The notes beneath the pieces were generated by a model that was not told where the DNA came from, did not search any database, and worked only from the letters and a program-made list of their open reading frames with translations. A stretch of DNA of 64,000 nt. Source: Candidatus Methylospira mobilis. Its GTDB lineage: Bacteria > Pseudomonadota > Gammaproteobacteria > Methylococcales > Methylococcaceae. This document shows positions 1 through 64,000 of the stretch, one piece after another. Positions within the stretch are counted from its first letter, which is position 1. The number at the start of each line of letters is the position of its first letter. The DNA lies in assembly GCF_009498235.1 (NCBI RefSeq), contig NZ_CP044205.1:2605389-2669388 (forward strand). The letters are read 5' to 3'. The position numbers were made by a program, and so were the translations under genes.

Positions 1-927
1 GTTCGGAATAGGCCGGATATCGACTCCATATCGCGCAGGATCGGCAAATATACGGGAAACGGCAAGCAGGCGAGGAACATAGGTGCGGGTTTCCTGCGGT
101 AAATCCAGCGACCAGAAATCGGTCGCAAGTCCGCGCGCCTGATTTCTCTGCACCGCCTTGCCTACATTGCCTTCGCCGCAGTTATAGGCGGCGACCGCCA
201 ACAGCCAATCCCCCTGAAAATCGTTCTGCAGTTTTTTAAGATACTTGATCGCCGCGCGCGTGGATGCATAGACATCGCGGCGTCCATCGTAGGAGCGGCT
301 GCGTTTTAAACCGAAATTTCTGCCTGTGGACGGAATGAACTGCCAGATGCCCGCAGCGCTTGCCGGCGATACCACATGCGGCTGGAATGCGCTTTCTATA
401 ACCGGCAGTAACGCAATTTCGCCGGGAACATCATATTTTTCGATCTGTCTGACGATGGAATATAAAAAGGGTTCCGCCCGCTTTTGAACCCGATCTATAT
501 AGGAAGGATGGTTAACGAACCATGACACTTCCTTGTCTATTTCCCGATGCTGTATTTCGGGCAGGTTATACTGATCGATCAGACGATCCCACAGGTTATC
601 ATAATCAGCGGGATTGGCGGGAATGGTGCCCGCACCCGTGCGCCGCGGCTTTCCTGCGCGCGAGTTGGCAACTCCGGCAGTAGAGGCTGCCTGAGCATCG
701 GAGGGAAGATGCACTACAAAGGGTGTTTTCTGCTCTGTTTTTTTTGTACTGGAACAGGCAACCAGAGAAATCGCAAGCAAGGATAAACAGCAGGCCAGGG
801 AAAGCGCTGAGTGAAATGATTTTTCGCGGTATCTTATATCCAACAATTTTATTTCCAAAACAAGATCTTGACTGATTTTGAATAAATCAGCGCTTCCCAA
901 GCTGAAAAAGGGTAATATTCGTTTCAT
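1..927 (-). CDS. mltD: Membrane-bound lytic murein transglycosylase D, partial (C-terminus beyond left edge)
   Basis: This lipoprotein would cleave the peptidoglycan glycan strand in the periplasm. The frame stays open to base 1, so only the N-terminal half is present. The SLT signature is clear: ESAFQPHVVSPASAAGIWQF followed by AAYNCGEGNV, with the catalytic Glu in the first block. A lipobox ending LVAC lies at codon 58 of the longest frame. That makes the signal peptide far too long from the ATG at 927. TTG codons at 846 or 843 would give a normal signal peptide of about 30 residues and lie behind a GGAAAT sequence, so the true start is probably there. An IS5-type inverted-repeat end sits at 881-897 in the extended 5' part. 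The gene is divergent from the methyltransferase gene. Confidence 0.88.
   Translation of the reverse strand, partial: MKRILPFFSLGSADLFKISQDLVLEIKLLDIRYREKSFHSALSLACCLSLLAISLVACSSTKKTEQKTPFVVHLPSDAQAASTAGVANSRAGKPRRTGAGTIPANPADYDNLWDRLIDQYNLPEIQHREIDKEVSWFVNHPSYIDRVQKRAEPFLYSIVRQIEKYDVPGEIALLPVIESAFQPHVVSPASAAGIWQFIPSTGRNFGLKRSRSYDGRRDVYASTRAAIKYLKKLQNDFQGDWLLAVAAYNCGEGNVGKAVQRNQARGLATDFWSLDLPQETRTYVPRLLAVSRIFADPARYGVDIRPIPN
881..897 (-). repeat. Solo terminal inverted repeat of the local IS5/MITE family
   Basis: On the minus strand the bases read GGAAGCGCTGATTTATTC. This matches the ends of the IS5 copy at 6006-7243 and of the MITEs at 44528-44625 and 28101-28462. No partner end is visible nearby, so this looks like a remnant left in the upstream region of mltD. 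Confidence 0.6.
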
Positions 928-1131
928 CTGTGCATTCCTCGGAACGCGCATTGTAAAGCTAATCGACGGCCGTCTACCGCATAGCATCCTGACCCGACTC
1001 GAAAACCCGCAAGGACTGCGTAATATCCCGAGCGGCCCGGTAGATGTTAGACTTGCGATTCTACCATGATGTTTTTTCGACAGGTTCCGGAGTATCGCTC
1101 CGGCCAGCGCTTTAACCAGAGTCTCAACACG

Positions 1132-1884
1132 ATGAAAACAACACTGGACAATGATGAACTCCGAAATCCACGTCAACGATTTCTTCGCTGGTATCGCTCG
1201 ACTCCTGCCGGAGAATCATTGCAAGCTTGTGAAGATTCATTAATATGCGCAATGCTTAAGGGTACTTATAATGAGCGCATTTTACAAGTCGAGAGCCTGG
1301 TTTCCTTGCCATGTGCAGCACGAAACGAACTCTATGCGCGCATCATACTTTTCAAAAAAGATCGCGCGCCCTATAACAACACGCATCCGCAGCAAGTTCA
1401 AGGAGAAATGACCGGATTGCCTTTTGCCGATGACAGCATGGATAAAGTAATACTTCCTCATGTAGTCGAGTTCGAGCATACCCCCGAAGCGATAGTGGCG
1501 GAGTGCGTGCGCGTCCTTAAACCGGAAGGAGAACTGATCATCTTCGCCTTTAATCCATGGCACTTGAAAGCGCTCAGGCTTTTGTTTTCATGCGCGAATA
1601 CGCAATATCCGCATCATACGATCCAGCGTTCGCTCCTGGAAAAATGGCTCCATCTGCAGGAGTGCAAGACAACTCTGGCGGCAGGTCTGAATCTGGCTAC
1701 CCCCTGTCGCGTCATCGAAACGAAAACCTGGCGGGGCCGGATACGCGCGCAGTTTTCCGCAGTCTATGCGCTCAGGGCGCAGAAAAAGCGCTTGAGCCCC
1801 ATTAACCCGCACCCGGTAACCACCAGTTATGCTGATATATTACCCGGCTGCATGCCTGAAATTTCCCTGTTGCGTAAAAACTGA
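1132..1884 (+). CDS. YafS-like SAM-dependent methyltransferase family protein
   Basis: The gene precedes rnhA and dnaQ, the same order as yafS-rnhA-dnaQ in enterobacteria, and the protein resembles the UbiE/YafS-type class I methyltransferase fold. It has a post-motif segment [19 protein letters not shown] and a motif-III-like [17 protein letters not shown]. The motif I region reads ILQVESL and lacks the usual glycines, so SAM binding may be weak or lost. I chose ATG 1132 because the family begins near this point; the frame extends upstream to 1066 with no convincing Shine-Dalgarno at either. The stop overlaps the rnhA start (ATGA at 1882-1886), so the two are translationally coupled. The substrate is unknown. 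Confidence 0.75.
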
Positions 1885-2351
1885 TGTCAGAAAATAAAGT
1901 TGTAATTTATACAGACGGTGCCTGTAGAGGCAACCCCGGCCCTGGTGGATGGGGCGCGCTGCTGCGGTATAACGGGCGCGAACGCGAGCTATGCGGCGGC
2001 GAAATCGACACTACCAACAATCGCATGGAGCTGATGGCGGCAATACAAGCACTGGAAGCGCTGACGCGCGACTGCGAGATCATGCTTTACACCGATTCCG
2101 TATATGTTTCCAAAGGCATCAAGGAATGGCTGCCCAACTGGATACGCAGAAACTGGAAAACAGCATCGCGCGAGCCGGTTAAAAACGTCGATCTGTGGCA
2201 ACGCCTGCAACTGGCTCAACAACAGCACCGCATCGAATGGAATTGGATAAAAGGCCATGCCGGACATCCCGGCAATGAACATGCCGACCGCCTGGCCAAT
2301 CGCGGACTGGATGAATTACTGGCCGCGACGCGCAATAAAACGGGCGCATAA
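1884..2351 (+). CDS. rnhA: Ribonuclease HI
   Basis: The enzyme removes the RNA strand of RNA-DNA hybrids in the cytoplasm. The protein has 155 residues, the normal length, and begins [19 protein letters not shown]. The four acidic metal-binding residues are in place: D11 in YTDG, E49 in RMELM, D71 in YTDSVYV and D135 in NEHADRLA. The start codon overlaps the stop of the methyltransferase gene, and the stop codon overlaps the dnaQ start, giving a three-gene coupled operon. Confidence 0.97.
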
Positions 2352-3082
2352 TGAAACAGATCGTTCTCGATACCGAAACCACAGGCCTGAGTCCCGATGA
2401 GGGCCATCGCATCATAGAAATCGGTTGTGTGGAGCTGATAGCCCGCAAACCGACCGGCAATCGTTTTCATGTCTATCTGAACCCGGAACGCGAAATCGAC
2501 CAGGGCGCGATCGACGTACATGGGCTGGACAATGCCTTTCTGTCCGACAAACCGCGCTTTTCCGAAATATGCGCTGATTTTCTCGACTTTGTGCAAGGCG
2601 CGGAACTTGTCATTCACAACGCCGCTTTCGATGTCGGCTTCCTGAATGCCGAACTAAAGCGCGTCCGTAGTGATTCCGCCTTACTGGAAAGCTACTGTTC
2701 CATACTGGATACTCTCGCACTGGCCAGAAAAATGCACCCTGGTCAGCGCAACTCGCTGGATGCGCTGTGCAAGCGTTACGATATCGATAACCGTCACCGC
2801 GACCTGCACGGCGCGCTGCTGGATGCGGAAATACTCGCCGACGTTTATCTGGCGATGACCGGCGGACAAATGTTGCTGCTGCTGGACGATGGGGGGCAAG
2901 GTCATGCCACTGCGGGAACAAATCCCGCCGCGCAGTCTAATAATCCGTCCGCACCGGCGAATATGAGGCGCAGCGCGACGTTTCGGGTCATCCCCTGTGA
3001 AGGCGAGGAACTGTTGCATCATGAGGAAAAGCTGGATGCGATAGACCGCTATTGCGGCAATACCAGCGCATGGAGACGGTAA
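2351..3082 (+). CDS. dnaQ: DNA polymerase III subunit epsilon (3'-5' proofreading exonuclease)
   Basis: This is the proofreading exonuclease of the replicative polymerase. Exo I (VLDTETTGL, with D7 and E9), Exo II and Exo III (HRDLHGALLDAEILADVYL) are present, followed by a C-terminal tail that would bind the alpha subunit. The length of 243 residues is usual. The start overlaps the rnhA stop (TAATG at 2349-2353), as in many gammaproteobacteria. Its last codons overlap, on the opposite strand, the end of a small peptide gene (3049-3240). Confidence 0.97.
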   Translation: MKQIVLDTETTGLSPDEGHRIIEIGCVELIARKPTGNRFHVYLNPEREIDQGAIDVHGLDNAFLSDKPRFSEICADFLDFVQGAELVIHNAAFDVGFLNAELKRVRSDSALLESYCSILDTLALARKMHPGQRNSLDALCKRYDIDNRHRDLHGALLDAEILADVYLAMTGGQMLLLLDDGGQGHATAGTNPAAQSNNPSAPANMRRSATFRVIPCEGEELLHHEEKLDAIDRYCGNTSAWRR

Positions 3083-3240
3083 GCGCTGCAAACGCCCGGA
3101 CCAAATTGAAAGGCATTGATGCAGATCTCCCTCACTCGCCGGTCATGAACTGTTTTTTGCGGATTGGCATGAAACGCTGCCGCAAAGGATGGATCTGAAA
3201 TAAGGGAACCAACGACTTTCTTCACGCCTTGCTGAGACAC
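3049..3240 (-). CDS. Small NHLP-clan-like peptide (possible RiPP precursor), 63 aa
   Basis: A GTG start at 3240 follows a strong ribosome-binding site (AAAGGAGAAA, about 5 nt upstream). The first 30 residues, MSQQGVKKVVGSLISDPSFA followed by AAFHANPQKTV, match the pattern of Os1348/Franean1_4349-type small proteins of the NHLP clan: MSQ, a conserved valine/isoleucine helix, then DPxFxxxFxxNP. The rest of the reading frame does not look like the family's usual LTPEE segment and runs antisense into dnaQ, so the 3' part may be frameshifted or truncated. No neighbouring maturase is seen; the NHLM exporter lies 28 kb away. The call rests on motif memory only. Confidence 0.45.
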   Translation of the reverse strand: MSQQGVKKVVGSLISDPSFAAAFHANPQKTVHDRRVREICINAFQFGPGVCSAYRLHALVLPQ

Positions 3241-3350
3241 ATATTTCTCCTTTGATCAGTTTTCACACAAACCAAGTTTTGATTCATGATAAAGTCAAAA
3301 TGAATACTAGCCTGTTACGATGCGCTGCAATCAAGGAATAGCGAGTGCTG

Positions 3351-3445
3351 TTGTTGCATCACCGCTGCTCCGCGAGCGCCGGTCCAAGACCGGAGGGCTC
3401 GCATAACGCCCAAAGATTCGGGCTTGAAGTTTGGTCTAGCAACAA
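3351..3445. other. Structured intergenic element, possible RNA with three stems
   Basis: The 386-base gap between the small peptide gene and the RNase T2 gene contains a foldable block. An outer pair TTGTTGC (3351-3357) and GCAACAA (3439-3445) encloses two hairpins. The first is GCGAGC with GCTCGC (3372-3377, 3397-3402) plus an inner CCGGTC-CAA-GACCGG stem. The second is GCCC with GGGC (3408-3411, 3420-3423). It does not match a tRNA or a riboswitch I recognise. Nothing else is evident in 3241-3626. Confidence 0.35.
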
Positions 3446-3626
3446 GTTTATGGGTATGTGACCTGTCAACTTTGACAGATTATTGAAAAAATAGAAAATT
3501 TAAGCGATATTTTGGAAGAAATTAACCAGAATATCCGGACAATACAGGTTTCGGCAAGGGCGGGCTGACGTTAGCCGCCAACGGCACGGGTATAAACGCA
3601 ACACCGTCACCACGTTAACCCGGGCA

Positions 3627-4721
3627 TTGATCAGCGCTATCGAAAGTATGAAAATGCACAGAATAAAAGTGAATCTGCGGAGTTATCTGCTTATGTTCAG
3701 ATACTTGCTTGTCATATTTCTGGTGTTCGCTGGTCTGTCTATGCCGCTCGACCCCGGCTTTGCCTCACCCGCAAACGGTACCTTTATCGCCACCCAAACC
3801 TGCGATGCCTACGTTTCAAAGAATAAACACACCAACCCGGATCATTACCGATTGTCCGTGGCCGTTCGATACGACATTTTAGAAGCCACCACCGGCACGG
3901 ACGATGCCGTCTGGTACAGAGTACGCGTGACCGATGCCAGACCTGAGGCGCGCTGGGTTGAGAAATCATGCGGCATCGCCGCTACTGATTCGGAAAACAC
4001 GTTAAATCCGGCTTCCGGAGCAATACCACCCGGCTTATGCAACATGGCCGATAAAGGCAACAGCTATGTATTGGCTGTCAGCTGGCAACCGGCGTTTTGC
4101 ATATCGCATGAGAATAAACCCGAATGCGCGATAGCGGACAGGAACGCCTATCAGGCCAATCATTTCACCTTGCACGGTTTATGGCCGAACTTAACGGCGC
4201 AGTGCGGAATCGATTACGGTTATTGCGGCTCGGTAAAAACCCAGGCCCGTCAATTTTGCGATTACCCGCAAGTGGATTTAAGTCAGCAGGTGCGTAATGA
4301 ACTGGCTGTGGTTATGCCCAGTGTCGCGGCAGGCAGCTGTCTCGAAAGGCACGAATGGCATAAGCACGGCATATGTCAGTCGCAGTGGAATGCGAGTGCT
4401 TATTTCAAAACCGCGATTGAAATGACCAAGCAATTCAATGATTCCGGCATTGCCGCGCTCATGGCTGCCAATACTGGAAAAACGATCAGTCAGGCGGCCT
4501 TTATCTCCACGGTCGATGCTTCGTTGGGCGCCAACGCTCACGAGCATCTACACTTAACCTGCAAAAACGGTAAACTGGTCGATATATTTATCGACCTGCC
4601 GGAAAAAATGACGGCAACGCAAAAACTGAGAGAATTGATCGCGCAGGCCACGCCCGCCCGGTCCGGCTTTTCATCCAATTGCAACGGTCAATTCGGCGTG
4701 CAGTCCCTGGGAGAAAAGTAA
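3627..4721 (+). CDS. Secreted ribonuclease T2 family protein
   Basis: T2 ribonucleases cut single-stranded RNA through a 2',3'-cyclic phosphate, usually in the periplasm or outside the cell. Both catalytic blocks are present: CAS I (HFTLHGLWPNL) and CAS II (ERHEWHKHGIC). Cysteines suited to disulfides surround them. An N-terminal signal peptide (FRYLLVIFLVFAGLSMPLDP) suggests that the working start is the ATG near 3693 rather than 3627. Between signal and catalytic domain lie about 90 extra residues that look like a small SH3-like module. A shared terminator separates it from the convergent sfnR gene. Confidence 0.9.
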   Translation: MISAIESMKMHRIKVNLRSYLLMFRYLLVIFLVFAGLSMPLDPGFASPANGTFIATQTCDAYVSKNKHTNPDHYRLSVAVRYDILEATTGTDDAVWYRVRVTDARPEARWVEKSCGIAATDSENTLNPASGAIPPGLCNMADKGNSYVLAVSWQPAFCISHENKPECAIADRNAYQANHFTLHGLWPNLTAQCGIDYGYCGSVKTQARQFCDYPQVDLSQQVRNELAVVMPSVAAGSCLERHEWHKHGICQSQWNASAYFKTAIEMTKQFNDSGIAALMAANTGKTISQAAFISTVDASLGANAHEHLHLTCKNGKLVDIFIDLPEKMTATQKLRELIAQATPARSGFSSNCNGQFGVQSLGEK

Positions 4722-4722
4722 T

Positions 4723-4741
4723 AACGCCTCCGCACGGCGTT
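4723..4741. terminator. Bidirectional hairpin terminator
   Basis: AACGCC (4723-4728), a 7-nt loop and GGCGTT (4736-4741) form a stem between the convergent RNase T2 and sfnR genes. It overlaps the sfnR stop codon. Confidence 0.5.
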
Positions 4742-5937
4742 TAATACCCCCACCAGTCGGCATTTTCTTCTATTTCTGCGGTTTGACGAACTGCAACGTA
4801 ACTCTCAAAACTGTTGCCAATCGTCCGGGGCGTGTAATACGAGTGGATAACTTCAGATTTTCCATTATCCAGGGATGCACGTTGCTTAATATTCTTGAGG
4901 ACTTTGCCAAGCAAGTCATGCCTTATGAGACGTGCGCGTAAAACATGACGGCTTAGCCCCAGAACCCGAGCCGTCAGCAGTTGATTAAATTGGCTGTGCT
5001 CAAAAGCGGCTTTCAGCAATTCGTGTTCGACTTTTTCATAAAGCGATGAGTCGCCTTCATCAAGCAAGCGCTTAAAAAGTAAACCTATTTCATCAAGCGT
5101 GGACAAATCATCCCGCCCGTCCGGCGCTTTGGCCCTAAAATCTGAAAGCTTCAGATCTTCCGGCGAGACTCGCTTGTCTTTTACGATAAGCAAAGCATGG
5201 TGGATTACATTTTCCAGCTCTCTAATATTTCCCGGCCAGGAATGCAAAATCAAAGCCTTTTTAGCCTGATCGGACAAAACAACGTCACCGCACCCAAGGC
5301 GATCACTGTAAAACTTCAAAAAGTACTCCGCCAAAGGCAATATGTCGCCTGATCGCTCCCTCAATGGCGGTAGCCTCAACGCCGCTACATTTAATCTATA
5401 GTACAAATCCTCTCTAAAACGGCCGGCTTGTACCGCTTCATCCAGTTTTACATTGGTCGCAGCAACCAGCCTGACATCAATGGGTATCGGTTTATACGAA
5501 CCTACCCTGACGACCTCTCTTTCCTGCAGCACGCGCAACAATTTCACCTGCATGGCCAGAGGCAGATCTCCTATCTCATCCAGAAACAGCGTTCCGCCGT
5601 TTGCCGCCTCGAACCATCCTTTCTTGGCAAACTGCGCGCCGGTGAAAGCGCCGCGTTCATGTCCGAATAATTCGCTCTCTATCAACGACTCGGACAATGC
5701 GCCGCAATTAATCGCCAGAAAAGGGCCGTTTCGTCTATGGCTAAGTTGATGAATACTGCGCGCCACCAGTTCCTTTCCTGTTCCGCTGTCGCCGATTATC
5801 AGCACATTCAGCTCTCTGGGCGCCAGCAGGTTGATGTGCTCCAGCAACGCTTTTGATTTTTCATCTTCAAAAACAAATGCGGATGCTCTGATGGAAAGAG
5901 AAATTGCAGACGGGTTAGGATAGGTTAGGACTGACAT
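4741..5937 (-). CDS. sfnR: SfnR-like sigma-54-dependent transcriptional activator
   Basis: This is an AAA+ enhancer-binding protein that would activate RNA polymerase-sigma54. Only about 20 residues precede the AAA+ domain, so there is no receiver or other N-terminal sensor domain. The Walker A is GDSGTGKE (49-56), the sigma-54 contact loop GAFTGA (96-101) and the Walker B FLDEIGDLP. A C-terminal Fis-type helix-turn-helix reads LLTARVLGLSRHVLRARL. SfnR regulators of dimethylsulfone utilisation have this truncated architecture, and the neighbours (FMN reductase, SsuD, SfnG) fit. It is divergent from msuE, now separated by an IS5 insertion at 6006-7243. Confidence 0.85.
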   Translation of the reverse strand: MSVLTYPNPSAISLSIRASAFVFEDEKSKALLEHINLLAPRELNVLIIGDSGTGKELVARSIHQLSHRRNGPFLAINCGALSESLIESELFGHERGAFTGAQFAKKGWFEAANGGTLFLDEIGDLPLAMQVKLLRVLQEREVVRVGSYKPIPIDVRLVAATNVKLDEAVQAGRFREDLYYRLNVAALRLPPLRERSGDILPLAEYFLKFYSDRLGCGDVVLSDQAKKALILHSWPGNIRELENVIHHALLIVKDKRVSPEDLKLSDFRAKAPDGRDDLSTLDEIGLLFKRLLDEGDSSLYEKVEHELLKAAFEHSQFNQLLTARVLGLSRHVLRARLIRHDLLGKVLKNIKQRASLDNGKSEVIHSYYTPRTIGNSFESYVAVRQTAEIEENADWWGY

Positions 5938-6005
5938 GGGAAATTATTTGGTTTGCCTGGACGCGACTACTGTAACGCAACCGCAATATCAACAACAGAC
6001 ACTAA

Positions 6006-7243
6006 GGAAACGCTGATTTAATCGCCACCTAATTCCATATATTTATTATGGATATAAATTAACCATGGTATAATAATCAATATATTATACTGAAACGGTT
6101 TCCGGCGTATGATGAAACAGACCACCCTCCTTGACGTTCTTCTCCAGCAAAAATCGCGTACCACGCGGCGCGAGACTTTTTTGAACGCGATGGATCAGGT
6201 AGTTCCCTGGTCTGAACTGGTCGAGCTCATTCAGCCGGTGTATCCCGCTTCCGGACGAGGTCGTCCGCCTATCGGGATCGAAAGGATGTTGCGATTGTAT
6301 TTCATCCAGCAATGGTACGGCTTTTCCGACGAAGGAACAGAAGATGCGCTTTATGATATGCCCCTATTAAGCCGCTTTGCCGGAATTGACCTGACGCATG
6401 AGCGTGTTCCCGATGCTACCACGCTATTGAACTTCCGCCACCTGCTGGAAGAGCATAAGCTGGCGCCGGTGATGCTGGGCCGCATTAATGCGCTTCTTGA
6501 AGCGAAAGGATTACTCATGCGCGAAGGAACGATCGTGGATGCCACGTTGATCGCAGCGCCGCCCTCGACCAAAAACAAAAGTGGCGAGCGCGATCCGGAA
6601 ATGCACCAGACCAAGAAAGGAAATCAGTGGTATTTCGGGATGAAGGCGCATATTGGTGTGGATGCTGAATCGGGACTGGTTCATACGGTTGTCGGTACGT
6701 CGGCGCATGTCAGTGATGTGGTGATGACCAGCGAGTTGCTTCATGGTCGGGAACAAGTGGTCATAGCCGATGCCGGTTACATCGGCGTTGAAAAGCGCGA
6801 AGAGAATACCGGGAAAACGGTGGAGTGGTTGATCGCCATGAAGCGCGGCAAGCTAAAAGCGATGCCCGAAGGCCGATGGAAAGAAACGGTGCGCGAGATC
6901 GAAAAAAAGAAGGCGCAGATTCGTTCGCGTGTCGAGCATCCGTTCCATGTGATCAAGAACCTGTTTCATTATCGCAAGACGCGGTATCGGGGATTGGAAA
7001 AGAACACGCATCAACTACAGATTTTGTTCGGGCTTTGTAATTTGTACCGGAGCCAAAAGCGGCTGATGGGGTCGATATGAGGGATTATTGCGCCCTCAAT
7101 CCGCCCGAAAGGCGGAAAATGCCGGTAAAACCGGTGGTTTTAAGAGGGAACGCATAAAAAATGCGCCAAAATAGAAAATTTAGGCTCAAAAAAATTGCGC
7201 ACCGGCGCAGCAACCCAGGTTTTGGCTATTAATCAGCGGTTCC
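6006..7243 (+). mobile_element. Complete IS5-family insertion sequence, 1238 bp
   Basis: The left end is GGAAACGCTGATTTAATC and the inverted right end GGAACCGCTGATTAATAG. Both are flanked by the 4-bp target duplication CTAA (6002-6005 and 7244-7247), as expected for the IS5 group. One intact transposase gene lies inside. The element entered the sfnR-msuE intergenic region without touching the msuE promoter. Related ends recur at 881, 28101, 39495, 44528 and 45109. Confidence 0.93.
6109..7080 (+). CDS. IS5-family DDE transposase
   Basis: The 323-residue protein begins MMKQTTLLDVLLQQKSR and has the IS5 N-terminal block PVYPASGRGRPPIGIERML. DDE-type acidic residues are visible in VDATLIAAP, VIADAGYIG and VEHPFHVIKNLF. 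Length and frame are intact, so it may be active. The first 53 codons are duplicated in the deleted copy at 28205. It ends in a hairpin-rich tail before the right inverted repeat. Confidence 0.95.
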   Translation: MMKQTTLLDVLLQQKSRTTRRETFLNAMDQVVPWSELVELIQPVYPASGRGRPPIGIERMLRLYFIQQWYGFSDEGTEDALYDMPLLSRFAGIDLTHERVPDATTLLNFRHLLEEHKLAPVMLGRINALLEAKGLLMREGTIVDATLIAAPPSTKNKSGERDPEMHQTKKGNQWYFGMKAHIGVDAESGLVHTVVGTSAHVSDVVMTSELLHGREQVVIADAGYIGVEKREENTGKTVEWLIAMKRGKLKAMPEGRWKETVREIEKKKAQIRSRVEHPFHVIKNLFHYRKTRYRGLEKNTHQLQILFGLCNLYRSQKRLMGSI

Positions 7244-7434
7244 CTAAAACAGCACTTATTATAACATTTAAGAATAAATCTATTCCTTACGGAGATAAGC
7301 GACAAATAAAAATCAACGCATCATCCGTACAAACTGCCTGCCATGCGGCAAAAAAGCAGGCATTGTGTCGGAATGGCGGCACTTGCGCCGGACAAAACAT
7401 TGCCGCCGCGCTGTAAACCCGGCGAAACCAGGCG

Positions 7435-7450
7435 TGGCATGAACAATGCT
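7435..7450 (+). promoter_or_regulatory. Sigma-54-type promoter of msuE
   Basis: TGGCATGAACAATGCT has the obligatory GG (7436-7437) and GC (7448-7449) separated by 10 bases. Transcription would start near 7461 and give a leader of about 75 nt before the ATG at 7536. A sigma-54 activator gene stands upstream. Confidence 0.6.
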
Positions 7451-7535
7451 TAGGCAGAAAGGCATTTTGCAAATACATATGCGCACTATATTTAGGTGCG
7501 CTGTGTGCAACCCGTCTTTGCTTGAGCATTTATCC

Positions 7536-8090
7536 ATGAGTAAATTGAAAATTGTTGTAGTTTCCGGAAACCTTGGCGCGCCCTCGAAAACTCTGACGCT
7601 GGCTGCGCAGATTGTTGCGGCGGTTACCGCCCATATCGATACCGAAGAAAAAATTTATCAACTGGCCGACTTGGCCGCTACCTTCGGGGTTGCCCGTAAT
7701 CCAGGCGAACTTGACGATGCAGGAAAGTCGGTCATTCAAAATATCGAATCGGCCGATATTCTTATCGCGGTCACTCCTGTATACAAGGGTTCCTATACCG
7801 GTTTGTTCAAACACCTTTTTGACTTTATACATCCGCTGGCTTTAAGCGAGGTACCGGTAATTATCGGAGCAACGGGAGGCGGTGAAAAACACGCGTTGAT
7901 TCTTGAACACCAGTTGCGCCCGCTATTCGGATTTTTCGGAGCTTCAACAGTACCCGTGGGTATTTATGCAACCGAAAAAAACTTCGAAAACGGCGTAATA
8001 ACCGATGAAATCGTCCAGGAAAGAATTATCGCGGCCGCCCGTCAAGCCGTTGCACTCGTTCAAAAACGCACGCTGGCCCACATAAATTAA
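7536..8090 (+). CDS. msuE: NAD(P)H-dependent FMN reductase (MsuE/SsuE type)
   Basis: The protein would supply reduced FMN to the two-component monooxygenases encoded nearby. It has a flavodoxin-like start, MSKLKIVVVSGNLGAPSKTL, and the segment ILIAVTPVYKGSYTGLFKHL typical of SsuE/MsuE. I place the start at ATG 7536, giving 184 residues, the family length. The longer frame from 7446 would begin inside the sigma-54 promoter. It is followed after 5 bases by an amidohydrolase gene on the same strand. Whether it is closer to SfnE, MsuE or SsuE cannot be settled by eye. Confidence 0.85.
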   Translation: MSKLKIVVVSGNLGAPSKTLTLAAQIVAAVTAHIDTEEKIYQLADLAATFGVARNPGELDDAGKSVIQNIESADILIAVTPVYKGSYTGLFKHLFDFIHPLALSEVPVIIGATGGGEKHALILEHQLRPLFGFFGASTVPVGIYATEKNFENGVITDEIVQERIIAAARQAVALVQKRTLAHIN

Positions 8091-8095
8091 CCATC

Positions 8096-8959
8096 ATGAG
8101 CATGAAAAGACAAATTATAGATATGCGGAGCCGGCCTTCGTTTCTGCATGATTTTTACGGCGCGACGCCGGGAAGCAAGGAATACGAAGTCGCCAGATGG
8201 CTTAACAGGCGCGTGGGCTCGAACAATGATGAACATTTTATTCGTTCGAAAACGATTAATGGCTTTGTCGATGAGATTAGCGAAGCGGGAATTACCCAGG
8301 CCGTCGTCGTTGGACGCGATATTCCTGGCATACGTATTCCGAACGATTCGATTCAGGAGATTACGCTGCCGCACAATGAATTGATAGGCGTCGGCTCGGT
8401 AGATCCGCAGGCTCAGGAAATCGGAGCAACGCTGAAGGAAATCGAGCGGGCAATCCTGACGCTGGGTCTATCCGGCATCAACATCGAACCCGGGTTCGGC
8501 GCTACTCCGATGGGAGCGGACGACCCTTCTCTCTACCCGGTTTACGACGCATGCTGTCAGTTGGACGTTCCGGTTTTTCTGATGTCGGGGCCGACTTCTC
8601 CCAGCCTGGAATATACCGATCCGGCAGCGGTTGGAAAAATTGCCAGGGCATTTCCAAAGCTGTCCATCGTATGCTATCACGGGTTTTATCCCTACGTGAA
8701 CGAAATGATCGGCGTCGCTTTTCGCCATGAAAATGTATACGTGGTTCCCGATATGTATATTTTCCTTCCAGGCGGCGGCCTGTATATCGAAGCGGCCAAC
8801 GGCTTTATGAAAGACCAGCTCCTGTTCGGCACATCGTACCCCTTTCGTGCGATGAAGCAGACGATCGACGATTTTCTTCGACTCGGATTAAAGGAAGAAG
8901 CACTCGATCCGGTTTTGTATCAAAACGCGAAACGCTTGTTGCGGCTCGAGGTAATTTAG
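8096..8959 (+). CDS. Amidohydrolase-family (amidohydrolase_2-like) protein
   Basis: The 287-residue protein resembles TIM-barrel amidohydrolase-2 members: IDMRSRPSF at the start, an inner segment GLSGINIEPGF, CYHGFYPYVNEMI carrying a candidate metal-ligand His, and LLFGTSYPFRAM near the end, where the family often has FGSDYP. The strand-1 HxH metal pair is not evident, because IDMRSRP replaces it, so metal binding may be altered. It is cotranscribed with msuE with a 5-base gap. A role in organosulfur metabolism is inferred from position only; the substrate is unknown. Confidence 0.7.
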   Translation: MSMKRQIIDMRSRPSFLHDFYGATPGSKEYEVARWLNRRVGSNNDEHFIRSKTINGFVDEISEAGITQAVVVGRDIPGIRIPNDSIQEITLPHNELIGVGSVDPQAQEIGATLKEIERAILTLGLSGINIEPGFGATPMGADDPSLYPVYDACCQLDVPVFLMSGPTSPSLEYTDPAAVGKIARAFPKLSIVCYHGFYPYVNEMIGVAFRHENVYVVPDMYIFLPGGGLYIEAANGFMKDQLLFGTSYPFRAMKQTIDDFLRLGLKEEALDPVLYQNAKRLLRLEVI

Positions 8960-8977
8960 AGTCTCCAGCGGAGATGA

Positions 8978-8997
8978 GTCCCTGTAAAAGCAGGGAC
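8978..8997. terminator. Intergenic hairpin between convergent genes
   Basis: GTCCCTG (8978-8984), a 6-nt loop and CAGGGAC (8991-8997) form a perfect 7-bp stem between the amidohydrolase and ssuD stop codons. It lacks a clean U-run, so terminator activity is uncertain. Confidence 0.4.
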
Positions 8998-9013
8998 CCC
9001 CCGCCCCAATGAT

Positions 9014-10150
9014 TCAGGTACGTTGTTTCAGCGACCCGGTATCACCGACCGGGCTGAAGTGATACACAGGCTCCGCGTTGCCTTTCGGCGCTTGCTCCTT
9101 GTTCACCGGCAATAACGGAAACAGCAGCTCCGCGACGCGGTAGGCCTCTTCCAGATGCGGGTATCCCGACAGCACAAAGGTATCCATGCCGAGGCCGGCA
9201 TACTCCTGCAAGCGCGCGGCAACGGTTTCCGGTGAACCGACCAGCGCCGTGCCGGCGCCGCCGCGCACCAGGCCGATACCCGCCCATAGGTTCGGACTGA
9301 CTTCCAGGTTCTGCCGCTTGCCTTCGTGCAACAGCGACATGCGCTTTTGGCCTTCGGAATCGAAACGGGCGAAGGCCTGTTGCGCGCTGGCGATGGTGTC
9401 GTCGTCCAGGTATTTGATCAGCTCATCGGCTGCATGCCACGCTTCGGTTTCGGTTTCCCTGACGATGATATTCACGCGTAGTCCGAAGCGTACTTTTCTG
9501 CCATGCGCCTGCGCGCGGCGGCGCACATCGTCCAGTTTTTCACATACCTTGTCCGGCGGCTCAGCCCAGGTCAGGTAGAGGTCGATCTGCTCGGCCGCCA
9601 ATTCATGGCCTGCTGCAGACGATCCGCCGAAAAACAGCGGCGGATGCGGCTTCTGTGCCGGCGGGAACGCCAATTGCGCGCCTTCCACGTGAATGTACTT
9701 CCCGTTGAAGTCGACGGTTTCGCCCGCCATCAATTTGCGCCATACCGTGAGAAATTCTCCTGCGCAGCGGTAGCGCGCATCGTGATCGAGAAATAGCCCG
9801 TCTCCGGCCAGTTCCTCCGGATCGCCGCCGGCGACGACATTCACCAGCAGGCGCCCGCCCGACAAGCGGTCCAGCGTTGCCGCCATGCGCGCCGCAACGG
9901 TGGGCGAAACCAGTCCGGGACGCACCGCGATCAAAAAGCGCAAGCGCTCGGTTACCGGAATCAACGACGACGCCACCACCCAGGAATCCTCGCAGGTCTT
10001 CCCGGTAGGAATGAGTATTCCGCCATAGCCGAGATTATCGGCAGCCTGCGCTATCTGGCGCAGGTAAGGATAATCCAGCGCGCGAGCCCCCTTGAGCGTT
10101 CCCAGATAACTGCCGTCGCCGTGCATCGGTAAAAACCAGAAAATATTCAT
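9014..10150 (-). CDS. ssuD: FMNH2-dependent alkanesulfonate monooxygenase
   Basis: A bacterial-luciferase-family (LLM) monooxygenase that would release sulfite from alkanesulfonates using FMNH2 from the MsuE-type reductase. It begins [18 protein letters not shown] and contains [17 protein letters not shown] and [16 protein letters not shown]. From ATG 10150 it has 378 residues, close to SsuD; AGGAG about 10 bases upstream supports this start over the frame start at 10234. It is the last gene of a minus-strand operon. No ssuABC transporter is seen in the window. Confidence 0.9.
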
Positions 10151-10188
10151 CGATGATGATCTCCTAGATACTTGTTCTTCTGCCGGGA

Positions 10189-11382
10189 TCAGGAATAAAA
10201 ACCCGGCGTCGGCGATTTGCCGTTTAATACCCACTCCCCCAGGTCAAGTAATTTATAATCGACGGGATCGTGCAGAGAATGCGTGCGCAGATTGCGCCAG
10301 AATCGATCGAACGCCGCGCTTGACTGCGTTGCGCGAGCGCCTGTTACTTCGAACAGGCGCTGCGTAATATCCAGCCCCGCGCGAGTCGCCAGAACCTTTG
10401 CCGTCGACGCCGCCACAGCGGCCTGAGCGCGCTCGGATTCGGTCAACCGTTCTTCCTTTAGCCAGGCCAGATCAAGTAAATGGGCGGCATAATCGGTAGC
10501 CAATATTGCCGCATTCAACTCGACCCAGAACTCGCCATATTTGTGCAATACATACGGATCGCTCGTTGCGTATTCCACTCCCGAGCGGAACCAGGCGCGA
10601 GACTGGCTTTTGGTGTAACTGCGCGCTTCCGTCAGTGCGCCCTCGGCGATGCCTATATAAATATTGGTTAACACCAGCTGGGCTATCAAGGAACGTAAGC
10701 CGGCGAACTCGGTGCCCAGAGGCCCGGGATCGCGCAGAATTTCGCTGTCGAGAATACGTACATCGTGAAATTCGACGCTCCCGCTATCAGTTTGACGCTG
10801 CCCCATATTGTCCCAATCGGAATTGATTTTTATTCCTGCCCGGTTGCTGGGTATTGCCGCGACTACCAGTTTCCCGCCATTTGGCGGAAACGCGGAAACA
10901 ATCAGATAATCCGAATCGGTCGCTCCGGAACAAAAGCTCTTTATGCCGTTAACCCGCCAGTCCTGCTTGTCCGGCGTAATCGTTGCACGGGTATCCAGCG
11001 GATTTAAGGTATTGCCCCAGAACCATTTTCCCTGCACCGTCTTACGGTAATACTCGGGCCATTGATTCCCGTACAATCGGATGGTTGCCAGCAGCAGATG
11101 CTGAAAACCGAAAAGATGCCCCAAGGAACTATCGGCTCGGCATATGATTCTTACCATCTGCAGAGTATCTTGCCAGTTGACGCCATGACCGCCATAAGAT
11201 TCAGGGATGATCAAATTCAACAAACCGCTTTCCCGTAATAAATCGCGCTCGATTTTTGCATTTCCTCCTTGACGATCACGAACGATAGCCGTCTTGGCAA
11301 ATTCGGCCGACAATTGCTCGGTAAGCTCGAAAAGACGGGAAACAGCGGCTTTGTTGTGTGGCCCGAGGCTGTTAGAACTCAT
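10189..11382 (-). CDS. SfnB-like acyl-CoA dehydrogenase family flavoprotein
   Basis: The 397-residue protein has the acyl-CoA dehydrogenase fold and resembles SfnB/DszC-type flavin monooxygenases linked with sulfur acquisition: [39 protein letters not shown], and a C-terminal [20 protein letters not shown]. Its ATG overlaps the stop of the SfnG gene (ATGA at 11379-11382), so the two are translated together. This supports a shared role in oxidising sulfones or sulfinates with reduced flavin. The precise substrate is not readable. Confidence 0.8.
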
Positions 11383-12494
11383 AGCGTAGACACCGGTGCA
11401 GGCGATCTCGCCTCCAATGCGCGCACCAGCGGCAGCACAAGCCTGCCGAAGTATTCGACTTCTTCCTGAAAATGCAGAAAGCCGCTTAAAACCAGATCGA
11501 CGCCAACCGACTTTAAAGCGACTATGCGCTCGGCTATCTGCTCCGGCGTGCCGATCAGGTTGGTTTTGAAGCCGTCGTTATACTGAATCAAATCGTCGAA
11601 AGTTGATTTTGCCCAATTGCCTTCCCCTTCGGGGGACGCCTTCCCTGCCTGCGTAACCTCGTGTCCGAAAGCCTTGACTGCCTCAGGATCGGCTTTCTCT
11701 ATGATTTCAGCCAGAACGGCCTGCGCTTCGTCCTCGCTGTCGCGCGCGATGATAAACGCGTTCACGCCAATTCTGACGGAATGGCCGTTAGCGCGCGCTT
11801 TGCCGCGGATGTCGTCGATCTGCGCTTTAATGCCTGCCAGCGTATTGCCGTTGGTGAAATACCAGTCCGAAACCCGCGACGCCATATCTCTTGCCGCGCG
11901 GGAGCTGCCGCCCTGAAATATCTCGGGCGCAGGCCGCTGTAACGGCTTTGGTTTAAGGCTGTAATCGTGAAAACGATAAAAATCGCCCTTGAAGGTGAAG
12001 TTATCTTCGGTCCAAATGCCGCGCAATGCCCTGATAAACTCCTCGGAGCGCCGGTAACGCTCATCGTGTTCCAGCCAGGGCTCGCCGATTGCGGTAAATT
12101 CGGCTCGAAACCAGCCGCTGACGATATTGACCGCGATACGCCCGGCGGTAAGATGATCGATAGTCGCAATTTGCTTGGCCAATACCGCCGGATGCCAGGG
12201 GCCCGGAAGGATTGCGGCTATAACGTGCAAACGTTCGGTTGCAGCAAGCAAGGCATGGCTGAAAGCGACGGATTCATGTTGATAATCGGCGCCATAACCG
12301 GCAGTAAAACGGGTTTGGGTTAATGCATAATCGAATCCGCTTTGCTCGGCAATTTGCGCCAGTTTACGGTTATATTCGAAATCCCAGCGCGTACGCTGCT
12401 CAATTTTGCTGATAACAAGTCCGCCGCTGACGTTGGGTACCCAGTAGGCAAACTTGATCGGATCGGCGCTCGCAATAAGGTTGTTGTTTGACAT
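11379..12494 (-). CDS. sfnG: Dimethylsulfone monooxygenase (SfnG type)
   Basis: An LLM-class FMNH2-dependent monooxygenase; SfnG converts dimethylsulfone to methanesulfinate. The start FAYWVPNVSGGLVISKIEQR is characteristic, followed by AAILPGPWHPAVLAKQIATI and the flavin region AGRIAVNIVSGWFRAEF. The length is 371 residues, normal for SfnG. It lies 15 bases behind the upstream acyl-CoA-dehydrogenase-like gene and overlaps the next one. With the SfnR-like regulator it points to a dimethylsulfone-sulfonate pathway. Confidence 0.88.
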   Translation of the reverse strand: MSNNNLIASADPIKFAYWVPNVSGGLVISKIEQRTRWDFEYNRKLAQIAEQSGFDYALTQTRFTAGYGADYQHESVAFSHALLAATERLHVIAAILPGPWHPAVLAKQIATIDHLTAGRIAVNIVSGWFRAEFTAIGEPWLEHDERYRRSEEFIRALRGIWTEDNFTFKGDFYRFHDYSLKPKPLQRPAPEIFQGGSSRAARDMASRVSDWYFTNGNTLAGIKAQIDDIRGKARANGHSVRIGVNAFIIARDSEDEAQAVLAEIIEKADPEAVKAFGHEVTQAGKASPEGEGNWAKSTFDDLIQYNDGFKTNLIGTPEQIAERIVALKSVGVDLVLSGFLHFQEEVEYFGRLVLPLVRALEARSPAPVSTL

Positions 12495-12509
12495 CGATAG
12501 ACTCCAGAA

Positions 12510-13694
12510 TTATTCCCCGCCTTCTTCGAACAACTCGAGCGGCAGCCCCACCAATACCTTGCCTATCCATTCTCTGGCGATATTGTTTGAAGGCCCCATG
12601 CCGATACCTGCGCGCGCATCGCGGAAAATACGTTCCAAAGGCCCTTTTTTGTATCCATAACCGCCGCTCACGTCCAGCGCATTACGCGCCGAGATGTTGG
12701 CAACCTCGGATGCATGCACTTTGAATTCGGTCAGCGGAATCAGAATTTGCCCCTGGGGTTGATTAGCGGCCTGAAGCTGATCGAGTTGTCTGGCCAGCTC
12801 ATGCTGCCAGGGCCGCAAACTTTCTACCAGCACTTTGGATTCGCCCAGTTGTTGACGCAACACCTGGTAGTCCGATAGTTTTTTGTTGAAATCCCGATGT
12901 ATGGTCCCGGTTAAATGCTCGGTGGCTCTTTCCAGCGCCGCGCGGGCGACCCCATGCCAGACCGAACCTAATCCGATTAAATAAATCGGGGACACGCCGT
13001 GATAAATAATATCCTTGCCCTTCCCTTCCTCGCCCAGATGATCGTGCGCATGTACCGCTACATTTTTAAATGACAGCGGACCGCTATGGTTGCCGCGCAC
13101 GCCGAGCGCTTCCCACCGCCCGGCAGTAATACCGTCCAGTTTGGAGTCGACGATAAAAAAACTGATATCGGTTGCCGATTTTGCTCCGGGAGAGCGTGTC
13201 TGAAAAATGTAATAATCCGCCTTGCCCGCGCTGGTGGTAAACGACTTCTCCGCGTTGAGCAAATAACCATCATCACCATTTCTCGATGCTTCGCTCAGAT
13301 TAAACCACCAATGGCCGCCGCTTGCTTTTTCACTGGTTGAATAAGTCCCGAGCAAGCCATTGCGAGCCGGCGCCAGCCAGCGCCGCTTCTGTTCTTCGTT
13401 ACCGAACAGGTTTATGGTTTGCGCCGCTCCGGTATGCATGACGTAAACCAGGCCGGTGGAGGCGTCGGCCCGTCCGATTTCTTCTGCCACGATCGAAAAC
13501 GCGACATGATCCAATCCCAGACCGCCATATTCCTTTGGCAGTAAAATCCCATTCCAGCCCGCCTTGGCCAGCGCATTCAAATTTTCGCGGGGAAAAATAC
13601 TTTCCGCATCGTTTTTTTCGGCATTCGGTCTTATTACTTCATCGGCCAGAGCCCGAATATCGGCGCGCACCTGATCATAATCAATGGAACTCAT
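12510..13694 (-). CDS. Acyl-CoA dehydrogenase family flavoprotein
   Basis: The 394-residue protein has the classical fold: ILLPKEYGGLGLDHVAFSIV, a flavin-contact block GLLGTYSTSEKASGGHWWF, and C-terminal DVSGGYGYKKGPLERIFRD. Such proteins occur in sulfur-starvation operons as SfnB-like oxidoreductases. It is the second gene of the five-gene minus-strand operon (FadL, this gene, SfnG, SfnB-like, SsuD). The natural substrate could be an organosulfur compound or a hydrophobic acid; sequence alone does not decide. Confidence 0.78.
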   Translation of the reverse strand: MSSIDYDQVRADIRALADEVIRPNAEKNDAESIFPRENLNALAKAGWNGILLPKEYGGLGLDHVAFSIVAEEIGRADASTGLVYVMHTGAAQTINLFGNEEQKRRWLAPARNGLLGTYSTSEKASGGHWWFNLSEASRNGDDGYLLNAEKSFTTSAGKADYYIFQTRSPGAKSATDISFFIVDSKLDGITAGRWEALGVRGNHSGPLSFKNVAVHAHDHLGEEGKGKDIIYHGVSPIYLIGLGSVWHGVARAALERATEHLTGTIHRDFNKKLSDYQVLRQQLGESKVLVESLRPWQHELARQLDQLQAANQPQGQILIPLTEFKVHASEVANISARNALDVSGGYGYKKGPLERIFRDARAGIGMGPSNNIAREWIGKVLVGLPLELFEEGGE

Positions 13695-13741
13695 TACTTT
13701 CTCCTTTTTAAAGACTTAACAGACAATAATTTTAAAAAACA

Positions 13742-15106
13742 TCAAAATTTGAAATTAACGCCGGCACCCAGCGCCCATTCGCTGGCCGCAACGGAATAAT
13801 TCCCTAATGCCAGAGTTGATGCGGTGTAATTTTGTTGGAAAGCATAGGCGCCCCAGCCATCCAGCCGGAAATGATCGGTAAAGGCATATCCGAGGCCCGC
13901 CGTCAGCGTGTTTTGCCATACGACCGGCGCCAACGTCGTTTGCACAACCTTGGTTAAATCATTGCTGTTCAATACGCCGGACACTGCGGTATTAAAAGGC
14001 AATGTCCCTACCCCGGAGAGTCCGCCTATCGTGCCGTTCGGATTATTTCTGAGTAAGGCGGTTGCGTAACTGTAACCACCTCTGAACGACCATGATCCTG
14101 CGGTATATTGCGTTCCCAGCAATGCAAGGAATTGATCCTGGTAAATATCCTGATACAGGCTGGAATTCGACCAGTTTTTCCACAACGCGTCGGCTTCGAT
14201 CAGCCAGTTCGGAAGTACATTACCGGCCAGCCCCCATTGAACTTCCAAAGGCTGGGTGATTTTTATCGATTGATATTGTTGCGTCCCGCCAACTGTGGTG
14301 GAAACGACATTGGCGTAATTGTATTGCAGCGGGGTTTTAAGCGACGCACTGACCGTTAACTCATCAATGACCTTATAGGTAACGCCAAATGCGCCACGCG
14401 CGGAAATATTGTGTACGCTGGATGTCGTTCCGCCAAAATTTCCGGTCAAACCCTGCAATCCCGATGTATTGCCGGAAGTACCCAGCTGCGCCAAACCGAA
14501 GCCGATCGTAACTGCCGCACCCAGCGATAAATCAGGCGTCGCCGCCCAGCCTGCGCCGATATTCGCGCTGAAAGACAATAACTCATCCAGCAACGGCAAG
14601 GTAGCCGCGCCGCCTGAGCCGTTGCCTCCCAGACCTTTGCCCGCTCCGGCATTAATCGGGCTGCCGGTGTAGTTTGCCCCCAGACCGGAATCGACATTTA
14701 GGCCGCCGGCCAGCACAACATCAGGAAGAACTTCGCCGCTGACGGCGGCAACCGGCGCAATATAATTGCTGGCCTGACTGGGCGAACTATTGGAATAGCC
14801 ATTGCTGGTTTGCGTATTGGTGACTTGAGGTTCGAGTATGCTGGCACCAAACTCAAAGTTGTACCCTTTGAACAGGCTCAAAGTCGCCGGATTGCCGAAT
14901 AAGGCGGCAGCTACCTCCTGGGGCCGCGTAAACGCCGCACCGGCCATGCCGCCGGCAATGGGCTGCAAGCTCAAATCGAGATCAGTACCCGTATTCAGCG
15001 CAAACGACAATTGAGGCAGCAGTAACAGCGAGGAAGGCAGCAAGGCTTTCCTGGTCCACCTTGTAACATTAGACCTTGCAGGCTGTGTTTCCGTAATAGC
15101 GCTCAT
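13742..15106 (-). CDS. OmpP1/FadL-family outer-membrane transporter
   Basis: FadL-type beta-barrels import hydrophobic compounds. An N-terminal signal (ALLPSSLLLLPQLSFALNTG) is followed by the family's hatch-like region AGGMAGAAFTRPQEVAAALF and NPATLSLFKGYNFEFGASI. The C-terminus is aromatic (LGAGVNFKF), as for barrel assembly. It is the first gene of the sulfone/sulfonate operon and starts about 50 bases below a sigma-54-type promoter, so it may carry sulfones or related substrates. The specificity is inferred. Confidence 0.85.
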   Translation of the reverse strand: MSAITETQPARSNVTRWTRKALLPSSLLLLPQLSFALNTGTDLDLSLQPIAGGMAGAAFTRPQEVAAALFGNPATLSLFKGYNFEFGASILEPQVTNTQTSNGYSNSSPSQASNYIAPVAAVSGEVLPDVVLAGGLNVDSGLGANYTGSPINAGAGKGLGGNGSGGAATLPLLDELLSFSANIGAGWAATPDLSLGAAVTIGFGLAQLGTSGNTSGLQGLTGNFGGTTSSVHNISARGAFGVTYKVIDELTVSASLKTPLQYNYANVVSTTVGGTQQYQSIKITQPLEVQWGLAGNVLPNWLIEADALWKNWSNSSLYQDIYQDQFLALLGTQYTAGSWSFRGGYSYATALLRNNPNGTIGGLSGVGTLPFNTAVSGVLNSNDLTKVVQTTLAPVVWQNTLTAGLGYAFTDHFRLDGWGAYAFQQNYTASTLALGNYSVAASEWALGAGVNFKF

Positions 15107-15133
15107 ATATATCTCCTTGAATTGAATTCTGAA

Positions 15134-15183
15134 TCAGCACTATGCGTGCTGAAACTGAGAGATACATTGCGCCATCCATGCCA
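15134..15183 (-). promoter_or_regulatory. Sigma-54-type promoter and leader hairpin of the fadL-ssuD operon
   Basis: On the minus strand TGGCATGGATGGCGCA (15183-15168) has GG and GC separated by 10 bases, the sigma-54 spacing; the -12 half is weak (GGCGCA rather than TTGCA). Transcription would start near 15157. A perfect 7-bp hairpin TCAGCAC-TATGC-GTGCTGA (15152-15134) lies at the start of the leader. The rest of 15184-15418 shows nothing recognisable. Confidence 0.5.
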
Positions 15184-15418
15184 AAGCGTATACTATTGAT
15201 ATATATTAGTTATATTTATGCTTGCCATATATACGCTGCTGCCGTTGCGGCAATTACGGAAAAGACCTGCCGCTCCAGCAGCAACGCCGGAACGGGTTGC
15301 GTCTTGTTCGCCGGCGAGCGGAAAAGCTACAGGTAAAAAATGGATTTCTACGGATAGGAAAGCGGGCGGCAGAGACAATGTATCCGCACTGCAGTTAAAA
15401 GGATAATGCGCTATTCGT

Positions 15419-18400
15419 CTATGCCGGGCATGCGCGACCGGTAAGCATAACGTCCAGCGCTTCGATCAACGTTTTCGGCGGGCAATCGCACACACGACCC
15501 TGGCGCGGCCCACTGCTGCCGCGCAGAAACAAATACAGCGCGCCGCCGATGTGGGTATCGTAATTGTAAGTCGCGCCCATGCGCGCTTTTAACTGTCTGT
15601 GCAGCGCCAGCAGGTAAATCACGTATTGCAGATCGTAGCGCTTTTGCAGCATCACGTTTTCCAGCTCCTCGCGGTTGTAAGCCGCATCGCTGTCACCCAG
15701 CGCATTGAACTTGTAATCGACGACGTAAAAGCGGTTGTCATGCTCGAAAACCAGGTCGATGTAACCTTTCAGCATCCCTTTCAAAATAGTGTGCTGCAGG
15801 CGCGGACGCGCCCTCCCGTCAAAGGTATGGCGCGTAACCAGCGCATCGAGTTGACGTAAATCCAAACCGTGCACCGGCAGAAGAAACTCCAGTTCAGGTT
15901 GATAGGCGTGGCGCTGCAATCCGCTCAGGGAAATTGCCGCATCCGCCAGCAACGGCATATGCAGCCAGTCGGCGAGCGATTTGCGCAAGATATCCGTCCA
16001 CGACTCCCAGCCTATGCCGCGACAGAATTTTTCCAGCTCTTTGCCCGTCGGCTCGCGAAAACCCTGGCGCGCGCTGGTTTCCATCAACTCATGTATCGCC
16101 GTTCCCGGCTCTGCGCCGCGCGGCAAGGCATGAATGCCGGTGCGCGCCAACGTCAGGGCATCAAGGGACCGGTTTTCGACGGTATCGGATGCCGATTCAT
16201 CCAGCCATTTATCATCGTGCGCGGTTTCAGCGGCATCCACTCCCCTCTCGTTCGCATCAGTCTCCGCCTCCAGGCGCAATGCGCTATAACTGGCTATCCA
16301 CCAGGCATCGGGAATATTCGCCGTTGCGGTGCGAACCGCCGGCGCGCCGGCGCCAACGGCGCAGGTGGATGCGTTATAAGGCGTATTGTCCGGCTCTGGC
16401 GCCGCATCTACGGCGATAACGCCGGAGCCGCCGGCCAGCACGCCGAGTTGTTTCGGCAGATTTGACGGCGCGGCATCCTTTTCCCATCCCAGCAAGTAGC
16501 CCAATGCGCTGTTTTGCATGTTTTTTAGCGGCGCAACGCCCAGCCGGCACTGATGTTTGGCGCGCGTCAATGCGACGTAAAGCAAACGCATATCCTCCTG
16601 CAGGCGCTCGAAATCGTTTTTTGCTCTTGCAGTCTCGTCCCGGCTCAGATCGACCCTGAGCGCGTCATCGTCGTCGTGGTAGCGGTAATAGCTGCTGTAT
16701 TGAGCGGTCACTTCGCGGAACGACGCGATAAATGGAAGAAATACCAGCGGATATTCCAGTCCTTTGGATTTATGTATGGTAATGATTTTTATCAGCTCCG
16801 CATCGCTTTCCAAGCGGATCGTCGCCTCATCCGACGACAGGCCGCCATCGGCTTGCGCAGCGGCCATTGCCTCGGCAAGATAGCGTATTAAAGCCTGCTC
16901 GCCGTCGAGGTGCGCCGCCGTTTTTTGCAGCAGCTCGGCCAGATGCAGCAGATTGGTCAGGCTGCGCTCGCCGCCGCTATCGGCGGATGAATTCATCAAA
17001 CGCGAACTGACCCGGTAATCGCTCAACAGACTGCGGATCATCGGCAGCACGCCGTCTTTTTGCCAGCGCAACTGATATTGGCGGAAGCGCTCCAATTGTC
17101 GTTCCCAGGCCGACTCGTCGCAATTCAGCACCTCCAGTTCCGGCAGCGATAAATCCAGCGTCGCGGTGGCCAGCGCCGCGCGCACCTTGCGCTCATCCCG
17201 GGGTTCGGCAGCCGCCTTCAGCCAAAACAACAAATCGAGCGCTTCGCGGCTGTTGAATACCGAATCGCCTTCGGACAGGTAAACGCTGCGCAATTGCCGT
17301 TGCGCCAGCGCGGCCTGCATGGCTTTGGCTTCCTTGCGCGTTCTGACCAGAATCGCGATAGCGGAGGGTTTCAAGGGCTGAATACCCGTTTTGCCGCTAA
17401 ACCCAGCCCCGCCACGGGCGGACAGATTCAACAAACGCACCATATCCGTCGCGGCCGCCTGCGCCATGTACTGGCGGTACGCCGTCGAACTGACCGGCTT
17501 TTCCTGATCCGCGCCCCAATGCAGGAAAGTCATCGGGGCAACGGCTTTCCCGTTGACGATCAACGCCTGATCGACGCCTTGCGCCGCTACGGGATGAAAC
17601 GCAACCGGGTTTGCCGCCGCATTTTTAAACAGAAACGCCCCCTTATCCCTGTGTTCCGCGTGCTGGAAAATCCGGTTGACCGCCGCCACCAGACCGGCCG
17701 TCGAACGAAAATTGGTGTCCAGCGTGTAATGACGCCCGGCTGTATCGGCGTGAGCCTGCAAATAGGTATGTATATCGGCGCCGCGAAAAGAGTAAATCGC
17801 CTGCTTGGGATCGCCGATCAGCAAGCAGCCCAACCCCTGACAACAAGAATCCGGCTGATAAATGCGCTTGAAAATACGGTATTGCAACGGGTCGGTGTCC
17901 TGGAACTCGTCGATCAGCGCAACCGGATATTGCTTGCGTATGACCGCAGCCAGCTGTTCGCCGCTATCGCTCTGCAAGGTTCGATCGAGACGCGTCAGCA
18001 TGTCGTTGAAATCCATGCGTGCGCGGCGCTGTTTTTCGCGGCTGTAACGTTCGCGCACCCAGAGGGCCGCATGCACGATCACCTCGCGCGTGAAGTCAGG
18101 TTCTTCGGATTCACACTGCAATAGCGTATCAACCGCAACAAAAGCGGCGTGTTGCGGCAGTTTATCCTTATGTCTGGCGTTCATGCCGAACCGGGTCTGC
18201 GCGAAACGGCCAAACCACTCCGCTTTGGGACGCGCTCCGCCGCCCGCCCAGCCGGCAAAATCGTTCAGACGCTGTTCGAAGGTATTTTTACGATAGCTGT
18301 TGCCGTGCAGCCAGCCCTGCTCCGATGCTGCGCGCAACAATGCCTCAATCTCGGCCTGCGCATTGCGCCAGGTTTGCTGCGCCTGCCGCTCCAGCGCATT

Positions 18401-19156
18401 GCGCGCATCATCCCATGCCGCCCACGCCGCAAACAGCTCGCGCGGATCGGTTGCCGCAGTTTCCAGCCCTTTGACCTCGGTTAACTCAAGCAACGGTTTG
18501 ACCGTAGCGCTCAAAGCCTGCGGCGACGCGGCTATCTTAACCACCGCGCGCGCTTCCGCCTCGCTCAGCGTATAAAAGAAAGTTCGCCAGTAATCGCGCA
18601 CCACTTCGTTGAGCAGTTCCAGGTCTGAGGTATTCACCTCCTGTTTGAACAAACTGCCGCTGTCGAACGCGTGTTGTTGCAACATGCGGTTGCACCAGCC
18701 GTGTATGGTGTAAACAGCGGCCTCGTCCATCCACAGCGCAGAGATTTCCAGCAGCCGCGCGCAGCCCGGCCATTGCGTTTCGGCGTAGCTGCTTTTAACG
18801 CCTCGCAGAAACTCATCCCCCTCTTCCCTGCCCCGGAAACAGGCAGCGGCCTGCGTCAAACGCGCGCGTATGCGATCGCGCAGCTCCCGCGTCGCGGCTT
18901 CGGTGAAGGTGACCACCAGGATATCGGGAGGCAGCAGCGCCCGATCGAAACGCGCATTTTCGCTGCCGTGTCCCAGCACCAGACGGATATACAACGCGGC
19001 AATAATCCAGGTCTTGCCGGTGCCGGCGCTGGCTTCGATCAAACGCGTACCCAATAAGGGAAAATCCAGCGGGTTCAGTTTTTGACGGTTGTCGGGAGGA
19101 TTTATTGATAGATGATTCATTATCTGAGCTGCGTCGCCAGTCGCAATTAGCGCCAA
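15419..19156 (-). CDS. recB: Exodeoxyribonuclease V subunit beta (RecB)
   Basis: RecB is the 3'-5' helicase-nuclease of RecBCD, which processes double-strand breaks. UvrD-type helicase motifs are seen in order: Walker A IEASAGTGKTWIIAALYIRL, motif Ia VVTFTEAATRELRDRI, motif II ALIDEFQDTDPLQYRIF, motif III-like QAIYSFRGADIHTY, and motifs V/VI near IHKSKGLEYPLVFLP and MRLLYVALTRA. The C-terminal nuclease domain has LVFEHDNRFYVVDYKFNALG with the catalytic D and K. The frame is 1245 residues; an internal ATG at 19120 (MNHLSINPPD) is the likelier start. No recC or recD is in the window. Confidence 0.95.
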   Translation of the reverse strand: MALIATGDAAQIMNHLSINPPDNRQKLNPLDFPLLGTRLIEASAGTGKTWIIAALYIRLVLGHGSENARFDRALLPPDILVVTFTEAATRELRDRIRARLTQAAACFRGREEGDEFLRGVKSSYAETQWPGCARLLEISALWMDEAAVYTIHGWCNRMLQQHAFDSGSLFKQEVNTSDLELLNEVVRDYWRTFFYTLSEAEARAVVKIAASPQALSATVKPLLELTEVKGLETAATDPRELFAAWAAWDDARNALERQAQQTWRNAQAEIEALLRAASEQGWLHGNSYRKNTFEQRLNDFAGWAGGGARPKAEWFGRFAQTRFGMNARHKDKLPQHAAFVAVDTLLQCESEEPDFTREVIVHAALWVRERYSREKQRRARMDFNDMLTRLDRTLQSDSGEQLAAVIRKQYPVALIDEFQDTDPLQYRIFKRIYQPDSCCQGLGCLLIGDPKQAIYSFRGADIHTYLQAHADTAGRHYTLDTNFRSTAGLVAAVNRIFQHAEHRDKGAFLFKNAAANPVAFHPVAAQGVDQALIVNGKAVAPMTFLHWGADQEKPVSSTAYRQYMAQAAATDMVRLLNLSARGGAGFSGKTGIQPLKPSAIAILVRTRKEAKAMQAALAQRQLRSVYLSEGDSVFNSREALDLLFWLKAAAEPRDERKVRAALATATLDLSLPELEVLNCDESAWERQLERFRQYQLRWQKDGVLPMIRSLLSDYRVSSRLMNSSADSGGERSLTNLLHLAELLQKTAAHLDGEQALIRYLAEAMAAAQADGGLSSDEATIRLESDAELIKIITIHKSKGLEYPLVFLPFIASFREVTAQYSSYYRYHDDDDALRVDLSRDETARAKNDFERLQEDMRLLYVALTRAKHQCRLGVAPLKNMQNSALGYLLGWEKDAAPSNLPKQLGVLAGGSGVIAVDAAPEPDNTPYNASTCAVGAGAPAVRTATANIPDAWWIASYSALRLEAETDANERGVDAAETAHDDKWLDESASDTVENRSLDALTLARTGIHALPRGAEPGTAIHELMETSARQGFREPTGKELEKFCRGIGWESWTDILRKSLADWLHMPLLADAAISLSGLQRHAYQPELEFLLPVHGLDLRQLDALVTRHTFDGRARPRLQHTILKGMLKGYIDLVFEHDNRFYVVDYKFNALGDSDAAYNREELENVMLQKRYDLQYVIYLLALHRQLKARMGATYNYDTHIGGALYLFLRGSSGPRQGRVCDCPPKTLIEALDVMLTGRACPA

Positions 19157-19219
19157 TCAGGTTTAATTATAACTTTTAACTCGAAGTTTGGCGTATGTAA
19201 CTGATATAACTGGCTAACA

Positions 19220-20152
19220 GTGTTGCACACTAATATCCGCTCATCAAGCATGAGCATCGTAAGCGTGATGACTCCTGAGACTCTGATCGCAAAACTTTCA
19301 CAAACTTATGCTAAATTCGGACAAACAATGAATTGTCCGCCATGTTTGAATTTATGCCTATGTCTTGCCGGCTTAACTCTCCGCCCTACAGGGCGAATCC
19401 AGCACATTGCCTCGACCAGACGGTTGCGGTTCTACATCGCCCCGTCGGCAGTGAAAGCCGCAGGCAATAAGGTCGTCGCTCATCCGCTGGCGCTTGTACT
19501 GTTGCGTAAACTGCTGCTGGCTTACTTCTCCTTTGCCGTGGTGATTACCGGCATCCAGATGTTCATGGAATATCATCATACCCGACAGGAAATTCTTAAC
19601 ACGCTGCAATCGTTGGCCGCCACCTTCGCTCCCGGCGCGGAATCGGCACTGTGGGAGTTTCAGGAAGCGCTTCTCAAATCGATGGCAAACGGCATCGGAA
19701 CTCATCCGCCGGTAGCGCGGGTGGATATCATCGACCTGGACGGCAGCCTCAACGTTTCATGGCAAGCTGCGCCCGATCAGCAACCGTCCTCCACGCTGTT
19801 CGCGCAACAAACCTTGCTGCATGCCCATGGCGGCAACAACAAGGAACTCGGCTACCTGTGCATCGCGTCCAGCGACGCAATGCTGGTGTCGCGCACGAAA
19901 GAAACCCTGCTCTCGTTCGCCGTCAATATTTCGGCCCAGTTGCTGTTTCTCGGTCTGGTGCTCTGGCTGCAGGCGCGGAAGCTGCTGGTCAAACCGCTGG
20001 CCGAATTTTCGGCCCAGGTGCGCACGCTGTCCGGCAGCGGACAAGGGCGGCCTATCAGCCTTGGATCAAGCGAAGTAACCGAGATCAACACGCTGCAGCA
20101 AGGGTTCAACCAGCTCATTTTGCAGGGTGTAAAGCCAGCCGCGAGGCCATAA
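19220..20152 (+). pseudogene. Truncated membrane sensor protein (periplasmic domain plus HAMP-like region only)
   Basis: The protein has one membrane segment around LRKLLLAYFSFAVVITGIQM, a periplasmic domain (ESALWEFQEALLKSMANGIG) and a second membrane segment (NISAQLLFLGLVLWLQARKL). A HAMP-like stretch VKPLAEFSAQVRTLSGSGQG follows and the frame then stops. Proteins with this front half normally continue into a histidine kinase or GGDEF domain, which is missing; the following bases hold only IS-like debris. I read it as a 3'-truncated remnant. The start is uncertain: 19220, 19250 and 19328 are all possible and none has a good ribosome-binding site. Confidence 0.6.
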
Positions 20153-20234
20153 AATCTTTAGCATACTTATTTTTTCCGAATTCTGCGTTCACCCCTCTAT
20201 GCGCCGAGCAGAATATTGCAATTAAATCTCATTC

Positions 20235-20461
20235 ATGACTCCCTCTTCGCTCTATCAGGCCTATTTTCCGCCTAACGGGGTGTCCACTTCTAGACCATGA
20301 CAGAATACCGCCGTTGCTTGACGATGATGCGTCTGTCCGGAATGAGACAGCCTTTCCCACCCACCCAGCTTTGGGGCAAACTGGAGGCGCATCAAAACAA
20401 TGAGATCAAGCTAAACGCTGAATCGGTAGCAGTCAGTACGGTGTCGCATATATCAGGATAG
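20235..20461 (+). pseudogene. Possible IS21-type istA-end / istB-start remnant
   Basis: A short frame ending YQAYFPPNGVSTSRP stops in an ATGA overlap (20297-20300) with a second frame that begins MTEYRRCLTMMRLSGM and runs 54 codons. An istA/istB overlap of this kind, and the LRLSGM-like segment, recall IS21 elements. The evidence is thin. Apart from this and the 50-codon frame at 20610, the gap 20153-20843 shows nothing I recognise. Confidence 0.25.
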
Positions 20462-20609
20462 AAAAGTCACGTCTGACACCGTCTTGCATCGGAAATGACC
20501 AAAACCTGGCCGATAGCAGGATTACGGCTAGCACTATGTGCGATGCCGTACAGACCATTCCCAATCTTGCCGCTAAATTGTTTTTCAGCCTAATGTGGAA
20601 TGAGGCTCC

Positions 20610-20762
20610 ATGTATGTATATCCACAATATCCGGGTCGATCCTTGCTGGCTCTTGTGATAGGAAAGTTGATTTTGCTGATACCTGGGTTTTTAGATTTAT
20701 CCGTGGCCGTGTATCCCATCGTAGGTGGCGTATTGGGACCGATGCAGCATACTTCACTATAA
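20610..20762 (+). CDS. Small hydrophobic ORF, 50 aa
   Basis: An ATG-initiated 50-codon frame encodes a hydrophobic peptide with LLALVIGKLILLIPGFLDLS, which could span the membrane once. It lies 82 bases before the MlaE-like gene on the same strand. There is no convincing ribosome-binding site and I recognise no family. It may be chance. Confidence 0.22.
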   Translation: MYVYPQYPGRSLLALVIGKLILLIPGFLDLSVAVYPIVGGVLGPMQHTSL

Positions 20763-20843
20763 AGTGATGATAGTACTAAGGACCGAAGCCTCGCTGTTTT
20801 GGAGCGGTTTTCTGTTTGATGCCCTTTTTCCAACGGGAACGCC

Positions 20844-21980
20844 ATGACAGAAAAAATTCCGTGTGCGATCGATGTCAGCCTTAAAGAGAATACCTTGGAG
20901 GCTGCTTTTGTGGGTGATTGGATTTTGGATGCGGAAAATCCGCCGCTTCAAACCCTATATGCCCAACTGGAAAAACCTTCGAATATCGAGAGGCTGGTTT
21001 TCTCGACGGCGCGCTTGGGCGAATGGGATAGCCTGTTGATGACGGAATTGATCCGCCTGATCGAGCATGGCGCAAGACAAAACATCAGCGTCGACATAAC
21101 GACTTTGCCCGCCGGGATTCAGGGGCTGTTAAGCCTGGTTTACGCAGTACCTGAACGGGCCGAGACACGGCAGGCGCCGCTTCATTCCCGGTGGCAGGCG
21201 GATTTGGGCAATGCCGCCTTGCGCTTTAGTAAAGACGCTGAAGCGTTTATCGTTTTTATCGGCGAGCTTGCCCAGAGTGCGTTTGACGCCGTAATTGGCA
21301 AAGCGCGATTTCGTTCTATCGATTTTTGGCTGTATATCCGGGAATGCGGGCCATCGGCCTTTCCCATCATTACCTTGATTAGCGTATTGATCGGCTTGAT
21401 TCTGGCTTTTGTGGGTTCGGTGCAATTGACCTTGTTCGGCGCGGAAATTTATATAGCGGATATGGTGGGTTTGGGCATGACCAGGGATATGGGCGGTTTG
21501 ATGGCGGCTATCATTATGACGGGGCGCAGCAGCTCGACCTTCGCGGCCGAATTGGGCAGCATGCAGGTCAACAGCGAGATCGACGCGCTCAAGTCCATGG
21601 GTTTTGAGCCTATGACGTTTCTGGTATTGCCGCGCATGCTGGCGCTGGTTTTGATGTTGCCGCTGTTATGCCTTTATGCCGATTTCATGGGGATGCTGGG
21701 CGGCGCGCTAGTGACCGTGAGTTTTTTCGATATGGCGTTTGTGCAATATTTCGATCGTACTGTGGCGGCGGTGCATATCAAGGATATCGCCATGGGTGTA
21801 GTCAAGTGCTCTGTCTACGGCTTGCTGATCGCGCTGTCGGGTTGCCAACGCGGCATGCAATGCGGACGAAGCGCGTCGGCGGTAGGCGAGGCCACCACTT
21901 CCGCCGTGGTCACCGGCATAGTTTTCATTGTCGTTGCCGATGCGCTGATGACCATGATCTGCAAGCGATTAGGTTTGTAA
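20844..21980 (+). CDS. MlaE-family lipid ABC transporter permease with N-terminal STAS-like domain
   Basis: This is the inner-membrane permease of an Mla/Ttg2-type system that moves phospholipids between the membranes. The first 110 or so residues form a soluble STAS-like domain (VFSTARLGEWDSLLMTELIR), followed by the MlaE permease with ECGPSAFPIITLISVLIG and MTGRSSSTFAAELGSMQVN. The protein has 378 residues, matching the long STAS-fused type. The ATPase gene follows after 2 bases, then the MCE protein; no mlaC-like gene follows. Confidence 0.88.
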   Translation: MTEKIPCAIDVSLKENTLEAAFVGDWILDAENPPLQTLYAQLEKPSNIERLVFSTARLGEWDSLLMTELIRLIEHGARQNISVDITTLPAGIQGLLSLVYAVPERAETRQAPLHSRWQADLGNAALRFSKDAEAFIVFIGELAQSAFDAVIGKARFRSIDFWLYIRECGPSAFPIITLISVLIGLILAFVGSVQLTLFGAEIYIADMVGLGMTRDMGGLMAAIIMTGRSSSTFAAELGSMQVNSEIDALKSMGFEPMTFLVLPRMLALVLMLPLLCLYADFMGMLGGALVTVSFFDMAFVQYFDRTVAAVHIKDIAMGVVKCSVYGLLIALSGCQRGMQCGRSASAVGEATTSAVVTGIVFIVVADALMTMICKRLGL

Positions 21981-21982
21981 CG

Positions 21983-22753
21983 ATGGGTAAACCGTGCCTG
22001 ACCATAAAAAATCTGAACATGGCATACGGCGATGTCGTCATTCAACGTGATCTCAATTTCACCATTGAGCGCGGCGATATTTTCGTCATCATGGGCGGCA
22101 GCGGTTGCGGTAAAAGCACATTGTTGATGCATCTGATCGGCTTAATGCAGCCGGTCAAGGGCGAGGTGTTTTATGGCGAAGAAAATCTATGGCAAGTGGA
22201 TGCCGATGCCAGGAAACGAATTTTGCGCCGCACCGGTGTGTTGTTTCAAAGCGGTGCATTGTTGAGCTCCATGACCTTATTCGAGAATGTAGCTTTGCTG
22301 CTTACAGAATATACACATCTGGACGCCGAACGGATACGCGACATCGTCGCCTACAAACTGGCCTTGGTCGGTTTGGCAGGCTTTGAAGCGTATTATCCGG
22401 CGGAACTCAGTGGCGGCATGCAAAAGCGCGCCGGCTTGTCACGGGCCATGGCTCTGGATCCGGAAATTTTGTTTTTCGATGAACCATCGGCCGGGCTGGA
22501 TCCGATCACAGCCAAGCTGATGGATGACTTGATCCGGAATCTTCGCGATCATCTCGGCGCAACTATCGTAATGGTCACCCACGAGCTGGACAGCATCCTG
22601 GCCATCGGCGACAACTCGGTATTTCTTGACACCGAAACCAAGACCATCATTGCCGGAGGTCCGCCAAAACAGCTCCTGGCCGAGTCCAAAGACCCAAAAA
22701 TCATCCGTTTTCTCACTCGCGATGAAACGGCCGGCCGGCAAGCTGAAACTTGA
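21983..22753 (+). CDS. MlaF-like ABC transporter ATP-binding protein
   Basis: The 256-residue ATPase of the Mla-type transporter has Walker A GGSGCGKST, signature ELSGGMQKRAGLSRAMALDP and Walker B EILFFDEPSAGLDP. I start it at ATG 21983 (MGKPCLTIKNLNMAYGDVVI), 2 bases after the permease stop. A longer frame from 21668 lies inside the permease gene and is not the start. The order permease, ATPase, MCE protein supports one complex. Confidence 0.92.
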   Translation: MGKPCLTIKNLNMAYGDVVIQRDLNFTIERGDIFVIMGGSGCGKSTLLMHLIGLMQPVKGEVFYGEENLWQVDADARKRILRRTGVLFQSGALLSSMTLFENVALLLTEYTHLDAERIRDIVAYKLALVGLAGFEAYYPAELSGGMQKRAGLSRAMALDPEILFFDEPSAGLDPITAKLMDDLIRNLRDHLGATIVMVTHELDSILAIGDNSVFLDTETKTIIAGGPPKQLLAESKDPKIIRFLTRDETAGRQAET

Positions 22754-22772
22754 TGCCGGGATAAAGAAACAT

Positions 22773-23738
22773 ATGAGCAAACCGGTCAACCCCTATAGCA
22801 TTGGCGTATTTCTGGTCGGCGCGCTGGCTCTGGCGGTAATAGCTCTGCTGATCTTCGGCGGCGGCCAATTTCTCAAGACAAAAGAGGAATACGTTATTTA
22901 TTTCGACTCCGCCTTGAACGGTCTCAAAATCGGCGCGCCGGTTACCCTGGAGGGCGTGCAGATTGGCGCCGTTATTGAAATCGCGCTGGAGTTCGATCAA
23001 CAGACAACACATATTATTAAACCGGTAGTCATCGAGATTAATCAGGAATTGATGCTTCGTTCCAATGGATTGTCTTTGCAGGCCGCTTCTTCCACGGAAG
23101 AAAGCCGGAGAAATGTCAAACAGTTGATCGACGCAGGCCTCAGGGCTCAACTGAAAACTCAAAGTATGCTGACCGGGCTATTGTATGTGGAATTCAACTT
23201 TCATCGTAACGACGCGATTAAATTATCCAAATTTAAATATAAAAACCTGGAGGAACTGCCTTCCGTGCAAAGCACGGAAGATAAAATCATGGACACTGCC
23301 GATGAAATTATGGCTAAATTCCGCAATCTGCCCATAGAAGCCATCGCTAACGATCTGGCGGCGACTTTAAAATCGTTCCGCGAGATCGCCACCTCGGAAG
23401 ACGTTAAACAAGATCGTGCAGCCTTGAATAAAACGCTGTTGGAAACCGAAAAACTGGTCTCCAGGATGGATTTGGCAACGAATGATATACGCACGATGGT
23501 GCAGCAGTTTACCCGCGATTCCAGGCCGGTTATGATTGCGACTGAAAAGACTCTTGACACCGCTAAAAGCGTATTACTGGAATTCAACCGTTCGCTGTAC
23601 GCCATGGAAGCCTTGGCCGAGCCTGATGCGCCGCTATTGCAATCGCTGGAAGAGTTACGCGGCGCGGCCCAATCGGCCAGGAATCTGACCGATTACCTGG
23701 AGCAACACCCTGAAGCGATCATCTTCGGAAAGCGGTAA
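22773..23738 (+). CDS. MCE/MlaD-family substrate-binding protein
   Basis: An inner-membrane-anchored lipid-binding MCE protein. One N-terminal membrane segment (IGVFLVGALALAVIALLIFG) is followed by the MCE domain with YFDSALNGLKIGAPVTLEGV and GLRAQLKTQSMLTGLLYVEF. A long helical C-terminal region follows, which in related proteins forms a tunnel across the periplasm. I start at ATG 22773 (MSKPVNPYSIG, 321 residues), because upstream codons overlap the ATPase gene. It is the last gene of the operon. Confidence 0.9.
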   Translation: MSKPVNPYSIGVFLVGALALAVIALLIFGGGQFLKTKEEYVIYFDSALNGLKIGAPVTLEGVQIGAVIEIALEFDQQTTHIIKPVVIEINQELMLRSNGLSLQAASSTEESRRNVKQLIDAGLRAQLKTQSMLTGLLYVEFNFHRNDAIKLSKFKYKNLEELPSVQSTEDKIMDTADEIMAKFRNLPIEAIANDLAATLKSFREIATSEDVKQDRAALNKTLLETEKLVSRMDLATNDIRTMVQQFTRDSRPVMIATEKTLDTAKSVLLEFNRSLYAMEALAEPDAPLLQSLEELRGAAQSARNLTDYLEQHPEAIIFGKR

Positions 23739-23827
23739 AAGCGGGCGAAATTATTTCGCGCGGGTTGCTGAGGCTGCTCCCTCCTGTCATCCTGCATGAG
23801 ACAAACAACCGCTCACATCCGCTCAAT

Positions 23828-24217
23828 TCAAAACCAGCCAAGGCGTTTGCAAGCACCATACACGATGTACACGCCAAGACAGCAAACAAACAGACCAAAG
23901 ATGAGACGGAGCGGCGGCCCTGCAATCTGGTTTGCGAAATAGGCGCCAATCCATGCGCCAAGTAACATAGTCGCGGCAAGAATAACTGCAGCTCGTATAT
24001 CAACGTTTCCATGCCGGTAATATTCGAAAGCTGCGGCGAATCCGATAGGCGGAAGCAACACAGCAAGGCTAGTTCCCGTCGCCATGTGCTGAGAAAAACC
24101 AGCCCAGTAAATAAGTGCCGGTACGGTGACGATTCCGCCGCCTATACCAAAGAAGCCGGCAGATACACCGCTGAGCACACCGATAATCACGAATATAATC
24201 CATGGCGGCATCCGCAA
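23828..24217 (-). CDS. TauE/SafE-family permease, short form
   Basis: The 129-residue membrane protein has SGVSAGFFGIGGGIVTVPAL and LLGAWIGAYFANQIAGPPLR, the repeat unit of TauE/SafE sulfite- and anion-exporter proteins. It is about half the usual length. Short forms that pair as dimers exist, but truncation is also possible. Convergent with the MCE gene. A link with the sulfonate genes 10 kb away is only suggestive. Confidence 0.8.
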   Translation of the reverse strand: MRMPPWIIFVIIGVLSGVSAGFFGIGGGIVTVPALIYWAGFSQHMATGTSLAVLLPPIGFAAAFEYYRHGNVDIRAAVILAATMLLGAWIGAYFANQIAGPPLRLIFGLFVCCLGVYIVYGACKRLGWF

Positions 24218-24349
24218 TATCCTTTAATATTAAGGTAACGCTTAAAACTTTACAGTGTTCTCTCCACTTTGATTAAGCGTGACGAGACAAAAGGAACAGC
24301 AACCCCTCACCCTGTTACTCCGTCCAGGGGAAAAAAGTCAATAGCTCTC

Positions 24350-25327
24350 TCATGCAGATTGATGCTGCGTGCTTACCGACGCGTTTTTTTGATGAACATC
24401 CACGGCGGTTCCAAAATAATTAGCGTAAATGACATCATGAATGCGTCCCAGTTCGATCTGCAATTCGTCGATAAACCGCGTCAATGCTTCCTGCTCCAAT
24501 AATTCCGGCTGCGCCTGGTCTATCATCTGCTTGAGCGGCAGTAAAACCCCCAGTACCGGGGCGCTGCGCGGCAGGCGCTGCAAACAGGCCGCGACATCGC
24601 TCAGGCAAAAGTAAAACGAACGCGGGAACTGCCGATTTTGCAGCAGAAACTTCAGCACGTCGTCGGACTTGACCGCCGCCTGCATATGACGCCGGTACAT
24701 CTGGTACGCGGTCAGCGACTTCAGAACGCTCATCCACAATATATTTTCGAACGGGCGCAAGGCCGGATGCGCCAGGTTGGACGACTGCACGTCGATAATG
24801 CGCGTGGTCATGTCGGCGCGTTCCAGATTCAAGCCGATGGTCATGAATTCATAACCGTCGTCATGGCTCATGCCGCCGGCCAATACGCCAACGATTTGCT
24901 GTACGCGCAGAATGATTTCATTCAGAAACGAGAAACGCCGCTTGGCCGACAGGCCTTCCGAAACCTGGGATTGCGCATGAAGAAACAGCTCGTTAATCTG
25001 CTCCCAGGCCTCGCGAGGAATAATATCGCGCACCGAGCGCGCATTTTCGCGCGCCCAGCGGCAGGAAGAAAGTATGGAACCCGGATTGTCGCCGTCGGCC
25101 AGCATGAATTTTACAACATGCGCTTCGTCCGGCTGCGCATTGCTTGCGCCAAACAAGGCATCGCAGCCGGTTATCGCAATCAGCGACGCCCAGCCCGGTC
25201 TGGCATGCTGCGGTAAATCCAGCAACAGACTGCTGTTGACATCGACCAGCCGCGCGGTATTCTCGGCGCGCTCCAGATAACGCGCCATCCAGTACAGGTT
25301 TTCCGCGACACGTGCAAGCGTAGACAT
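24350..25327 (-). CDS. Alpha-E domain-containing protein
   Basis: The 325-residue helical protein begins MSTLARVAENLYWMARYLER, the hallmark of the alpha-E family, with AENTARLVDVNSSLLLDLPQ next. Alpha-E proteins accompany circularly permuted ATP-grasp ligases and transglutaminase-like proteins in a conserved group thought to make or process a peptide-like product; the exact function is unknown. The ATP-grasp gene ends 1 base before this start (TGATATG at 25331-25325), so the two are coupled. Confidence 0.92.
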   Translation of the reverse strand: MSTLARVAENLYWMARYLERAENTARLVDVNSSLLLDLPQHARPGWASLIAITGCDALFGASNAQPDEAHVVKFMLADGDNPGSILSSCRWARENARSVRDIIPREAWEQINELFLHAQSQVSEGLSAKRRFSFLNEIILRVQQIVGVLAGGMSHDDGYEFMTIGLNLERADMTTRIIDVQSSNLAHPALRPFENILWMSVLKSLTAYQMYRRHMQAAVKSDDVLKFLLQNRQFPRSFYFCLSDVAACLQRLPRSAPVLGVLLPLKQMIDQAQPELLEQEALTRFIDELQIELGRIHDVIYANYFGTAVDVHQKNASVSTQHQSA

Positions 25328-25328
25328 A

Positions 25329-26780
25329 TCAATTCACTCCCAAATCAACTATCCAGGTATCCTTGCTGCCGCCGCCCTGCGAGGAGTTCACTACCGTCGA
25401 GCCTTTCTTCAACGCTACCCGCGTCAAGCCGCCGTTGGTAACGTAGGTATCCTGTCCGGACAACACGAAAGGTCTCAAATCGAGATGGCGCGGCTCTACC
25501 TTGTCGTTAATCAGCGTTGGGGCGGTAGATAACAGCAAAAGCGGTTGCGCGATGTAATTGCGCGGGTCTCGACGTATCAGTTCGGCGAACTCATCCAGCT
25601 CCCGCTGCGTAGCCCTGGGGCCGATCAACATGCCGTACCCGCCAGATTCATTCGCGGGCTTGACCACCAGCTGATCGAGATGATCGAGAACATAGCGGCA
25701 CTCGTCTGGAACCACGCAGCGATAGGAGGGCACATTCGGCAGTATTGCCTCTTCGCCCAGATAGTATTTAATAATTTCGGGCACATAAGTATAAACCACT
25801 TTATCGTCGGCCACGCCGGCGCCCGGCGCATTGGCGAGCGCGACGGTGCCGTGCTTCCAGGCGCGCATCAAACCGGCAACGCCCAGCACGGAAGACGGGT
25901 CGAAAGCCTCCGGGTCCAGAAACAGGTCGTCGATGCGACGGTAGATCACATCCACGCGCTCCAGCCCTTCTATGGTGCGCATATACACCACATCGTCGTC
26001 GCCAACCACCAGATCACTGCCTTCGACCAGTTCCACGCCCATTTGTTGAGCAAGATAGGCATGCTCGAAATAGGCGGAGTTATAGATGCCGGGCGTCAAT
26101 ACAATGACATTGGGCGCATCCGCACGCGGGGACAAGGAAACCAGGCACTGGTATAGTTTCGACGGATAATCGTCTATCGGTGCGATATTGTAATCTTCGA
26201 ACAACTCCGGCAATACCCGCTTCATAACGTGCCGGTTTTCCAGCATGTAGGAAACGCCGGAAGGCACCCGCAGATTATCTTCCAACACATAAATGGTGCC
26301 GTCGCTGTCGCGCACCAGGTCCGATCCGCAGACATGCGCCCAAACGCCTTGCGGCGGATTAACGCCGACGCACTCGGGACGGAAGTTCTTGGAGTCCGCC
26401 AGCAGTTCGGCCGGAAACACGCCGTCCCTGACGATACGCTGTTCGTGATACAGATCGTCGATAAATAGATTGAGCGCTTTAACACGCTGCCGCAGACCGC
26501 GCTCCACCCGCCGCCATTCCCGCAGCGAAATGATGCGGGGAATAATGTCGAACGGCCAGGCTCTGTCTATCGACCCTTCCGACTCGGAGTACACCGTAAA
26601 GGTAATGCCCATGCTGAGAATCGCGGCGTCAGCCGTAGCTTTTCTTTCCTGCAACTCCGCTTCGGAAAGGCTGTCCAGATGAGCAAGCAAGCGCTCCAGG
26701 CCTGCTCTCGGCGTGCCGTTTTCGCAAATCAATTCGTCGAAAAAGCCGTTTACCTGATAATTCTGCCAGGATATGGTCAT
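25329..26780 (-). CDS. Circularly permuted type 2 ATP-grasp protein
   Basis: The 483-residue protein has the family pattern: AWPFDIIPRIISLREWRRVE, RPECVGVNPPQGVWAHVCGS, LEDNLRVPSGVSYMLENR, and the ATP-grasp region QLVVKPANESGGYGMLIGPR. These enzymes are predicted to join carboxylates to amines with ATP. Partner genes are alpha-E just downstream and Anbu 0.5 kb upstream on the opposite strand. The DUF2126 transglutaminase-type gene of this group lies at the far right of the window. Confidence 0.93.
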   Translation of the reverse strand: MTISWQNYQVNGFFDELICENGTPRAGLERLLAHLDSLSEAELQERKATADAAILSMGITFTVYSESEGSIDRAWPFDIIPRIISLREWRRVERGLRQRVKALNLFIDDLYHEQRIVRDGVFPAELLADSKNFRPECVGVNPPQGVWAHVCGSDLVRDSDGTIYVLEDNLRVPSGVSYMLENRHVMKRVLPELFEDYNIAPIDDYPSKLYQCLVSLSPRADAPNVIVLTPGIYNSAYFEHAYLAQQMGVELVEGSDLVVGDDDVVYMRTIEGLERVDVIYRRIDDLFLDPEAFDPSSVLGVAGLMRAWKHGTVALANAPGAGVADDKVVYTYVPEIIKYYLGEEAILPNVPSYRCVVPDECRYVLDHLDQLVVKPANESGGYGMLIGPRATQRELDEFAELIRRDPRNYIAQPLLLLSTAPTLINDKVEPRHLDLRPFVLSGQDTYVTNGGLTRVALKKGSTVVNSSQGGGSKDTWIVDLGVN

Positions 26781-26816
26781 GCGCTTGCCGCCTCGTATAA
26801 GTTCATTATGGTGAAT

Positions 26817-27029
26817 TCAAGCAAAATACAGGCCGTGCCGGATAAAGGTGAATATAACAAGCACGGCGATGATCGTTGCCCTGCCCGTTATAACGATCAA
26901 GAGCACATACGCACTATAATGGTGCTCACGCATCTTCATGGACATGTGCGGTGCAAAGGAACCGGGCAAAGCCTTTATAACGTGCTTGTCATTGCCCTCA
27001 TTATCAGGTCTTGTATTAATGAAGAGCAT
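26817..27029 (-). CDS. Possible small membrane protein
   Basis: The 528-base gap between the ATP-grasp and Anbu genes holds one frame with a membrane-spanning end, YVLLIVITGRATIIAVLVIF followed by TFIRHGLYFA. Starts at 27029, 26945, 26939 and 26933 are possible and none has a clear ribosome-binding site. I do not recognise it. The rest of the gap shows nothing. Confidence 0.25.
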   Translation of the reverse strand: MLFINTRPDNEGNDKHVIKALPGSFAPHMSMKMREHHYSAYVLLIVITGRATIIAVLVIFTFIRHGLYFA

Positions 27030-27308
27030 AAGAGAAGATATAGGTTCAGCATTGATAAACGTTCAGTACCACTCCATCGAGAGGGACGGGCAGATAAGGG
27101 CCTGAGATGAACGGAGACCATCTGTAGCGAGGATGACATAACCTGGCTTCCTCTGCGGGGTTTACGGCAAGTTGACGGATCGGCCTTCTCCCGCTGGCTG
27201 ATAAATCGACACGCTTCCGCTCATCTCGACTGCCTTACCGGCAAACCCGGAACCGGTAGCTGAATGGTTACCCGGCGTTTTACTTATCTTTAATTTTAAG
27301 GAAGCTTG

Positions 27309-28040
27309 ATGACTTACTGTCTGGCGATCAGAGTTGACGATGGCTTGGTATTCGCCTCCGACTCGCGCACTCACGCCGGTGTCGACTATGCCAGCGTGTA
27401 CAGCAAAATGCATCGCTTTGAACTCCATAATGACCGCCATATCGTCTTATTGGGGGCGGGCAGTCTGGCCAGCACCCAGGCCGTGGTCAATTTCATTCGC
27501 CGCGATCTGGAGAACCCCGGCGCGCTGTGCAGTCTCAATTCGGTGTCTTACCTGTTCGATGCCGCAACTTATGTAGGCGAAGTCAGCGTCAGGGTACAGG
27601 AACAGCACTGGCCGAGCATGCAGCGTAGCGGTTTCAGCGCGGAAGCCAGCTTTATCCTGGGAGGACAAATACAGGGTCAGCCGCATGAGATCTATCTGAT
27701 TTATCCGCAGGGCAATTACATTACGGCCTCCGTCGAAACGCCCTATTTGCAGATCGGCGAAACCAAATACGGCAAGCCGATACTGGACCGCATGGCGGCG
27801 CCGGGCACTTCGCTCGAGGATGCGGCGCGTTGCGCGCTGGTTTCACTGGATTCGACCATGCGCAGCAACATTTCTGTGGGGCCGCCGCTGGAGATCGAAA
27901 TCTACCGGCAAGACAGCTTTGCTACCAGTCACTACCTGAGCCTGGACACCAGCAGCCCGTTTTACTCGGCATTGAAATCGCAGTGGAGCGAAGGCATACG
28001 CAACGCGTTCAGCATGCTGCCGCGCTTTGACTGGGAATAA
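27309..28040 (+). CDS. Anbu (ancestral beta subunit) proteasome-like peptidase
   Basis: This Ntn-hydrolase fold protein resembles proteasome beta subunits and HslV. It begins MTYCLAIRVDDGLVFASDSR, with Thr2 as the presumed nucleophile after Met removal, and continues THAGVDYASVYSKMHRFEL. The start is ATG 27309 behind AAGGA at 27299-27303; the TTG just upstream is not needed. Anbu typically sits with alpha-E, ATP-grasp and transglutaminase genes, as here. It is divergent from the ATP-grasp gene. Its natural substrate is not established. Confidence 0.92.
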   Translation: MTYCLAIRVDDGLVFASDSRTHAGVDYASVYSKMHRFELHNDRHIVLLGAGSLASTQAVVNFIRRDLENPGALCSLNSVSYLFDAATYVGEVSVRVQEQHWPSMQRSGFSAEASFILGGQIQGQPHEIYLIYPQGNYITASVETPYLQIGETKYGKPILDRMAAPGTSLEDAARCALVSLDSTMRSNISVGPPLEIEIYRQDSFATSHYLSLDTSSPFYSALKSQWSEGIRNAFSMLPRFDWE

Positions 28041-28100
28041 ACGCTACCCGACAAGGAACAAATTTATTCAATCGCGAGACTATCCGAGCAAAACCTTTAG

Positions 28101-28462
28101 GGAAATACTGATTTAATCGCTGCCTATTTCCATATATTTATTATGGGCAATATATTGATTATGATATAATAATCAATATATTACACTGTAACGGTACCCG
28201 GCGCATGATAAAACAGACCACTCTCCTTGACGTGCTTCTCCAACAGAAATCGCGCATCACGCGGAGCGAGACTTTTTTGAACGCAATGGATCAGGTCGTT
28301 CCCTGGTCTGAACTGGTCGAGCTCATTCAACCGGTGTATCCCGCTTCCGGACGAGGCCGGGACGAACGGCAAGTGATTGTTTCCGTTCATGGGCATAGCG
28401 CCGCGAAAGCGGTTGGAGAGCCTTGTCTAACCATGAACCGAAACTGTTTATTCAGCGCTTCC
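28101..28462. mobile_element. Internally deleted IS5 derivative (MITE-like), 362 bp
   Basis: The left end GGAAATACTGATTTAATC and the inverted right end GGAAGCGCTGAATAAAC match the IS5 copy at 6006. The first 260 bases are near-identical to that IS; the rest is unrelated and resembles the interior of the MITE at 45109-45266 (a GTTCATGG ... CCATGAAC pair). The flanks are TTAG and CTAA, reverse complements rather than direct repeats, so the insertion history is not simple. The right end abuts the stop codon of a RiPP-like gene. Confidence 0.8.
28205..28363 (+). pseudogene. IS5 transposase N-terminal fragment
   Basis: About 53 codons match the start of the transposase at 6109, up to PVYPASGRGR. 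The frame then enters unrelated sequence and runs on to 28642, leaving the element and passing antisense through the small peptide gene. It is a non-functional fragment. Confidence 0.85.
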
Positions 28463-28636
28463 CTAATTGAGAAATACACCAGGTGGCAAGGGGACTTGTT
28501 TTCCAGTTTTCACGCAGTACGCCCTCCCATCATCCAGAATTCGGACACCACCCACTATGTTATCCAAATTCTCTTCAGACAACTCTGTCGAGTTTTCCTG
28601 AATTATTTCTTTCTGTTCCGATTGTTCTTCGCTCAT
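28463..28636 (-). CDS. Short-leader double-glycine RiPP-like precursor, 57 aa
   Basis: ATG 28636 starts a 57-residue peptide, MSEEQSEQKEIIQENSTE, then LSEENLDNIVGG, which is the same leader end as in the NHLP precursors (ELSDEELDxVVGG). The 27-residue core is VRILDDGRAYCVKTGKQVPL then PPGVFLN, with one Cys and a KxGKQVPLPPG stretch. The leader is only 30 residues, so this is not an NHLP paralogue, yet it has the same promoter type (28722-28755) and shares a 5' leader motif with NHLP genes h and l. The stop codon lies in the 4-bp flank of the IS5 derivative, so the original core may have been longer. The likely exporter is the NHLM system 3-8 kb upstream. No maturase is adjacent. Confidence 0.75.
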   Translation of the reverse strand: MSEEQSEQKEIIQENSTELSEENLDNIVGGVRILDDGRAYCVKTGKQVPLPPGVFLN

Positions 28637-28721
28637 AAATAACTCCGTTATCGATTCACTTAATGGCGCGGTTCGATTTTTAATTCGTCCTGCCCGGTTT
28701 GAACCGCATCAGCTGGACAGG

Positions 28722-28755
28722 CATAATCTGAGTAACCGGGCGCGAGAAAGAGTTC
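28722..28755 (-). promoter_or_regulatory. ECF-type promoter of the short-leader precursor
   Basis: On the minus strand GAAC (28755-28752), 16 bases, then TTACTCAGATTAT. The same arrangement precedes NHLP genes g, h, j and l. The distance from TTACT to the ATG is about 95 nt. The -35 half lies in a perfect 7-bp inverted repeat GCGAGAA-CTCT-TTCTCGC. Confidence 0.65.
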
Positions 28756-28798
28756 TCGCCTTGCTTAAAGCAGCTTTGCCGTCATTCCTCGCTTTTAT

Positions 28799-29161
28799 TC
28801 AATCGTCATAAAATTTGTTTAAAAAACCTTGCAGGTAGGCCGCAGGAAGAGTGAATGGGGCCGATGCTGCGCCGGCCGGTCCATACAAACGCATATTAAC
28901 GCCTGTTTGAGCATGATCGTCGAGATATTTGCGGGTAAGTTCAATTTCCAACACTTCATCGTACCCGCAGAGCAATTGACAATCTGGCTTATGTTTAACC
29001 GTCAGCGCATGAAATTTTTTTCCGGACGAATCAAAAGCCTTATCGAAACCGAGCCAGTCGCCATCATAGTAACCCGTAATATCAAGGAAATAGCGCATGG
29101 CCTGGTCTCGCTCATCGCTGGCATTTAATATAATTTCTTGCACTTTTGGACCGGCGGGCTC
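28799..29161 (-). pseudogene. 3' half of a lipoprotein gene split by IS30
   Basis: The frame, read up to the IS30 end, encodes EPAGPKVQEIILNASDERD through YLQGFLNKFYDD. The ATG that the frame could use (29197) is inside IS30. The 5' half lies on the other side of the IS (30241-30451), same strand, with a lipoprotein signal. Together they would encode about 190 residues. I recognise no family for the mature part. The gene follows the anti-sigma gene and may belong to the exporter operon. Confidence 0.65.
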
Positions 29162-30240
29162 AAAATACAAGTGCAACACTATGATAAGGTGTTGCAATGG
29201 AAAAGAAATATAATCACTTAAGTGCAGAGGATCGTGCCGCGATCATGTTGATGAAGTCAGATGGACATAGCCTGAGGGCGATGGCTTTGAGATTACAGCG
29301 ATCTCCGTCAACGATCAGTCGCGAATTGTTACGCAATCCAGTCAAGTCTGGTAGCTATTGCGCAGGTACGGCGGGGATACGAGCGAGGCAGTTACGCCAT
29401 ATGGCTCGAAAGCCGCGCAAATTATTACCGGATAGCCTGCTTTTTGGCGTAGTCGATTACTTTCTGCATGAAGGTTGGTCGCCTGAACAGATTTCTGGCA
29501 CACTCAAGCGCGTGTATGCAGAGCAGGGAGCCCTTACGGTGTCACATGAAACGATATACACCGCACTGTATGCCTTCCCACGCGGTGAATTACGCAGCGA
29601 ACTGTTGAGCTGTTTGCGGCAATCTCACACGGGCAGACGTCCTCGCGCCAGAGGAACCGATCGGCGTGGTCAGATACCTGATATGAACAGCTTGCATGTA
29701 CGTCCACCGGAGATTGAAGACCGGCTGGTTCCAGGGCATTGGGAAGGTGATCTGATCAAGGGGTCAGGCAATCGTTCTTCGGTAGGCACGCTGGTCGAGC
29801 GTAGCAGCCGCCTTGTGATGCTGGCGGCTATGACGTCCGGCACGGCTGAAGCCGCACTGGAAGGCTTCAGTAACGCATTGAACCGTGTCCATGAGCCGAT
29901 GCGCAAAACCATGACCTATGATCAAGGTAAGGAAATGAGCTGCCATAAAACGCTCAGTGAGCGAGCGGGCATCACCATCTACTTTGCCGACCCTCATAGC
30001 CCTTGGCAACGCGGAAGTAACGAGAACACCAATGGACTACTGCGCCAGTATTTACCCAAAGGAACCGATTTGTCGACCTACTCGCAGGAGCAACTGGATG
30101 AAATCGCATACAGACTGAACACGAGACCGAGAAAAATTCTCGGGTTTAGAACCCCCTTGGAAGTTTATGCCGAATTCCTGCATAATTGCCAAAAGGATGA
30201 GGCTATGTGCGAATCAACAACCGTTGCACTTGGAATTTGA
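29162..30240 (+). mobile_element. IS30-family insertion sequence
   Basis: Imperfect inverted ends, AAATACAAGTGCAAC on the left and AAATTCCAAGTGCAAC inverted on the right, bracket one intact IS30 transposase gene whose last codons lie in the right end. The element separates the two halves of a lipoprotein gene. A target duplication is not clear to me. Confidence 0.85.
29197..30240 (+). CDS. IS30-family transposase
   Basis: The 347-residue protein has the IS30 N-terminal helix-turn-helix (YNHLSAEDRAAIMLMKSDGH, LQRSPSTISREL) and the DDE domain with GHWEGDLIKGSGNRSSVGTL, KTMTYDQGKEM and FADPHSPWQRGSNENTNGLL. The gene is intact and fills the element. Confidence 0.95.
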   Translation: MEKKYNHLSAEDRAAIMLMKSDGHSLRAMALRLQRSPSTISRELLRNPVKSGSYCAGTAGIRARQLRHMARKPRKLLPDSLLFGVVDYFLHEGWSPEQISGTLKRVYAEQGALTVSHETIYTALYAFPRGELRSELLSCLRQSHTGRRPRARGTDRRGQIPDMNSLHVRPPEIEDRLVPGHWEGDLIKGSGNRSSVGTLVERSSRLVMLAAMTSGTAEAALEGFSNALNRVHEPMRKTMTYDQGKEMSCHKTLSERAGITIYFADPHSPWQRGSNENTNGLLRQYLPKGTDLSTYSQEQLDEIAYRLNTRPRKILGFRTPLEVYAEFLHNCQKDEAMCESTTVALGI

Positions 30241-30451
30241 AACCGCCACCATTACCAGCGGCATCGCCTGTACCGGTGATCGCAGGCCCCCGGAAATACG
30301 TGACGCCTTTGAAGGTATCGCGCTCGACTTGAACCGCCTCATTCACGGCCGGAGCATCGTTCGGATCTACACTCAGTACGGAAGCGCAACCAGCCATGAT
30401 TAACAGCAAAATCCCACACAAAACAATTTTAAAATTGAAGTCAATGCGCAT
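30241..30451 (-). pseudogene. 5' half of a lipoprotein gene split by IS30
   Basis: From ATG 30451 the frame encodes a lipoprotein signal, IVLCGILLLIMAGC, with a clear lipobox, then SVDPNDAPAVNEAVQVERDT and an AAGNGGGF stretch before it enters the IS30 right end. The remainder lies at 28799-29161. The cleaved protein would sit in a membrane leaflet. The function is unknown. Confidence 0.65.
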
Positions 30452-30489
30452 TCGATATTCCAGCATCTGCAAACAAAATATTTCATGTT

Positions 30490-30870
30490 TTACGTTTTAC
30501 GGGGCACGCCCGGAACAGGCGGGTCGGCGGCTTGCAGCTTCTCTCCGGCGGCGGCAACCCACTCGAGCTCATCGTCATTGAGATCTCTCCCGGAAAGATT
30601 TCCCGGTCCTGACGGAGCATTTTGCAGGCCGAGCTTAATAAGCACACTTTGGGTAAAATCGACACCGGGCTCGATAACCTCCCTACCGGACCAGGCGTTA
30701 AGCATTTTCGCATCGGCCTGAATTCCTTCAATTAATTTCCGGCAGTCCTCACACTCGGCAAAATGTGTCTGAAATGTTTCCTCGGAAAATCCCGTGTCCT
30801 GGGAATCAGGCTCGTCCATACGGATGATCCAGGCGCTAATGATCTGTTCACAGGCCGGATTGTTATGCAT
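30490..30870 (-). CDS. Zinc-finger anti-sigma factor
   Basis: ATG 30870 (MHNNPACEQIISAWIIRMDE) overlaps the end of the ECF sigma gene by 8 bases. A HxxxCxxC zinc-binding motif reads THFAECEDCRKLIEG, as in cytoplasmic anti-sigma factors of the zf-HC2 type. No membrane segment is seen, so signalling may be cytoplasmic. The C-terminus reads GRDLNDDELEWVAAAGEKLQ, which resembles the ELSDEELDxVVGG leader end of the local precursors but with AAG for GG; this could be chance or a recognition mimic. Confidence 0.78.
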   Translation of the reverse strand: MHNNPACEQIISAWIIRMDEPDSQDTGFSEETFQTHFAECEDCRKLIEGIQADAKMLNAWSGREVIEPGVDFTQSVLIKLGLQNAPSGPGNLSGRDLNDDELEWVAAAGEKLQAADPPVPGVPRKT

Positions 30871-31447
30871 AAGCCAACCCCCGGTATTCAGATAAAGTTG
30901 CACGCAACTCCCGGCGCGCCCGATTCATTCGGCTTTTGAGCGTACCCATCGGTATGTCCAGGATAACTGCCGCCGTAGCGTAATCGTAACCCTCCAGAGC
31001 CACCAGCACCAGCGGCGCGCGCAGTTCATCCGGCAATGCCTGCACGGCGCGCTGTATCGCGCGCAAACGGTCATCTTGCGCAATCTGAACCGAAGGACAG
31101 TCTGTGTATCGCCCTGTTTCCATTTCATCGAGCTCATCATGCCGCAAAAATGCAAAGCGCCGTTCAGGCGAGCGGTTCATATGGTTGCGCGCCAGATTCG
31201 CGGCTATGCCCAGCAACCAGGTCGAAAAAAGCGCTTCGCCGCGAAACTCGGGCAAGCTGCGATAGGCTTGTAAAAATGTTTCCTGCGCCAGCTCGTAAGC
31301 GTCCTCACGATGTCCGACCAGGCGCAGCAGGAAACGATAAACGCGGCCCTGATGCCGGGAAACCAGTTCCGGAAAGCTCTGCATCAGCTCATCGCTCGAA
31401 TGCAACAGGACGACAGGCTCAACATGCAAATCAGGCTCAATAGTCAT
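30863..31447 (-). CDS. ECF-type RNA polymerase sigma factor
   Basis: The 194-residue protein has region 2 (FLLRLVGHREDAYELAQETF and FSTWLLGIAANLARNHMN) and region 4 (VQALPDELRAPLVLVALEGY then AAVILDIPMGTLKSRMNRAR). It lies 28 bases after the exporter gene and overlaps the anti-sigma gene, so all are probably one operon. Five precursor genes in the window have a shared GAAC-N16/17-TTACT promoter, a spacing suited to an ECF factor. I infer that this protein reads it. Confidence 0.9.
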   Translation of the reverse strand: MTIEPDLHVEPVVLLHSSDELMQSFPELVSRHQGRVYRFLLRLVGHREDAYELAQETFLQAYRSLPEFRGEALFSTWLLGIAANLARNHMNRSPERRFAFLRHDELDEMETGRYTDCPSVQIAQDDRLRAIQRAVQALPDELRAPLVLVALEGYDYATAAVILDIPMGTLKSRMNRARRELRATLSEYRGLAYA

Positions 31448-31475
31448 GACAACAGATCACCTCAAAAATAGGATT

Positions 31476-34361
31476 TCACGCCAGTTGCCGCTTGGCTAGT
31501 TCGGCAAAACGCCCATTCCGGTTCATCAATTCTTCGTAGCGGCCCATTTCCACTATTTTTCCGCTCTCCATCATGATAATGCGATCCGCATGGCGTATGG
31601 TGGAAAGACGGTGGGCCACAACCACGCGTGTCGCATTGAGACGCTCGATACTTTCGCTGACCCGTTGCTGGGTGCGGTTATCCAACGCGCTGGTCGCTTC
31701 ATCGAAAAACAGAATGCGAGGTCTGGAAACCAGCGCCCGCGCAATCATCAGGCGTTGGCGCTGCCCTCCCGATAAGGTGCCGGCGCCTTCATCAACCACC
31801 GTGTGCAAACCCATCGGCATCGCTTTTAAATCCTCCTCCATGCCCGCCATGCGCGCCGCCTCCATGGCATCCTCGTAGCTCAGAATTGCTGAACCGACGA
31901 TATTGGTAAAAATATCTCCCGGCATCAAGCGTCCGTGCTGCAGCACCACACCGATTTGCTTACGAATCGAGACGATATCCAAGCCGGCGATATCCTGGTT
32001 GTCGTAATACACCGAACCGGATTCCGGCTTTTCAAAACCCAGCAACAAACGCAGCAAGGTCGACTTACCACAACCGGAGGGCCCTACCAGTGCGACAAAC
32101 TCGCCGGGGGCGATATTTAGACTGAACTGATCGAGAACCGGCGCCAACTTGCTGTCGTAGCGAAAAGTCACCGCCGATAACTCTATCGCCCCGGAAAGCT
32201 CGCCTGCCTCCGGCTTAAGCAAATCCACTTCCGGGCTGGTTTGCAGCAATGGCTTCATGCGCTCATACAACGGAATGACATTCAATACCGCAATCAACGC
32301 CTCGCCCATGCCGATACCCGCTGTCAAAAAGTGGGTAAATGCAGTTTCGAAGCTGATAAAATTACCGGTATCAACTTTAATTGAGCCAAATGCCATCATG
32401 CCAAACAAGCTCATTGATGCAACCACCGGCAGGAACGAATCGAAAATCGACAGGCCTATCATCAAACGATGCGCACGGTAGGAATGCATATTCTGCTCGC
32501 TAAAACGAGAAGCCCAACGGGCGAAAGCGTGGCGTTCTCCGGCGGCAACCCTGAGCTTGGCAATACCGTTGAGTATCTGAAAGACTTCGCCGGATAAATC
32601 GCCGGCTATCCTGGTCAATTCACGTTCATGACGCAAACACTGCAAATTGATGACTATTGTCACCGCAACGGCAACCACGGTAATCAGCAAAGCGACCAGG
32701 GCCAAGTTTAAACTAACAAAAAACAGATAAAGAAAACTGAAGATAGAAAACAAGCCGCTCATCAGCACATGCAATACGGTGCCTGTCAGCGACTGTAAAA
32801 TACTGTCCAGGCCGAAAGCGCGCGTGGCCAGATCGCCTGAAGTGTACTCGCGAAAAAAATTCACCGGCAAGCGTAATAAATGATCGATGATAGCCGCATT
32901 GGCGGAAATTTCCATATGCGCTTCAATACGCTGCAAAGCAATCGCGCTGGTCAAGCCAAAACTCGCGGAACTGATCGCTGCAATCAATAGGATGCTGCTG
33001 AGCTGAACCAGTTGACTATGTTCAGCCTCTGGGATGACCGTATTAATCAGCATGCCGGTCATAATCGGCGTCAGCAGCCCAAGCAGCGCGCTGATCACAC
33101 CCAGAGACGCGACCACCCCCCAATCATATCCATTGTTTTTCAAACCGAACAGCAGCAATCCTCGCAAGGTGATCGGCCCCTCGGGAAACGTCCGGAAGAA
33201 CATGAAAGCCGTATCGACCAACCGCTCGGCAACGCGCTGATTAAGCCGCAACTCAGTGCCGTTTGCCGGGTCAAGCACGCGATATCCGCCATGAGTAAGC
33301 GGTAAAATGGCCACCGGCCGGCCATCCGCCTTCCAGAATCCCAGCAAAGGCCCCACATCCTCGCCCCACCAGTCTTTCCCCATCAGCGATATTTGCCGAT
33401 AATTGGCTCCCGAAGCGCGCGCGATCCTGGCGATCAAGCCGGATGACGCTGTTTCCATGTACGCGGATTGCGGAGGATGTTTAGCCTTGATACCGGTTGC
33501 AGCAAGCACCTCCGATATTGTCGAGAAAACCGGATCGGTTTCCATCGCGTCGGCTGCGGCTTCGAATTGGCGGCCCGGTTGCAATACCGCCGCCAAACCG
33601 GCGATCGCGCGCGCAAAAATACCATCGCCATCCTGTGCGCGTTGCAGTTGACGCGCATGTTCCGCAAGCCGTTCCTGTTGCTGCTCTTCAGCGATCACTT
33701 GCATGACACAGGCATAAAATAATGCAAGCGATTTATCCAATTCGGCATTGGGTAGCTCTGCTGTGTTCCAGGTATCGAGTTTCAGCGCCGAAAGCGCTGA
33801 CAGCCATACCGTTGACGTCAAGGGATAACAGCCATCGCCGACCATCGGGATTCGGCCCAGCCATTCGGCCTCGCCTTGTATCGCACGAACCCAGACGACG
33901 GATTGCGCCGACGCATAGGCGGTGCCGCCCGAACTCAGACTGAAACCGGAACCGGCAGTGACAATCCGGTTTTCGCGCGGACGCGAGCGGTGGGATAAAC
34001 CGTTGCCAAGCGTTTGCACCCAGCCCGACGACCAACCCCGCCAGAGTACATACTGTTCAACGTCCTGCTGCAAGTGCCGGCAGGCATCCTCGTCGAGATA
34101 GCGGCAGCAGCTACCCGGAAGAGGCTGCGCTATCAGCGCAAAACCGGCATTGCTCGTCAGTGAAGGCAGTCCCATGATGACGCCATCTACGGAAACGCGC
34201 CGCAGATGCTGACGGGCTCCCCAGCCGCCATCGGCCAGCAGCGGCACCACATGGATATCGACCGCTCCCGCGGTTACCAGCCAAACCCGCTCCGGCCCGT
34301 GCAGCAACCAGGGTTTATTACCTGAGAGTACCAGGTATTCGCCAATTTCTGGAATCGCCAC
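31476..34361 (-). CDS. NHLP bacteriocin export ABC transporter, permease/ATPase subunit (second NHLM-type exporter)
   Basis: The 961-residue protein has a long N-terminal soluble domain of about 400 residues, six membrane helices (around 415-690) and an ATPase domain. The Walker A is GPSGCGKST (from 760), the signature LSGGQRQRLMIARALV and the Walker B ILFFDEATSALD. It carries no C39 peptidase domain. Two tandem exporters, one with and one without peptidase, next to an HlyD protein is the hallmark of NHLM systems. Its ATG overlaps the stop of the peptidase-exporter gene. Confidence 0.9.
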   Translation of the reverse strand: MAIPEIGEYLVLSGNKPWLLHGPERVWLVTAGAVDIHVVPLLADGGWGARQHLRRVSVDGVIMGLPSLTSNAGFALIAQPLPGSCCRYLDEDACRHLQQDVEQYVLWRGWSSGWVQTLGNGLSHRSRPRENRIVTAGSGFSLSSGGTAYASAQSVVWVRAIQGEAEWLGRIPMVGDGCYPLTSTVWLSALSALKLDTWNTAELPNAELDKSLALFYACVMQVIAEEQQQERLAEHARQLQRAQDGDGIFARAIAGLAAVLQPGRQFEAAADAMETDPVFSTISEVLAATGIKAKHPPQSAYMETASSGLIARIARASGANYRQISLMGKDWWGEDVGPLLGFWKADGRPVAILPLTHGGYRVLDPANGTELRLNQRVAERLVDTAFMFFRTFPEGPITLRGLLLFGLKNNGYDWGVVASLGVISALLGLLTPIMTGMLINTVIPEAEHSQLVQLSSILLIAAISSASFGLTSAIALQRIEAHMEISANAAIIDHLLRLPVNFFREYTSGDLATRAFGLDSILQSLTGTVLHVLMSGLFSIFSFLYLFFVSLNLALVALLITVVAVAVTIVINLQCLRHERELTRIAGDLSGEVFQILNGIAKLRVAAGERHAFARWASRFSEQNMHSYRAHRLMIGLSIFDSFLPVVASMSLFGMMAFGSIKVDTGNFISFETAFTHFLTAGIGMGEALIAVLNVIPLYERMKPLLQTSPEVDLLKPEAGELSGAIELSAVTFRYDSKLAPVLDQFSLNIAPGEFVALVGPSGCGKSTLLRLLLGFEKPESGSVYYDNQDIAGLDIVSIRKQIGVVLQHGRLMPGDIFTNIVGSAILSYEDAMEAARMAGMEEDLKAMPMGLHTVVDEGAGTLSGGQRQRLMIARALVSRPRILFFDEATSALDNRTQQRVSESIERLNATRVVVAHRLSTIRHADRIIMMESGKIVEMGRYEELMNRNGRFAELAKRQLA

Positions 34362-36514
34362 TATTCCATCCTAATCAAGTTGGCATACAGGCCGCCCAGC
34401 GCCAGCAGTTCATCATGAGTGCCGCGCTGCACCACTTTGCCATGCTCAAGCACTATAATTTCATCGGCATCGCGTATGGTGCTCAAGCGGTGCGCCACGA
34501 TCAGGCATGCGCAGCCCCGGCGCCGAATGCAGTCGTCTATCTGCTTTTCAGTCAGCGGGTCCAGCGCCGAAGTCGCCTCATCCATCACCAGCAAGCTTGG
34601 GGCATGAACCAGGGCGCGGGCAATTTCCAGGCGTTGCGACTGCCCTCCGCTGAAATTGGAGCCGCGCTCCGTCACCGGGCCGTCATAGCCTCCGGGCCTG
34701 TTTCCGATGACATCGTGTATCTGCGCATCCTTGGCAGCCTGCAGCATTTGACCTTCGGGTACGCTGCCATCCCACAAACACAGGTTTTCTCGTATCGTAC
34801 CTTCGAAAAGAACAATATCCTGATCGACATGCGCCAGCGAGCTGACCAGAACCTGACGAGGTATCGCCGAACGCTGAAGCCCGTCGAACAGGATTTCGCC
34901 GCCCCATGGCTTGTTCAGACCAACAATCAGCTTGGCTATGGTCGATTTGCCGCTACCTGAGCCGCCCACCAGCGCGATACGCTGTCCCGGTTTCAGCGTC
35001 AGATTCAAATTTTCGATCAGGGGAGGATCGAGCGGGCTGTAACCGAAGCTGACGTTGCACAGTTCCAGCCGCCCGGTCAGGCGCACAAACCCGGCGTCTA
35101 CGGATTCAACATCCTGAGTCAACGGATCGACCGGATAATGCAGCACATCGTCCAACCGGGTCAGATCGGCTTCTATTATCTGTACTTTTTGCACCAGCCC
35201 CAACAGATGACCAACCGGCCCCATGAAACTGGACATCAAGGATTGAAAAGCCACCAGCGTGCCGACCGTCATCTCGCCCTGCATCACCTGATAGCCGCCA
35301 TATCCCAATACTGCGGTATGGCTGATTGCATCCAATAAGGTGGGAAGCGTACCCAGTGTAAGCGAATACAGTCCGACTTTTTGCGAGGTATTAAGCACCT
35401 TGGCCATATAACCGGACCAGCGCATGAAAAAATCCGATTCCCTGCCGCTCGCCTTCAAGGTTTCGATCATCTGTATGGCGCCCATGGTAGCGGCCATCAG
35501 CTTGGCATGGTCCTGCTGCATGCGCAGATTGCCGTCGCGGCCTACGCGGTTCAGCTTGCTCAACACCAGCAGGTTGATAATCGCAATGATAATACTCATG
35601 ACGGCCAAAACCACGTCATACTGAAACATCAGCGCCGCAAAAAAAACCAGCATGATCAGGTTAACGGTATTGGTAGCCAAATCGCCGGAAAGCAATTCGG
35701 CAACGGTATCGTTCGATCCCACGCGTTGCGCTATATCACCGGCGTAACGTTGCTGGAAAAACTCGACCGGCAAGCGCAGCACATGCCAGAAAAAGCTGCC
35801 GGACATGCTGACGGCAAGCCGTTTGTCCAATCTCAACAGATAATTCTGCTGCAATGCCGTCAACGCTGCGCGCACCACCGCAGTACATGCCATGCCCAGC
35901 AACAAGGGACGCACCCAATCCTGATGCCCGCCGATGAGATAATCATCGATAAACACTTTGGTAAACGTAGGCATCAGTAAACCGGGAATTACCAGCCCCA
36001 GTGTCGCAATCACTACGAAAAGGAGCGCGCCGTGCAAGCCCGCCAAACGCGGCAACAGCCGCTGCGCCAGATTTTTTTGCCCGCCGCCTCGCTGAAACTC
36101 CCCGGTTGGCGCAAAGCTCAGCACGATACCTGTATAGGCCTTGTCGAACTCGGCGCCCGTCACCACGCGCGGCCCGCTGGCAGGATCGTTTATATAAACA
36201 CGACCCTTTTTACCAAAACCCTCCAGTACCAGGAAATGATTAAAGTTCCAGAACAGGATGACCGGAAGCGGCATCTTATTCAGTTCGCCGATACTGTGAC
36301 GATGCCCCTTGGCCTCGAGACCGAAAGTACGGGCGGCCTTGACGATATTACTGGCCTTGCTGCCGTCGCGCGATACGCCGCAAGCGATCCGCAGTTCTTC
36401 GAGCGGCACGCGGCGTCCGAAATAGGCCAGTACGATGGCCAGCGCAGCCGCTCCGCATTCCACCGCTTCCATCTGCAATATGGTGGGCGTCCGCGCCCGT
36501 TTGATCGCCTTCAT
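34361..36514 (-). CDS. NHLP bacteriocin export ABC transporter with C39 leader peptidase
   Basis: This peptidase-exporter would cut leaders after the double glycine and pump the core out. Counting from the upstream in-frame ATG at 36532, the C39 domain has Cys26 (MEAVECGAAALAIVLAYFGR), His99 (FWNFNHFLVLEGF) and Asp116 (INDPASGPR). After the membrane domain, Walker A GGSGSGKST starts near 523, the signature is FSGGQSQRLEIARAL and the Walker B LLVMDEATSALD. I prefer ATG 36514 (MKAIKRARTPTILQ), 4 bases after the HlyD stop. Confidence 0.93.
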   Translation of the reverse strand: MKAIKRARTPTILQMEAVECGAAALAIVLAYFGRRVPLEELRIACGVSRDGSKASNIVKAARTFGLEAKGHRHSIGELNKMPLPVILFWNFNHFLVLEGFGKKGRVYINDPASGPRVVTGAEFDKAYTGIVLSFAPTGEFQRGGGQKNLAQRLLPRLAGLHGALLFVVIATLGLVIPGLLMPTFTKVFIDDYLIGGHQDWVRPLLLGMACTAVVRAALTALQQNYLLRLDKRLAVSMSGSFFWHVLRLPVEFFQQRYAGDIAQRVGSNDTVAELLSGDLATNTVNLIMLVFFAALMFQYDVVLAVMSIIIAIINLLVLSKLNRVGRDGNLRMQQDHAKLMAATMGAIQMIETLKASGRESDFFMRWSGYMAKVLNTSQKVGLYSLTLGTLPTLLDAISHTAVLGYGGYQVMQGEMTVGTLVAFQSLMSSFMGPVGHLLGLVQKVQIIEADLTRLDDVLHYPVDPLTQDVESVDAGFVRLTGRLELCNVSFGYSPLDPPLIENLNLTLKPGQRIALVGGSGSGKSTIAKLIVGLNKPWGGEILFDGLQRSAIPRQVLVSSLAHVDQDIVLFEGTIRENLCLWDGSVPEGQMLQAAKDAQIHDVIGNRPGGYDGPVTERGSNFSGGQSQRLEIARALVHAPSLLVMDEATSALDPLTEKQIDDCIRRRGCACLIVAHRLSTIRDADEIIVLEHGKVVQRGTHDELLALGGLYANLIRME

Positions 36515-36518
36515 GCCG

Positions 36519-37781
36519 TTATTCCAGGCCAAACAGGTGTTTGAGCCAGGGCATCACCAGCGTAATGGGAGGACGTTCCCTCAGTTTTATTTGCGCGGTG
36601 CACAGGGTGCCTCCGCTCACTTCCACTTTGGAGCCGGCGCGCGACGACCACTGCAAACCGCTGCGGGTGGACGGATTTTTCAATAGGCTTACCCTGACCG
36701 CAACAGGGGGACCTTGTTTGGAAAGCAGGCTGTCCACCACCCGATCGCGATGCAATATGGCCAGCATGCCTTCGCGAGTCGCCGGAAATAGCGAAACCGA
36801 TTCCACGCGTCCAACGATAAAGCCGAATTCCTGACGCTTGGCGGTATCGGGCGAAAGCTGCACCTCCATACCTACCCGCACGTTTTTCGCTTCCCCGAGC
36901 GGCGGGAGATAAATCTCTGCTTCCAGTTCGCTGGTTTCGTCTTCGACGTCGATTATCGGCGACATCGCGTTGACGGCGCTGCCTTCCGTTGCCTTGATTT
37001 CAATCACACGCCCTTCGTATGGGCTAACCACGGTCGAAGTCAGCGTGAGATTCGCATCGTTTTGACGCAATTGACCGCGCGCGTTCTGCACACGTTCATG
37101 AATACCGATCAGTTGCTGTCTGGAGTTGGTCTCGGCGACATTGTGTTCATGCGCCAATTGTTTGAGTTGGGCATCGTAATTCTGAATGTCCTGCCGCGCC
37201 TGGAACAATGCCTGGCGCGAATTTTCATAGCTTTGCCGGGTAATGATGCCGTCCCGCAACAACGCTTCCTGACCTTGCAGAGTCAACTGCAACGACTGCA
37301 CCAACTCGCCCTTGGCTTCCTTACCCAGAGCAATAGCCTTTTCCCGCTGCTTGAAATGCTGACGGCTCAATTCGAGATTGTGTTCCACCGCCTGCGCCAT
37401 GACGGATTCTTCCTGCTCCAGCTCGGCCAGATTGACTTTGGCCGCATCACGTTGCGAACTCGCTACCGGCTGGGCAATGCTGGCGATGATCTGGCCTTCC
37501 ATCAGACGATCGCCGGGTTTAAGCGGCTCGAGGTGAGAAATTACTCCCGCTCCCTGCGCCACAACCACATGAACGCCGCCGCGCTTGAGCAATATCCCCT
37601 GTCCGGCGATGCGGGTAGGTATGGAGCCGAACACGCTCCAGAACAGCGTGGCGGCCAGCGCCAGCATCAAACCGCTCAGCGCAATCCAGCCTCGGCGGCT
37701 GGTGACCTGCATCAATTGGTCAAGCTGTTCCGGCGCGCTCAACTGTTGCAAAGCGCTCTTGCGGAATAGGGAATCTTTCAT
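36519..37781 (-). CDS. NHLM-type secretion adaptor (HlyD family)
   Basis: The periplasmic adaptor would bridge the ABC exporters and the TolC-like channel. One membrane segment (GLMLALAATLFWSVFGSIPT), a biotinyl-lipoyl-like half (GAGVISHLEPLKPGDRLMEG), a long coiled coil (about 120-240) and the matching second half with SPYEGRVIEIKATEGSAVNA are present. The length of 420 residues is normal. It overlaps the upstream TolC-like gene by 4 bases. Confidence 0.92.
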   Translation of the reverse strand: MKDSLFRKSALQQLSAPEQLDQLMQVTSRRGWIALSGLMLALAATLFWSVFGSIPTRIAGQGILLKRGGVHVVVAQGAGVISHLEPLKPGDRLMEGQIIASIAQPVASSQRDAAKVNLAELEQEESVMAQAVEHNLELSRQHFKQREKAIALGKEAKGELVQSLQLTLQGQEALLRDGIITRQSYENSRQALFQARQDIQNYDAQLKQLAHEHNVAETNSRQQLIGIHERVQNARGQLRQNDANLTLTSTVVSPYEGRVIEIKATEGSAVNAMSPIIDVEDETSELEAEIYLPPLGEAKNVRVGMEVQLSPDTAKRQEFGFIVGRVESVSLFPATREGMLAILHRDRVVDSLLSKQGPPVAVRVSLLKNPSTRSGLQWSSRAGSKVEVSGGTLCTAQIKLRERPPITLVMPWLKHLFGLE

Positions 37782-39409
37782 GGCATTCTCATATCGGAGT
37801 CCGGATGCAACGGCACGGTGGTCAATCGCTCCAGATTGATATCGCGGGACTCGTCGCCCGGCGCAAACAGCGACGCCGTGGCGAAGCGATAGCGCACCAC
37901 GGCATTGGCCAGATTCATTGCCGCCTGGGTTTTAGCCAGTTGCGCCTGGGTCAGGTTCTGTTCGACCATCATCACGTTGATGACGGTGGACATGCCCGCA
38001 AGCTGTTTCTTTTTCTCGCTCTGGAACGCCTGTAAGCGGCTATCGACAGCGGTCGAGGCAAACCGCAAGCTATTCATGCTCTGCTGCAAGCCGCTGGTCG
38101 CCACCTGCACCGACGAAGCAATGGAGCGCGCCAGATTTCCCTGAAGAATCTGCGCTTCGGTCATCGACGAAGCGGTTTGGCGGAATTGGCCTTTCGCTTT
38201 TTCATTGGCAAACGGAAACTCGTAACTGAGAGTTGCGCCTCCGGTATATCCCTGGATGTTTTGGCCGTAGGCTGTCAACAGATTCATCGCAACCACCGAA
38301 TTGGACAATCCCGTGTAGCCAATATCCAGACTTAAATTCACCTTGGGCTTGAGCTCGCTCTCGGCGCCTCCCAGCAAGGCCTGATAATACTGCATGTGTT
38401 GCTCGGCGGCGAGCAGATCGCTGCGATGGCCAAACGCATACGCTGTCATTCTGTTCAGGTTGGAGGTTGCATACGCCACTGCATCCGTATGAGGAACAGG
38501 AAAACTGTCCGAAGGCAAAGGGATCGCAGCCAAATGGTCCGCGGGCACCCCCATCACCATGCCCAGCGTCTGACGAGCTGAGACCAGTCCCTGTTCAGCT
38601 TGCGCGCGATCCGCTTCCGCGCCCGCCAGTGACGCCTGATAGTTGTTGAGATCCGAACGCGGGATTTGGTCGGCATCTGCCAGACGAAAGCCATCCTCCA
38701 GCAATTTACGGTTTCTTTCCTCAGCCGCCCGCCAAATTTCGAGCTGTTGAGCAACCGCCACATAGGCCCAGTAGGCAGACACCGTTTTCTGCAGTTCATC
38801 AGCCACCGTCTGCCATAATTCGTAACGCGTCTTGTCGAACCCGTGCTCCGCCGCAATTTCCTGCGCAGCGGTCGCCTTGACCCCTAAACCGCGCAGCAAA
38901 GGTATGACTATATTCAGATTAATAGTCGCGGAGGTATTTGGAGCCGTATTATTAAAATCCTGGGTAGTAAATCGGGCTGTCGATACGGTCGGCGTCACCT
39001 GTATGCCGGAGCGGAATAATTGGCTCAGACCGAGTTTATAAAACATGTTATCGAACTCGGTCACTTGCAAACCGCGAGCGGTGGCTGCATATGTATTGCC
39101 ATACATGATGGAGGACTTATTATGAGCAACCCCACCGGAGGCTTGCGATATGGTATTAAACTGACCGTGCGCGCTGGTCAGGCTGCCGGCCGCCGCTTCC
39201 ATGCGCTGCTGCGCCGCAAGAATAATCGGGCTGGCTTCCAGGGTTACGCGCACCGCCTGCAGAAGGCCGATTTTTTCCATTGCGCCGTTATTCGGCGACA
39301 CTATTTCCCCCTGCTCCACAGGAACAAGCGCTCCATATCCGGCATCGATTAAACAGCCCCATAAGAGCAAGCTGACAAGCGCGACGTACAATTTATGTAC
39401 TGGCTTCAT
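37778..39409 (-). CDS. TolC-family outer-membrane channel protein
   Basis: The 543-residue outer-membrane efflux protein has a signal sequence ending LLLWGC (Cys19), which could be a lipobox. Two OEP repeats follow: VRVTLEASPIILAAQQRMEA and later LLAAEQHMQYYQALLGGAES, with TQAQLAKTQAAMNLANAVVR near the end. First gene of the exporter operon TolC, HlyD, ABC1, ABC2, sigma, anti-sigma, all with overlapping or very short junctions. The tentative upstream signal GAAC-N16-CGTATACAGAG (39491-39460) is only a weak match to the precursor promoters. Confidence 0.92.
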   Translation of the reverse strand: MKPVHKLYVALVSLLLWGCLIDAGYGALVPVEQGEIVSPNNGAMEKIGLLQAVRVTLEASPIILAAQQRMEAAAGSLTSAHGQFNTISQASGGVAHNKSSIMYGNTYAATARGLQVTEFDNMFYKLGLSQLFRSGIQVTPTVSTARFTTQDFNNTAPNTSATINLNIVIPLLRGLGVKATAAQEIAAEHGFDKTRYELWQTVADELQKTVSAYWAYVAVAQQLEIWRAAEERNRKLLEDGFRLADADQIPRSDLNNYQASLAGAEADRAQAEQGLVSARQTLGMVMGVPADHLAAIPLPSDSFPVPHTDAVAYATSNLNRMTAYAFGHRSDLLAAEQHMQYYQALLGGAESELKPKVNLSLDIGYTGLSNSVVAMNLLTAYGQNIQGYTGGATLSYEFPFANEKAKGQFRQTASSMTEAQILQGNLARSIASSVQVATSGLQQSMNSLRFASTAVDSRLQAFQSEKKKQLAGMSTVINVMMVEQNLTQAQLAKTQAAMNLANAVVRYRFATASLFAPGDESRDINLERLTTVPLHPDSDMRMP

Positions 39410-39494
39410 AAAATCCGTTTATGAACATACATGTATTTTCATGATTTGACTACGTTTTTACTCTGTATACGTTTTTGATATTCATCGGTTCCCA

Positions 39495-39620
39495 GGAAAT
39501 CGCTGATTTAACCAAAACAGGCAGACGGCGGCATCGTAAAATCAACGCATTGTCAGGCGATTTTACTGCAAAAAGCTTACCGTTAGCCCTGATCCTGTCG
39601 AAGAACTTAATCAGCGCATC
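39495..39620. repeat. Possible degraded IS5-type MITE
   Basis: GGAAATCGCTGATTTAACC at 39495 resembles the IS5-family end and TTAATCAGCG at 39608 could be the facing end. The match is imperfect. It lies directly upstream of the exporter operon within the 660-base gap 39410-40069, which otherwise holds the palindrome element at 39690. Confidence 0.4.
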
Positions 39621-39689
39621 GTTAAACGATCCCGCTTTTCGATAATGCGATTACATCGAACGAAAGTACTATAAGGCATCACTCAACAA

Positions 39690-39890
39690 CCACCAGCTAA
39701 AGCTGCTGGGTTGAAGATCGGCGGACTAAACCGCCAACTGAAGAATATGTGATCAAGACTAACTGACGTTGAAAATCACTTTTGCTCGCTTCCTGGCCGC
39801 TAAGGGATTTGCGGACGGCACAAGAGGATATTTCCACGATGGTTAGACATGCACACTTACATCTAAAGCCGGTGGATTTAAACCACGGAC
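39690..39890. mobile_element. IS200/IS605-like palindrome element without a complete ORF
   Basis: Hairpins lie at both borders: CCAGC-N7-GCTGG (39693-39709) and GGCGG-N6-CCGCC (39720-39735) on one side, and CCGGTGG-ATTTAAA-CCACGG (39869-39888) on the other. Each has TAAA or TTTA in or beside the loop, as at the ends of IS200/IS605 elements. The interior has no full transposase or TnpB, only a 67-codon frame. It sits between the last precursor gene and TolC. Confidence 0.45.
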
Positions 39891-40069
39891 TGCCGCACAT
39901 TCGTACCCGCTAAAATCGCCTTATGGAATTAAAATGCTCAAGTTAATTCCCTGCTTTGATTCGCAAAGTATTGTACTCTAAATACCTCATGCGGCTCCAG
40001 AAAACCAACCCCGAAAGGTATTCGTGCCCTGCGACACTCGCTTATTACGCCATTAAACACATCAATAAC

Positions 40070-40441
40070 TCAAGACTTTATGCCTACGTTTCGGAACCCC
40101 CCGTCACCGAAGCGAAAAAGAGGGCGTTTCAGGCACCCTTCTATCACTGCTTTTCCTAAGTTATTAAAATCAACGCCTCCAACAACTTGATCCAGCATTT
40201 CATCAGAAAGTTCGTTTGGCTTGGCTGGAATCACCAAATGGAAAACGCTTTCGGTATTTTCTACCGCTTTAATGTTAACCCCTTCAGTAACATCTATATT
40301 TTCCTCTTGCAGTGTTTTTACTGTATTAGCTAACAGCCTGATTTTGAAATCCTCATCTGCCCAGCATTTTGCTATTATTTCCTGTATTTTTTCTGCTTGT
40401 TGAATTGCATTATTTTCAAGCGCTTCCGAATCGGAATTCAT
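40070..40441 (-). CDS. NHLP-family bacteriocin precursor (a)
   Basis: The 123-residue precursor has the nitrile-hydratase-like leader: IQEIIAKCWADEDFKIRLLA, EGVNIKAVENTESVFHLVIP, and the cleavage end NELSDEMLDQVVGG. The 34-residue core has VIEGCLKRPLFRFGDGGFRN and contains the only Cys among the readable NHLP cores in the window. It is the precursor nearest the exporter genes, same strand. Confidence 0.93.
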   Translation of the reverse strand: MNSDSEALENNAIQQAEKIQEIIAKCWADEDFKIRLLANTVKTLQEENIDVTEGVNIKAVENTESVFHLVIPAKPNELSDEMLDQVVGGVDFNNLGKAVIEGCLKRPLFRFGDGGFRNVGIKS

Positions 40442-40586
40442 CTGAATGCTCCTATACTTTTATCTAAAAATTGACCATTACCCCATCAATTTTTCAATCT
40501 ATGCTCAAGAACGCGCCGTATTTCTGATTTAATGAGGCAACACATAACGTCGACCTGTGATTGTTGACAGAGTGATGTTTTGATCA

Positions 40587-41036
40587 TCAAAATTTATTCC
40601 ACACCTTCCCCTGGAGCCAACGTCCCAATTTAGCTCTTGGCGAATTGTGCTTTTCCTCGTCGGTGGGATGTCGCCAACCACCCGGCGTAGCCCTGTAATT
40701 CGTATCAGTATGCTGGTCATGAGCTGCATATGCCAGCCCCGCCACTGCAAATATGCCGCCTCGTCCCCCTACAATCTCCTCCAACTCCTCATTTGAAATC
40801 TCGGTATTTCTTTCAGGAATGACCAAATGAAACAGGCTATTTGTATTTTCTACCGCTTTTACAGTAACGCCTTCTGGAGTATCTACGCCTTCCTCTTTTA
40901 AGGTTTTCATTGTATCGACCAGCAGCTTTTCCTTGAACGCCTCGTCAGCCCAGCATTTCAATATTAAACGGGACAATTGTTCTTCATTTTCATCAGGCAG
41001 CACATCGCCGTCAACACGTTCGATCTCGTTATTCAT
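40587..41036 (-). CDS. NHLP-family bacteriocin precursor (b)
   Basis: From ATG 41036 (MNNEIERVDG) the 149-residue precursor has LILKCWADEAFKEKLLVDTM, VKAVENTNSLFHLVIPE and EISNEELEEIVGG. The 58-residue core begins RGGIFAVAGLAYAAHDQHTD and has a polar, His- and Trp-containing tail (RWLQGKVWNKF), unlike the Gly-rich cores c, e and f. It has no Cys. The gap to gene c is about 80 bases. Confidence 0.92.
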   Translation of the reverse strand: MNNEIERVDGDVLPDENEEQLSRLILKCWADEAFKEKLLVDTMKTLKEEGVDTPEGVTVKAVENTNSLFHLVIPERNTEISNEELEEIVGGRGGIFAVAGLAYAAHDQHTDTNYRATPGGWRHPTDEEKHNSPRAKLGRWLQGKVWNKF

Positions 41037-41115
41037 AATATACACCATACTACGCCAAATAAAAAATTGAAGTTTAGCCGCCTTTCCATTTCACTTAAGC
41101 GCGCCAAATCCCACC

Positions 41116-41559
41116 CTACTTTTTCGATAAGTAGGCTCCACCTCCAACCAACCCACCTCCAAGCCCTAATGCGCCTCCAATCTTTACCGCATTTTTTAAT
41201 ATATTTGCACTTTTCATAGCTTGAGCTCGTTGCGTTACACGAGCAAGGGAAAAAATCCCTCTTTTCATCATCCAGGCGTACTTAAGTCTTCCCCCAACGA
41301 TATCGTCAAGTTCTTCATCTGATATATCGGTAACATTTTCAGGAATAACCAAATAATGCAAACTATCTGTATTTTCCAGGACCTTGACATTTATATCGTC
41401 AGAAATATCTACACCTTCTTCCTTCAATGTTTCCTTCGCATTAGCAAATAATTTAGCCTTGAACGCTTCGTCCGCCCAACACTTCAATATCAGACGATGA
41501 AATTGCTGACCATGTTCGTCAAGCTGCGCTTTATCTTCACTCTTGAGTTGATTAATCAT
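41116..41559 (-). CDS. NHLP-family bacteriocin precursor (c), glycine-zipper core
   Basis: From ATG 41559 (MINQLKSEDK), 147 residues. The leader has LILKCWADEAFKAKLFANAK and ends DISDEELDDIVGG. The 57-residue core is cationic at the front (RLKYAWMMKRGIFSLARVTQ) and ends in IGGALGLGGGLVGGGAYLSK, a membrane-active glycine-zipper type sequence. There is no Cys. Such a core suits a pore-forming unmodified bacteriocin. Confidence 0.93.
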   Translation of the reverse strand: MINQLKSEDKAQLDEHGQQFHRLILKCWADEAFKAKLFANAKETLKEEGVDISDDINVKVLENTDSLHYLVIPENVTDISDEELDDIVGGRLKYAWMMKRGIFSLARVTQRAQAMKSANILKNAVKIGGALGLGGGLVGGGAYLSKK

Positions 41560-41738
41560 AATATACCTCGGCAATGCTTTTATAAAAAAGCAGCGATAAT
41601 GCTCCTAAAATATTACCACTTAAAGCATCACTTACAAATAACCATCGCCCTCCATTTATTCAATTGTTCTCATTAGATGTTTTAGCGCGCATCATGCCGG
41701 AAAGACCATACCAGAATATCCAAAGATATTTCAGTTAC

Positions 41739-41783
41739 TTATTTCTTGAAATTGGACAACACACCGTTAAAACAAATCCTCAT
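41739..41783 (-). CDS. Mini ORF, 14 codons
   Basis: MRICFNGVLSNFKK follows a strong AAGAAAGGAG site just downstream of precursor d. It may be a translated leader peptide or the remnant of a lost precursor start. There is no homology evidence. Confidence 0.2.
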   Translation of the reverse strand: MRICFNGVLSNFKK

Positions 41784-41823
41784 CTGAACTCCTTTCTTGA
41801 TGATTTGCCTTGTATAACACCTG

Positions 41824-42162
41824 CTATCGCCCCTGGACCAAAAAACCCGATAATAACTGCGTTCCTTTAGCTGCGTGCCTGATCAATGCCCATCGTCCTT
41901 TACCACCGACAACTGCTTCTAGCTCATCATCCGACAGCGCATATGGCTTTCCTTGAATTATCAAGTGGCGTTGACTATCGATATCCGCCAGCGCTTGAGC
42001 ATCGAGTCCTTCCCGCAGCGCAAACCTAGAATCCTTTATCGTTTTCATTGTATTCGGCAGCAGCTTTTTCTTGAACGATTCGTCTACCCAACACTTGGCA
42101 ATCAGCCTGAAGTACAAATCCTCATTTTCATCTACTTGATATTCTGCCGGCTCAGCAACCAT
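41824..42162 (-). CDS. NHLP-family bacteriocin precursor (d), short core
   Basis: The 112-residue precursor has YFRLIAKCWVDESFKKKLLP and ends ALSDDELEAVVGG. The middle of the leader is divergent (DSQRHLIIQGKPY). The 25-residue core, KGRWALIRHAAKGTQLLSGF then LVQGR, is a cationic amphipathic peptide with no Cys. Confidence 0.9.
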   Translation of the reverse strand: MVAEPAEYQVDENEDLYFRLIAKCWVDESFKKKLLPNTMKTIKDSRFALREGLDAQALADIDSQRHLIIQGKPYALSDDELEAVVGGKGRWALIRHAAKGTQLLSGFLVQGR

Positions 42163-42272
42163 AAATACTTCTCTTTTTATCAGACCTTTCTTGCATCGAA
42201 AAACTAGGTAATAATTTAATTACAAAGAAATAATAGACGATAAGAATTTCATATCTGCGGAGGGTATCTTCG

Positions 42273-42689
42273 TTACTTTTTTCTCAAGAAATGAGAAACG
42301 CCGGCATATCCTGCTAGAGCACTCAGTGCGCCGCCGACAGCGTAAGCAACCGCTCTCGCATTAGCAGCTTTTTGTGCCATGATGACGACAGTAGAGGCGG
42401 CTCTTATTCTGCCGGCACCTCCGACAATGTCATCCAACTCTTCTTCGGACAACTCTGCAGGTTTACAGGGAATTACCAAATGCAGTAAATTTTCAGTATC
42501 TTCAACAACCTTAACAGAAACTCCTGCTTGAAGCTCAACACCTTCATTCCGCAAAGTTTCTTCAGGTTTAGCCATTAACTCGGTTTTAAAATCAGAGTTT
42601 TGCCAGCATTTTGCGATAACTTGCTGCATTTTTTGCTCTTGTTGCATTACCGCATCATCTTCTGTTGATATTTCCTGTTCGATATTCAC
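42273..42689 (-). CDS. NHLP-family bacteriocin precursor (e), glycine-zipper core
   Basis: I choose the GTG at 42689 (NIEQEISTEDD), because AGGGGCAG precedes it just as AAGGGCAG precedes gene f; the longer frame to 42719 would need a TTG. The leader has QVIAKCWQNSDFKTELMAKP and PAELSEEELDDIVGG. The 47-residue core has AYAVGGALSALAGYAGVSHF and ends LRKK. There is no Cys. The start is 44 bases below the stop of f, its close paralogue, so they are probably cotranscribed and recently duplicated. Confidence 0.92.
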   Translation of the reverse strand: MNIEQEISTEDDAVMQQEQKMQQVIAKCWQNSDFKTELMAKPEETLRNEGVELQAGVSVKVVEDTENLLHLVIPCKPAELSEEELDDIVGGAGRIRAASTVVIMAQKAANARAVAYAVGGALSALAGYAGVSHFLRKK

Positions 42690-42732
42690 TTTACTGCCCC
42701 TGTGATTGGCTTGTTTCAAACATTGAAAATAA

Positions 42733-43206
42733 TTATTTTTTCAATTTATTAAGACCCAAAGCAGCGCCTGCACCAAGGCCTAAACCGGTACTGACTGCTA
42801 TAATGCCCCCTGATATGGATTGGGCTGTTTTTGACAAGACTCTTATGGCCAACGCTGGATTACCATGCCTTCCAAGAACCATGGCTTTGGCTCCAGCACG
42901 ACTCAATCCTTTCATCATTACAACACCATAACTGCCTCCAACAATGTCATTCAAATCTTCTTCAGATAATTCTTCAGGCTTATAAGGAATTACCAAATGA
43001 AATAACTTTTCTGTATCTTCAACAACCATGACCGATACACCTTCTTGAGGCTCCAGCCCCTCTTTTCGCAAGGTTTCGGCAGGATTGGCCATCAGCTCGG
43101 CTTTAAAGTCAGGACTCCGCCAGCATTTTGCAATAATTTTCTGGAATTTTTGCTCTTCTTGTATTACAGCATCTTCTTCGTTTTGCACTTCAGATTCGTT
43201 ATTCAT
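42733..43206 (-). CDS. NHLP-family bacteriocin precursor (f), glycine-zipper core
   Basis: The 157-residue precursor has KIIAKCWRSPDFKAELMANP, VMVVEDTEKLFHLVIPYKP and EELSEEDLNDIVGG. The 66-residue core is the longest of the set, with ISGGIIAVSTGLGLGAGAAL and a LNKLKK tail. There is no Cys. A Gly/Ala-rich hydrophobic stretch followed by lysines is shared with c and e. Confidence 0.93.
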   Translation of the reverse strand: MNNESEVQNEEDAVIQEEQKFQKIIAKCWRSPDFKAELMANPAETLRKEGLEPQEGVSVMVVEDTEKLFHLVIPYKPEELSEEDLNDIVGGSYGVVMMKGLSRAGAKAMVLGRHGNPALAIRVLSKTAQSISGGIIAVSTGLGLGAGAALGLNKLKK

Positions 43207-43310
43207 TTTTCTGCCCTTATGTTAGGTGGGTAATTGAAATATTTCTGATTGAATAAATTAAGCGAAGCCAGTCCCTACGTTGTCTGTCGCCAAAAAACTT
43301 CTATGGTTAT

Positions 43311-43412
43311 CATGGTGGTGAAAAAAACCAAAAATCCACTATATCCTGTGTCTCGGCAACGAAGAAATAGACAATGGGTGACATGGAAATCGAGTTTTTC
43401 ATCACCCTGCCA
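43311..43412. repeat. Imperfect inverted-repeat element upstream of precursor f
   Basis: GGTGGTGAAAAA at the left and TTCATCACCCTGCC at the right face each other about 100 bases apart. The ends and length resemble the element at 44011-44110 upstream of gene g. The remaining bases of the gap 43207-43510 show no gene. Confidence 0.4.
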
Positions 43413-43510
43413 GGGAACCTCTGATCAAGCTCATAGCGAAAATATTATTTACCCTATATTCAATATTTTTAAATTTTAAAATCGGCAAAAATGGCACTTA
43501 ATCAGACTCC

Positions 43511-43936
43511 CTAGGTATTTCGTTTTATCCAGTTAACGTCGCGATCTAATTCTGCTGCAATATGATCAGTTGGAAAGCTGCTCGGCTCGTTCATCATCTG
43601 GCCAGTGTGTTTAATATAGGCAACTGCTATACGAGGTCCACGTGAAGCGCGCCGAATAGTTTTCCATATTCCGCCTACAACGCCATCCAACTCCTGATCG
43701 GACAATTCCGCTGGTTTTTCAGGAATCACCAAATGATACATACTGCGTGTGTTTTCCACAGCCCTGATGGTCACTCCTTCTTGAACCTCAAAGCCTTCTT
43801 CTTTTAAAATTTCTGACGTATTCGTCAACAACTTGGCCTTGTAAGCCGCATCCGCCCAGCACTTGGCGATTAGACGAGCGAGTTGCTCGTCGTGTTCATC
43901 ATATTCCGGGATTTGTTCTGCTGCTACTTCGTTCAT
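43511..43936 (-). CDS. NHLP-family bacteriocin precursor (g)
   Basis: From ATG 43936 (MNEVAAEQIPEYDEHDEQ) the precursor has 141 residues; the upstream part of the longer frame is leader DNA. The leader has ARLIAKCWADAAYKAKLLTN and PAELSDQELDGVVGG. The 52-residue core begins IWKTIRRASRGPRIAVAYIK and has an acidic polar tail, with no Cys. The promoter at 44116-44149 lies 189 nt up, because a 100-bp inverted-repeat element sits in its 5' leader. Confidence 0.93.
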   Translation of the reverse strand: MNEVAAEQIPEYDEHDEQLARLIAKCWADAAYKAKLLTNTSEILKEEGFEVQEGVTIRAVENTRSMYHLVIPEKPAELSDQELDGVVGGIWKTIRRASRGPRIAVAYIKHTGQMMNEPSSFPTDHIAAELDRDVNWIKRNT

Positions 43937-44010
43937 TTCGTTACTCCATTTCAACAAAAAGTAATCGCATGTTTCTAATCCACTCTGTGCAAAGCACATG
44001 TCAATGCGCA

Positions 44011-44110
44011 GCAGGGTAGTGAAAAAATCGATTTTAACACCACCAACGGTGCCTTTACCTAATACAGAAACGCAGGATATGGTATGTTTTTGGATTCTTC
44101 ACCACCCTGC
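44011..44110. repeat. 100-bp inverted-repeat element in the 5' leader of precursor g
   Basis: GCAGGGTAGTGAA (44011-44023) and TTCACCACCCTGC (44098-44110) are inverted copies with one mismatch. Subtracting the element gives a leader of about 89 nt, the same as in the other precursor genes, so it looks like an insertion (second MITE family). No target duplication is clear. Confidence 0.55.
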
Positions 44111-44115
44111 CAAGT

Positions 44116-44149
44116 TATAATCCAAGTAACACGCGCTGCCAAAACTTTC
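44116..44149 (-). promoter_or_regulatory. ECF-type promoter of precursor g
   Basis: On the minus strand GAAA (44149-44146, one mismatch to GAAC), 16 bases, then TTACTTGGATTAT. It matches the promoters of h, j, l and the 28.6-kb peptide. Nothing gene-like was found in 44150-44404. Confidence 0.55.
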
Positions 44150-44404
44150 TCCTTTTTAGCTTCACGCGCGCGCCCTTCGTACTCTGATGCGCCGGCGTTG
44201 GTCAAATTCTAACTCAACAAGTATATGTTTCGAGTATGACGGCTTCATGACTTAAGCAATTTATAACTGACCGGGCGTAAAGGAAATCGGAATTATCTTA
44301 CCGTCACCAAGAACGTTGCCTACTAATGGACCAGGCCGCATTAGTAAGACTCGCTTCAAATTCTTTTGCTGCATTCTGTAACTGAGCATCTCTTTGAAAA
44401 TTAA

Positions 44405-44701
44405 TTATTTTACGGCAGTCGTTCCTCTAAAATTATCCCCAGACCCTTGTCGTGAATACGTAAATAACTCTCTCTTGCCCTTACCCAGATCCCGTACATT
44501 GCTATGCTTACCACCCCCAACCACTAGGGAAGCGCTGATTTAATCGGTTTTTGCGCGGACTTTCATGGCAACAGATTGATTTTACGTGTCAGTTATCAGC
44601 AATTTATGGATTAATCAGTGTTTCCCTGGATCAAGCTCAGCATCGCTTAATTCATTTACATCTGTGAAAGATATATCATTTTCTGTACTTATACCGGTCA
44701 T
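44405..44701 (-). pseudogene. Short-leader double-glycine RiPP-like precursor interrupted by a MITE
   Basis: ATG 44701 begins MTGISTENDISFTDV then NELSDAELD, and the frame then enters the MITE at 44625 and stops. Removing the MITE (44528-44625) and one 4-bp flank restores an exact reading frame of 64 codons: the leader end becomes ELSDAELDPVVGGG (or LVVGGG, depending on which flank copy is kept), followed by a basic polar core KHSNVRDLGKGKRELFTYSR and QGSGDNFRGTTAVK. There is no Cys. The leader is short, like the 28463-28636 gene. The frame after the stop still looks coding in another phase (DAQLQNAAKEFEASLTNAAW), so the original may have been longer. Confidence 0.75.
44528..44625. mobile_element. 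98-bp IS5-derived MITE
   Basis: Left end GGAAGCGCTGATTTAATC, inverted right end GGAAACACTGATTAATCC, flanks CTAG (44524-44527) and CTGG (44626-44629), which fit a 4-bp YTAR-type target duplication with one later change. There is no coding capacity. The ends match the resident IS5, which could mobilise it. Confidence 0.85.
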
Positions 44702-44709
44702 TGAAAAAA

Positions 44710-44725
44710 ATTTACTATAGTAAAT
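44710..44725. promoter_or_regulatory. 16-bp perfect palindrome upstream of the interrupted precursor
   Basis: ATTTACTATAGTAAAT lies 9 bases above the ATG at 44701 and below the decayed gene h. It could be an operator or simply an AT-rich palindrome. No ribosome-binding site separates it from the ATG. Confidence 0.3.
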
Positions 44726-44774
44726 AGTTGGCGGCTTTTACAAAACCTCATCGCCTCCTCTGCGTTTTCGACTG

Positions 44775-45017
44775 TTAATCCGAACAATTCTGCGGCCTCT
44801 CTAGGATTACCAGATGAAACGCGCTATCGGTATTCGCCACCGCTTTGACTGTAACGCCCTCTTGTAGCTCAAACCCTTCCGCTTTCAGCATTTCTGCAGC
44901 ATTGGCCAACAGTTTTTCATTGGAGCCATCCACTACCAAACGGCTGGGAATCGACCGGGTAAATTGCTCTTCATGTTCGTCAATTTGTTGCTTTGCTTGT
45001 TCTGCTTCTGCGTTCAT
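44775..45017 (-). pseudogene. Decayed NHLP precursor (h)
   Basis: ATG 45017 (MNAEAEQAKQQIDEHEEQF) starts a recognisable leader, but the invariant AKCWAD block has become SRLVVDGSN. The end ERPQNCSD then stops where others have ERPAELSDEELD. A one-base shift restores AEL and then runs on without a double glycine. The 5' leader keeps the shared ACCGCGCC motif, and the promoter lies beyond a MITE insertion. The gene cannot give a normal product. Confidence 0.85.
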
Positions 45018-45108
45018 AAACTAGTTCCTGTCATACAGTAACAGTAAAGGCGCGGTTTGACCCGTATAGACAATCTGTCACGCCAAAACCATATTTGAGA
45101 GACCTACA

Positions 45109-45266
45109 GGTAAGCGCTGATTAAATTCTTCGACACGCTCAGAGCCTGTTCTGAGCGTAGTCGTAAGTGAATGACAAGCGATTGTTTTCGTTCATGGTGA
45201 GCCCTTCGACTACGCTCAGGAAAACCTTGTCGAACCATGAACGAAAACGCTTTATTCACCGTTTCC
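45109..45266. mobile_element. 158-bp IS5-type MITE in the 5' leader of precursor h
   Basis: The left end GGTAAGCGCTGATTAAATTC and inverted right end GGAAACGGTGAATAAAGC match the IS5 family. The inside carries an inverted pair (TTTTCGTTCATGG ... CCATGAACGAAAA) also found in the 28101-28462 element. It separates gene h from its promoter at 45266-45299. Confidence 0.75.
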
Positions 45267-45299
45267 ATAGTCTGAGTACCCGCGCGTTGCAAAAAGTTC
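45266..45299 (-). promoter_or_regulatory. ECF-type promoter of precursor h, displaced by a MITE
   Basis: On the minus strand GAAC (45299-45296), 16 bases, then GTACTCAGACTAT. Without the MITE the distance to the h start is about 96 nt, as for the other precursor genes. Confidence 0.6.
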
Positions 45300-45307
45300 T
45301 CGACTGG

Positions 45308-45526
45308 CCTCATTTTTTAAATTAAACAGTCGTTCGGTATTTTCGACTACGGTAACTGTTACTGCTTCAGGAACGTCGAAGCCTTCTCCTCCTGTAAGGT
45401 TTCGGCCGTATTCGCCAGCAGCTTGGCTTTGAATGCTTCATCCGCCCAGCACTTAGCTATCAGGCGAGCAAATTGTTGTTCATGTTCATCGTATTCCGCG
45501 TGTTGTACTGTCGATACTTCGCTCAT
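45308..45526 (-). pseudogene. Frameshifted, 3'-truncated NHLP precursor (i)
   Basis: ATG 45526 encodes MSEVSTVQHAEYDEHEQQFA then RLIAKCWADEAFKAKLLANT, a normal NHLP leader. A frameshift (extra bases after TTACAGGAGGAG) ends the frame at KASTFLKQ. In the corrected phase VTVTVVENTERLFNL is readable, and the sequence then merges into the promoter region of gene h without a GG site or core. The core has been deleted. Confidence 0.8.
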
Positions 45527-45726
45527 TGGTTTCTCCGTGAATTAAAGAAAAACTACGGCCCGCCTTGAAAACCCTTAACCGCCTATTGGATCGCTCCCGT
45601 CGGATTCATGAGCATAAAGTCGGTCAGGAATCGTTTCGACAGTACGTACACTATTGACGACTCCGGTCGCTCCCTGACGGGTACAAAAATTAGCCCAACG
45701 CCGCGCACATAGATGAGCCATCGCGA

Positions 45727-46182
45727 CTATAATGAATCATAAAACGCTTGCCTCTCACGGGTGGCAGCTCCCATTTTTCCTCGTGCGCGATCGTACTCTT
45801 GGTCTGCCGCGCGCTCCTCAGCCCAACGGTTGGCTGCCCGGTCACTGACGGCGGCTGAGCCAAACAAGTCGCGTCCCGCTTTGTTGATTGCGCGGATGCC
45901 GCGCCTGACGAACGAGCCGCCGCCGACAACATCATTCAACTCTTCATCTGATAACTCCTCCGGTTTATTAGGAACAACCATGTAGACTTCACGTTTGGTA
46001 TTTTCCACTACCTTGACAGTAACGCCTTCCGCCATTTCGAAGCCTTCTTCCTTCAGCGTTTCTGCCGTATTCGCCAGCAGCTTGGCTTTGAATGCTTTGT
46101 CGGCCCAGCATTTGGCTATCAGACGGGCGAATCGTTCGTCATGTTCATCGTATTCCGCGTGTTCTGCTGCTACTTCGTTCAT
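45727..46182 (-). CDS. NHLP-family bacteriocin precursor (j)
   Basis: The 151-residue precursor has ARLIAKCWADKAFKAKLLAN, VKVVENTKREVYMVVPNKP and EELSDEELNDVVGG. The 63-residue core starts GSFVRRGIRAINKAGRDLFG and is highly charged and hydrophilic (RAANRWAEERAADQEYDRAR), with no Cys. A canonical promoter lies 93 nt upstream. The 200 bases below it, before gene i, show no clear gene. Confidence 0.93.
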   Translation of the reverse strand: MNEVAAEHAEYDEHDERFARLIAKCWADKAFKAKLLANTAETLKEEGFEMAEGVTVKVVENTKREVYMVVPNKPEELSDEELNDVVGGGSFVRRGIRAINKAGRDLFGSAAVSDRAANRWAEERAADQEYDRARGKMGAATRERQAFYDSL

Positions 46183-46265
46183 TTGCTACTCCGTGAGTTA
46201 AAGAAAAAAGGTGAATCGCTCTCGTTTTCAACCTGCTCCGTTCAAAGCGCATCTCAATAGGATAG

Positions 46266-46300
46266 GTCTAATCTAGTAACACGCGTTAACAAAAAAGTTC
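46266..46300 (-). promoter_or_regulatory. ECF-type promoter of precursor j
   Basis: On the minus strand GAAC (46300-46297), 17 bases, then TTACTAGATTAGA. One of five similar promoters. Confidence 0.65.
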
Positions 46301-46439
46301 TGGGCTTTTTAGGTGCAACGCTCCATTCGTATCCTGGCGCGCTTTCGCTGGCAAAAGCCAATTTATTGACAATACATATAAAATATGAAAGTTTAATGAC
46401 CCAACCATTTATGCTTGCCCGTTGGCGTCGGCGACGCCT

Positions 46440-46620
46440 TCAACAATTCTTACGTCTGCAATTTCATCGGCTTTGACGAGTGTATCGCGCCGTTGACCAG
46501 GAAGGTCGAACCGTCGATTTCCTGGTCACTGCCGTGACAAGAAAGCGTTCTGCATTAAATTGCCGGTTAACGTAAAGGCACGCGATATCTCTACTGCGCT
46601 CGAAAGGATATTAACGCAAC
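46440..46620 (+). pseudogene. IS6-family transposase remnant
   Basis: In one frame YRAVDQEGRTVDFLVTAVTR is readable, the conserved DDE-domain core of IS6/IS26-like transposases, with decayed sequence around it. The rest of the gap up to 46947 has only unconvincing frames, including a 64-codon minus frame at 46642-46836 of no known family. Confidence 0.6.
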
Positions 46621-46947
46621 GCGTCTAATGGAAGAGCGCGACTAGTAGATCGTTCCGTCAATATCATTCCAGATTACCCTATAATAGCCCTGACTCTTTG
46701 CAACGCTTAATGGGGTGTGATCATCCATTACGGGGAAAACAAAACGTGCGGCACTGTTGTTGACGGAGGAACAAAAGACGATGATGAAACTTTCCAGGTC
46801 GAGAACCGCGCCGACACGCGAAGTTGAGCGCGCCAAGGTATTGATCGTCTATCGACGAGATCAATGCTTCACCCGTTATATTTCGATGGACAAATTCGAC
46901 ATAGGGTAGTCAAATATGTAACCATTTTTATGGAACGATCTACTGGT

Positions 46948-47344
46948 TTACTCCTTGAACCCGTCAGAGACACTTCTAAAAGTTGAAGTAAACATTCTAG
47001 GCAATGCGGTTGCAGCGCTAGCAACATCTTCTGACGTACGTACTACCTTTCTGGCTGTGCGGCCCAGAAATCCAGCGGGACCCCCGCCTACCACCCCATC
47101 CAACTCCTCGCCGGTTAATTCGGCCAGACGTTCCGGGATGACCAGATGATAAACGCTATTGCTGTTTTCCACGGCTCTGATGGCTAAGCCTTCTTCTATC
47201 TCATAACCTTCCTCTTTCAAAGTTTCCATCGTGTCGGATAGCAGCTTGGTTGGCTTTGAATGCTTCGTCAGCCCAGCATTTGGCTATCAGCAGGGAAAAT
47301 TGTTCATCGTACTCATCGAGTTGATGCTCTGCATCTGCGTTCAT
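46948..47344 (-). pseudogene. NHLP precursor (l) with a 4-bp frameshift
   Basis: ATG 47344 encodes MNADAEHQLDEYDEQFSLLI then AKCWADEAFKA, and the frame is then lost. The correct phase resumes with METLKEEGYEIEEGLAIRAV and runs through AELTGEELDGVVGG into a 44-residue core (GPAGFLGRTARKVVRTSEDV and onward), with no Cys. The cause is a tandem duplication of CCAA (plus-strand TTGGTTGG at 47246-47253). Everything else is intact and a promoter is present, so the lesion may be recent or reversible by slippage. Confidence 0.88.
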
Positions 47345-47422
47345 AAGCTCATCCTCATAGAAAAGGCGCGGTTCGATCCGTTGATTTTATCTGTCCCACC
47401 CGAATCGCTTCAATGACACAGT

Positions 47423-47456
47423 TGTGTTTTGAGTAACAGCATGTATCAAAAAGTTC
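47423..47456 (-). promoter_or_regulatory. ECF-type promoter of precursor l
   Basis: On the minus strand GAAC (47456-47453), 16 bases, then TTACTCAAAACAC. The distance to the ATG is 88 nt. The leader contains ATCGAACCGCGCC (47377-47365), also found before the 28.6-kb peptide. Confidence 0.65.
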
Positions 47457-47479
47457 TCGCCTGATCCCACTTTTATCCG

Positions 47480-47850
47480 GCAACAGCGTTAGCAGGCCAT
47501 CCTGACACGCGGCGAAAAAAAGTTGCCTGTTATTCCGCCCAAACCCAGCAGAAAACGCGGCAAACCGGCCAAATCGATGCCCACAGCCTGTGGGAACGAT
47601 TCAAGGTCATTTGCTGCTGTTCGCCAAAAAACCGCATATGGACTTTACCAATAACCGCGCCGGGCAAAATTCAATAATAATGGGTCAAAGTCAAACAAAA
47701 GCTCTGCCTGCTCCTGCCCAGAAGACTGTGCACACGCCTATTGTCGAATATCCAGCTATCTGCAAAGCATAGCCGAGCGGGTATAAAATCCACTCATCGC
47801 GTTTCAAATCGCACTCGCTGGGAATGCCGCATTAATTGGGCGCAAGTAGT
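47480..47850 (+). pseudogene. IS66-type transposase remnant
   Basis: Fragments in different frames match the C-terminal region of IS66-like transposases: RGEKKLPVIPPKPSRKRGKP, IDAHSLWERFK, DFTNNRAGQ, and AYCRISSYLQSIAERV then NPLIAFQIALAG. There are several frameshifts and one stop. It fills most of the gap 47457-47962. Confidence 0.65.
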
Positions 47851-47962
47851 TACAATGTGGGTTATGTACGCTACCGTACCGATATTGCCTGGTGTTTTGG
47901 TTAGGCTCTGAAACCAAGTCGATCCAGTTGGCTTATTTTAGATAACCTTTGGAGCATCAATC

Positions 47963-50900
47963 ATGGCAAATACCACCACCAGCGTGAATTTAACCGGTGT
48001 TACCGGCAACGTATACGCCACATCAGGCGTTACCACCTCATACAGCAGCGTGCCGCAGACCAATGCAATCAATTTCATAGTTGGTGCGGGCGCAAGCATA
48101 CAGACCGCCAACCAGAACTATACCACCGATGCAGCAATCGGCTATCATCAGTTGGAAACCATTCAGGCTCAGGGTTCCTATGCTAATTTTACCGCATGGA
48201 GCTTCTCTGGTCTGGTTACCCTGACCAATACCGTCACCGGGCAAAGTATTGTATTCCAATTAACCCAGCCCAGCGGCGTCGGCGGCGCCAACAACTCCGG
48301 TGTCAATGTTCAATTTCTGGATGGCACCCTGGCGTTTACCTCCAATGTGAGCGTCAACGGTTCGTGGACGGTCTGGATCACCCAGGGTGGTTCCGATACG
48401 AGTACTTGGGGTACCAACTCCGTGGCGATCCCTTACACTGCGGCTACCGCTGTAAATCTGACCACACTGGGCGCTGCCGGTAACAACACCGTCAATTCGT
48501 TGGTTAATTCGTCGGGCGTGACGAGCACGAGCTGGACGTCATCCGGCGGTACTACTGCCTTTACCAGCGCGAATCTGAGCGGTTTGAGCGGCAACGTGTA
48601 CGCAGCTGCGAACGATACCACCACTTACACCAATGTTCCGCTGGCCAATGCAGCCAACTTCATTGTAGGCGCAGGCGCAGGCGCACTCATCACTAATCCG
48701 AACTATACCACCGATGCCGTAACCGGCCCCCATGTACTGGAAACCATACAGATACAGGGTTCCTATACCAATTTTACCGCATGGAGCACCTATGGTCTGG
48801 TTACCCTGACCAATTTCGGCACCGGGCAGAGCATTGCATTCCAGTTGACCAAACCAGGCAACGGCGCCAACAGTTCCGGCGTCAACGTACAGTTCCTGGA
48901 TGGCACCCTGGCGTTTATATCCACGGTGAGCTCCAGCGGTGCGTGGGGGATCTCGATTACCCAGGGTGGTTCCGGCGCCAGCAACTGGGGTACCAACTCC
49001 GTGAGTCTCCCTTACACAGCAGCTTCCGCAGTGAATTTGACCACACTGGGCGCTACCGGCAGCAATACCGTCAATCCGAATGTGAATTCGTCGAGCGTGG
49101 GAAGCTGGCCCTCGTCGGGCGGTACGGCGCCCGGCGGCACCACCTTTACGCTCACTACCACCGTGGGCAACTTTATTGGTGGGCCTGGTAATGACACCTT
49201 TATGGGCACCTTCAGTAATGGAGGGGTTAATACGTTTCTTGTTGGAGATGTGCTGACCGGTAACGGCGGTACCAATACACTGATAATTTCGCCCAACATA
49301 GCCAATACGGCAATGACACTGGATGATACCTACTGGGCCGGCGTTTCCGGCATCCAGAATATTATTTTCAACTCAACAGGCAACGGCGCACAAACCTTCA
49401 GCACAGGCGCTAGTTTTAATTCGGCATTCACACCAGGCGGCGTTAATCTGACGACAGCATCCACTGGCGGCGCGATTACTATCGGCATGGGTACGTTTAC
49501 CGGGGCTACAACACTCACAACAACTTCCGCTGCCGGCGCGCAGACTATTACAACCGGGTCAGGTGTTGCCGTGGTGATAGCATCATCCGGTGCTGGTGCG
49601 TTAAATATCAGCGGGGCAAATCTTGCGGCAGTGACCGCATTAACGACAGGGGTAGGTGCGCAGACGATTACCAATACCGGTACAGGTGCTGTGACAGTGA
49701 TAGCAACCGACGTTTCAGGAACGCAGACTATTACACTGGGCAACGGTAACAACATTGTAACTGATGTTACCGGTTCGGGTGCAGTAACGGTAATCGTGGG
49801 TACGGGCTCCAATACCCTGAGTATCGGTGCTGCAACTGCAACGGGAAACACCTCAGGCATCTTCAATGTGACTTACGGCACTCACAATTCAACCGGTCCG
49901 GATAGCATCACGGTAGGTACCGGCGGCACAACCTACGCCACTGCCGCCAATTATGTGATTACGGGTGCGGTTACCGGAGACCGCTTTACCTTTGCAGCGG
50001 ATACCGCTTCTTCAAATGCCGCACTGACAACAATGGGAGCTACCACAATCGCATCAATTGAGGCTGCAGTCGCGGGTCACGCGCATGCTGTCGCCTACGG
50101 CCTCGTTGGCGGCAACACTTATGTGGCGGAATCGGTGTCAGGCACCTTGGGGATTACCGATACAACGCTGATCGAGTTGCTTGGGACGCATACGCTGACT
50201 GCTGCAACGGGTTACGTCACAGTTGCTTCGCCGGATGGCCCTACGCCTACGCCTACGCCTACGCCTACGCCTACGCCTACGCCTACGCCTACGCCTACGC
50301 CTACGCCTACGCCGCAGACATTTACGCTCACTGCCGGAGTTGGCAGCTTCGTTGCAACAACATCGGGTATTAACACTTTTAACGGCACCTACAGCGACGG
50401 CGGTGTTGGAGCAGGTAATACATTTCAAATTGGCGATACTATCACTGGTAATGGTAGTAACAATACGTTGAGTATCACCCCTAATACGGCGATTTTGGGT
50501 GGAACTGCTGCTACCTCATTTACGCCACAAGCCTCACCGGTAATAAATGACAGCATTTGGAGTCACGTCAGCGGTATCCAAAATGTTTCGATTACAACAG
50601 GCGCCGGCGCACAGACTATTACCTCAGGCGCTTTTTTTAATGCCGCATTCGCGGCGGGTATCAATCTGACGTCTATAGCCGCCGGCGGTGCGATTAATAT
50701 TTTTATGGATGGGAGTAATGGTGGCACCCTGTTTAACGGCGCTGCAACAGTCACAGCAACGACATCCGGTGCAGGTGCGCAGACTATTGACGCCGGCTCA
50801 GGTCTTACCACAGTGATAGCATCATCCAACGGAGGCGCGCAGACCATTGTTGGCAGCAATTTTGCTGCCGTGTCGGCAATAAACACTGGCAACGGTGCGC

Positions 50901-52405
50901 AGACGATTACCAGTACCGGTACAGGTGCTGTGACAGTGATAGCAACCGACGTTTCAGGAACGCAGACTATTACACTGGGCAACGGTAACAACATTGTAAC
51001 TGATGTTACCGGTTCGGGTGCAGTAACGGTAATCGTGGGTACGGGCTCCAATACCCTGAGTATCGGTGCTGCAACTGCAACGGGAAACACCTCAGGCATC
51101 TTCAATGTGACTTACGGCACTCACAATTCAACCGGTCCGGATAGCATCACGGTAGGTACCGGCGGCACAACCTACGCCACTGCCGCCAATTACGTGATTA
51201 CGGGTGCGGTTACCGGAGACCGCTTTACCTTTGCAGCGGATACCGCTTCTTCAAATGCCGCACTGACAACAATGGGAGCTACCACAATCGCATCAATTGA
51301 GGCTGCAGTCGCGGGTCACGCGCATGCTGTCGCCTACGGTCTCGTTGGCGGCAACACTTATGTGGCGGAATCGGTGTCAGGCACATTGGGGATTACCGAT
51401 ACAACGTTGATCGAGTTGCTAGGCACGTATACGCTGGCTGCTGCAACGGGCTACGTAACAGTAACTCCAAATCCACAGACATTTACCCTCACTGCCGGAG
51501 TCGGCAGCTTTGTTGCGACAACAGCCGGCGTTAACACGTTTAACGGCACCTATAGTGATGGAGGAGTTAGTAGCCCTACGCCTAATACATTTCAAATTGG
51601 CGATACTATCACTGGTTACGGAACCAACAATACGCTGAATATCACCCCTAATACAACAATTGGAGCTGGAGCTGCTGCTACTTCATTTACGCCACAAGCC
51701 TCACCGGTAATAAATGACAGCATTTGGAGTCACGTCAGCGGTATCCAAAATGTTTCGATTACAACAGGCGCCGGCGCACAGACTATTACCTCCGGCGCCT
51801 TTTTTAATGCGGCATTCGCGGCAGGCGGCGTAAATCTGACGTCGATAACCACTGGCGGCGCGATTAATATTTTCATGGATGGAAGTAATGGTGGCACCCT
51901 TTTTACCGGAGTTGAAACAATCACGGCAACAACATCCGGTGCAGGTGCGCAGACCATTGACACCGGCTCTGGTCTTACCACCGTGATAGCATCAGCCAAT
52001 GGTGGTGCGCAAACCATTGTTGGTGCAAATCTGGCGACAGCGTCGGTAACAAACACTGGCAACGGCGCTCAGACGATTACCAGTACGGGTGCAGGTGTTG
52101 TCACACTAACGGCAGTAGGCTTTTCAGGCGCGCAGACGATTACAACGGGTGCAGGCAACGATATTTTAAACGTGACGCTCTCTGCCGGAGCAATCAATAC
52201 CATTTCAACGGGCGCAGGCAACGATACGATTAACCTCTTTTATGCTGCTGGCGCGGCTTCAACCAACACCATTACAGGCGGCCTCGATGCGGACACTATC
52301 AGCCTGGGCAGTCAAACCACCGGTACAGTCGATACTCTGGTCTATGCGGCACTTACCGGTACCAATGATACAGGCTCGGCTATCACCGCCAACGGCGCGC
52401 ACTGA
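47963..52405 (+). CDS. Large repeat-rich RTX-like surface protein (frameshifted near the C-terminus)
   Basis: The 1480-codon frame encodes a Thr/Asn/Gly/Ala-rich protein with no signal peptide. Two copies of an unknown N-terminal domain of about 170 residues come first (VQFLDGTLAF is in both). Beta-roll-like modules follow, with many GAQTITTG-type turns and Ca-binding-like GGPGNDTF and GAGNDI motifs. A (Pro-Thr)12 linker lies at codons 760-783, and a long stretch is repeated almost exactly. Such proteins usually leave by type I secretion with a C-terminal signal. Here the frame ends at 52405, but about 105 further codons of similar style continue in another phase to 52722. I recognise no named family for the N-terminal domain. 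Confidence 0.8.
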   Translation: MANTTTSVNLTGVTGNVYATSGVTTSYSSVPQTNAINFIVGAGASIQTANQNYTTDAAIGYHQLETIQAQGSYANFTAWSFSGLVTLTNTVTGQSIVFQLTQPSGVGGANNSGVNVQFLDGTLAFTSNVSVNGSWTVWITQGGSDTSTWGTNSVAIPYTAATAVNLTTLGAAGNNTVNSLVNSSGVTSTSWTSSGGTTAFTSANLSGLSGNVYAAANDTTTYTNVPLANAANFIVGAGAGALITNPNYTTDAVTGPHVLETIQIQGSYTNFTAWSTYGLVTLTNFGTGQSIAFQLTKPGNGANSSGVNVQFLDGTLAFISTVSSSGAWGISITQGGSGASNWGTNSVSLPYTAASAVNLTTLGATGSNTVNPNVNSSSVGSWPSSGGTAPGGTTFTLTTTVGNFIGGPGNDTFMGTFSNGGVNTFLVGDVLTGNGGTNTLIISPNIANTAMTLDDTYWAGVSGIQNIIFNSTGNGAQTFSTGASFNSAFTPGGVNLTTASTGGAITIGMGTFTGATTLTTTSAAGAQTITTGSGVAVVIASSGAGALNISGANLAAVTALTTGVGAQTITNTGTGAVTVIATDVSGTQTITLGNGNNIVTDVTGSGAVTVIVGTGSNTLSIGAATATGNTSGIFNVTYGTHNSTGPDSITVGTGGTTYATAANYVITGAVTGDRFTFAADTASSNAALTTMGATTIASIEAAVAGHAHAVAYGLVGGNTYVAESVSGTLGITDTTLIELLGTHTLTAATGYVTVASPDGPTPTPTPTPTPTPTPTPTPTPTPTPQTFTLTAGVGSFVATTSGINTFNGTYSDGGVGAGNTFQIGDTITGNGSNNTLSITPNTAILGGTAATSFTPQASPVINDSIWSHVSGIQNVSITTGAGAQTITSGAFFNAAFAAGINLTSIAAGGAINIFMDGSNGGTLFNGAATVTATTSGAGAQTIDAGSGLTTVIASSNGGAQTIVGSNFAAVSAINTGNGAQTITSTGTGAVTVIATDVSGTQTITLGNGNNIVTDVTGSGAVTVIVGTGSNTLSIGAATATGNTSGIFNVTYGTHNSTGPDSITVGTGGTTYATAANYVITGAVTGDRFTFAADTASSNAALTTMGATTIASIEAAVAGHAHAVAYGLVGGNTYVAESVSGTLGITDTTLIELLGTYTLAAATGYVTVTPNPQTFTLTAGVGSFVATTAGVNTFNGTYSDGGVSSPTPNTFQIGDTITGYGTNNTLNITPNTTIGAGAAATSFTPQASPVINDSIWSHVSGIQNVSITTGAGAQTITSGAFFNAAFAAGGVNLTSITTGGAINIFMDGSNGGTLFTGVETITATTSGAGAQTIDTGSGLTTVIASANGGAQTIVGANLATASVTNTGNGAQTITSTGAGVVTLTAVGFSGAQTITTGAGNDILNVTLSAGAINTISTGAGNDTINLFYAAGAASTNTITGGLDADTISLGSQTTGTVDTLVYAALTGTNDTGSAITANGAH
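49665..50230 (+). repeat. First copy of a ~0.56-kb near-identical internal repeat
   Basis: This stretch recurs at 50904-51469 (offset 1239 bases) with very few differences until the last 60 bases. It encodes AVTVIATDVSGTQTITLGNG and the following module in both places. The near identity at DNA level, including third positions, points to recent duplication or gene conversion. Confidence 0.85.
50240..50311 (+). repeat. (CCTACG)12 hexamer array encoding (Pro-Thr)12
   Basis: Twelve exact hexamers in a row. Each gain or loss of a unit changes the linker by one Pro-Thr pair without shifting the frame. The antisense frame reads poly-Arg and is not a gene. Confidence 0.95.
50904..51469 (+). repeat. 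Second copy of the ~0.56-kb internal repeat
   Basis: See 49665-50230. The copy ends near the start of the next module (TFTLTAGVGSFVATTAG). Confidence 0.85.
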
Positions 52406-52722
52406 GCGGTGTCGACGTTATCAGCGGCGCAAGAACGGGGGACGTAATCAATCTTGGCGCTGCTGCCGGTGCGCTGACCAACGCACTGCTTGGCGTTTTC
52501 ACAGCACCGGTTGTTGCCGGTGTGGCGTCTGCGGAAATCGTGCGAGGTAATTATACTGGCGGAACCAATGGTACGTTTACTGCCTCTGCTGCTGGTACCT
52601 CATCCCTGGTTCAATGGGCCGATGCGACTGTCGGCCACGGTACGGCTGCGGTTGTCCTCGTTGGTTATGCTGATACCGGGGCTACGGCTTTTACCGGAGC
52701 GGGGCTCATCACCCTCGCTTAA
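52406..52722 (+). pseudogene. Out-of-frame C-terminal segment of the large surface protein
   Basis: In the phase that would follow a one-base insertion near 52399, the sequence reads LSGVDVISGARTGDVINLGA and continues to GHGTAAVVLVGYADTGATAF then TGAGLITLA. It has the same composition as the upstream protein and ends like a type I secretion target. A single missing base (GCGCGCAC for GCGCGGCAC) would explain the break. This could be a real mutation or a sequencing error. Confidence 0.7.
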
Positions 52723-52765
52723 GGAAATTGCGGGGAGAATGCGTGGGTAGCCGCACGCCGATTCC

Positions 52766-52782
52766 GAGGGGCCGCCCCCCTC
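52766..52782 (+). terminator. GC-rich hairpin after the surface protein gene
   Basis: GAGGGG (52766-52771), 5-nt loop, CCCCTC (52777-52782). There is no strong U-run, so termination is tentative. Confidence 0.35.
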
Positions 52783-52887
52783 ACCTTTGATACAGCATTG
52801 CGTGATACACCCATTGCGTTAAAAGGCTTACGCATCCACGCATTCGTGACACACTAACGGCTCGCGTTTGAAAACGGAGGTAAGTAA

Positions 52888-53748
52888 ATGACAACGGTCG
52901 ATGGCGTTCAGCCAGCCTGGCATGATTGGATTGTAACCAACCTGCGGCGGGGGTGTAATCGGCAATCAATGATCGAATCCATGGTGCAGGCGCAATTCGA
53001 CGCCGCATTTGCATCGACATGCATTGAGTGTATAGCAAAGGATATGAAAAATGGAGCATCCTCTCGTCTTTCACCCAGCGAACCTTACCGGTATGAGGCC
53101 GGCCGTATTGCCTCAGGCAATATCATTGCACTATCTGATTTCACAGTCAAAGTCGCATTTCGTTTGAATCGGCCTGATGTGGTTCTTTTGGAGGGGTTCA
53201 TGAGTAATGCGGAATGCGACGAACTGGTGGCTCTGTCCAGGCAGAAGTTGTTGCCATCCACTATCGTTGACCCGCAATCCGGCGATACAAAAATAATTGC
53301 GGCGCGCAGTAGCGAAGGCACGTATTTTCAGCGAGGTGAAAATGAATTGGTTCGGCGTTTGGAACGACGCATGTCGGAGTTGATGAACTGGCCGGTGGAA
53401 CGCGGTGAAGGTATCCAGATATTGTACTATCGAGTCGGCGCCGAGTATCGGCCTCACTTCGATTATTTCCCAGTGCAAGACCCGGGCAGCGCGCCGCATT
53501 TGGCGAAAGGCGGCCAGCGGGTGGCTACGTTGGTGATGTATCTGAATGATGTGGCCGATGGAGGAGGCACGTTTTTTCCAAACATCGGCCTGAATGTTAC
53601 CCCCCTATGTGGCTCGGCGCTTTATTTTGCATATGCAAATTCAATGTCTCAGGTTGATCCGGCTACGCTACACGGCGGCTCGCCAGTGTTGGCCGGCGAA
53701 AAATGGATTGCCACCAAATGGTTGCGGCAAAATCAATATGGGGGATGA
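52888..53748 (+). CDS. 2-oxoglutarate/Fe(II) dioxygenase, prolyl-4-hydroxylase-like
   Basis: The 286-residue protein starts at ATG 52888 behind GGAGGTAAGTAA, an excellent ribosome-binding site. The C-terminal 190 residues form a P4H alpha-like domain: LEGFMSNAECDELVALSRQK, the iron pair in YRPHFDYF (HxD), YLNDVADGGGTFFPNIGLNV, and the distal His with the 2-oxoglutarate-binding Lys in LHGGSPVLAGEKWIATKWLR. The first 90 residues are unrelated to the catalytic domain. It follows the surface protein with the (Pro-Thr)12 linker, so that protein is a plausible substrate; the RiPP precursors 5 kb upstream are another. This is inference from position. Confidence 0.88.
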   Translation: MTTVDGVQPAWHDWIVTNLRRGCNRQSMIESMVQAQFDAAFASTCIECIAKDMKNGASSRLSPSEPYRYEAGRIASGNIIALSDFTVKVAFRLNRPDVVLLEGFMSNAECDELVALSRQKLLPSTIVDPQSGDTKIIAARSSEGTYFQRGENELVRRLERRMSELMNWPVERGEGIQILYYRVGAEYRPHFDYFPVQDPGSAPHLAKGGQRVATLVMYLNDVADGGGTFFPNIGLNVTPLCGSALYFAYANSMSQVDPATLHGGSPVLAGEKWIATKWLRQNQYGG

Positions 53749-53879
53749 CACATTCCAGCGAGGTGTTGTTTAGGGATCAATGGATGCGCTTGCGGCAGTC
53801 GCAAACTTGACCCATGGCTGCGGACGGGCCGCTGGTGTTCAGCCACCCGAGTCCGGCAATAAAATACGGAGAAAACGTA

Positions 53880-54330
53880 TCGAGGAAGAAGTAAAACGGT
53901 TACGACGCGGGCAAAAAAGTTTCCGGCATCAAGCGGCATATTGCTGTGGACACGCAGGGTCTGCCGCATGCGATTGCGGTCAGTGCGGCAGAAGTAACCG
54001 ATCGCCAGGGAGCGCTGGCGGCCTTCGATTGATGTTTCCCGACTCTTCAGCAGGTGCGTAGCGTGCTGGTTGATGGAGACTACAGCGGACAACCGTTTGC
54101 CGAGGCGATTAAAGAGAAACTGGGGGCAACCGTGCAAGTAGCGAGGCGTAACGAGCTACATACCTTTGCAGTAATACCTCAACGCCGGGTGGTTTAACGT
54201 TCTTTCGCCTGGTTGGAAAAATGCCGGCGTTTATGGAAAAACTGCGAGCGTGGGCTCAACACCAGCTTGCAGTTTATCCATTTGGCCTTCCTGGCGTTAT
54301 TACTGAAAAGATTATGAACAGCGTCTAAGG
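53880..54330 (+). pseudogene. IS5-family transposase remnant (a different subgroup from 6109)
   Basis: Readable pieces: GKKVSGIKRHIAVDTQGLPH then AIAVSAAEVTDRQGAL, VLVDGDYSGQPFAEAIKEKL, and the end SLQFIHLAFLALLLKRL. Stops and frameshifts break it. The remaining bases of the gap 53749-54611 show no gene. Confidence 0.75.
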
Positions 54331-54611
54331 CAGAGCCCGTACCCTTCCGCGCGTTACATTTTTTTCAAACAAGTTCAGTTGTGAAGATTTCTGATCCTGT
54401 CGCTTTGATATTTTAACGCACAAAGAAGGCCTCCACTGCGTTGTAAACAAACTTTTTATTCGCCACATCTCCGCGCCTCCGCGTCAACTAACCTCATCCG
54501 CGACATATTCGCGCTCCGTGCTACACCGAACATACGGCGTAAGATTTTTTCTGTATGGTTGAACTCGATTACAGACATCCGTCATGTTTCGAATCAGGAA
54601 ATCAAAGGCAT

Positions 54612-56234
54612 ATGCCACATCAAATGAACCTGCAACAACTGCTCGGCAAGCGCAACAAGATCGTCAGCGCCGCCGAGGCCGTGCGTCTGATTCGTGATGG
54701 CGATACGGTCGCTACCGGCGGCTTTGTCGGCATTGGTTTCGCCGAAAATATTGCCGTTGCGCTTGAGCAGCGCTTTCTCGGTACCGACCGGCAATCACCG
54801 GCAGGTAGCCCGCGCAATCTTACGCTGGCGTATGCCGCCGGGCAGGGTGACGGCAAGGAGAGAGGCCTCAACCACTTGGGTCATGAAGGACTGGTAGCGC
54901 GTGTCATCGGCGGTCACTGGGGGCTGGTGCCGAAACTACAGCAACTTGCCGTCAACGATCGCATTGAAGCTTACAACTTGCCGCAGGGCGTCATCACCCA
55001 CCTGTTCCGGGATATTGCCGCGGGCAGACCCGGTCTGCTCACCCGCGTCGGCCTCGGTACCTTTGTCGACCCCCGGTTTGGCGGCGGCAGGATCAACGCC
55101 ATCACAAAGAAAAATCTCGTCGAGTTGATGATCATTGACGGCGAGGAGCATCTCTTTTACAAGTCATTTCCCATCCATGTCGGTGTCGTTCGCGGTACCA
55201 CGGCGGACCCCGACGGTAATATCACCATGGAAAAGGAAGCACTGCCAGTTGATGCGCTGGCTATCGCAATGGCCGCACATAACTCGGGGGGTATCGTCAT
55301 CGTCCAGGTCGAGCGTATCGCCGAGCGCGGTTCGCTTAATCCCCGTCAGGTCAAGATTCCTGGCATTATGGTCGATTGGGTGGTGGTCGCCGAAAAACCC
55401 GAATATCACATGCAAACCTTCATAGAGCACTATAACCCGGCGTTCTCCAGCGAGATCAAAGTACCGGTCTCTTCAATCCCGACGATGGAACTCTCCGAAC
55501 GCAAGATCATTGCTCGCCGCGCGGCGCTTGAACTTAAAGCCAACGATATTGTTAACCTGGGCATCGGCATGCCCGAGGGCCTTGCCAACGTTGCCGCCGA
55601 AGAAAAGATCATCGAGTTGATGACGCTCACTGCCGAACCTGGCGTTATCGGCGGTATTCCGGCAGGAGGGCTGAACTTCGGTGCCGCCATCAACGCAGAA
55701 GCAATCATCGACCAGCCCTACCAGTTCGACTTTTACGACGGCGGCGGGCTCGATCTAGCTTTCCTTGGGCTGGCTCAGGTCGACACCTGCGGCAATCTCA
55801 ACGTAAGCAGGTTCAACCAGCATCTGGCCGGTGTCGGCGGCTTCATCAACATCAGCCAGAATGCCAGGAAGGTGGTATTCGTCGGCACGTTTACCGCCGG
55901 TCAATTGGCTGTGGCGATCAACGACGGCAACTTGAAAATACTCAATGAAGGCGAATTGACAAAGTTTGTTAATACTGTCGAACAGCGTACCTTCAGTGGC
56001 GAATACGCCTTCAAGCGCGGTCAGCAAGTCCTCTACGTCACCGAACGCTGCGTATTCAGCCTGATCGAGAACGGGCTGGAACTGATAGAGATAGCCCCAG
56101 GCATTGATCCGGAATGCGACATCCTAGAGAGGATGGCCTTCCGCCCCGCGATCTCGCCTACGCTAAGGACGATGGATCCGCGCATCTTCCGAGACGAGCC
56201 GATGGGAATGCGTGACGATATGCTGGCCCGGTAA
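54612..56234 (+). CDS. Acyl-CoA:acetate CoA-transferase family protein (YdiF/Pct type)
   Basis: From ATG 54612 the protein has about 540 residues, the length of fused alpha-beta CoA-transferases. The alpha half has [20 protein letters not shown] and the beta half [19 protein letters not shown], with the catalytic Glu in GMPE. The region [20 protein letters not shown] is typical of YdiF/propionate CoA-transferase proteins. The frame could start at 54555 or 54624. It is followed by thiolase, a small protein and an SDR, so it probably activates a short acid for or from beta-oxidation-like chemistry. Confidence 0.88.
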
Positions 56235-56355
56235 TGAAAAACTGCGCTTCGCTATTCCCGATCGACTCGCTGACCGGACAATCACTAGTGACCAGCCAGC
56301 GCTGGTTCGTGCGGTAAAGTTACACATAACACACTTACTGAAAAGAGATAGAACA

Positions 56356-57597
56356 ATGAGTGAAATTAGTATTATCGGTGCATACAACACCGAATTCGGA
56401 GCCTTCGTCGTCGAGAACGAGACCAGCGGCCTGATGACCGACACAAAGACCTACTACGATCTTCTAATCGAAGCCGGGCGCGGCGCTATCGTCGATTCGG
56501 GCCTGGAAGCGAAAGACATCGACGCCATCTATGTCGGTTCCTCTTCTCCATCATTGTTCGTCAATCAGGAGCATGTTGCGCCGATTGCCGCGGAGATAGA
56601 TCCGGTTTTGCGTTTCAAACCGATGACTCGCTGTGAGAGCGCCTGCGCTTCGTCGTCGGTGGCTCTGTACAACGCCATCTATGCCGTGGAGGCCGGACGA
56701 GCCCGTCGCGTGCTTGTAATCGGCGTCGAAAAAATGAACCTGCTGCCCACGCCGCAAATGACGCATGTTTTGGCCTGTTGTTCGCATTGGCCGAGCGAGG
56801 GATCAAAGGGCTGGTCGTTTCCGATGCTGTTCGCCGCGTATGCTAAGGCTTATCAGGCCCATTACATGATTCCGCCCGAGGAATTCGAAAAAATGCTGTA
56901 CACGGTTGCCGCCCTTGGCTATAAAAACGGCGCGGAGAATCCGCTCGCTCACATGAAGGATGGTCCCAGCTCCGTCGAGGCGATCATGAAACTCAACGAG
57001 CCGGATGCGCGAGGCAAGCGCCATAACATGATGATTGCCGAGCCTCTGCGTATGCACGATTGCTCGCTGGTGTCGGACGGCGCGGCGGCGCTTGTAATCA
57101 CCCGGACCGCCCATGTTAGCAACAAACATCGCGCGGTGGAAATCGCCGGCATCGGCCATTCGGTCGAACGGCTGCCGGAAAACGTACGCCCCAACATGCA
57201 CGAGTTGATGGCCGGGAAGGATGCCGCTGCGAAAGCGTACAAGGAAGCCAACATTACATCGGACGATATCGACTTGGCCGAAGTGCATGACTGCTTCACT
57301 ATCAACCAGATCCTGTCTACCGAGGCGCTCGGCCTATCCACGGATGGCCGTGGCGGCTACGACTATCTCGATGGTCGCTTCACGCGGGACGATAAGGTGG
57401 CTGTGAATCTGTCCGGCGGCCTGAAGGCCAAAGGACACCCGGTGGGCGCAACCGGCGCCTCCATGCATACATTGATCTACAAGCAGCTCATAGGTGAAGC
57501 AATCGGCGTGAAAGCAAAGAAGGCGGATATTGGCGTGGCGTTCAATGTTGGCGGTTCCGCCGTCACTAATTGCGTCACTGTATTGAGAAAACTGTGA
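56356..57597 (+). CDS. Thiolase-family acetyl-CoA acetyltransferase
   Basis: From ATG 56356 (MSEISIIGAYNTEFGAFVVE), 413 residues. The nucleophilic Cys lies in CESACASSSVALYNAIYAVE, one catalytic His in DLAEVHDCFTINQ and another in LKAKGHPVGATGASMHTL. The sequence is of the SCP2/archaeal-like thiolase type. The longer frame from 56212 overlaps the CoA-transferase gene. It would cleave or form 3-ketoacyl-CoA. Confidence 0.9.
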   Translation: MSEISIIGAYNTEFGAFVVENETSGLMTDTKTYYDLLIEAGRGAIVDSGLEAKDIDAIYVGSSSPSLFVNQEHVAPIAAEIDPVLRFKPMTRCESACASSSVALYNAIYAVEAGRARRVLVIGVEKMNLLPTPQMTHVLACCSHWPSEGSKGWSFPMLFAAYAKAYQAHYMIPPEEFEKMLYTVAALGYKNGAENPLAHMKDGPSSVEAIMKLNEPDARGKRHNMMIAEPLRMHDCSLVSDGAAALVITRTAHVSNKHRAVEIAGIGHSVERLPENVRPNMHELMAGKDAAAKAYKEANITSDDIDLAEVHDCFTINQILSTEALGLSTDGRGGYDYLDGRFTRDDKVAVNLSGGLKAKGHPVGATGASMHTLIYKQLIGEAIGVKAKKADIGVAFNVGGSAVTNCVTVLRKL

Positions 57598-57620
57598 TCG
57601 CGGCCGTAGCAAGGACAACG

Positions 57621-57932
57621 ATGAAGAACATGATCTACAACGACATGGCGTTCTCGATAGCCAAGACCGGTAGTGGATGGGATATCACCCGCAAACTCCC
57701 GAACGGTGATATCGCCTTGGTCGGCGTGAGCCTGTTCGCTGACCTGCCGGATGGCGACGCCGAAGCTCGGGCGCAGTCGCTGGTCAGGACGATATTTCCT
57801 GTCGGAGTAAAGATTTTCGGCCCGGATGTTGCGCATCCAAACAGGGTGGATGATCTCATGATTGTCGGGCCTGACGTAGGCCATCCGAACTTCATCTACT
57901 GGGAAGAGGACAGCACGTCCTTTGCCCGGTAA
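57621..57932 (+). CDS. Conserved-looking small protein of unknown function
   Basis: From ATG 57621 (MKNMIYNDMAFSIAKTGSGW), 103 residues, soluble. It contains a short duplicated motif: VKIFGPDVAHPN and LMIVGPDVGHPN. Position between thiolase and SDR suggests an accessory role, perhaps like the OB-fold partners that accompany SCP2-type thiolases, but the sequence does not show zinc ligands. I do not recognise the family. Confidence 0.6.
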   Translation: MKNMIYNDMAFSIAKTGSGWDITRKLPNGDIALVGVSLFADLPDGDAEARAQSLVRTIFPVGVKIFGPDVAHPNRVDDLMIVGPDVGHPNFIYWEEDSTSFAR

Positions 57933-57958
57933 CGCATTCGATCAATAAGGAATACATT

Positions 57959-58753
57959 ATGGAAATCAATGGCAGCGTGGCACTCGTCACTGGAGGCAGT
58001 AACGGCATCGGTAGTGCCGTAGCCAAATTCCTTGCCAAGCGGGGCGCCAAGGTGGCCGTCGTCGGCAGATTACAGGAGAACATTGATCTTGTCGTCAAGG
58101 ACATCAAGGACATGGGTTGCGAAGTGGTAGGCATCCTGGGCAACGTCACTAGTGAAGCAGACACCGCGCGATTCATCCAGGCGACGCTGAAGGCTTTTGG
58201 CAAGCTCAATATCGTAGTGGCCTCGGCCGGCATTATTCGCGACGGTACGATGCTGAGTCTGGACAAGGACACCGGTAAGGTATCCCGCAAGATGGGTCTC
58301 AACAAGTGGCAGCCGGTGATCGATGTCAATCTGACAGGTACTTTCCTGACGCTGCGTGACGCCGCAGAAGCGATGGTTAACGGCGGATGGGAGGGGCTGC
58401 TGGTACCGATCTCATCAATCAACAAAGTTGGACAGGTCGGCCAGATAAATTACTCATCGACCAAGACCGCCGTTGCCCTGATGCCCAAAATTATCATCGG
58501 CGAATTCCTCATGCGCGGCATACGCAACATCCGCTGCGTCGGTATCGCGCCAGGCTATACCGCGACCCGTATGCTCACCGGGATGAATCAGGATGCCCTG
58601 AAGGCTCTCATAGAGGACGTGCATATCGGCCGTCTGGTTGAACCGGACGAAATCGCGGCGTTGATCTGTCATTGCGTCGAGAATGTCGCGCTCAACGCCA
58701 CGACCATCGAAATCACCGGTGGCCTGTGCTATCCGAATGGGATCGCGAAGTGA
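57959..58753 (+). CDS. Short-chain dehydrogenase/reductase
   Basis: The 264-residue protein has the NAD(P)-binding TGGSNGIG motif, ASAG in the middle and the catalytic YSSTK. A C-terminal ITGGLCYPNG is typical of FabG-like SDRs. With the CoA-transferase and thiolase upstream, oxidation of a 3-hydroxyacyl-CoA or a secondary alcohol is plausible. The final gene of the operon; about 130 AT-rich bases follow with no gene. Confidence 0.9.
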   Translation: MEINGSVALVTGGSNGIGSAVAKFLAKRGAKVAVVGRLQENIDLVVKDIKDMGCEVVGILGNVTSEADTARFIQATLKAFGKLNIVVASAGIIRDGTMLSLDKDTGKVSRKMGLNKWQPVIDVNLTGTFLTLRDAAEAMVNGGWEGLLVPISSINKVGQVGQINYSSTKTAVALMPKIIIGEFLMRGIRNIRCVGIAPGYTATRMLTGMNQDALKALIEDVHIGRLVEPDEIAALICHCVENVALNATTIEITGGLCYPNGIAK

Positions 58754-58884
58754 TTTGGCTTTTCAATCTAAATAATACAAAATTATTACTCTAATTAACT
58801 GTTTGATTATAGTCAATTTTTCCTGAAGAGACTAGTAAAAAATTGAAGGAGAAGCACCCGACTAGCCATGCTCACCTCTAACTA

Positions 58885-58955
58885 ATGCGCATCTTTTCCG
58901 ATCCAGGCATGGAGGACGCGCTCTACGATGTACCGCGCATGCGTGCTTTTGCAGG
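58885..58955 (+). pseudogene. IS5-type transposase remnant, left part (interrupted by IS66)
   Basis: FSDPGMEDALYDVPRMRAFA is the conserved N-terminal block of IS5 transposases. The coding sequence resumes at 61451 with AGMDLFDESTPEETMILNFR. The 5' end of the gene is missing. Confidence 0.75.
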
Positions 58956-59032
58956 GTAAGCGTCCAGTCGTCCCGTCTACATAAAAAATAAGTCTTCCGT
59001 CATGCTTTGCATTTTCCTTGAGGAGTCGAAGC

Positions 59033-59359
59033 ATGAATAGCATGAATAACAAGCAAGCAGAGCAGATACGCCATATCGAGCAGTGGCGAGCCAGCGGCCT
59101 GAGTCAGGTCGAATATAGCCGTCGGAACGAGCTGAAGCCGGCTACTTTCAACTACTGGGTGCGGCATCTGGATGCCGAAGCATCCGCGGTTCGCCCTCTT
59201 TCACCTTCGCGCGCCGGTTTTTTGCCGGTATCGATTGATAAAGTAGCTGAACCGGCGGCGCATGCGCTGCTATTGCGGACAAGACAGGGGTACACCCTGG
59301 AACTCTCAACGTCGACTTCTCCTCGCTGGTTGGCGGAGCTGCTGCAATGTCTGGATTGA
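59033..59359 (+). CDS. tnpA: IS66 accessory protein TnpA
   Basis: A short helix-turn-helix protein: QIRHIEQWRASGLSQVEYSR, then NELKPATFNYWVRHL. The ATG at 59033 follows AGGAG at 59021-59025. It overlaps tnpB by 13 bases. Confidence 0.88.
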   Translation: MNSMNNKQAEQIRHIEQWRASGLSQVEYSRRNELKPATFNYWVRHLDAEASAVRPLSPSRAGFLPVSIDKVAEPAAHALLLRTRQGYTLELSTSTSPRWLAELLQCLD

Positions 59360-59655
59360 TCGCTCATCCCGTCCAGATTTGGTTCAGTGTCGCGGCGGTG
59401 GATATGCGTCGCGGCATCGACGGTTTATCAAGCCATGTGCAGCAGGTGCTGGGACATGCGCCTTGCGCGGGGTCGGCCTTCGTGTTTCGCAATCGTGCGG
59501 GTAATCGCATCAAAGTATTGCTGTGGGACGGCACCGGAGTGTGGTTATGTCAGCGCCGTTTGCACGAGGGCCGCTTTATTGGGCCGAAGGCGGGAGAGCC
59601 CTGTGTTTCTCTCACAGTCGCGCAATGGGAATGGCTGATTGCCGGGGTCGATTGA
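59347..59655 (+). CDS. tnpB: IS66 accessory protein TnpB
   Basis: The 102-residue protein has VWFSVAAVDMRRGIDGLSSH in a slightly variant form, IWFSVAAVDMRRGIDGL, and VWLCQRRLHEGRF, the typical IS66 Orf2 motifs. It is required with TnpA and TnpC for transposition in IS66 elements. Confidence 0.9.
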   Translation: MSGLIAHPVQIWFSVAAVDMRRGIDGLSSHVQQVLGHAPCAGSAFVFRNRAGNRIKVLLWDGTGVWLCQRRLHEGRFIGPKAGEPCVSLTVAQWEWLIAGVD

Positions 59656-59791
59656 CGGCGCTTGTCGTCTGTCCCGTCGGCGGATTTACGGGCTTGAACA
59701 GCGCCTGCATTTTCCGTAAAAACCTGCTGAAACCCAGCATTCATGCGGGTTTCAGCGTGACTCCCTACCGAGCATCGGGTATAATAACACC

Positions 59792-61417
59792 ATGAATTTA
59801 CAAGCTAAACTCGATCAACTGAATCTGGAAGCAGCGGCCAAAACACAGCTGGCATCGGCGATCGATTCGTTGATCGAACAGGCGCGGCAGGAAACTGAAC
59901 AGCAGTTCGACGCAACGCTGAAAGCCAAGGACGATGAAATTCGTATCAAGGACATCAAGATCGAGGCGCTGACCCTGGAGCTCAGCATCCTGCGCCGCAC
60001 CCGCTTCAGCGTCAAAAGCGAAGCACTGCCCGCTGTGCAGCGCGATCTGTTCGAAGACACCTGGAACGAAGACCTCTCCGCCGTTGAAGCGCAAGTCGAA
60101 CAGCTGGTCGAAGAACAACCCTGCACCACCGTCGCCAGACCCAGGCGTCCGCGCGCAGGCCGTCAACCGCTGCCAGAACATTTGCCGCGCATCGAACACC
60201 GTCACGAACCGGAATCCTGCCTGTGCGGACAGTGCGGTAAAGACTTGGTCAAAATCGGCGAAGACATCACCGAACAGCTGGATGTCGAACCGGCCAAATT
60301 CTTTGTCCACCGCCATATCCGCCCGCAATACGCGTGCAAGGCCTGCGAGACGGTCAAGGCTGCGCCGATTGCACCCGCCATTATTGATGGCGGCATGGCG
60401 GCGGTCGGCTTGCTCACCTGGGTGATGATCGGCAAATACCAGGATCATCTCCCGCTCTATCGTCTTGAACAGATCGCCGCGCGCGACGACGTGATCCTGT
60501 CGCGTTCGACGCTGGCAGACTGGGTTGGTCGTGTCGGTGTGGCGTTACAACCGCTGGTAGACCGGCTTGCCTGGCATCTGTTGCAGCGCAACGCCCTACA
60601 CGCCGATGAGACGCCGGTGGCGCAACTCGATCCCGGCAACGGCAAAACCAAAAAGGCCTACCTGTGGGCCTACCGCAGCAATGATCTGGAACCGGGGCCT
60701 CGCATCATCGTCTTCGACTATCAGCCCGGACGTAGCGGCGCACATGCGCGCCACTTCCTCGGCAACTGGCACGGTCACCTCATGGTCGACGACTATGGCG
60801 GTTACAAATCCCTGTTTGCTGCCGACCGCGAGGGCGCGCAGCCCTGTATCGAACTGGGCTGCATGGCGCATGCGCGCCGGAAATTCTTCGATTTGCATAA
60901 AGCCAATAGCTGCCCGATGGCGCTGGAAGCCCTGCAGCGTATTGCCAGGCTGTACGCGATAGAAGGCGAAGGCAAAACGATGGACATCGAAGCACGCAAG
61001 CAACTGCGCCAGGAAAAAAGCAAGCCCGAACTAACAGCCCTGCATGACTGGCTGATCGAAACCCGCGCGCGTACTGCCAACGGCGGCGGCTCCGCCAAAG
61101 CGCTGGATTACGCAATCAAACGCTGGCCTGCCCTGATCCGCTATGCCGACAGCGGCCATCTGCCGATCGACAACAACCCGGTGGAAAACAGCATTCGTCC
61201 TATTGCCATCGGCAAAAAGAACTGGCTGTTCGCCGGTTCCGAGCGTGGCGGTCAACGCGCCGCCGCAATACAGACCTTATTGGGCACAGCCAAACTCAAT
61301 GGACTTAACCCGGCGCGCTGGTTGAAAGACACGCTGGAAAAACTGCCGGTCTGGCCCAACAGCCGTATTGATGAGTTGCTGCCCTTTGCCGTTATGGATA
61401 TTAAACCGCAGGCGTAA
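59792..61417 (+). CDS. tnpC: IS66-family transposase TnpC
   Basis: The 541-residue DDE transposase has an N-terminal coiled coil, a zinc-binding segment (CLCGQCGKDLVKIGEDITEQ), and the catalytic core with LHADETPVAQLDPGNGKTKK, LMVDDYGGYKSLF and PIDNNPVENSIRPIAIGKKN. It is intact. Confidence 0.95.
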   Translation: MNLQAKLDQLNLEAAAKTQLASAIDSLIEQARQETEQQFDATLKAKDDEIRIKDIKIEALTLELSILRRTRFSVKSEALPAVQRDLFEDTWNEDLSAVEAQVEQLVEEQPCTTVARPRRPRAGRQPLPEHLPRIEHRHEPESCLCGQCGKDLVKIGEDITEQLDVEPAKFFVHRHIRPQYACKACETVKAAPIAPAIIDGGMAAVGLLTWVMIGKYQDHLPLYRLEQIAARDDVILSRSTLADWVGRVGVALQPLVDRLAWHLLQRNALHADETPVAQLDPGNGKTKKAYLWAYRSNDLEPGPRIIVFDYQPGRSGAHARHFLGNWHGHLMVDDYGGYKSLFAADREGAQPCIELGCMAHARRKFFDLHKANSCPMALEALQRIARLYAIEGEGKTMDIEARKQLRQEKSKPELTALHDWLIETRARTANGGGSAKALDYAIKRWPALIRYADSGHLPIDNNPVENSIRPIAIGKKNWLFAGSERGGQRAAAIQTLLGTAKLNGLNPARWLKDTLEKLPVWPNSRIDELLPFAVMDIKPQA

Positions 61418-61450
61418 GCGCAGGAATAGATGGTGGCGTTACGCGCTTAC

Positions 61451-61760
61451 TTTGCAGGGATGGACTTGTTTGATGAATCAACGCCGGAAGAAACAATGAT
61501 TCTAAACTTCCGTCACCTGTTGGAAACACATCAACTGACGGTGGAGATCATGAACGCAATCACCGGAACCTTGGAACAGAAGGGCCTGTTGCTCTAAGAC
61601 TGCACGATGGTGGATGCGACGATTATCCATACGCTGTCTTCCGCCAAAAACGAGAAGAAACAGCGCGATTCAGTGGTATTTCGGGATGAAAGTTCATGTC
61701 GGAGCAGATGTCCAAAGCGGTTTTGCGCACACGATATCGGGCGAAGCGGATGTGAGCCAA
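61451..61760 (+). pseudogene. IS5-type transposase remnant, right part
   Basis: Continuation of the gene interrupted at 58955: FAGMDLFDESTPEETMILNF, then LETHQLTVEIMNAITGTLEQ, a stop, and VDATIIHTLSSAKNEKKQRD in decayed form. The rest of the gap up to 61956 shows no gene. Confidence 0.75.
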
Positions 61761-61956
61761 TTAATTTAGCGAGACGAGCCATGTTGACATAAGGAGGAGA
61801 ATTGCGCCCGGTTGCCCGCAACAGAGCAGCTTCAGAGGGTAAAAACCAGGAAATCAACGGATTGAGGGCGCATTCCTGCTAATTTTAAAAAACCAATTTT
61901 TGTTGGAAGGCACGACTTATTCACTTCCGGGCTGGTTCAGACTTTCTTTAATTCAA

Positions 61957-64000
61957 TTACCCCCTCACCGGGACGCGCGTCAAATCAAGTAGATGAGGAT
62001 AACGCGGATCTATGGATTCAGGCAGCGCCAGGCGTTGCAACGGCTCTCCGCCCCTGGACTGAAATACGGCCGACTCCGGCACAGGGATTGAGAGAATGCG
62101 TACTTCGCCATGTAACGGCACGCCGCCACTCCGCCATCCCGACACCATCGTTGTTTGCGGCGCGCCCTGTACTCTCCAATCAATATTCCGATAGCGGGGC
62201 GGATAATAGCTGCAACCACCTATGGTCCGCTGTGTCCACCTATCCAGGATATCGAAATGCAGCGCAGTTTCTACCGGCAAGGTCGGATGCAGGGTGGAAA
62301 CCGGTTGCGCGGCCTTGTAACGCACGCCGGCCAGATAATGTCCGGAAACAGCCGTTTCCTGCAACGGCACCCAGGCATTGTTGCAAATCAACTGGTAGCG
62401 TGTCGTATTAAAGCTGCCGCTGCAGCTTACCTGCAAACGCGCATTGGCGGTATCGACGAAACGCGCGATGCCCTGAACCGCCGGCTCCTCGGCCAGAATC
62501 GGCCACGGCTCGTGGGCATGGCGCAGTTCCAGCGCAATATCGCCGAATTGTACTTGCCCCAATACCGGAAAAGCCAGCGCCAGAAAAGGCTCAAACCATG
62601 CCGGCTCGAATGCCAGACCCACCGTTGCGAGATCCTGAATTATTTCCTGCAGATCGCGCCATAAAAAACCGGGAAGCATGTATTTATCGTGTATATCGAT
62701 CCGTTTTCCGTCCATACCCCTATCCGTCAAGGGATGACGATCCAGATAAGCCAGCATGCCGCGCAGCAGCAGGGATTGCAGGCCGGCCAGTTCAGCATTC
62801 GGCGGCGACGTAAACGTTCGCAGCGAGATTCTGCCCTGCCTGTCCTGATCGCGATCCGGCGGGTACAGGCAATCCATATCGATTTCCGTGCGGTGAATAT
62901 CGTAGGCAACATCGCTCAACACATGCCGCAACAGGCGATCGATCAGCCATGGCATGGCTGCTTCCCCTGCAGGAATTCGCGCCAAAGCGATATCCAGCTC
63001 ATATAACGCGTCGTCGCCGCCTTCGTCCGGACGCGGCGCCAAACCGCCCGGCCCGATGGCTCGGTCGGCAAAAAAATAGGATAGACAGGGATGGCGGCGC
63101 CAATAGTCAATCAAGGAACGCAGCAAGTGCGGCGTGGTTAAAAACGGGCTGCGCGCCGGCGTCGCGCCGCACAGAAAAATGTCCGAACGCATATCCGTCA
63201 GGCTGGGGCTACCATCCGCCGCACTGCATGACCCCGCAAACCCAAAACCTTCCGCTTCCGCGTACGCCAATTGCAAATGCGCATAATGGTCGGCCCAGGA
63301 TGCACTTTCCGGCAGCGTCAGCTTGATCGCGCCGGCTTCCGGTTCTATCAGCCAACGGCGTAAACGCGCATCGACGGGAGGCTCGTAGCCTTCGGGGATG
63401 ATCGTAAAGCCGGTTTCACCGGCAATGCGCTCCAATGAGTCAATCACGCTGAAATAGTGATCCACAGACAGCATGGGCGGCAGAAAAACGTGGACTGCCC
63501 CCTGTCTTATTTCAATGCATAAGGCAGTGCGCGGAAAGTTTGGCTCTGATACTTTTACTGAGGGGGCGTTTACTGTAACCGCTAACGCTGTTGATACATC
63601 ATCCGTTTTTTCCCTCACCCTTCCCAGTGTTTCCGGGCGGTCCTGCCCGGAACCCTGCGGGCAGGCTTCGCTAGACCAAATTTGTTCCATACAAACTTGT
63701 CCCGAAGGAAGAAGGTTACTTGACTCATCCCACGGCGATTGAGCGACATCCGCTAAAACATCCTCCTGCAACGACAGCGCCTGCAACGGCAGCCGCAAGC
63801 CCAGGGGGGAAGAACCCGGCGTAAGATAAAGGCGCTCGCGACGGAACGGCCAATATCCGCTGCACCAGCGGGACGCATTCACATCCCATTGCAAAGGCAA
63901 CACAAAACCCGTCGGATCACTGCCGGCTTGCGACAACAGCACGGCAATCCGCCGCCGGCTTTCGGCGTCCGATAAAGCAGCAGGCCGGGGCGGATATCCG
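61957..64000 (-). CDS. Large transglutaminase-like protein, DUF2126 region (N-terminus beyond right edge)
   Basis: The frame is open to the right edge; a GTG at 63942 is internal, not a start. The sequence AGSDPTGFVLPLQWD, then GYWPFRRERLYLTPGSSPLG, matches the C-terminal DUF2126 half of the roughly 1100-residue transglutaminase-like proteins that accompany alpha-E and circularly permuted ATP-grasp genes. The N-terminal transglutaminase domain would lie outside the window. It is separated from the alpha-E, ATP-grasp and Anbu genes by 34 kb, but the functional family is the same. The end is intact (YPHLLDLTRVPVRG). Confidence 0.85.
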   Translation of the reverse strand, partial: GYPPRPAALSDAESRRRIAVLLSQAGSDPTGFVLPLQWDVNASRWCSGYWPFRRERLYLTPGSSPLGLRLPLQALSLQEDVLADVAQSPWDESSNLLPSGQVCMEQIWSSEACPQGSGQDRPETLGRVREKTDDVSTALAVTVNAPSVKVSEPNFPRTALCIEIRQGAVHVFLPPMLSVDHYFSVIDSLERIAGETGFTIIPEGYEPPVDARLRRWLIEPEAGAIKLTLPESASWADHYAHLQLAYAEAEGFGFAGSCSAADGSPSLTDMRSDIFLCGATPARSPFLTTPHLLRSLIDYWRRHPCLSYFFADRAIGPGGLAPRPDEGGDDALYELDIALARIPAGEAAMPWLIDRLLRHVLSDVAYDIHRTEIDMDCLYPPDRDQDRQGRISLRTFTSPPNAELAGLQSLLLRGMLAYLDRHPLTDRGMDGKRIDIHDKYMLPGFLWRDLQEIIQDLATVGLAFEPAWFEPFLALAFPVLGQVQFGDIALELRHAHEPWPILAEEPAVQGIARFVDTANARLQVSCSGSFNTTRYQLICNNAWVPLQETAVSGHYLAGVRYKAAQPVSTLHPTLPVETALHFDILDRWTQRTIGGCSYYPPRYRNIDWRVQGAPQTTMVSGWRSGGVPLHGEVRILSIPVPESAVFQSRGGEPLQRLALPESIDPRYPHLLDLTRVPVRG

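Follow-up and report, generated by a model that had tools for sequence, protein, structure and literature searches.

A short-leader double-glycine peptide in an apparent ECF-controlled NHLM regulon of Candidatus Methylospira mobilis

The gene sG1 of Candidatus Methylospira mobilis encodes a 57-residue peptide. We read it, at a probability of roughly 0.7, as a double-glycine peptide with a short leader that belongs to an ECF-controlled NHLM regulon and depends on the local C39 transporter for cleavage and export. It lies in a stretch of 64,000 nucleotides (contig NZ_CP044205.1, positions 2,605,389 to 2,669,388), here called the window, to which all coordinates refer unless a locus is named. The reading builds on the open reading frame and its cleavage motif, a paralogue, a 5' region shared with other genes, the distribution of a promoter-like site, and the neighboring exporter and ECF genes, all of which are observed.

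Results

The sG1 precursor and its NHLP-like leader end

The original prediction gave a 57-residue open reading frame without naming its strand; the frame is present and lies on the minus strand (Table 1). It starts with ATG, ends with TAG and is preceded by GGAG 6 nt upstream of the start codon. The leader ends in VGG and is followed by a 27-residue core with a single Cys. As had been claimed, the leader is short, with 30 residues compared to about 80-90 in NHLP precursors.

Table 1 Features of the sG1 locus and related features elsewhere.
Feature	Position	Strand	Basis
sG1, 57-aa short-leader double-glycine precursor	28463..28636	-	motif score; codon pattern vs sG2
sG1 leader, 30 codons, end ELSEENLDNIVGG	28547..28636	-	translation; motif score
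sG1 predicted core, 27 codons, VRILDDGRAYCVKTGKQVPLPPGVFLN	28466..28546	-	translation; cleavage inferred
5' region with homologues before NHLP genes and sG2	28637..28765	-	alignment; Infernal model
Promoter-like site GCGAGAAC-N15-GTTACTCA, 92 nt before sG1 ATG	28729..28759	-	pattern match
Matching promoter-like site before NHLP gene at 47344	47428..47460	-	pattern match
IS5-type element remnant	28100..28463		sequence; weak IS5 transposase match (E 0.018)
Zinc-type anti-sigma candidate (HFAECEDC), 126 aa, tail DLNDDELEWVAAAGEK	30490..30870	-	motif and position only
ECF sigma factor	30863..31447	-	Pfam Sigma70_r2 and r4_2; TIGR02937 68.7 bits
NHLM ABC2 permease/ATPase	31476..34361	-	TIGR03797 871.8 bits
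NHLM ABC1 with C39 peptidase	34361..36532	-	TIGR03796 1080.6 bits
NHLM HlyD-type adaptor	36519..37781	-	TIGR03794 286.8 bits
TolC-type outer membrane channel	37778..39409	-	operon position; phmmer to same-place genes in L085, L145, L158
Array of NHLP precursors and remnants, same system	40070..47344	-	ORFs; TIGR03793
sG3, 94 aa, 31-residue leader ending TALSDDELDSIVGG	L087 7165-7449		promoter-like site about 100 nt upstream
zf-HC2-Nif11 anti-sigma, VGG site, beside ECF and NHLM exporter	L085 11937-12491; L145 9533-10069; L158 6984-7487

The leader end was scored with a motif matrix built from the leader ends of 12 NHLP precursors in the same genome. sG1 reached 29.8 bits, inside the leave-one-out range of the NHLP precursors (25.7-36.9 bits), and its end is NHLP-like as predicted. 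The best open reading frame per window in 20 first-order Markov simulations of the window scored between 4.4 and 13.1 bits, and the frames scoring above sG1 (9 of the 659 of 30-250 aa in the window) were NHLP precursors without exception. The leader shows L-12, L-7, a hydrophobic residue at -4 (I-4) and GG, the motif of C39-processed double-glycine leaders, and carries Asn at position -8, where Glu is usual. In the structure of LahT, a C39 domain from another bacterium, with a leader, Leu-12, Leu-7 and Val-4 are the contacts, positions -4, -7 and -12 filling the binding groove (PMC6363468); the corresponding residues of sG1 and its GG agree with these contacts. The same study describes a precursor lacking 10, 20 or 30 N-terminal residues as still a substrate of LahT C39, and a leader of 30 residues should therefore be enough in principle.

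The NHLP model TIGR03793 (cut-off 50.9 bits) gave no match to sG1 at E values up to 1, while two NHLP open reading frames tested beside it scored 71.8 and 71.5 bits; sG1 is not among the 15 matches to this model in the genome. The original prediction was right on this account not to class sG1 as an NHLP precursor, and its statement that the core differs from NHLP cores holds as well. With TIGR01847, sG1 scored 14.1 bits, under the cut-off of 15.7. The best NCBIfam match was NF038167 (CTB family bacteriocin) at 18.5 bits with a cut-off of 32, which covers residues 10-31 and leaves the core uncovered. Every Pfam or NCBIfam family matched by sG1 scores under its curated cut-off.

sG1 resembles the TIGR01847 type in its leader of 20-30 residues, in the L-12/L-7/hydrophobic-4/GG pattern and in the cut by a C39 peptidase transporter predicted for it. 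What sets it apart from that type is the company of an NHLM exporter and an apparent ECF regulon that it has in common with NHLP precursors. With the latter it shares similar last 13 leader residues, a homologous 5' region, the genome and the apparent regulon; unlike them it has no nitrile-hydratase-like domain. In the accessible text of Haft et al. 2010 (PMC2887384), the average leader ends of the TIGR01847, N11P and NHLP types lie at residues 24, 70 and 83, respectively; this text describes a three-gene exporter and makes no use of the word sigma. That C39 loci can carry short unclassified precursors is already known from the list of Wang et al. 2011 (PMC3140520), in which 150 of the 290 cyanobacterial precursors (28-164 aa) fall outside the named families.

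A paralogue in the same genome

The genome, a single contig of 4.70 Mb, contains one clear paralogue of sG1 (E 3.8e-4). This gene, sG2, encodes 68 aa with a 29-residue leader, adjoins an NHLP gene and a large synthetase-like open reading frame, and lies 1.6 Mb away. Both peptides are 55% identical over residues 1-33, and their cores align loosely; the suggestion that the N-terminal part of the sG1 leader is unique does not stand, as sG2 has it too. In the 32 aligned codons (leader and first three core codons), the two genes differ 12, 2 and 19 times at codon positions 1, 2 and 3, respectively. As most changes fall on the third position, this stretch looks translated and selected. The weakest match in the alignment search of the genome was sG3 (E 0.28).

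sG1 is small and above cut-off in no family library, as would be expected of a chance open reading frame. Its motif score, its paralogue, the codon pattern and the 5' region described below largely refute this explanation, which we regard as highly improbable. Short double-glycine peptides are missed by annotation on account of their size.

Outside the genome, an 8-mer scan of the genome-contig collection found no homologue of sG1, nor did searches of 60 relatives at E up to 0.01, of plasmids (two records at E 6-7), of phages (13 records at E 5-7), of viral contigs and of the PDB (a single match at E 0.8). Alignment A1, searched against 310 further genomes of the order, likewise gave no homologue. 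Ten of them matched at E 0.003-0.1: six matches were inspected for forward open reading frames and held no short double-glycine precursor (one, L155, is the anti-sigma gene of G967 described below), and the remaining four fall inside open frames of 448-1136 aa. The homology search proposed in the original prediction thus yielded a paralogue within the genome and no sequence homologue beyond it. Absence of any homologue near NHLM exporters had been named as grounds for rejecting the peptide; sG1 comes through this test only in part, since sG2 does stand beside an NHLP gene, yet at 1.6 Mb from the exporter.

A 5' region and promoter-like site shared with NHLP genes

Homology among the 5' regions of sG1, sG2 and several NHLP genes extends from the promoter almost to the start codon. 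A sequence-only Infernal model (R2) was built from three NHLP 5' regions, leaving out sG1 and sG2, and used to search the 4.7 Mb genome. After its own members, the next matches were sG2 (E 3.7e-12) and sG1 (E 1.2e-5). The recovery of both left-out genes bears out the shared promoter and 5' region proposed earlier. An RNA structure in the 5' region was considered and rejected (RNAalifold -3.5 kcal/mol, double change in one of nine pairs).

The core site common to the 5' regions is GCGAGAAC-N15-GTTACTNA, or GAAC-N15-GTTAC in relaxed form. It looks like an ECF sigma promoter in sequence, its AAC core and spacing being what we take to be the ECF kind. Genome-wide, the pattern occurred at 10 sites with at most two mismatches, six of which were already known when it was written: those of sG1, sG2, two broken NHLP genes and a further NHLP gene, and one lying 300 nt upstream of a subtilase gene. 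Among the four new sites, one lies about 100 nt before sG3, one precedes an NHLP gene whose region was already a weak match of model R1, and two are unlinked to a double-glycine gene. Allowing up to three mismatches, the one threshold at which a reversed-pattern control was counted, gave 75 sites compared to 96 for the control. As 75 is not above the control, the looser sites are noise. sG1 has the promoter-like site and the 5' region found in other members of the apparent ECF regulon. The shared promoter offers a way to list products of the NHLM exporter anywhere in the genome and here added sG3.

The subtilase gene (L088 1982-5029, site at 1651) encodes 1015 aa, and by eye the N-terminal part of its product resembles a 1480-aa protein encoded at 47963-52405 of the window.

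The export operon and its surroundings

An operon in the order tolC-hlyD-ABC1-ABC2-ECF-anti-sigma runs on the minus strand from 39409 to 30490. The genome encodes an exporter with a C39 domain, ABC1 (TIGR03796), in whose translation the Q/C, H and D segments were recognised by eye. A scan of the genome-contig collection with ABC1 gave three loci at 29-40% identity, which contributed nothing further. No Pfam or NCBIfam anti-sigma family matched the anti-sigma candidate. A scan for modification enzymes covered ten of the 55 window open reading frames with 150 aa or more. These ten included one 2OG-Fe(II) oxygenase (52888-53748) and no YcaO, LanM or radical SAM enzyme. No immunity gene for sG1 was recognised.

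In the NHLP array, two broken open reading frames (44775-45017 and 45359-45526) stop ahead of any GG motif, and the NHLP gene at 47344 is broken into two frames, 47201-47344 and 46948-47229.

sG1 itself sits 1.9 kb beyond the anti-sigma gene, amid IS remnants. The terminal base of an IS5-type remnant is the G of the sG1 stop codon TAG; TA flanks both ends of the remnant, and positions 44519-44546 resemble its end. Truncation of the core by this element appears unlikely: read by eye, the junction codon is TAG now and would have been a stop codon even without the insertion, which probably left the core at its full length. Between sG1 and the operon, a lipoprotein-like gene (28799-30472) is interrupted by an IS30 element (transposase 29197-30240).

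These surroundings bear on the idea that sG1 is a relic of cassette shuffling, in which an NHLP gene and its 5' region were copied together and the coding part then either decayed or gave way to other sequence, leaving a transcribed sG1 that makes nothing useful. Homology over about 100-120 nt, beyond the promoter blocks, would fit such a history, as would the broken NHLP genes of the array (44775-45017, 45359-45526, 46948-47344) and the crowding of the locus with IS elements. However, the short leader is retained in the distant sG2, where the codon changes fall mostly on third positions, and the RBS-like sequence, the start codon and the GG motif of sG1 are intact. We consider a relic unlikely.

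ECF-bearing NHLM loci in relatives

In a set of 201 genomes, the window ECF factor had its best matches other than itself in G109 (E 6e-40) and G931 (E 3e-39), the next following at 5e-32, and both genes adjoin an NHLM exporter. A third genome, G967, has a homologous ECF gene and the same operon order as the window. G109 and G931 belong to one genus and G967 to another. The pattern was relaxed to GAAC-N15-GTTAC after G109 had been seen and was fixed before G967. It occurs twice in 19.9 kb of G109 (before the anti-sigma gene and before a YcaO gene), once in 10.5 kb of G931 (before the anti-sigma gene) and three times in 9.1 kb of G967, again once before the anti-sigma gene, that is six times in 39.6 kb. 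No such site was found in the adjoining 16.1 kb of G109. The 21 NHLM loci where no homologous ECF gene was seen (phmmer at E up to 1e-5 within the stretch examined, some stretches ending at contig ends) had none either, in a total of 350,163 bp with 2.7 expected for uniform bases. Such an ECF gene was seen in two of the 23 loci found via TIGR03796, our own and that of G109. G931 and G967 entered the sample via their ECF and anti-sigma genes and therefore give no measure of how frequent ECF genes are at NHLM loci.

This distribution speaks to a second alternative, namely that sG1 is a real double-glycine peptide served by another C39 transporter or by sigma-70, its link to the NHLM operon being one of neighborhood only. 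A spacing like TTGGCA-17-TATAAC can be read by eye in some NHLP 5' regions, and the C39 assignment considers the NHLM ABC1 alone among the exporters of the genome. Yet a consensus scan of the minus strand upstream of sG1 found no such sigma-70-type pair, and GAAC-N15-GTTAC accompanies the ECF gene across genera and is absent from the NHLM loci in which none was seen, leaving this alternative very unlikely.

Proposed route of sG1

For the preferred reading, in which sG1 belongs to the ECF-controlled NHLM regulon, we propose the following course. The ECF factor encoded at the end of the NHLM operon would start transcription of sG1 at GAAC-N15-GTTAC. The last 13 leader residues would then be bound by the C39 peptidase domain of ABC1, which would cut after VGG, and the core would exit via ABC1/ABC2, HlyD and TolC. 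Once outside, the core would probably serve without modification, either as a bacteriocin-like peptide or as a signal, beside the NHLP products of the regulon. With no immunity gene recognised and no YcaO, LanM or radical SAM enzyme in the scanned open reading frames, an unmodified core is the simplest guess. As far as searched, the promoter region tying short-leader and NHLP peptides together, the link to an NHLM-borne ECF factor and the leader-tagged anti-sigma described next are new.

An anti-sigma-type protein fused to a Nif11 leader

In G109, G931 and G967 alike, the gene following the ECF gene encodes a zf-HC2 domain and then a Nif11 domain, both above Pfam cut-offs. The fusions end in ELSD..LDAVVGG followed by 14-21 residues. 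In these three relatives, an anti-sigma-type protein encoded beside the exporter thus bears a leader and cleavage site of the bacteriocin type. Among the papers listed in the literature searches, judged by the beginnings of their abstracts, none dealt with a zf-HC2-Nif11 fusion or with an anti-sigma read by an exporter.

The window anti-sigma candidate ends differently, in DLNDDELEWVAAAGEK, and the evidence for reading this tail as a reduced leader is weak. The tail scored 11.7 bits with the leader-end matrix, the next window open reading frame after the precursors, and this score was exceeded in one of the 20 simulated windows. When scored without the GG columns, 29 of 1615 open reading frames ranked higher, five of which have no GG. 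MAFFT placed the tail on a different part of Nif11, and hhalign gave a probability of 8% for the window anti-sigma against the three fused ones.

A tentative possibility is that the C39 transporter, or its precursor load, captures or cuts the VGG-tagged anti-sigma and thereby frees the ECF factor for expression of NHLP and short double-glycine peptides including sG1. The tag of the window anti-sigma would then be a reduced, uncut form, DLNDDELEWVAAA. FlgM provides an export-coupled switch of comparable logic; the one considered here would be made from a bacteriocin leader. If the anti-sigma were read by the exporter, this would explain how precursor synthesis is matched to export capacity.

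Short-leader peptides at other NHLM loci

Short-leader double-glycine peptides of other sequence occur at no fewer than 3 of the 21 NHLM loci sampled outside the order, so an exporter with such neighbors is not unique to the window. In G581 (L124), G341 (L112) and G137 (L106), leaders of 17-51 residues lie beside NHLM ABC genes; they are likened to sG1 by the GG motif, and unlike in the window no ECF gene was seen at these loci. Two double-glycine peptides at L106 (6291-6455 and 6657-6797) have only 3-4 residues after GG. An open reading frame at the NHLM locus of G635 (L130 12547-13023) may hold a short-leader double-glycine peptide with an internal start (RLSDADLDGVQGG). Finally, a 309-aa open reading frame with ELSDDDLENVSGG adjoins an NHLM exporter at L126 (14486-15415).
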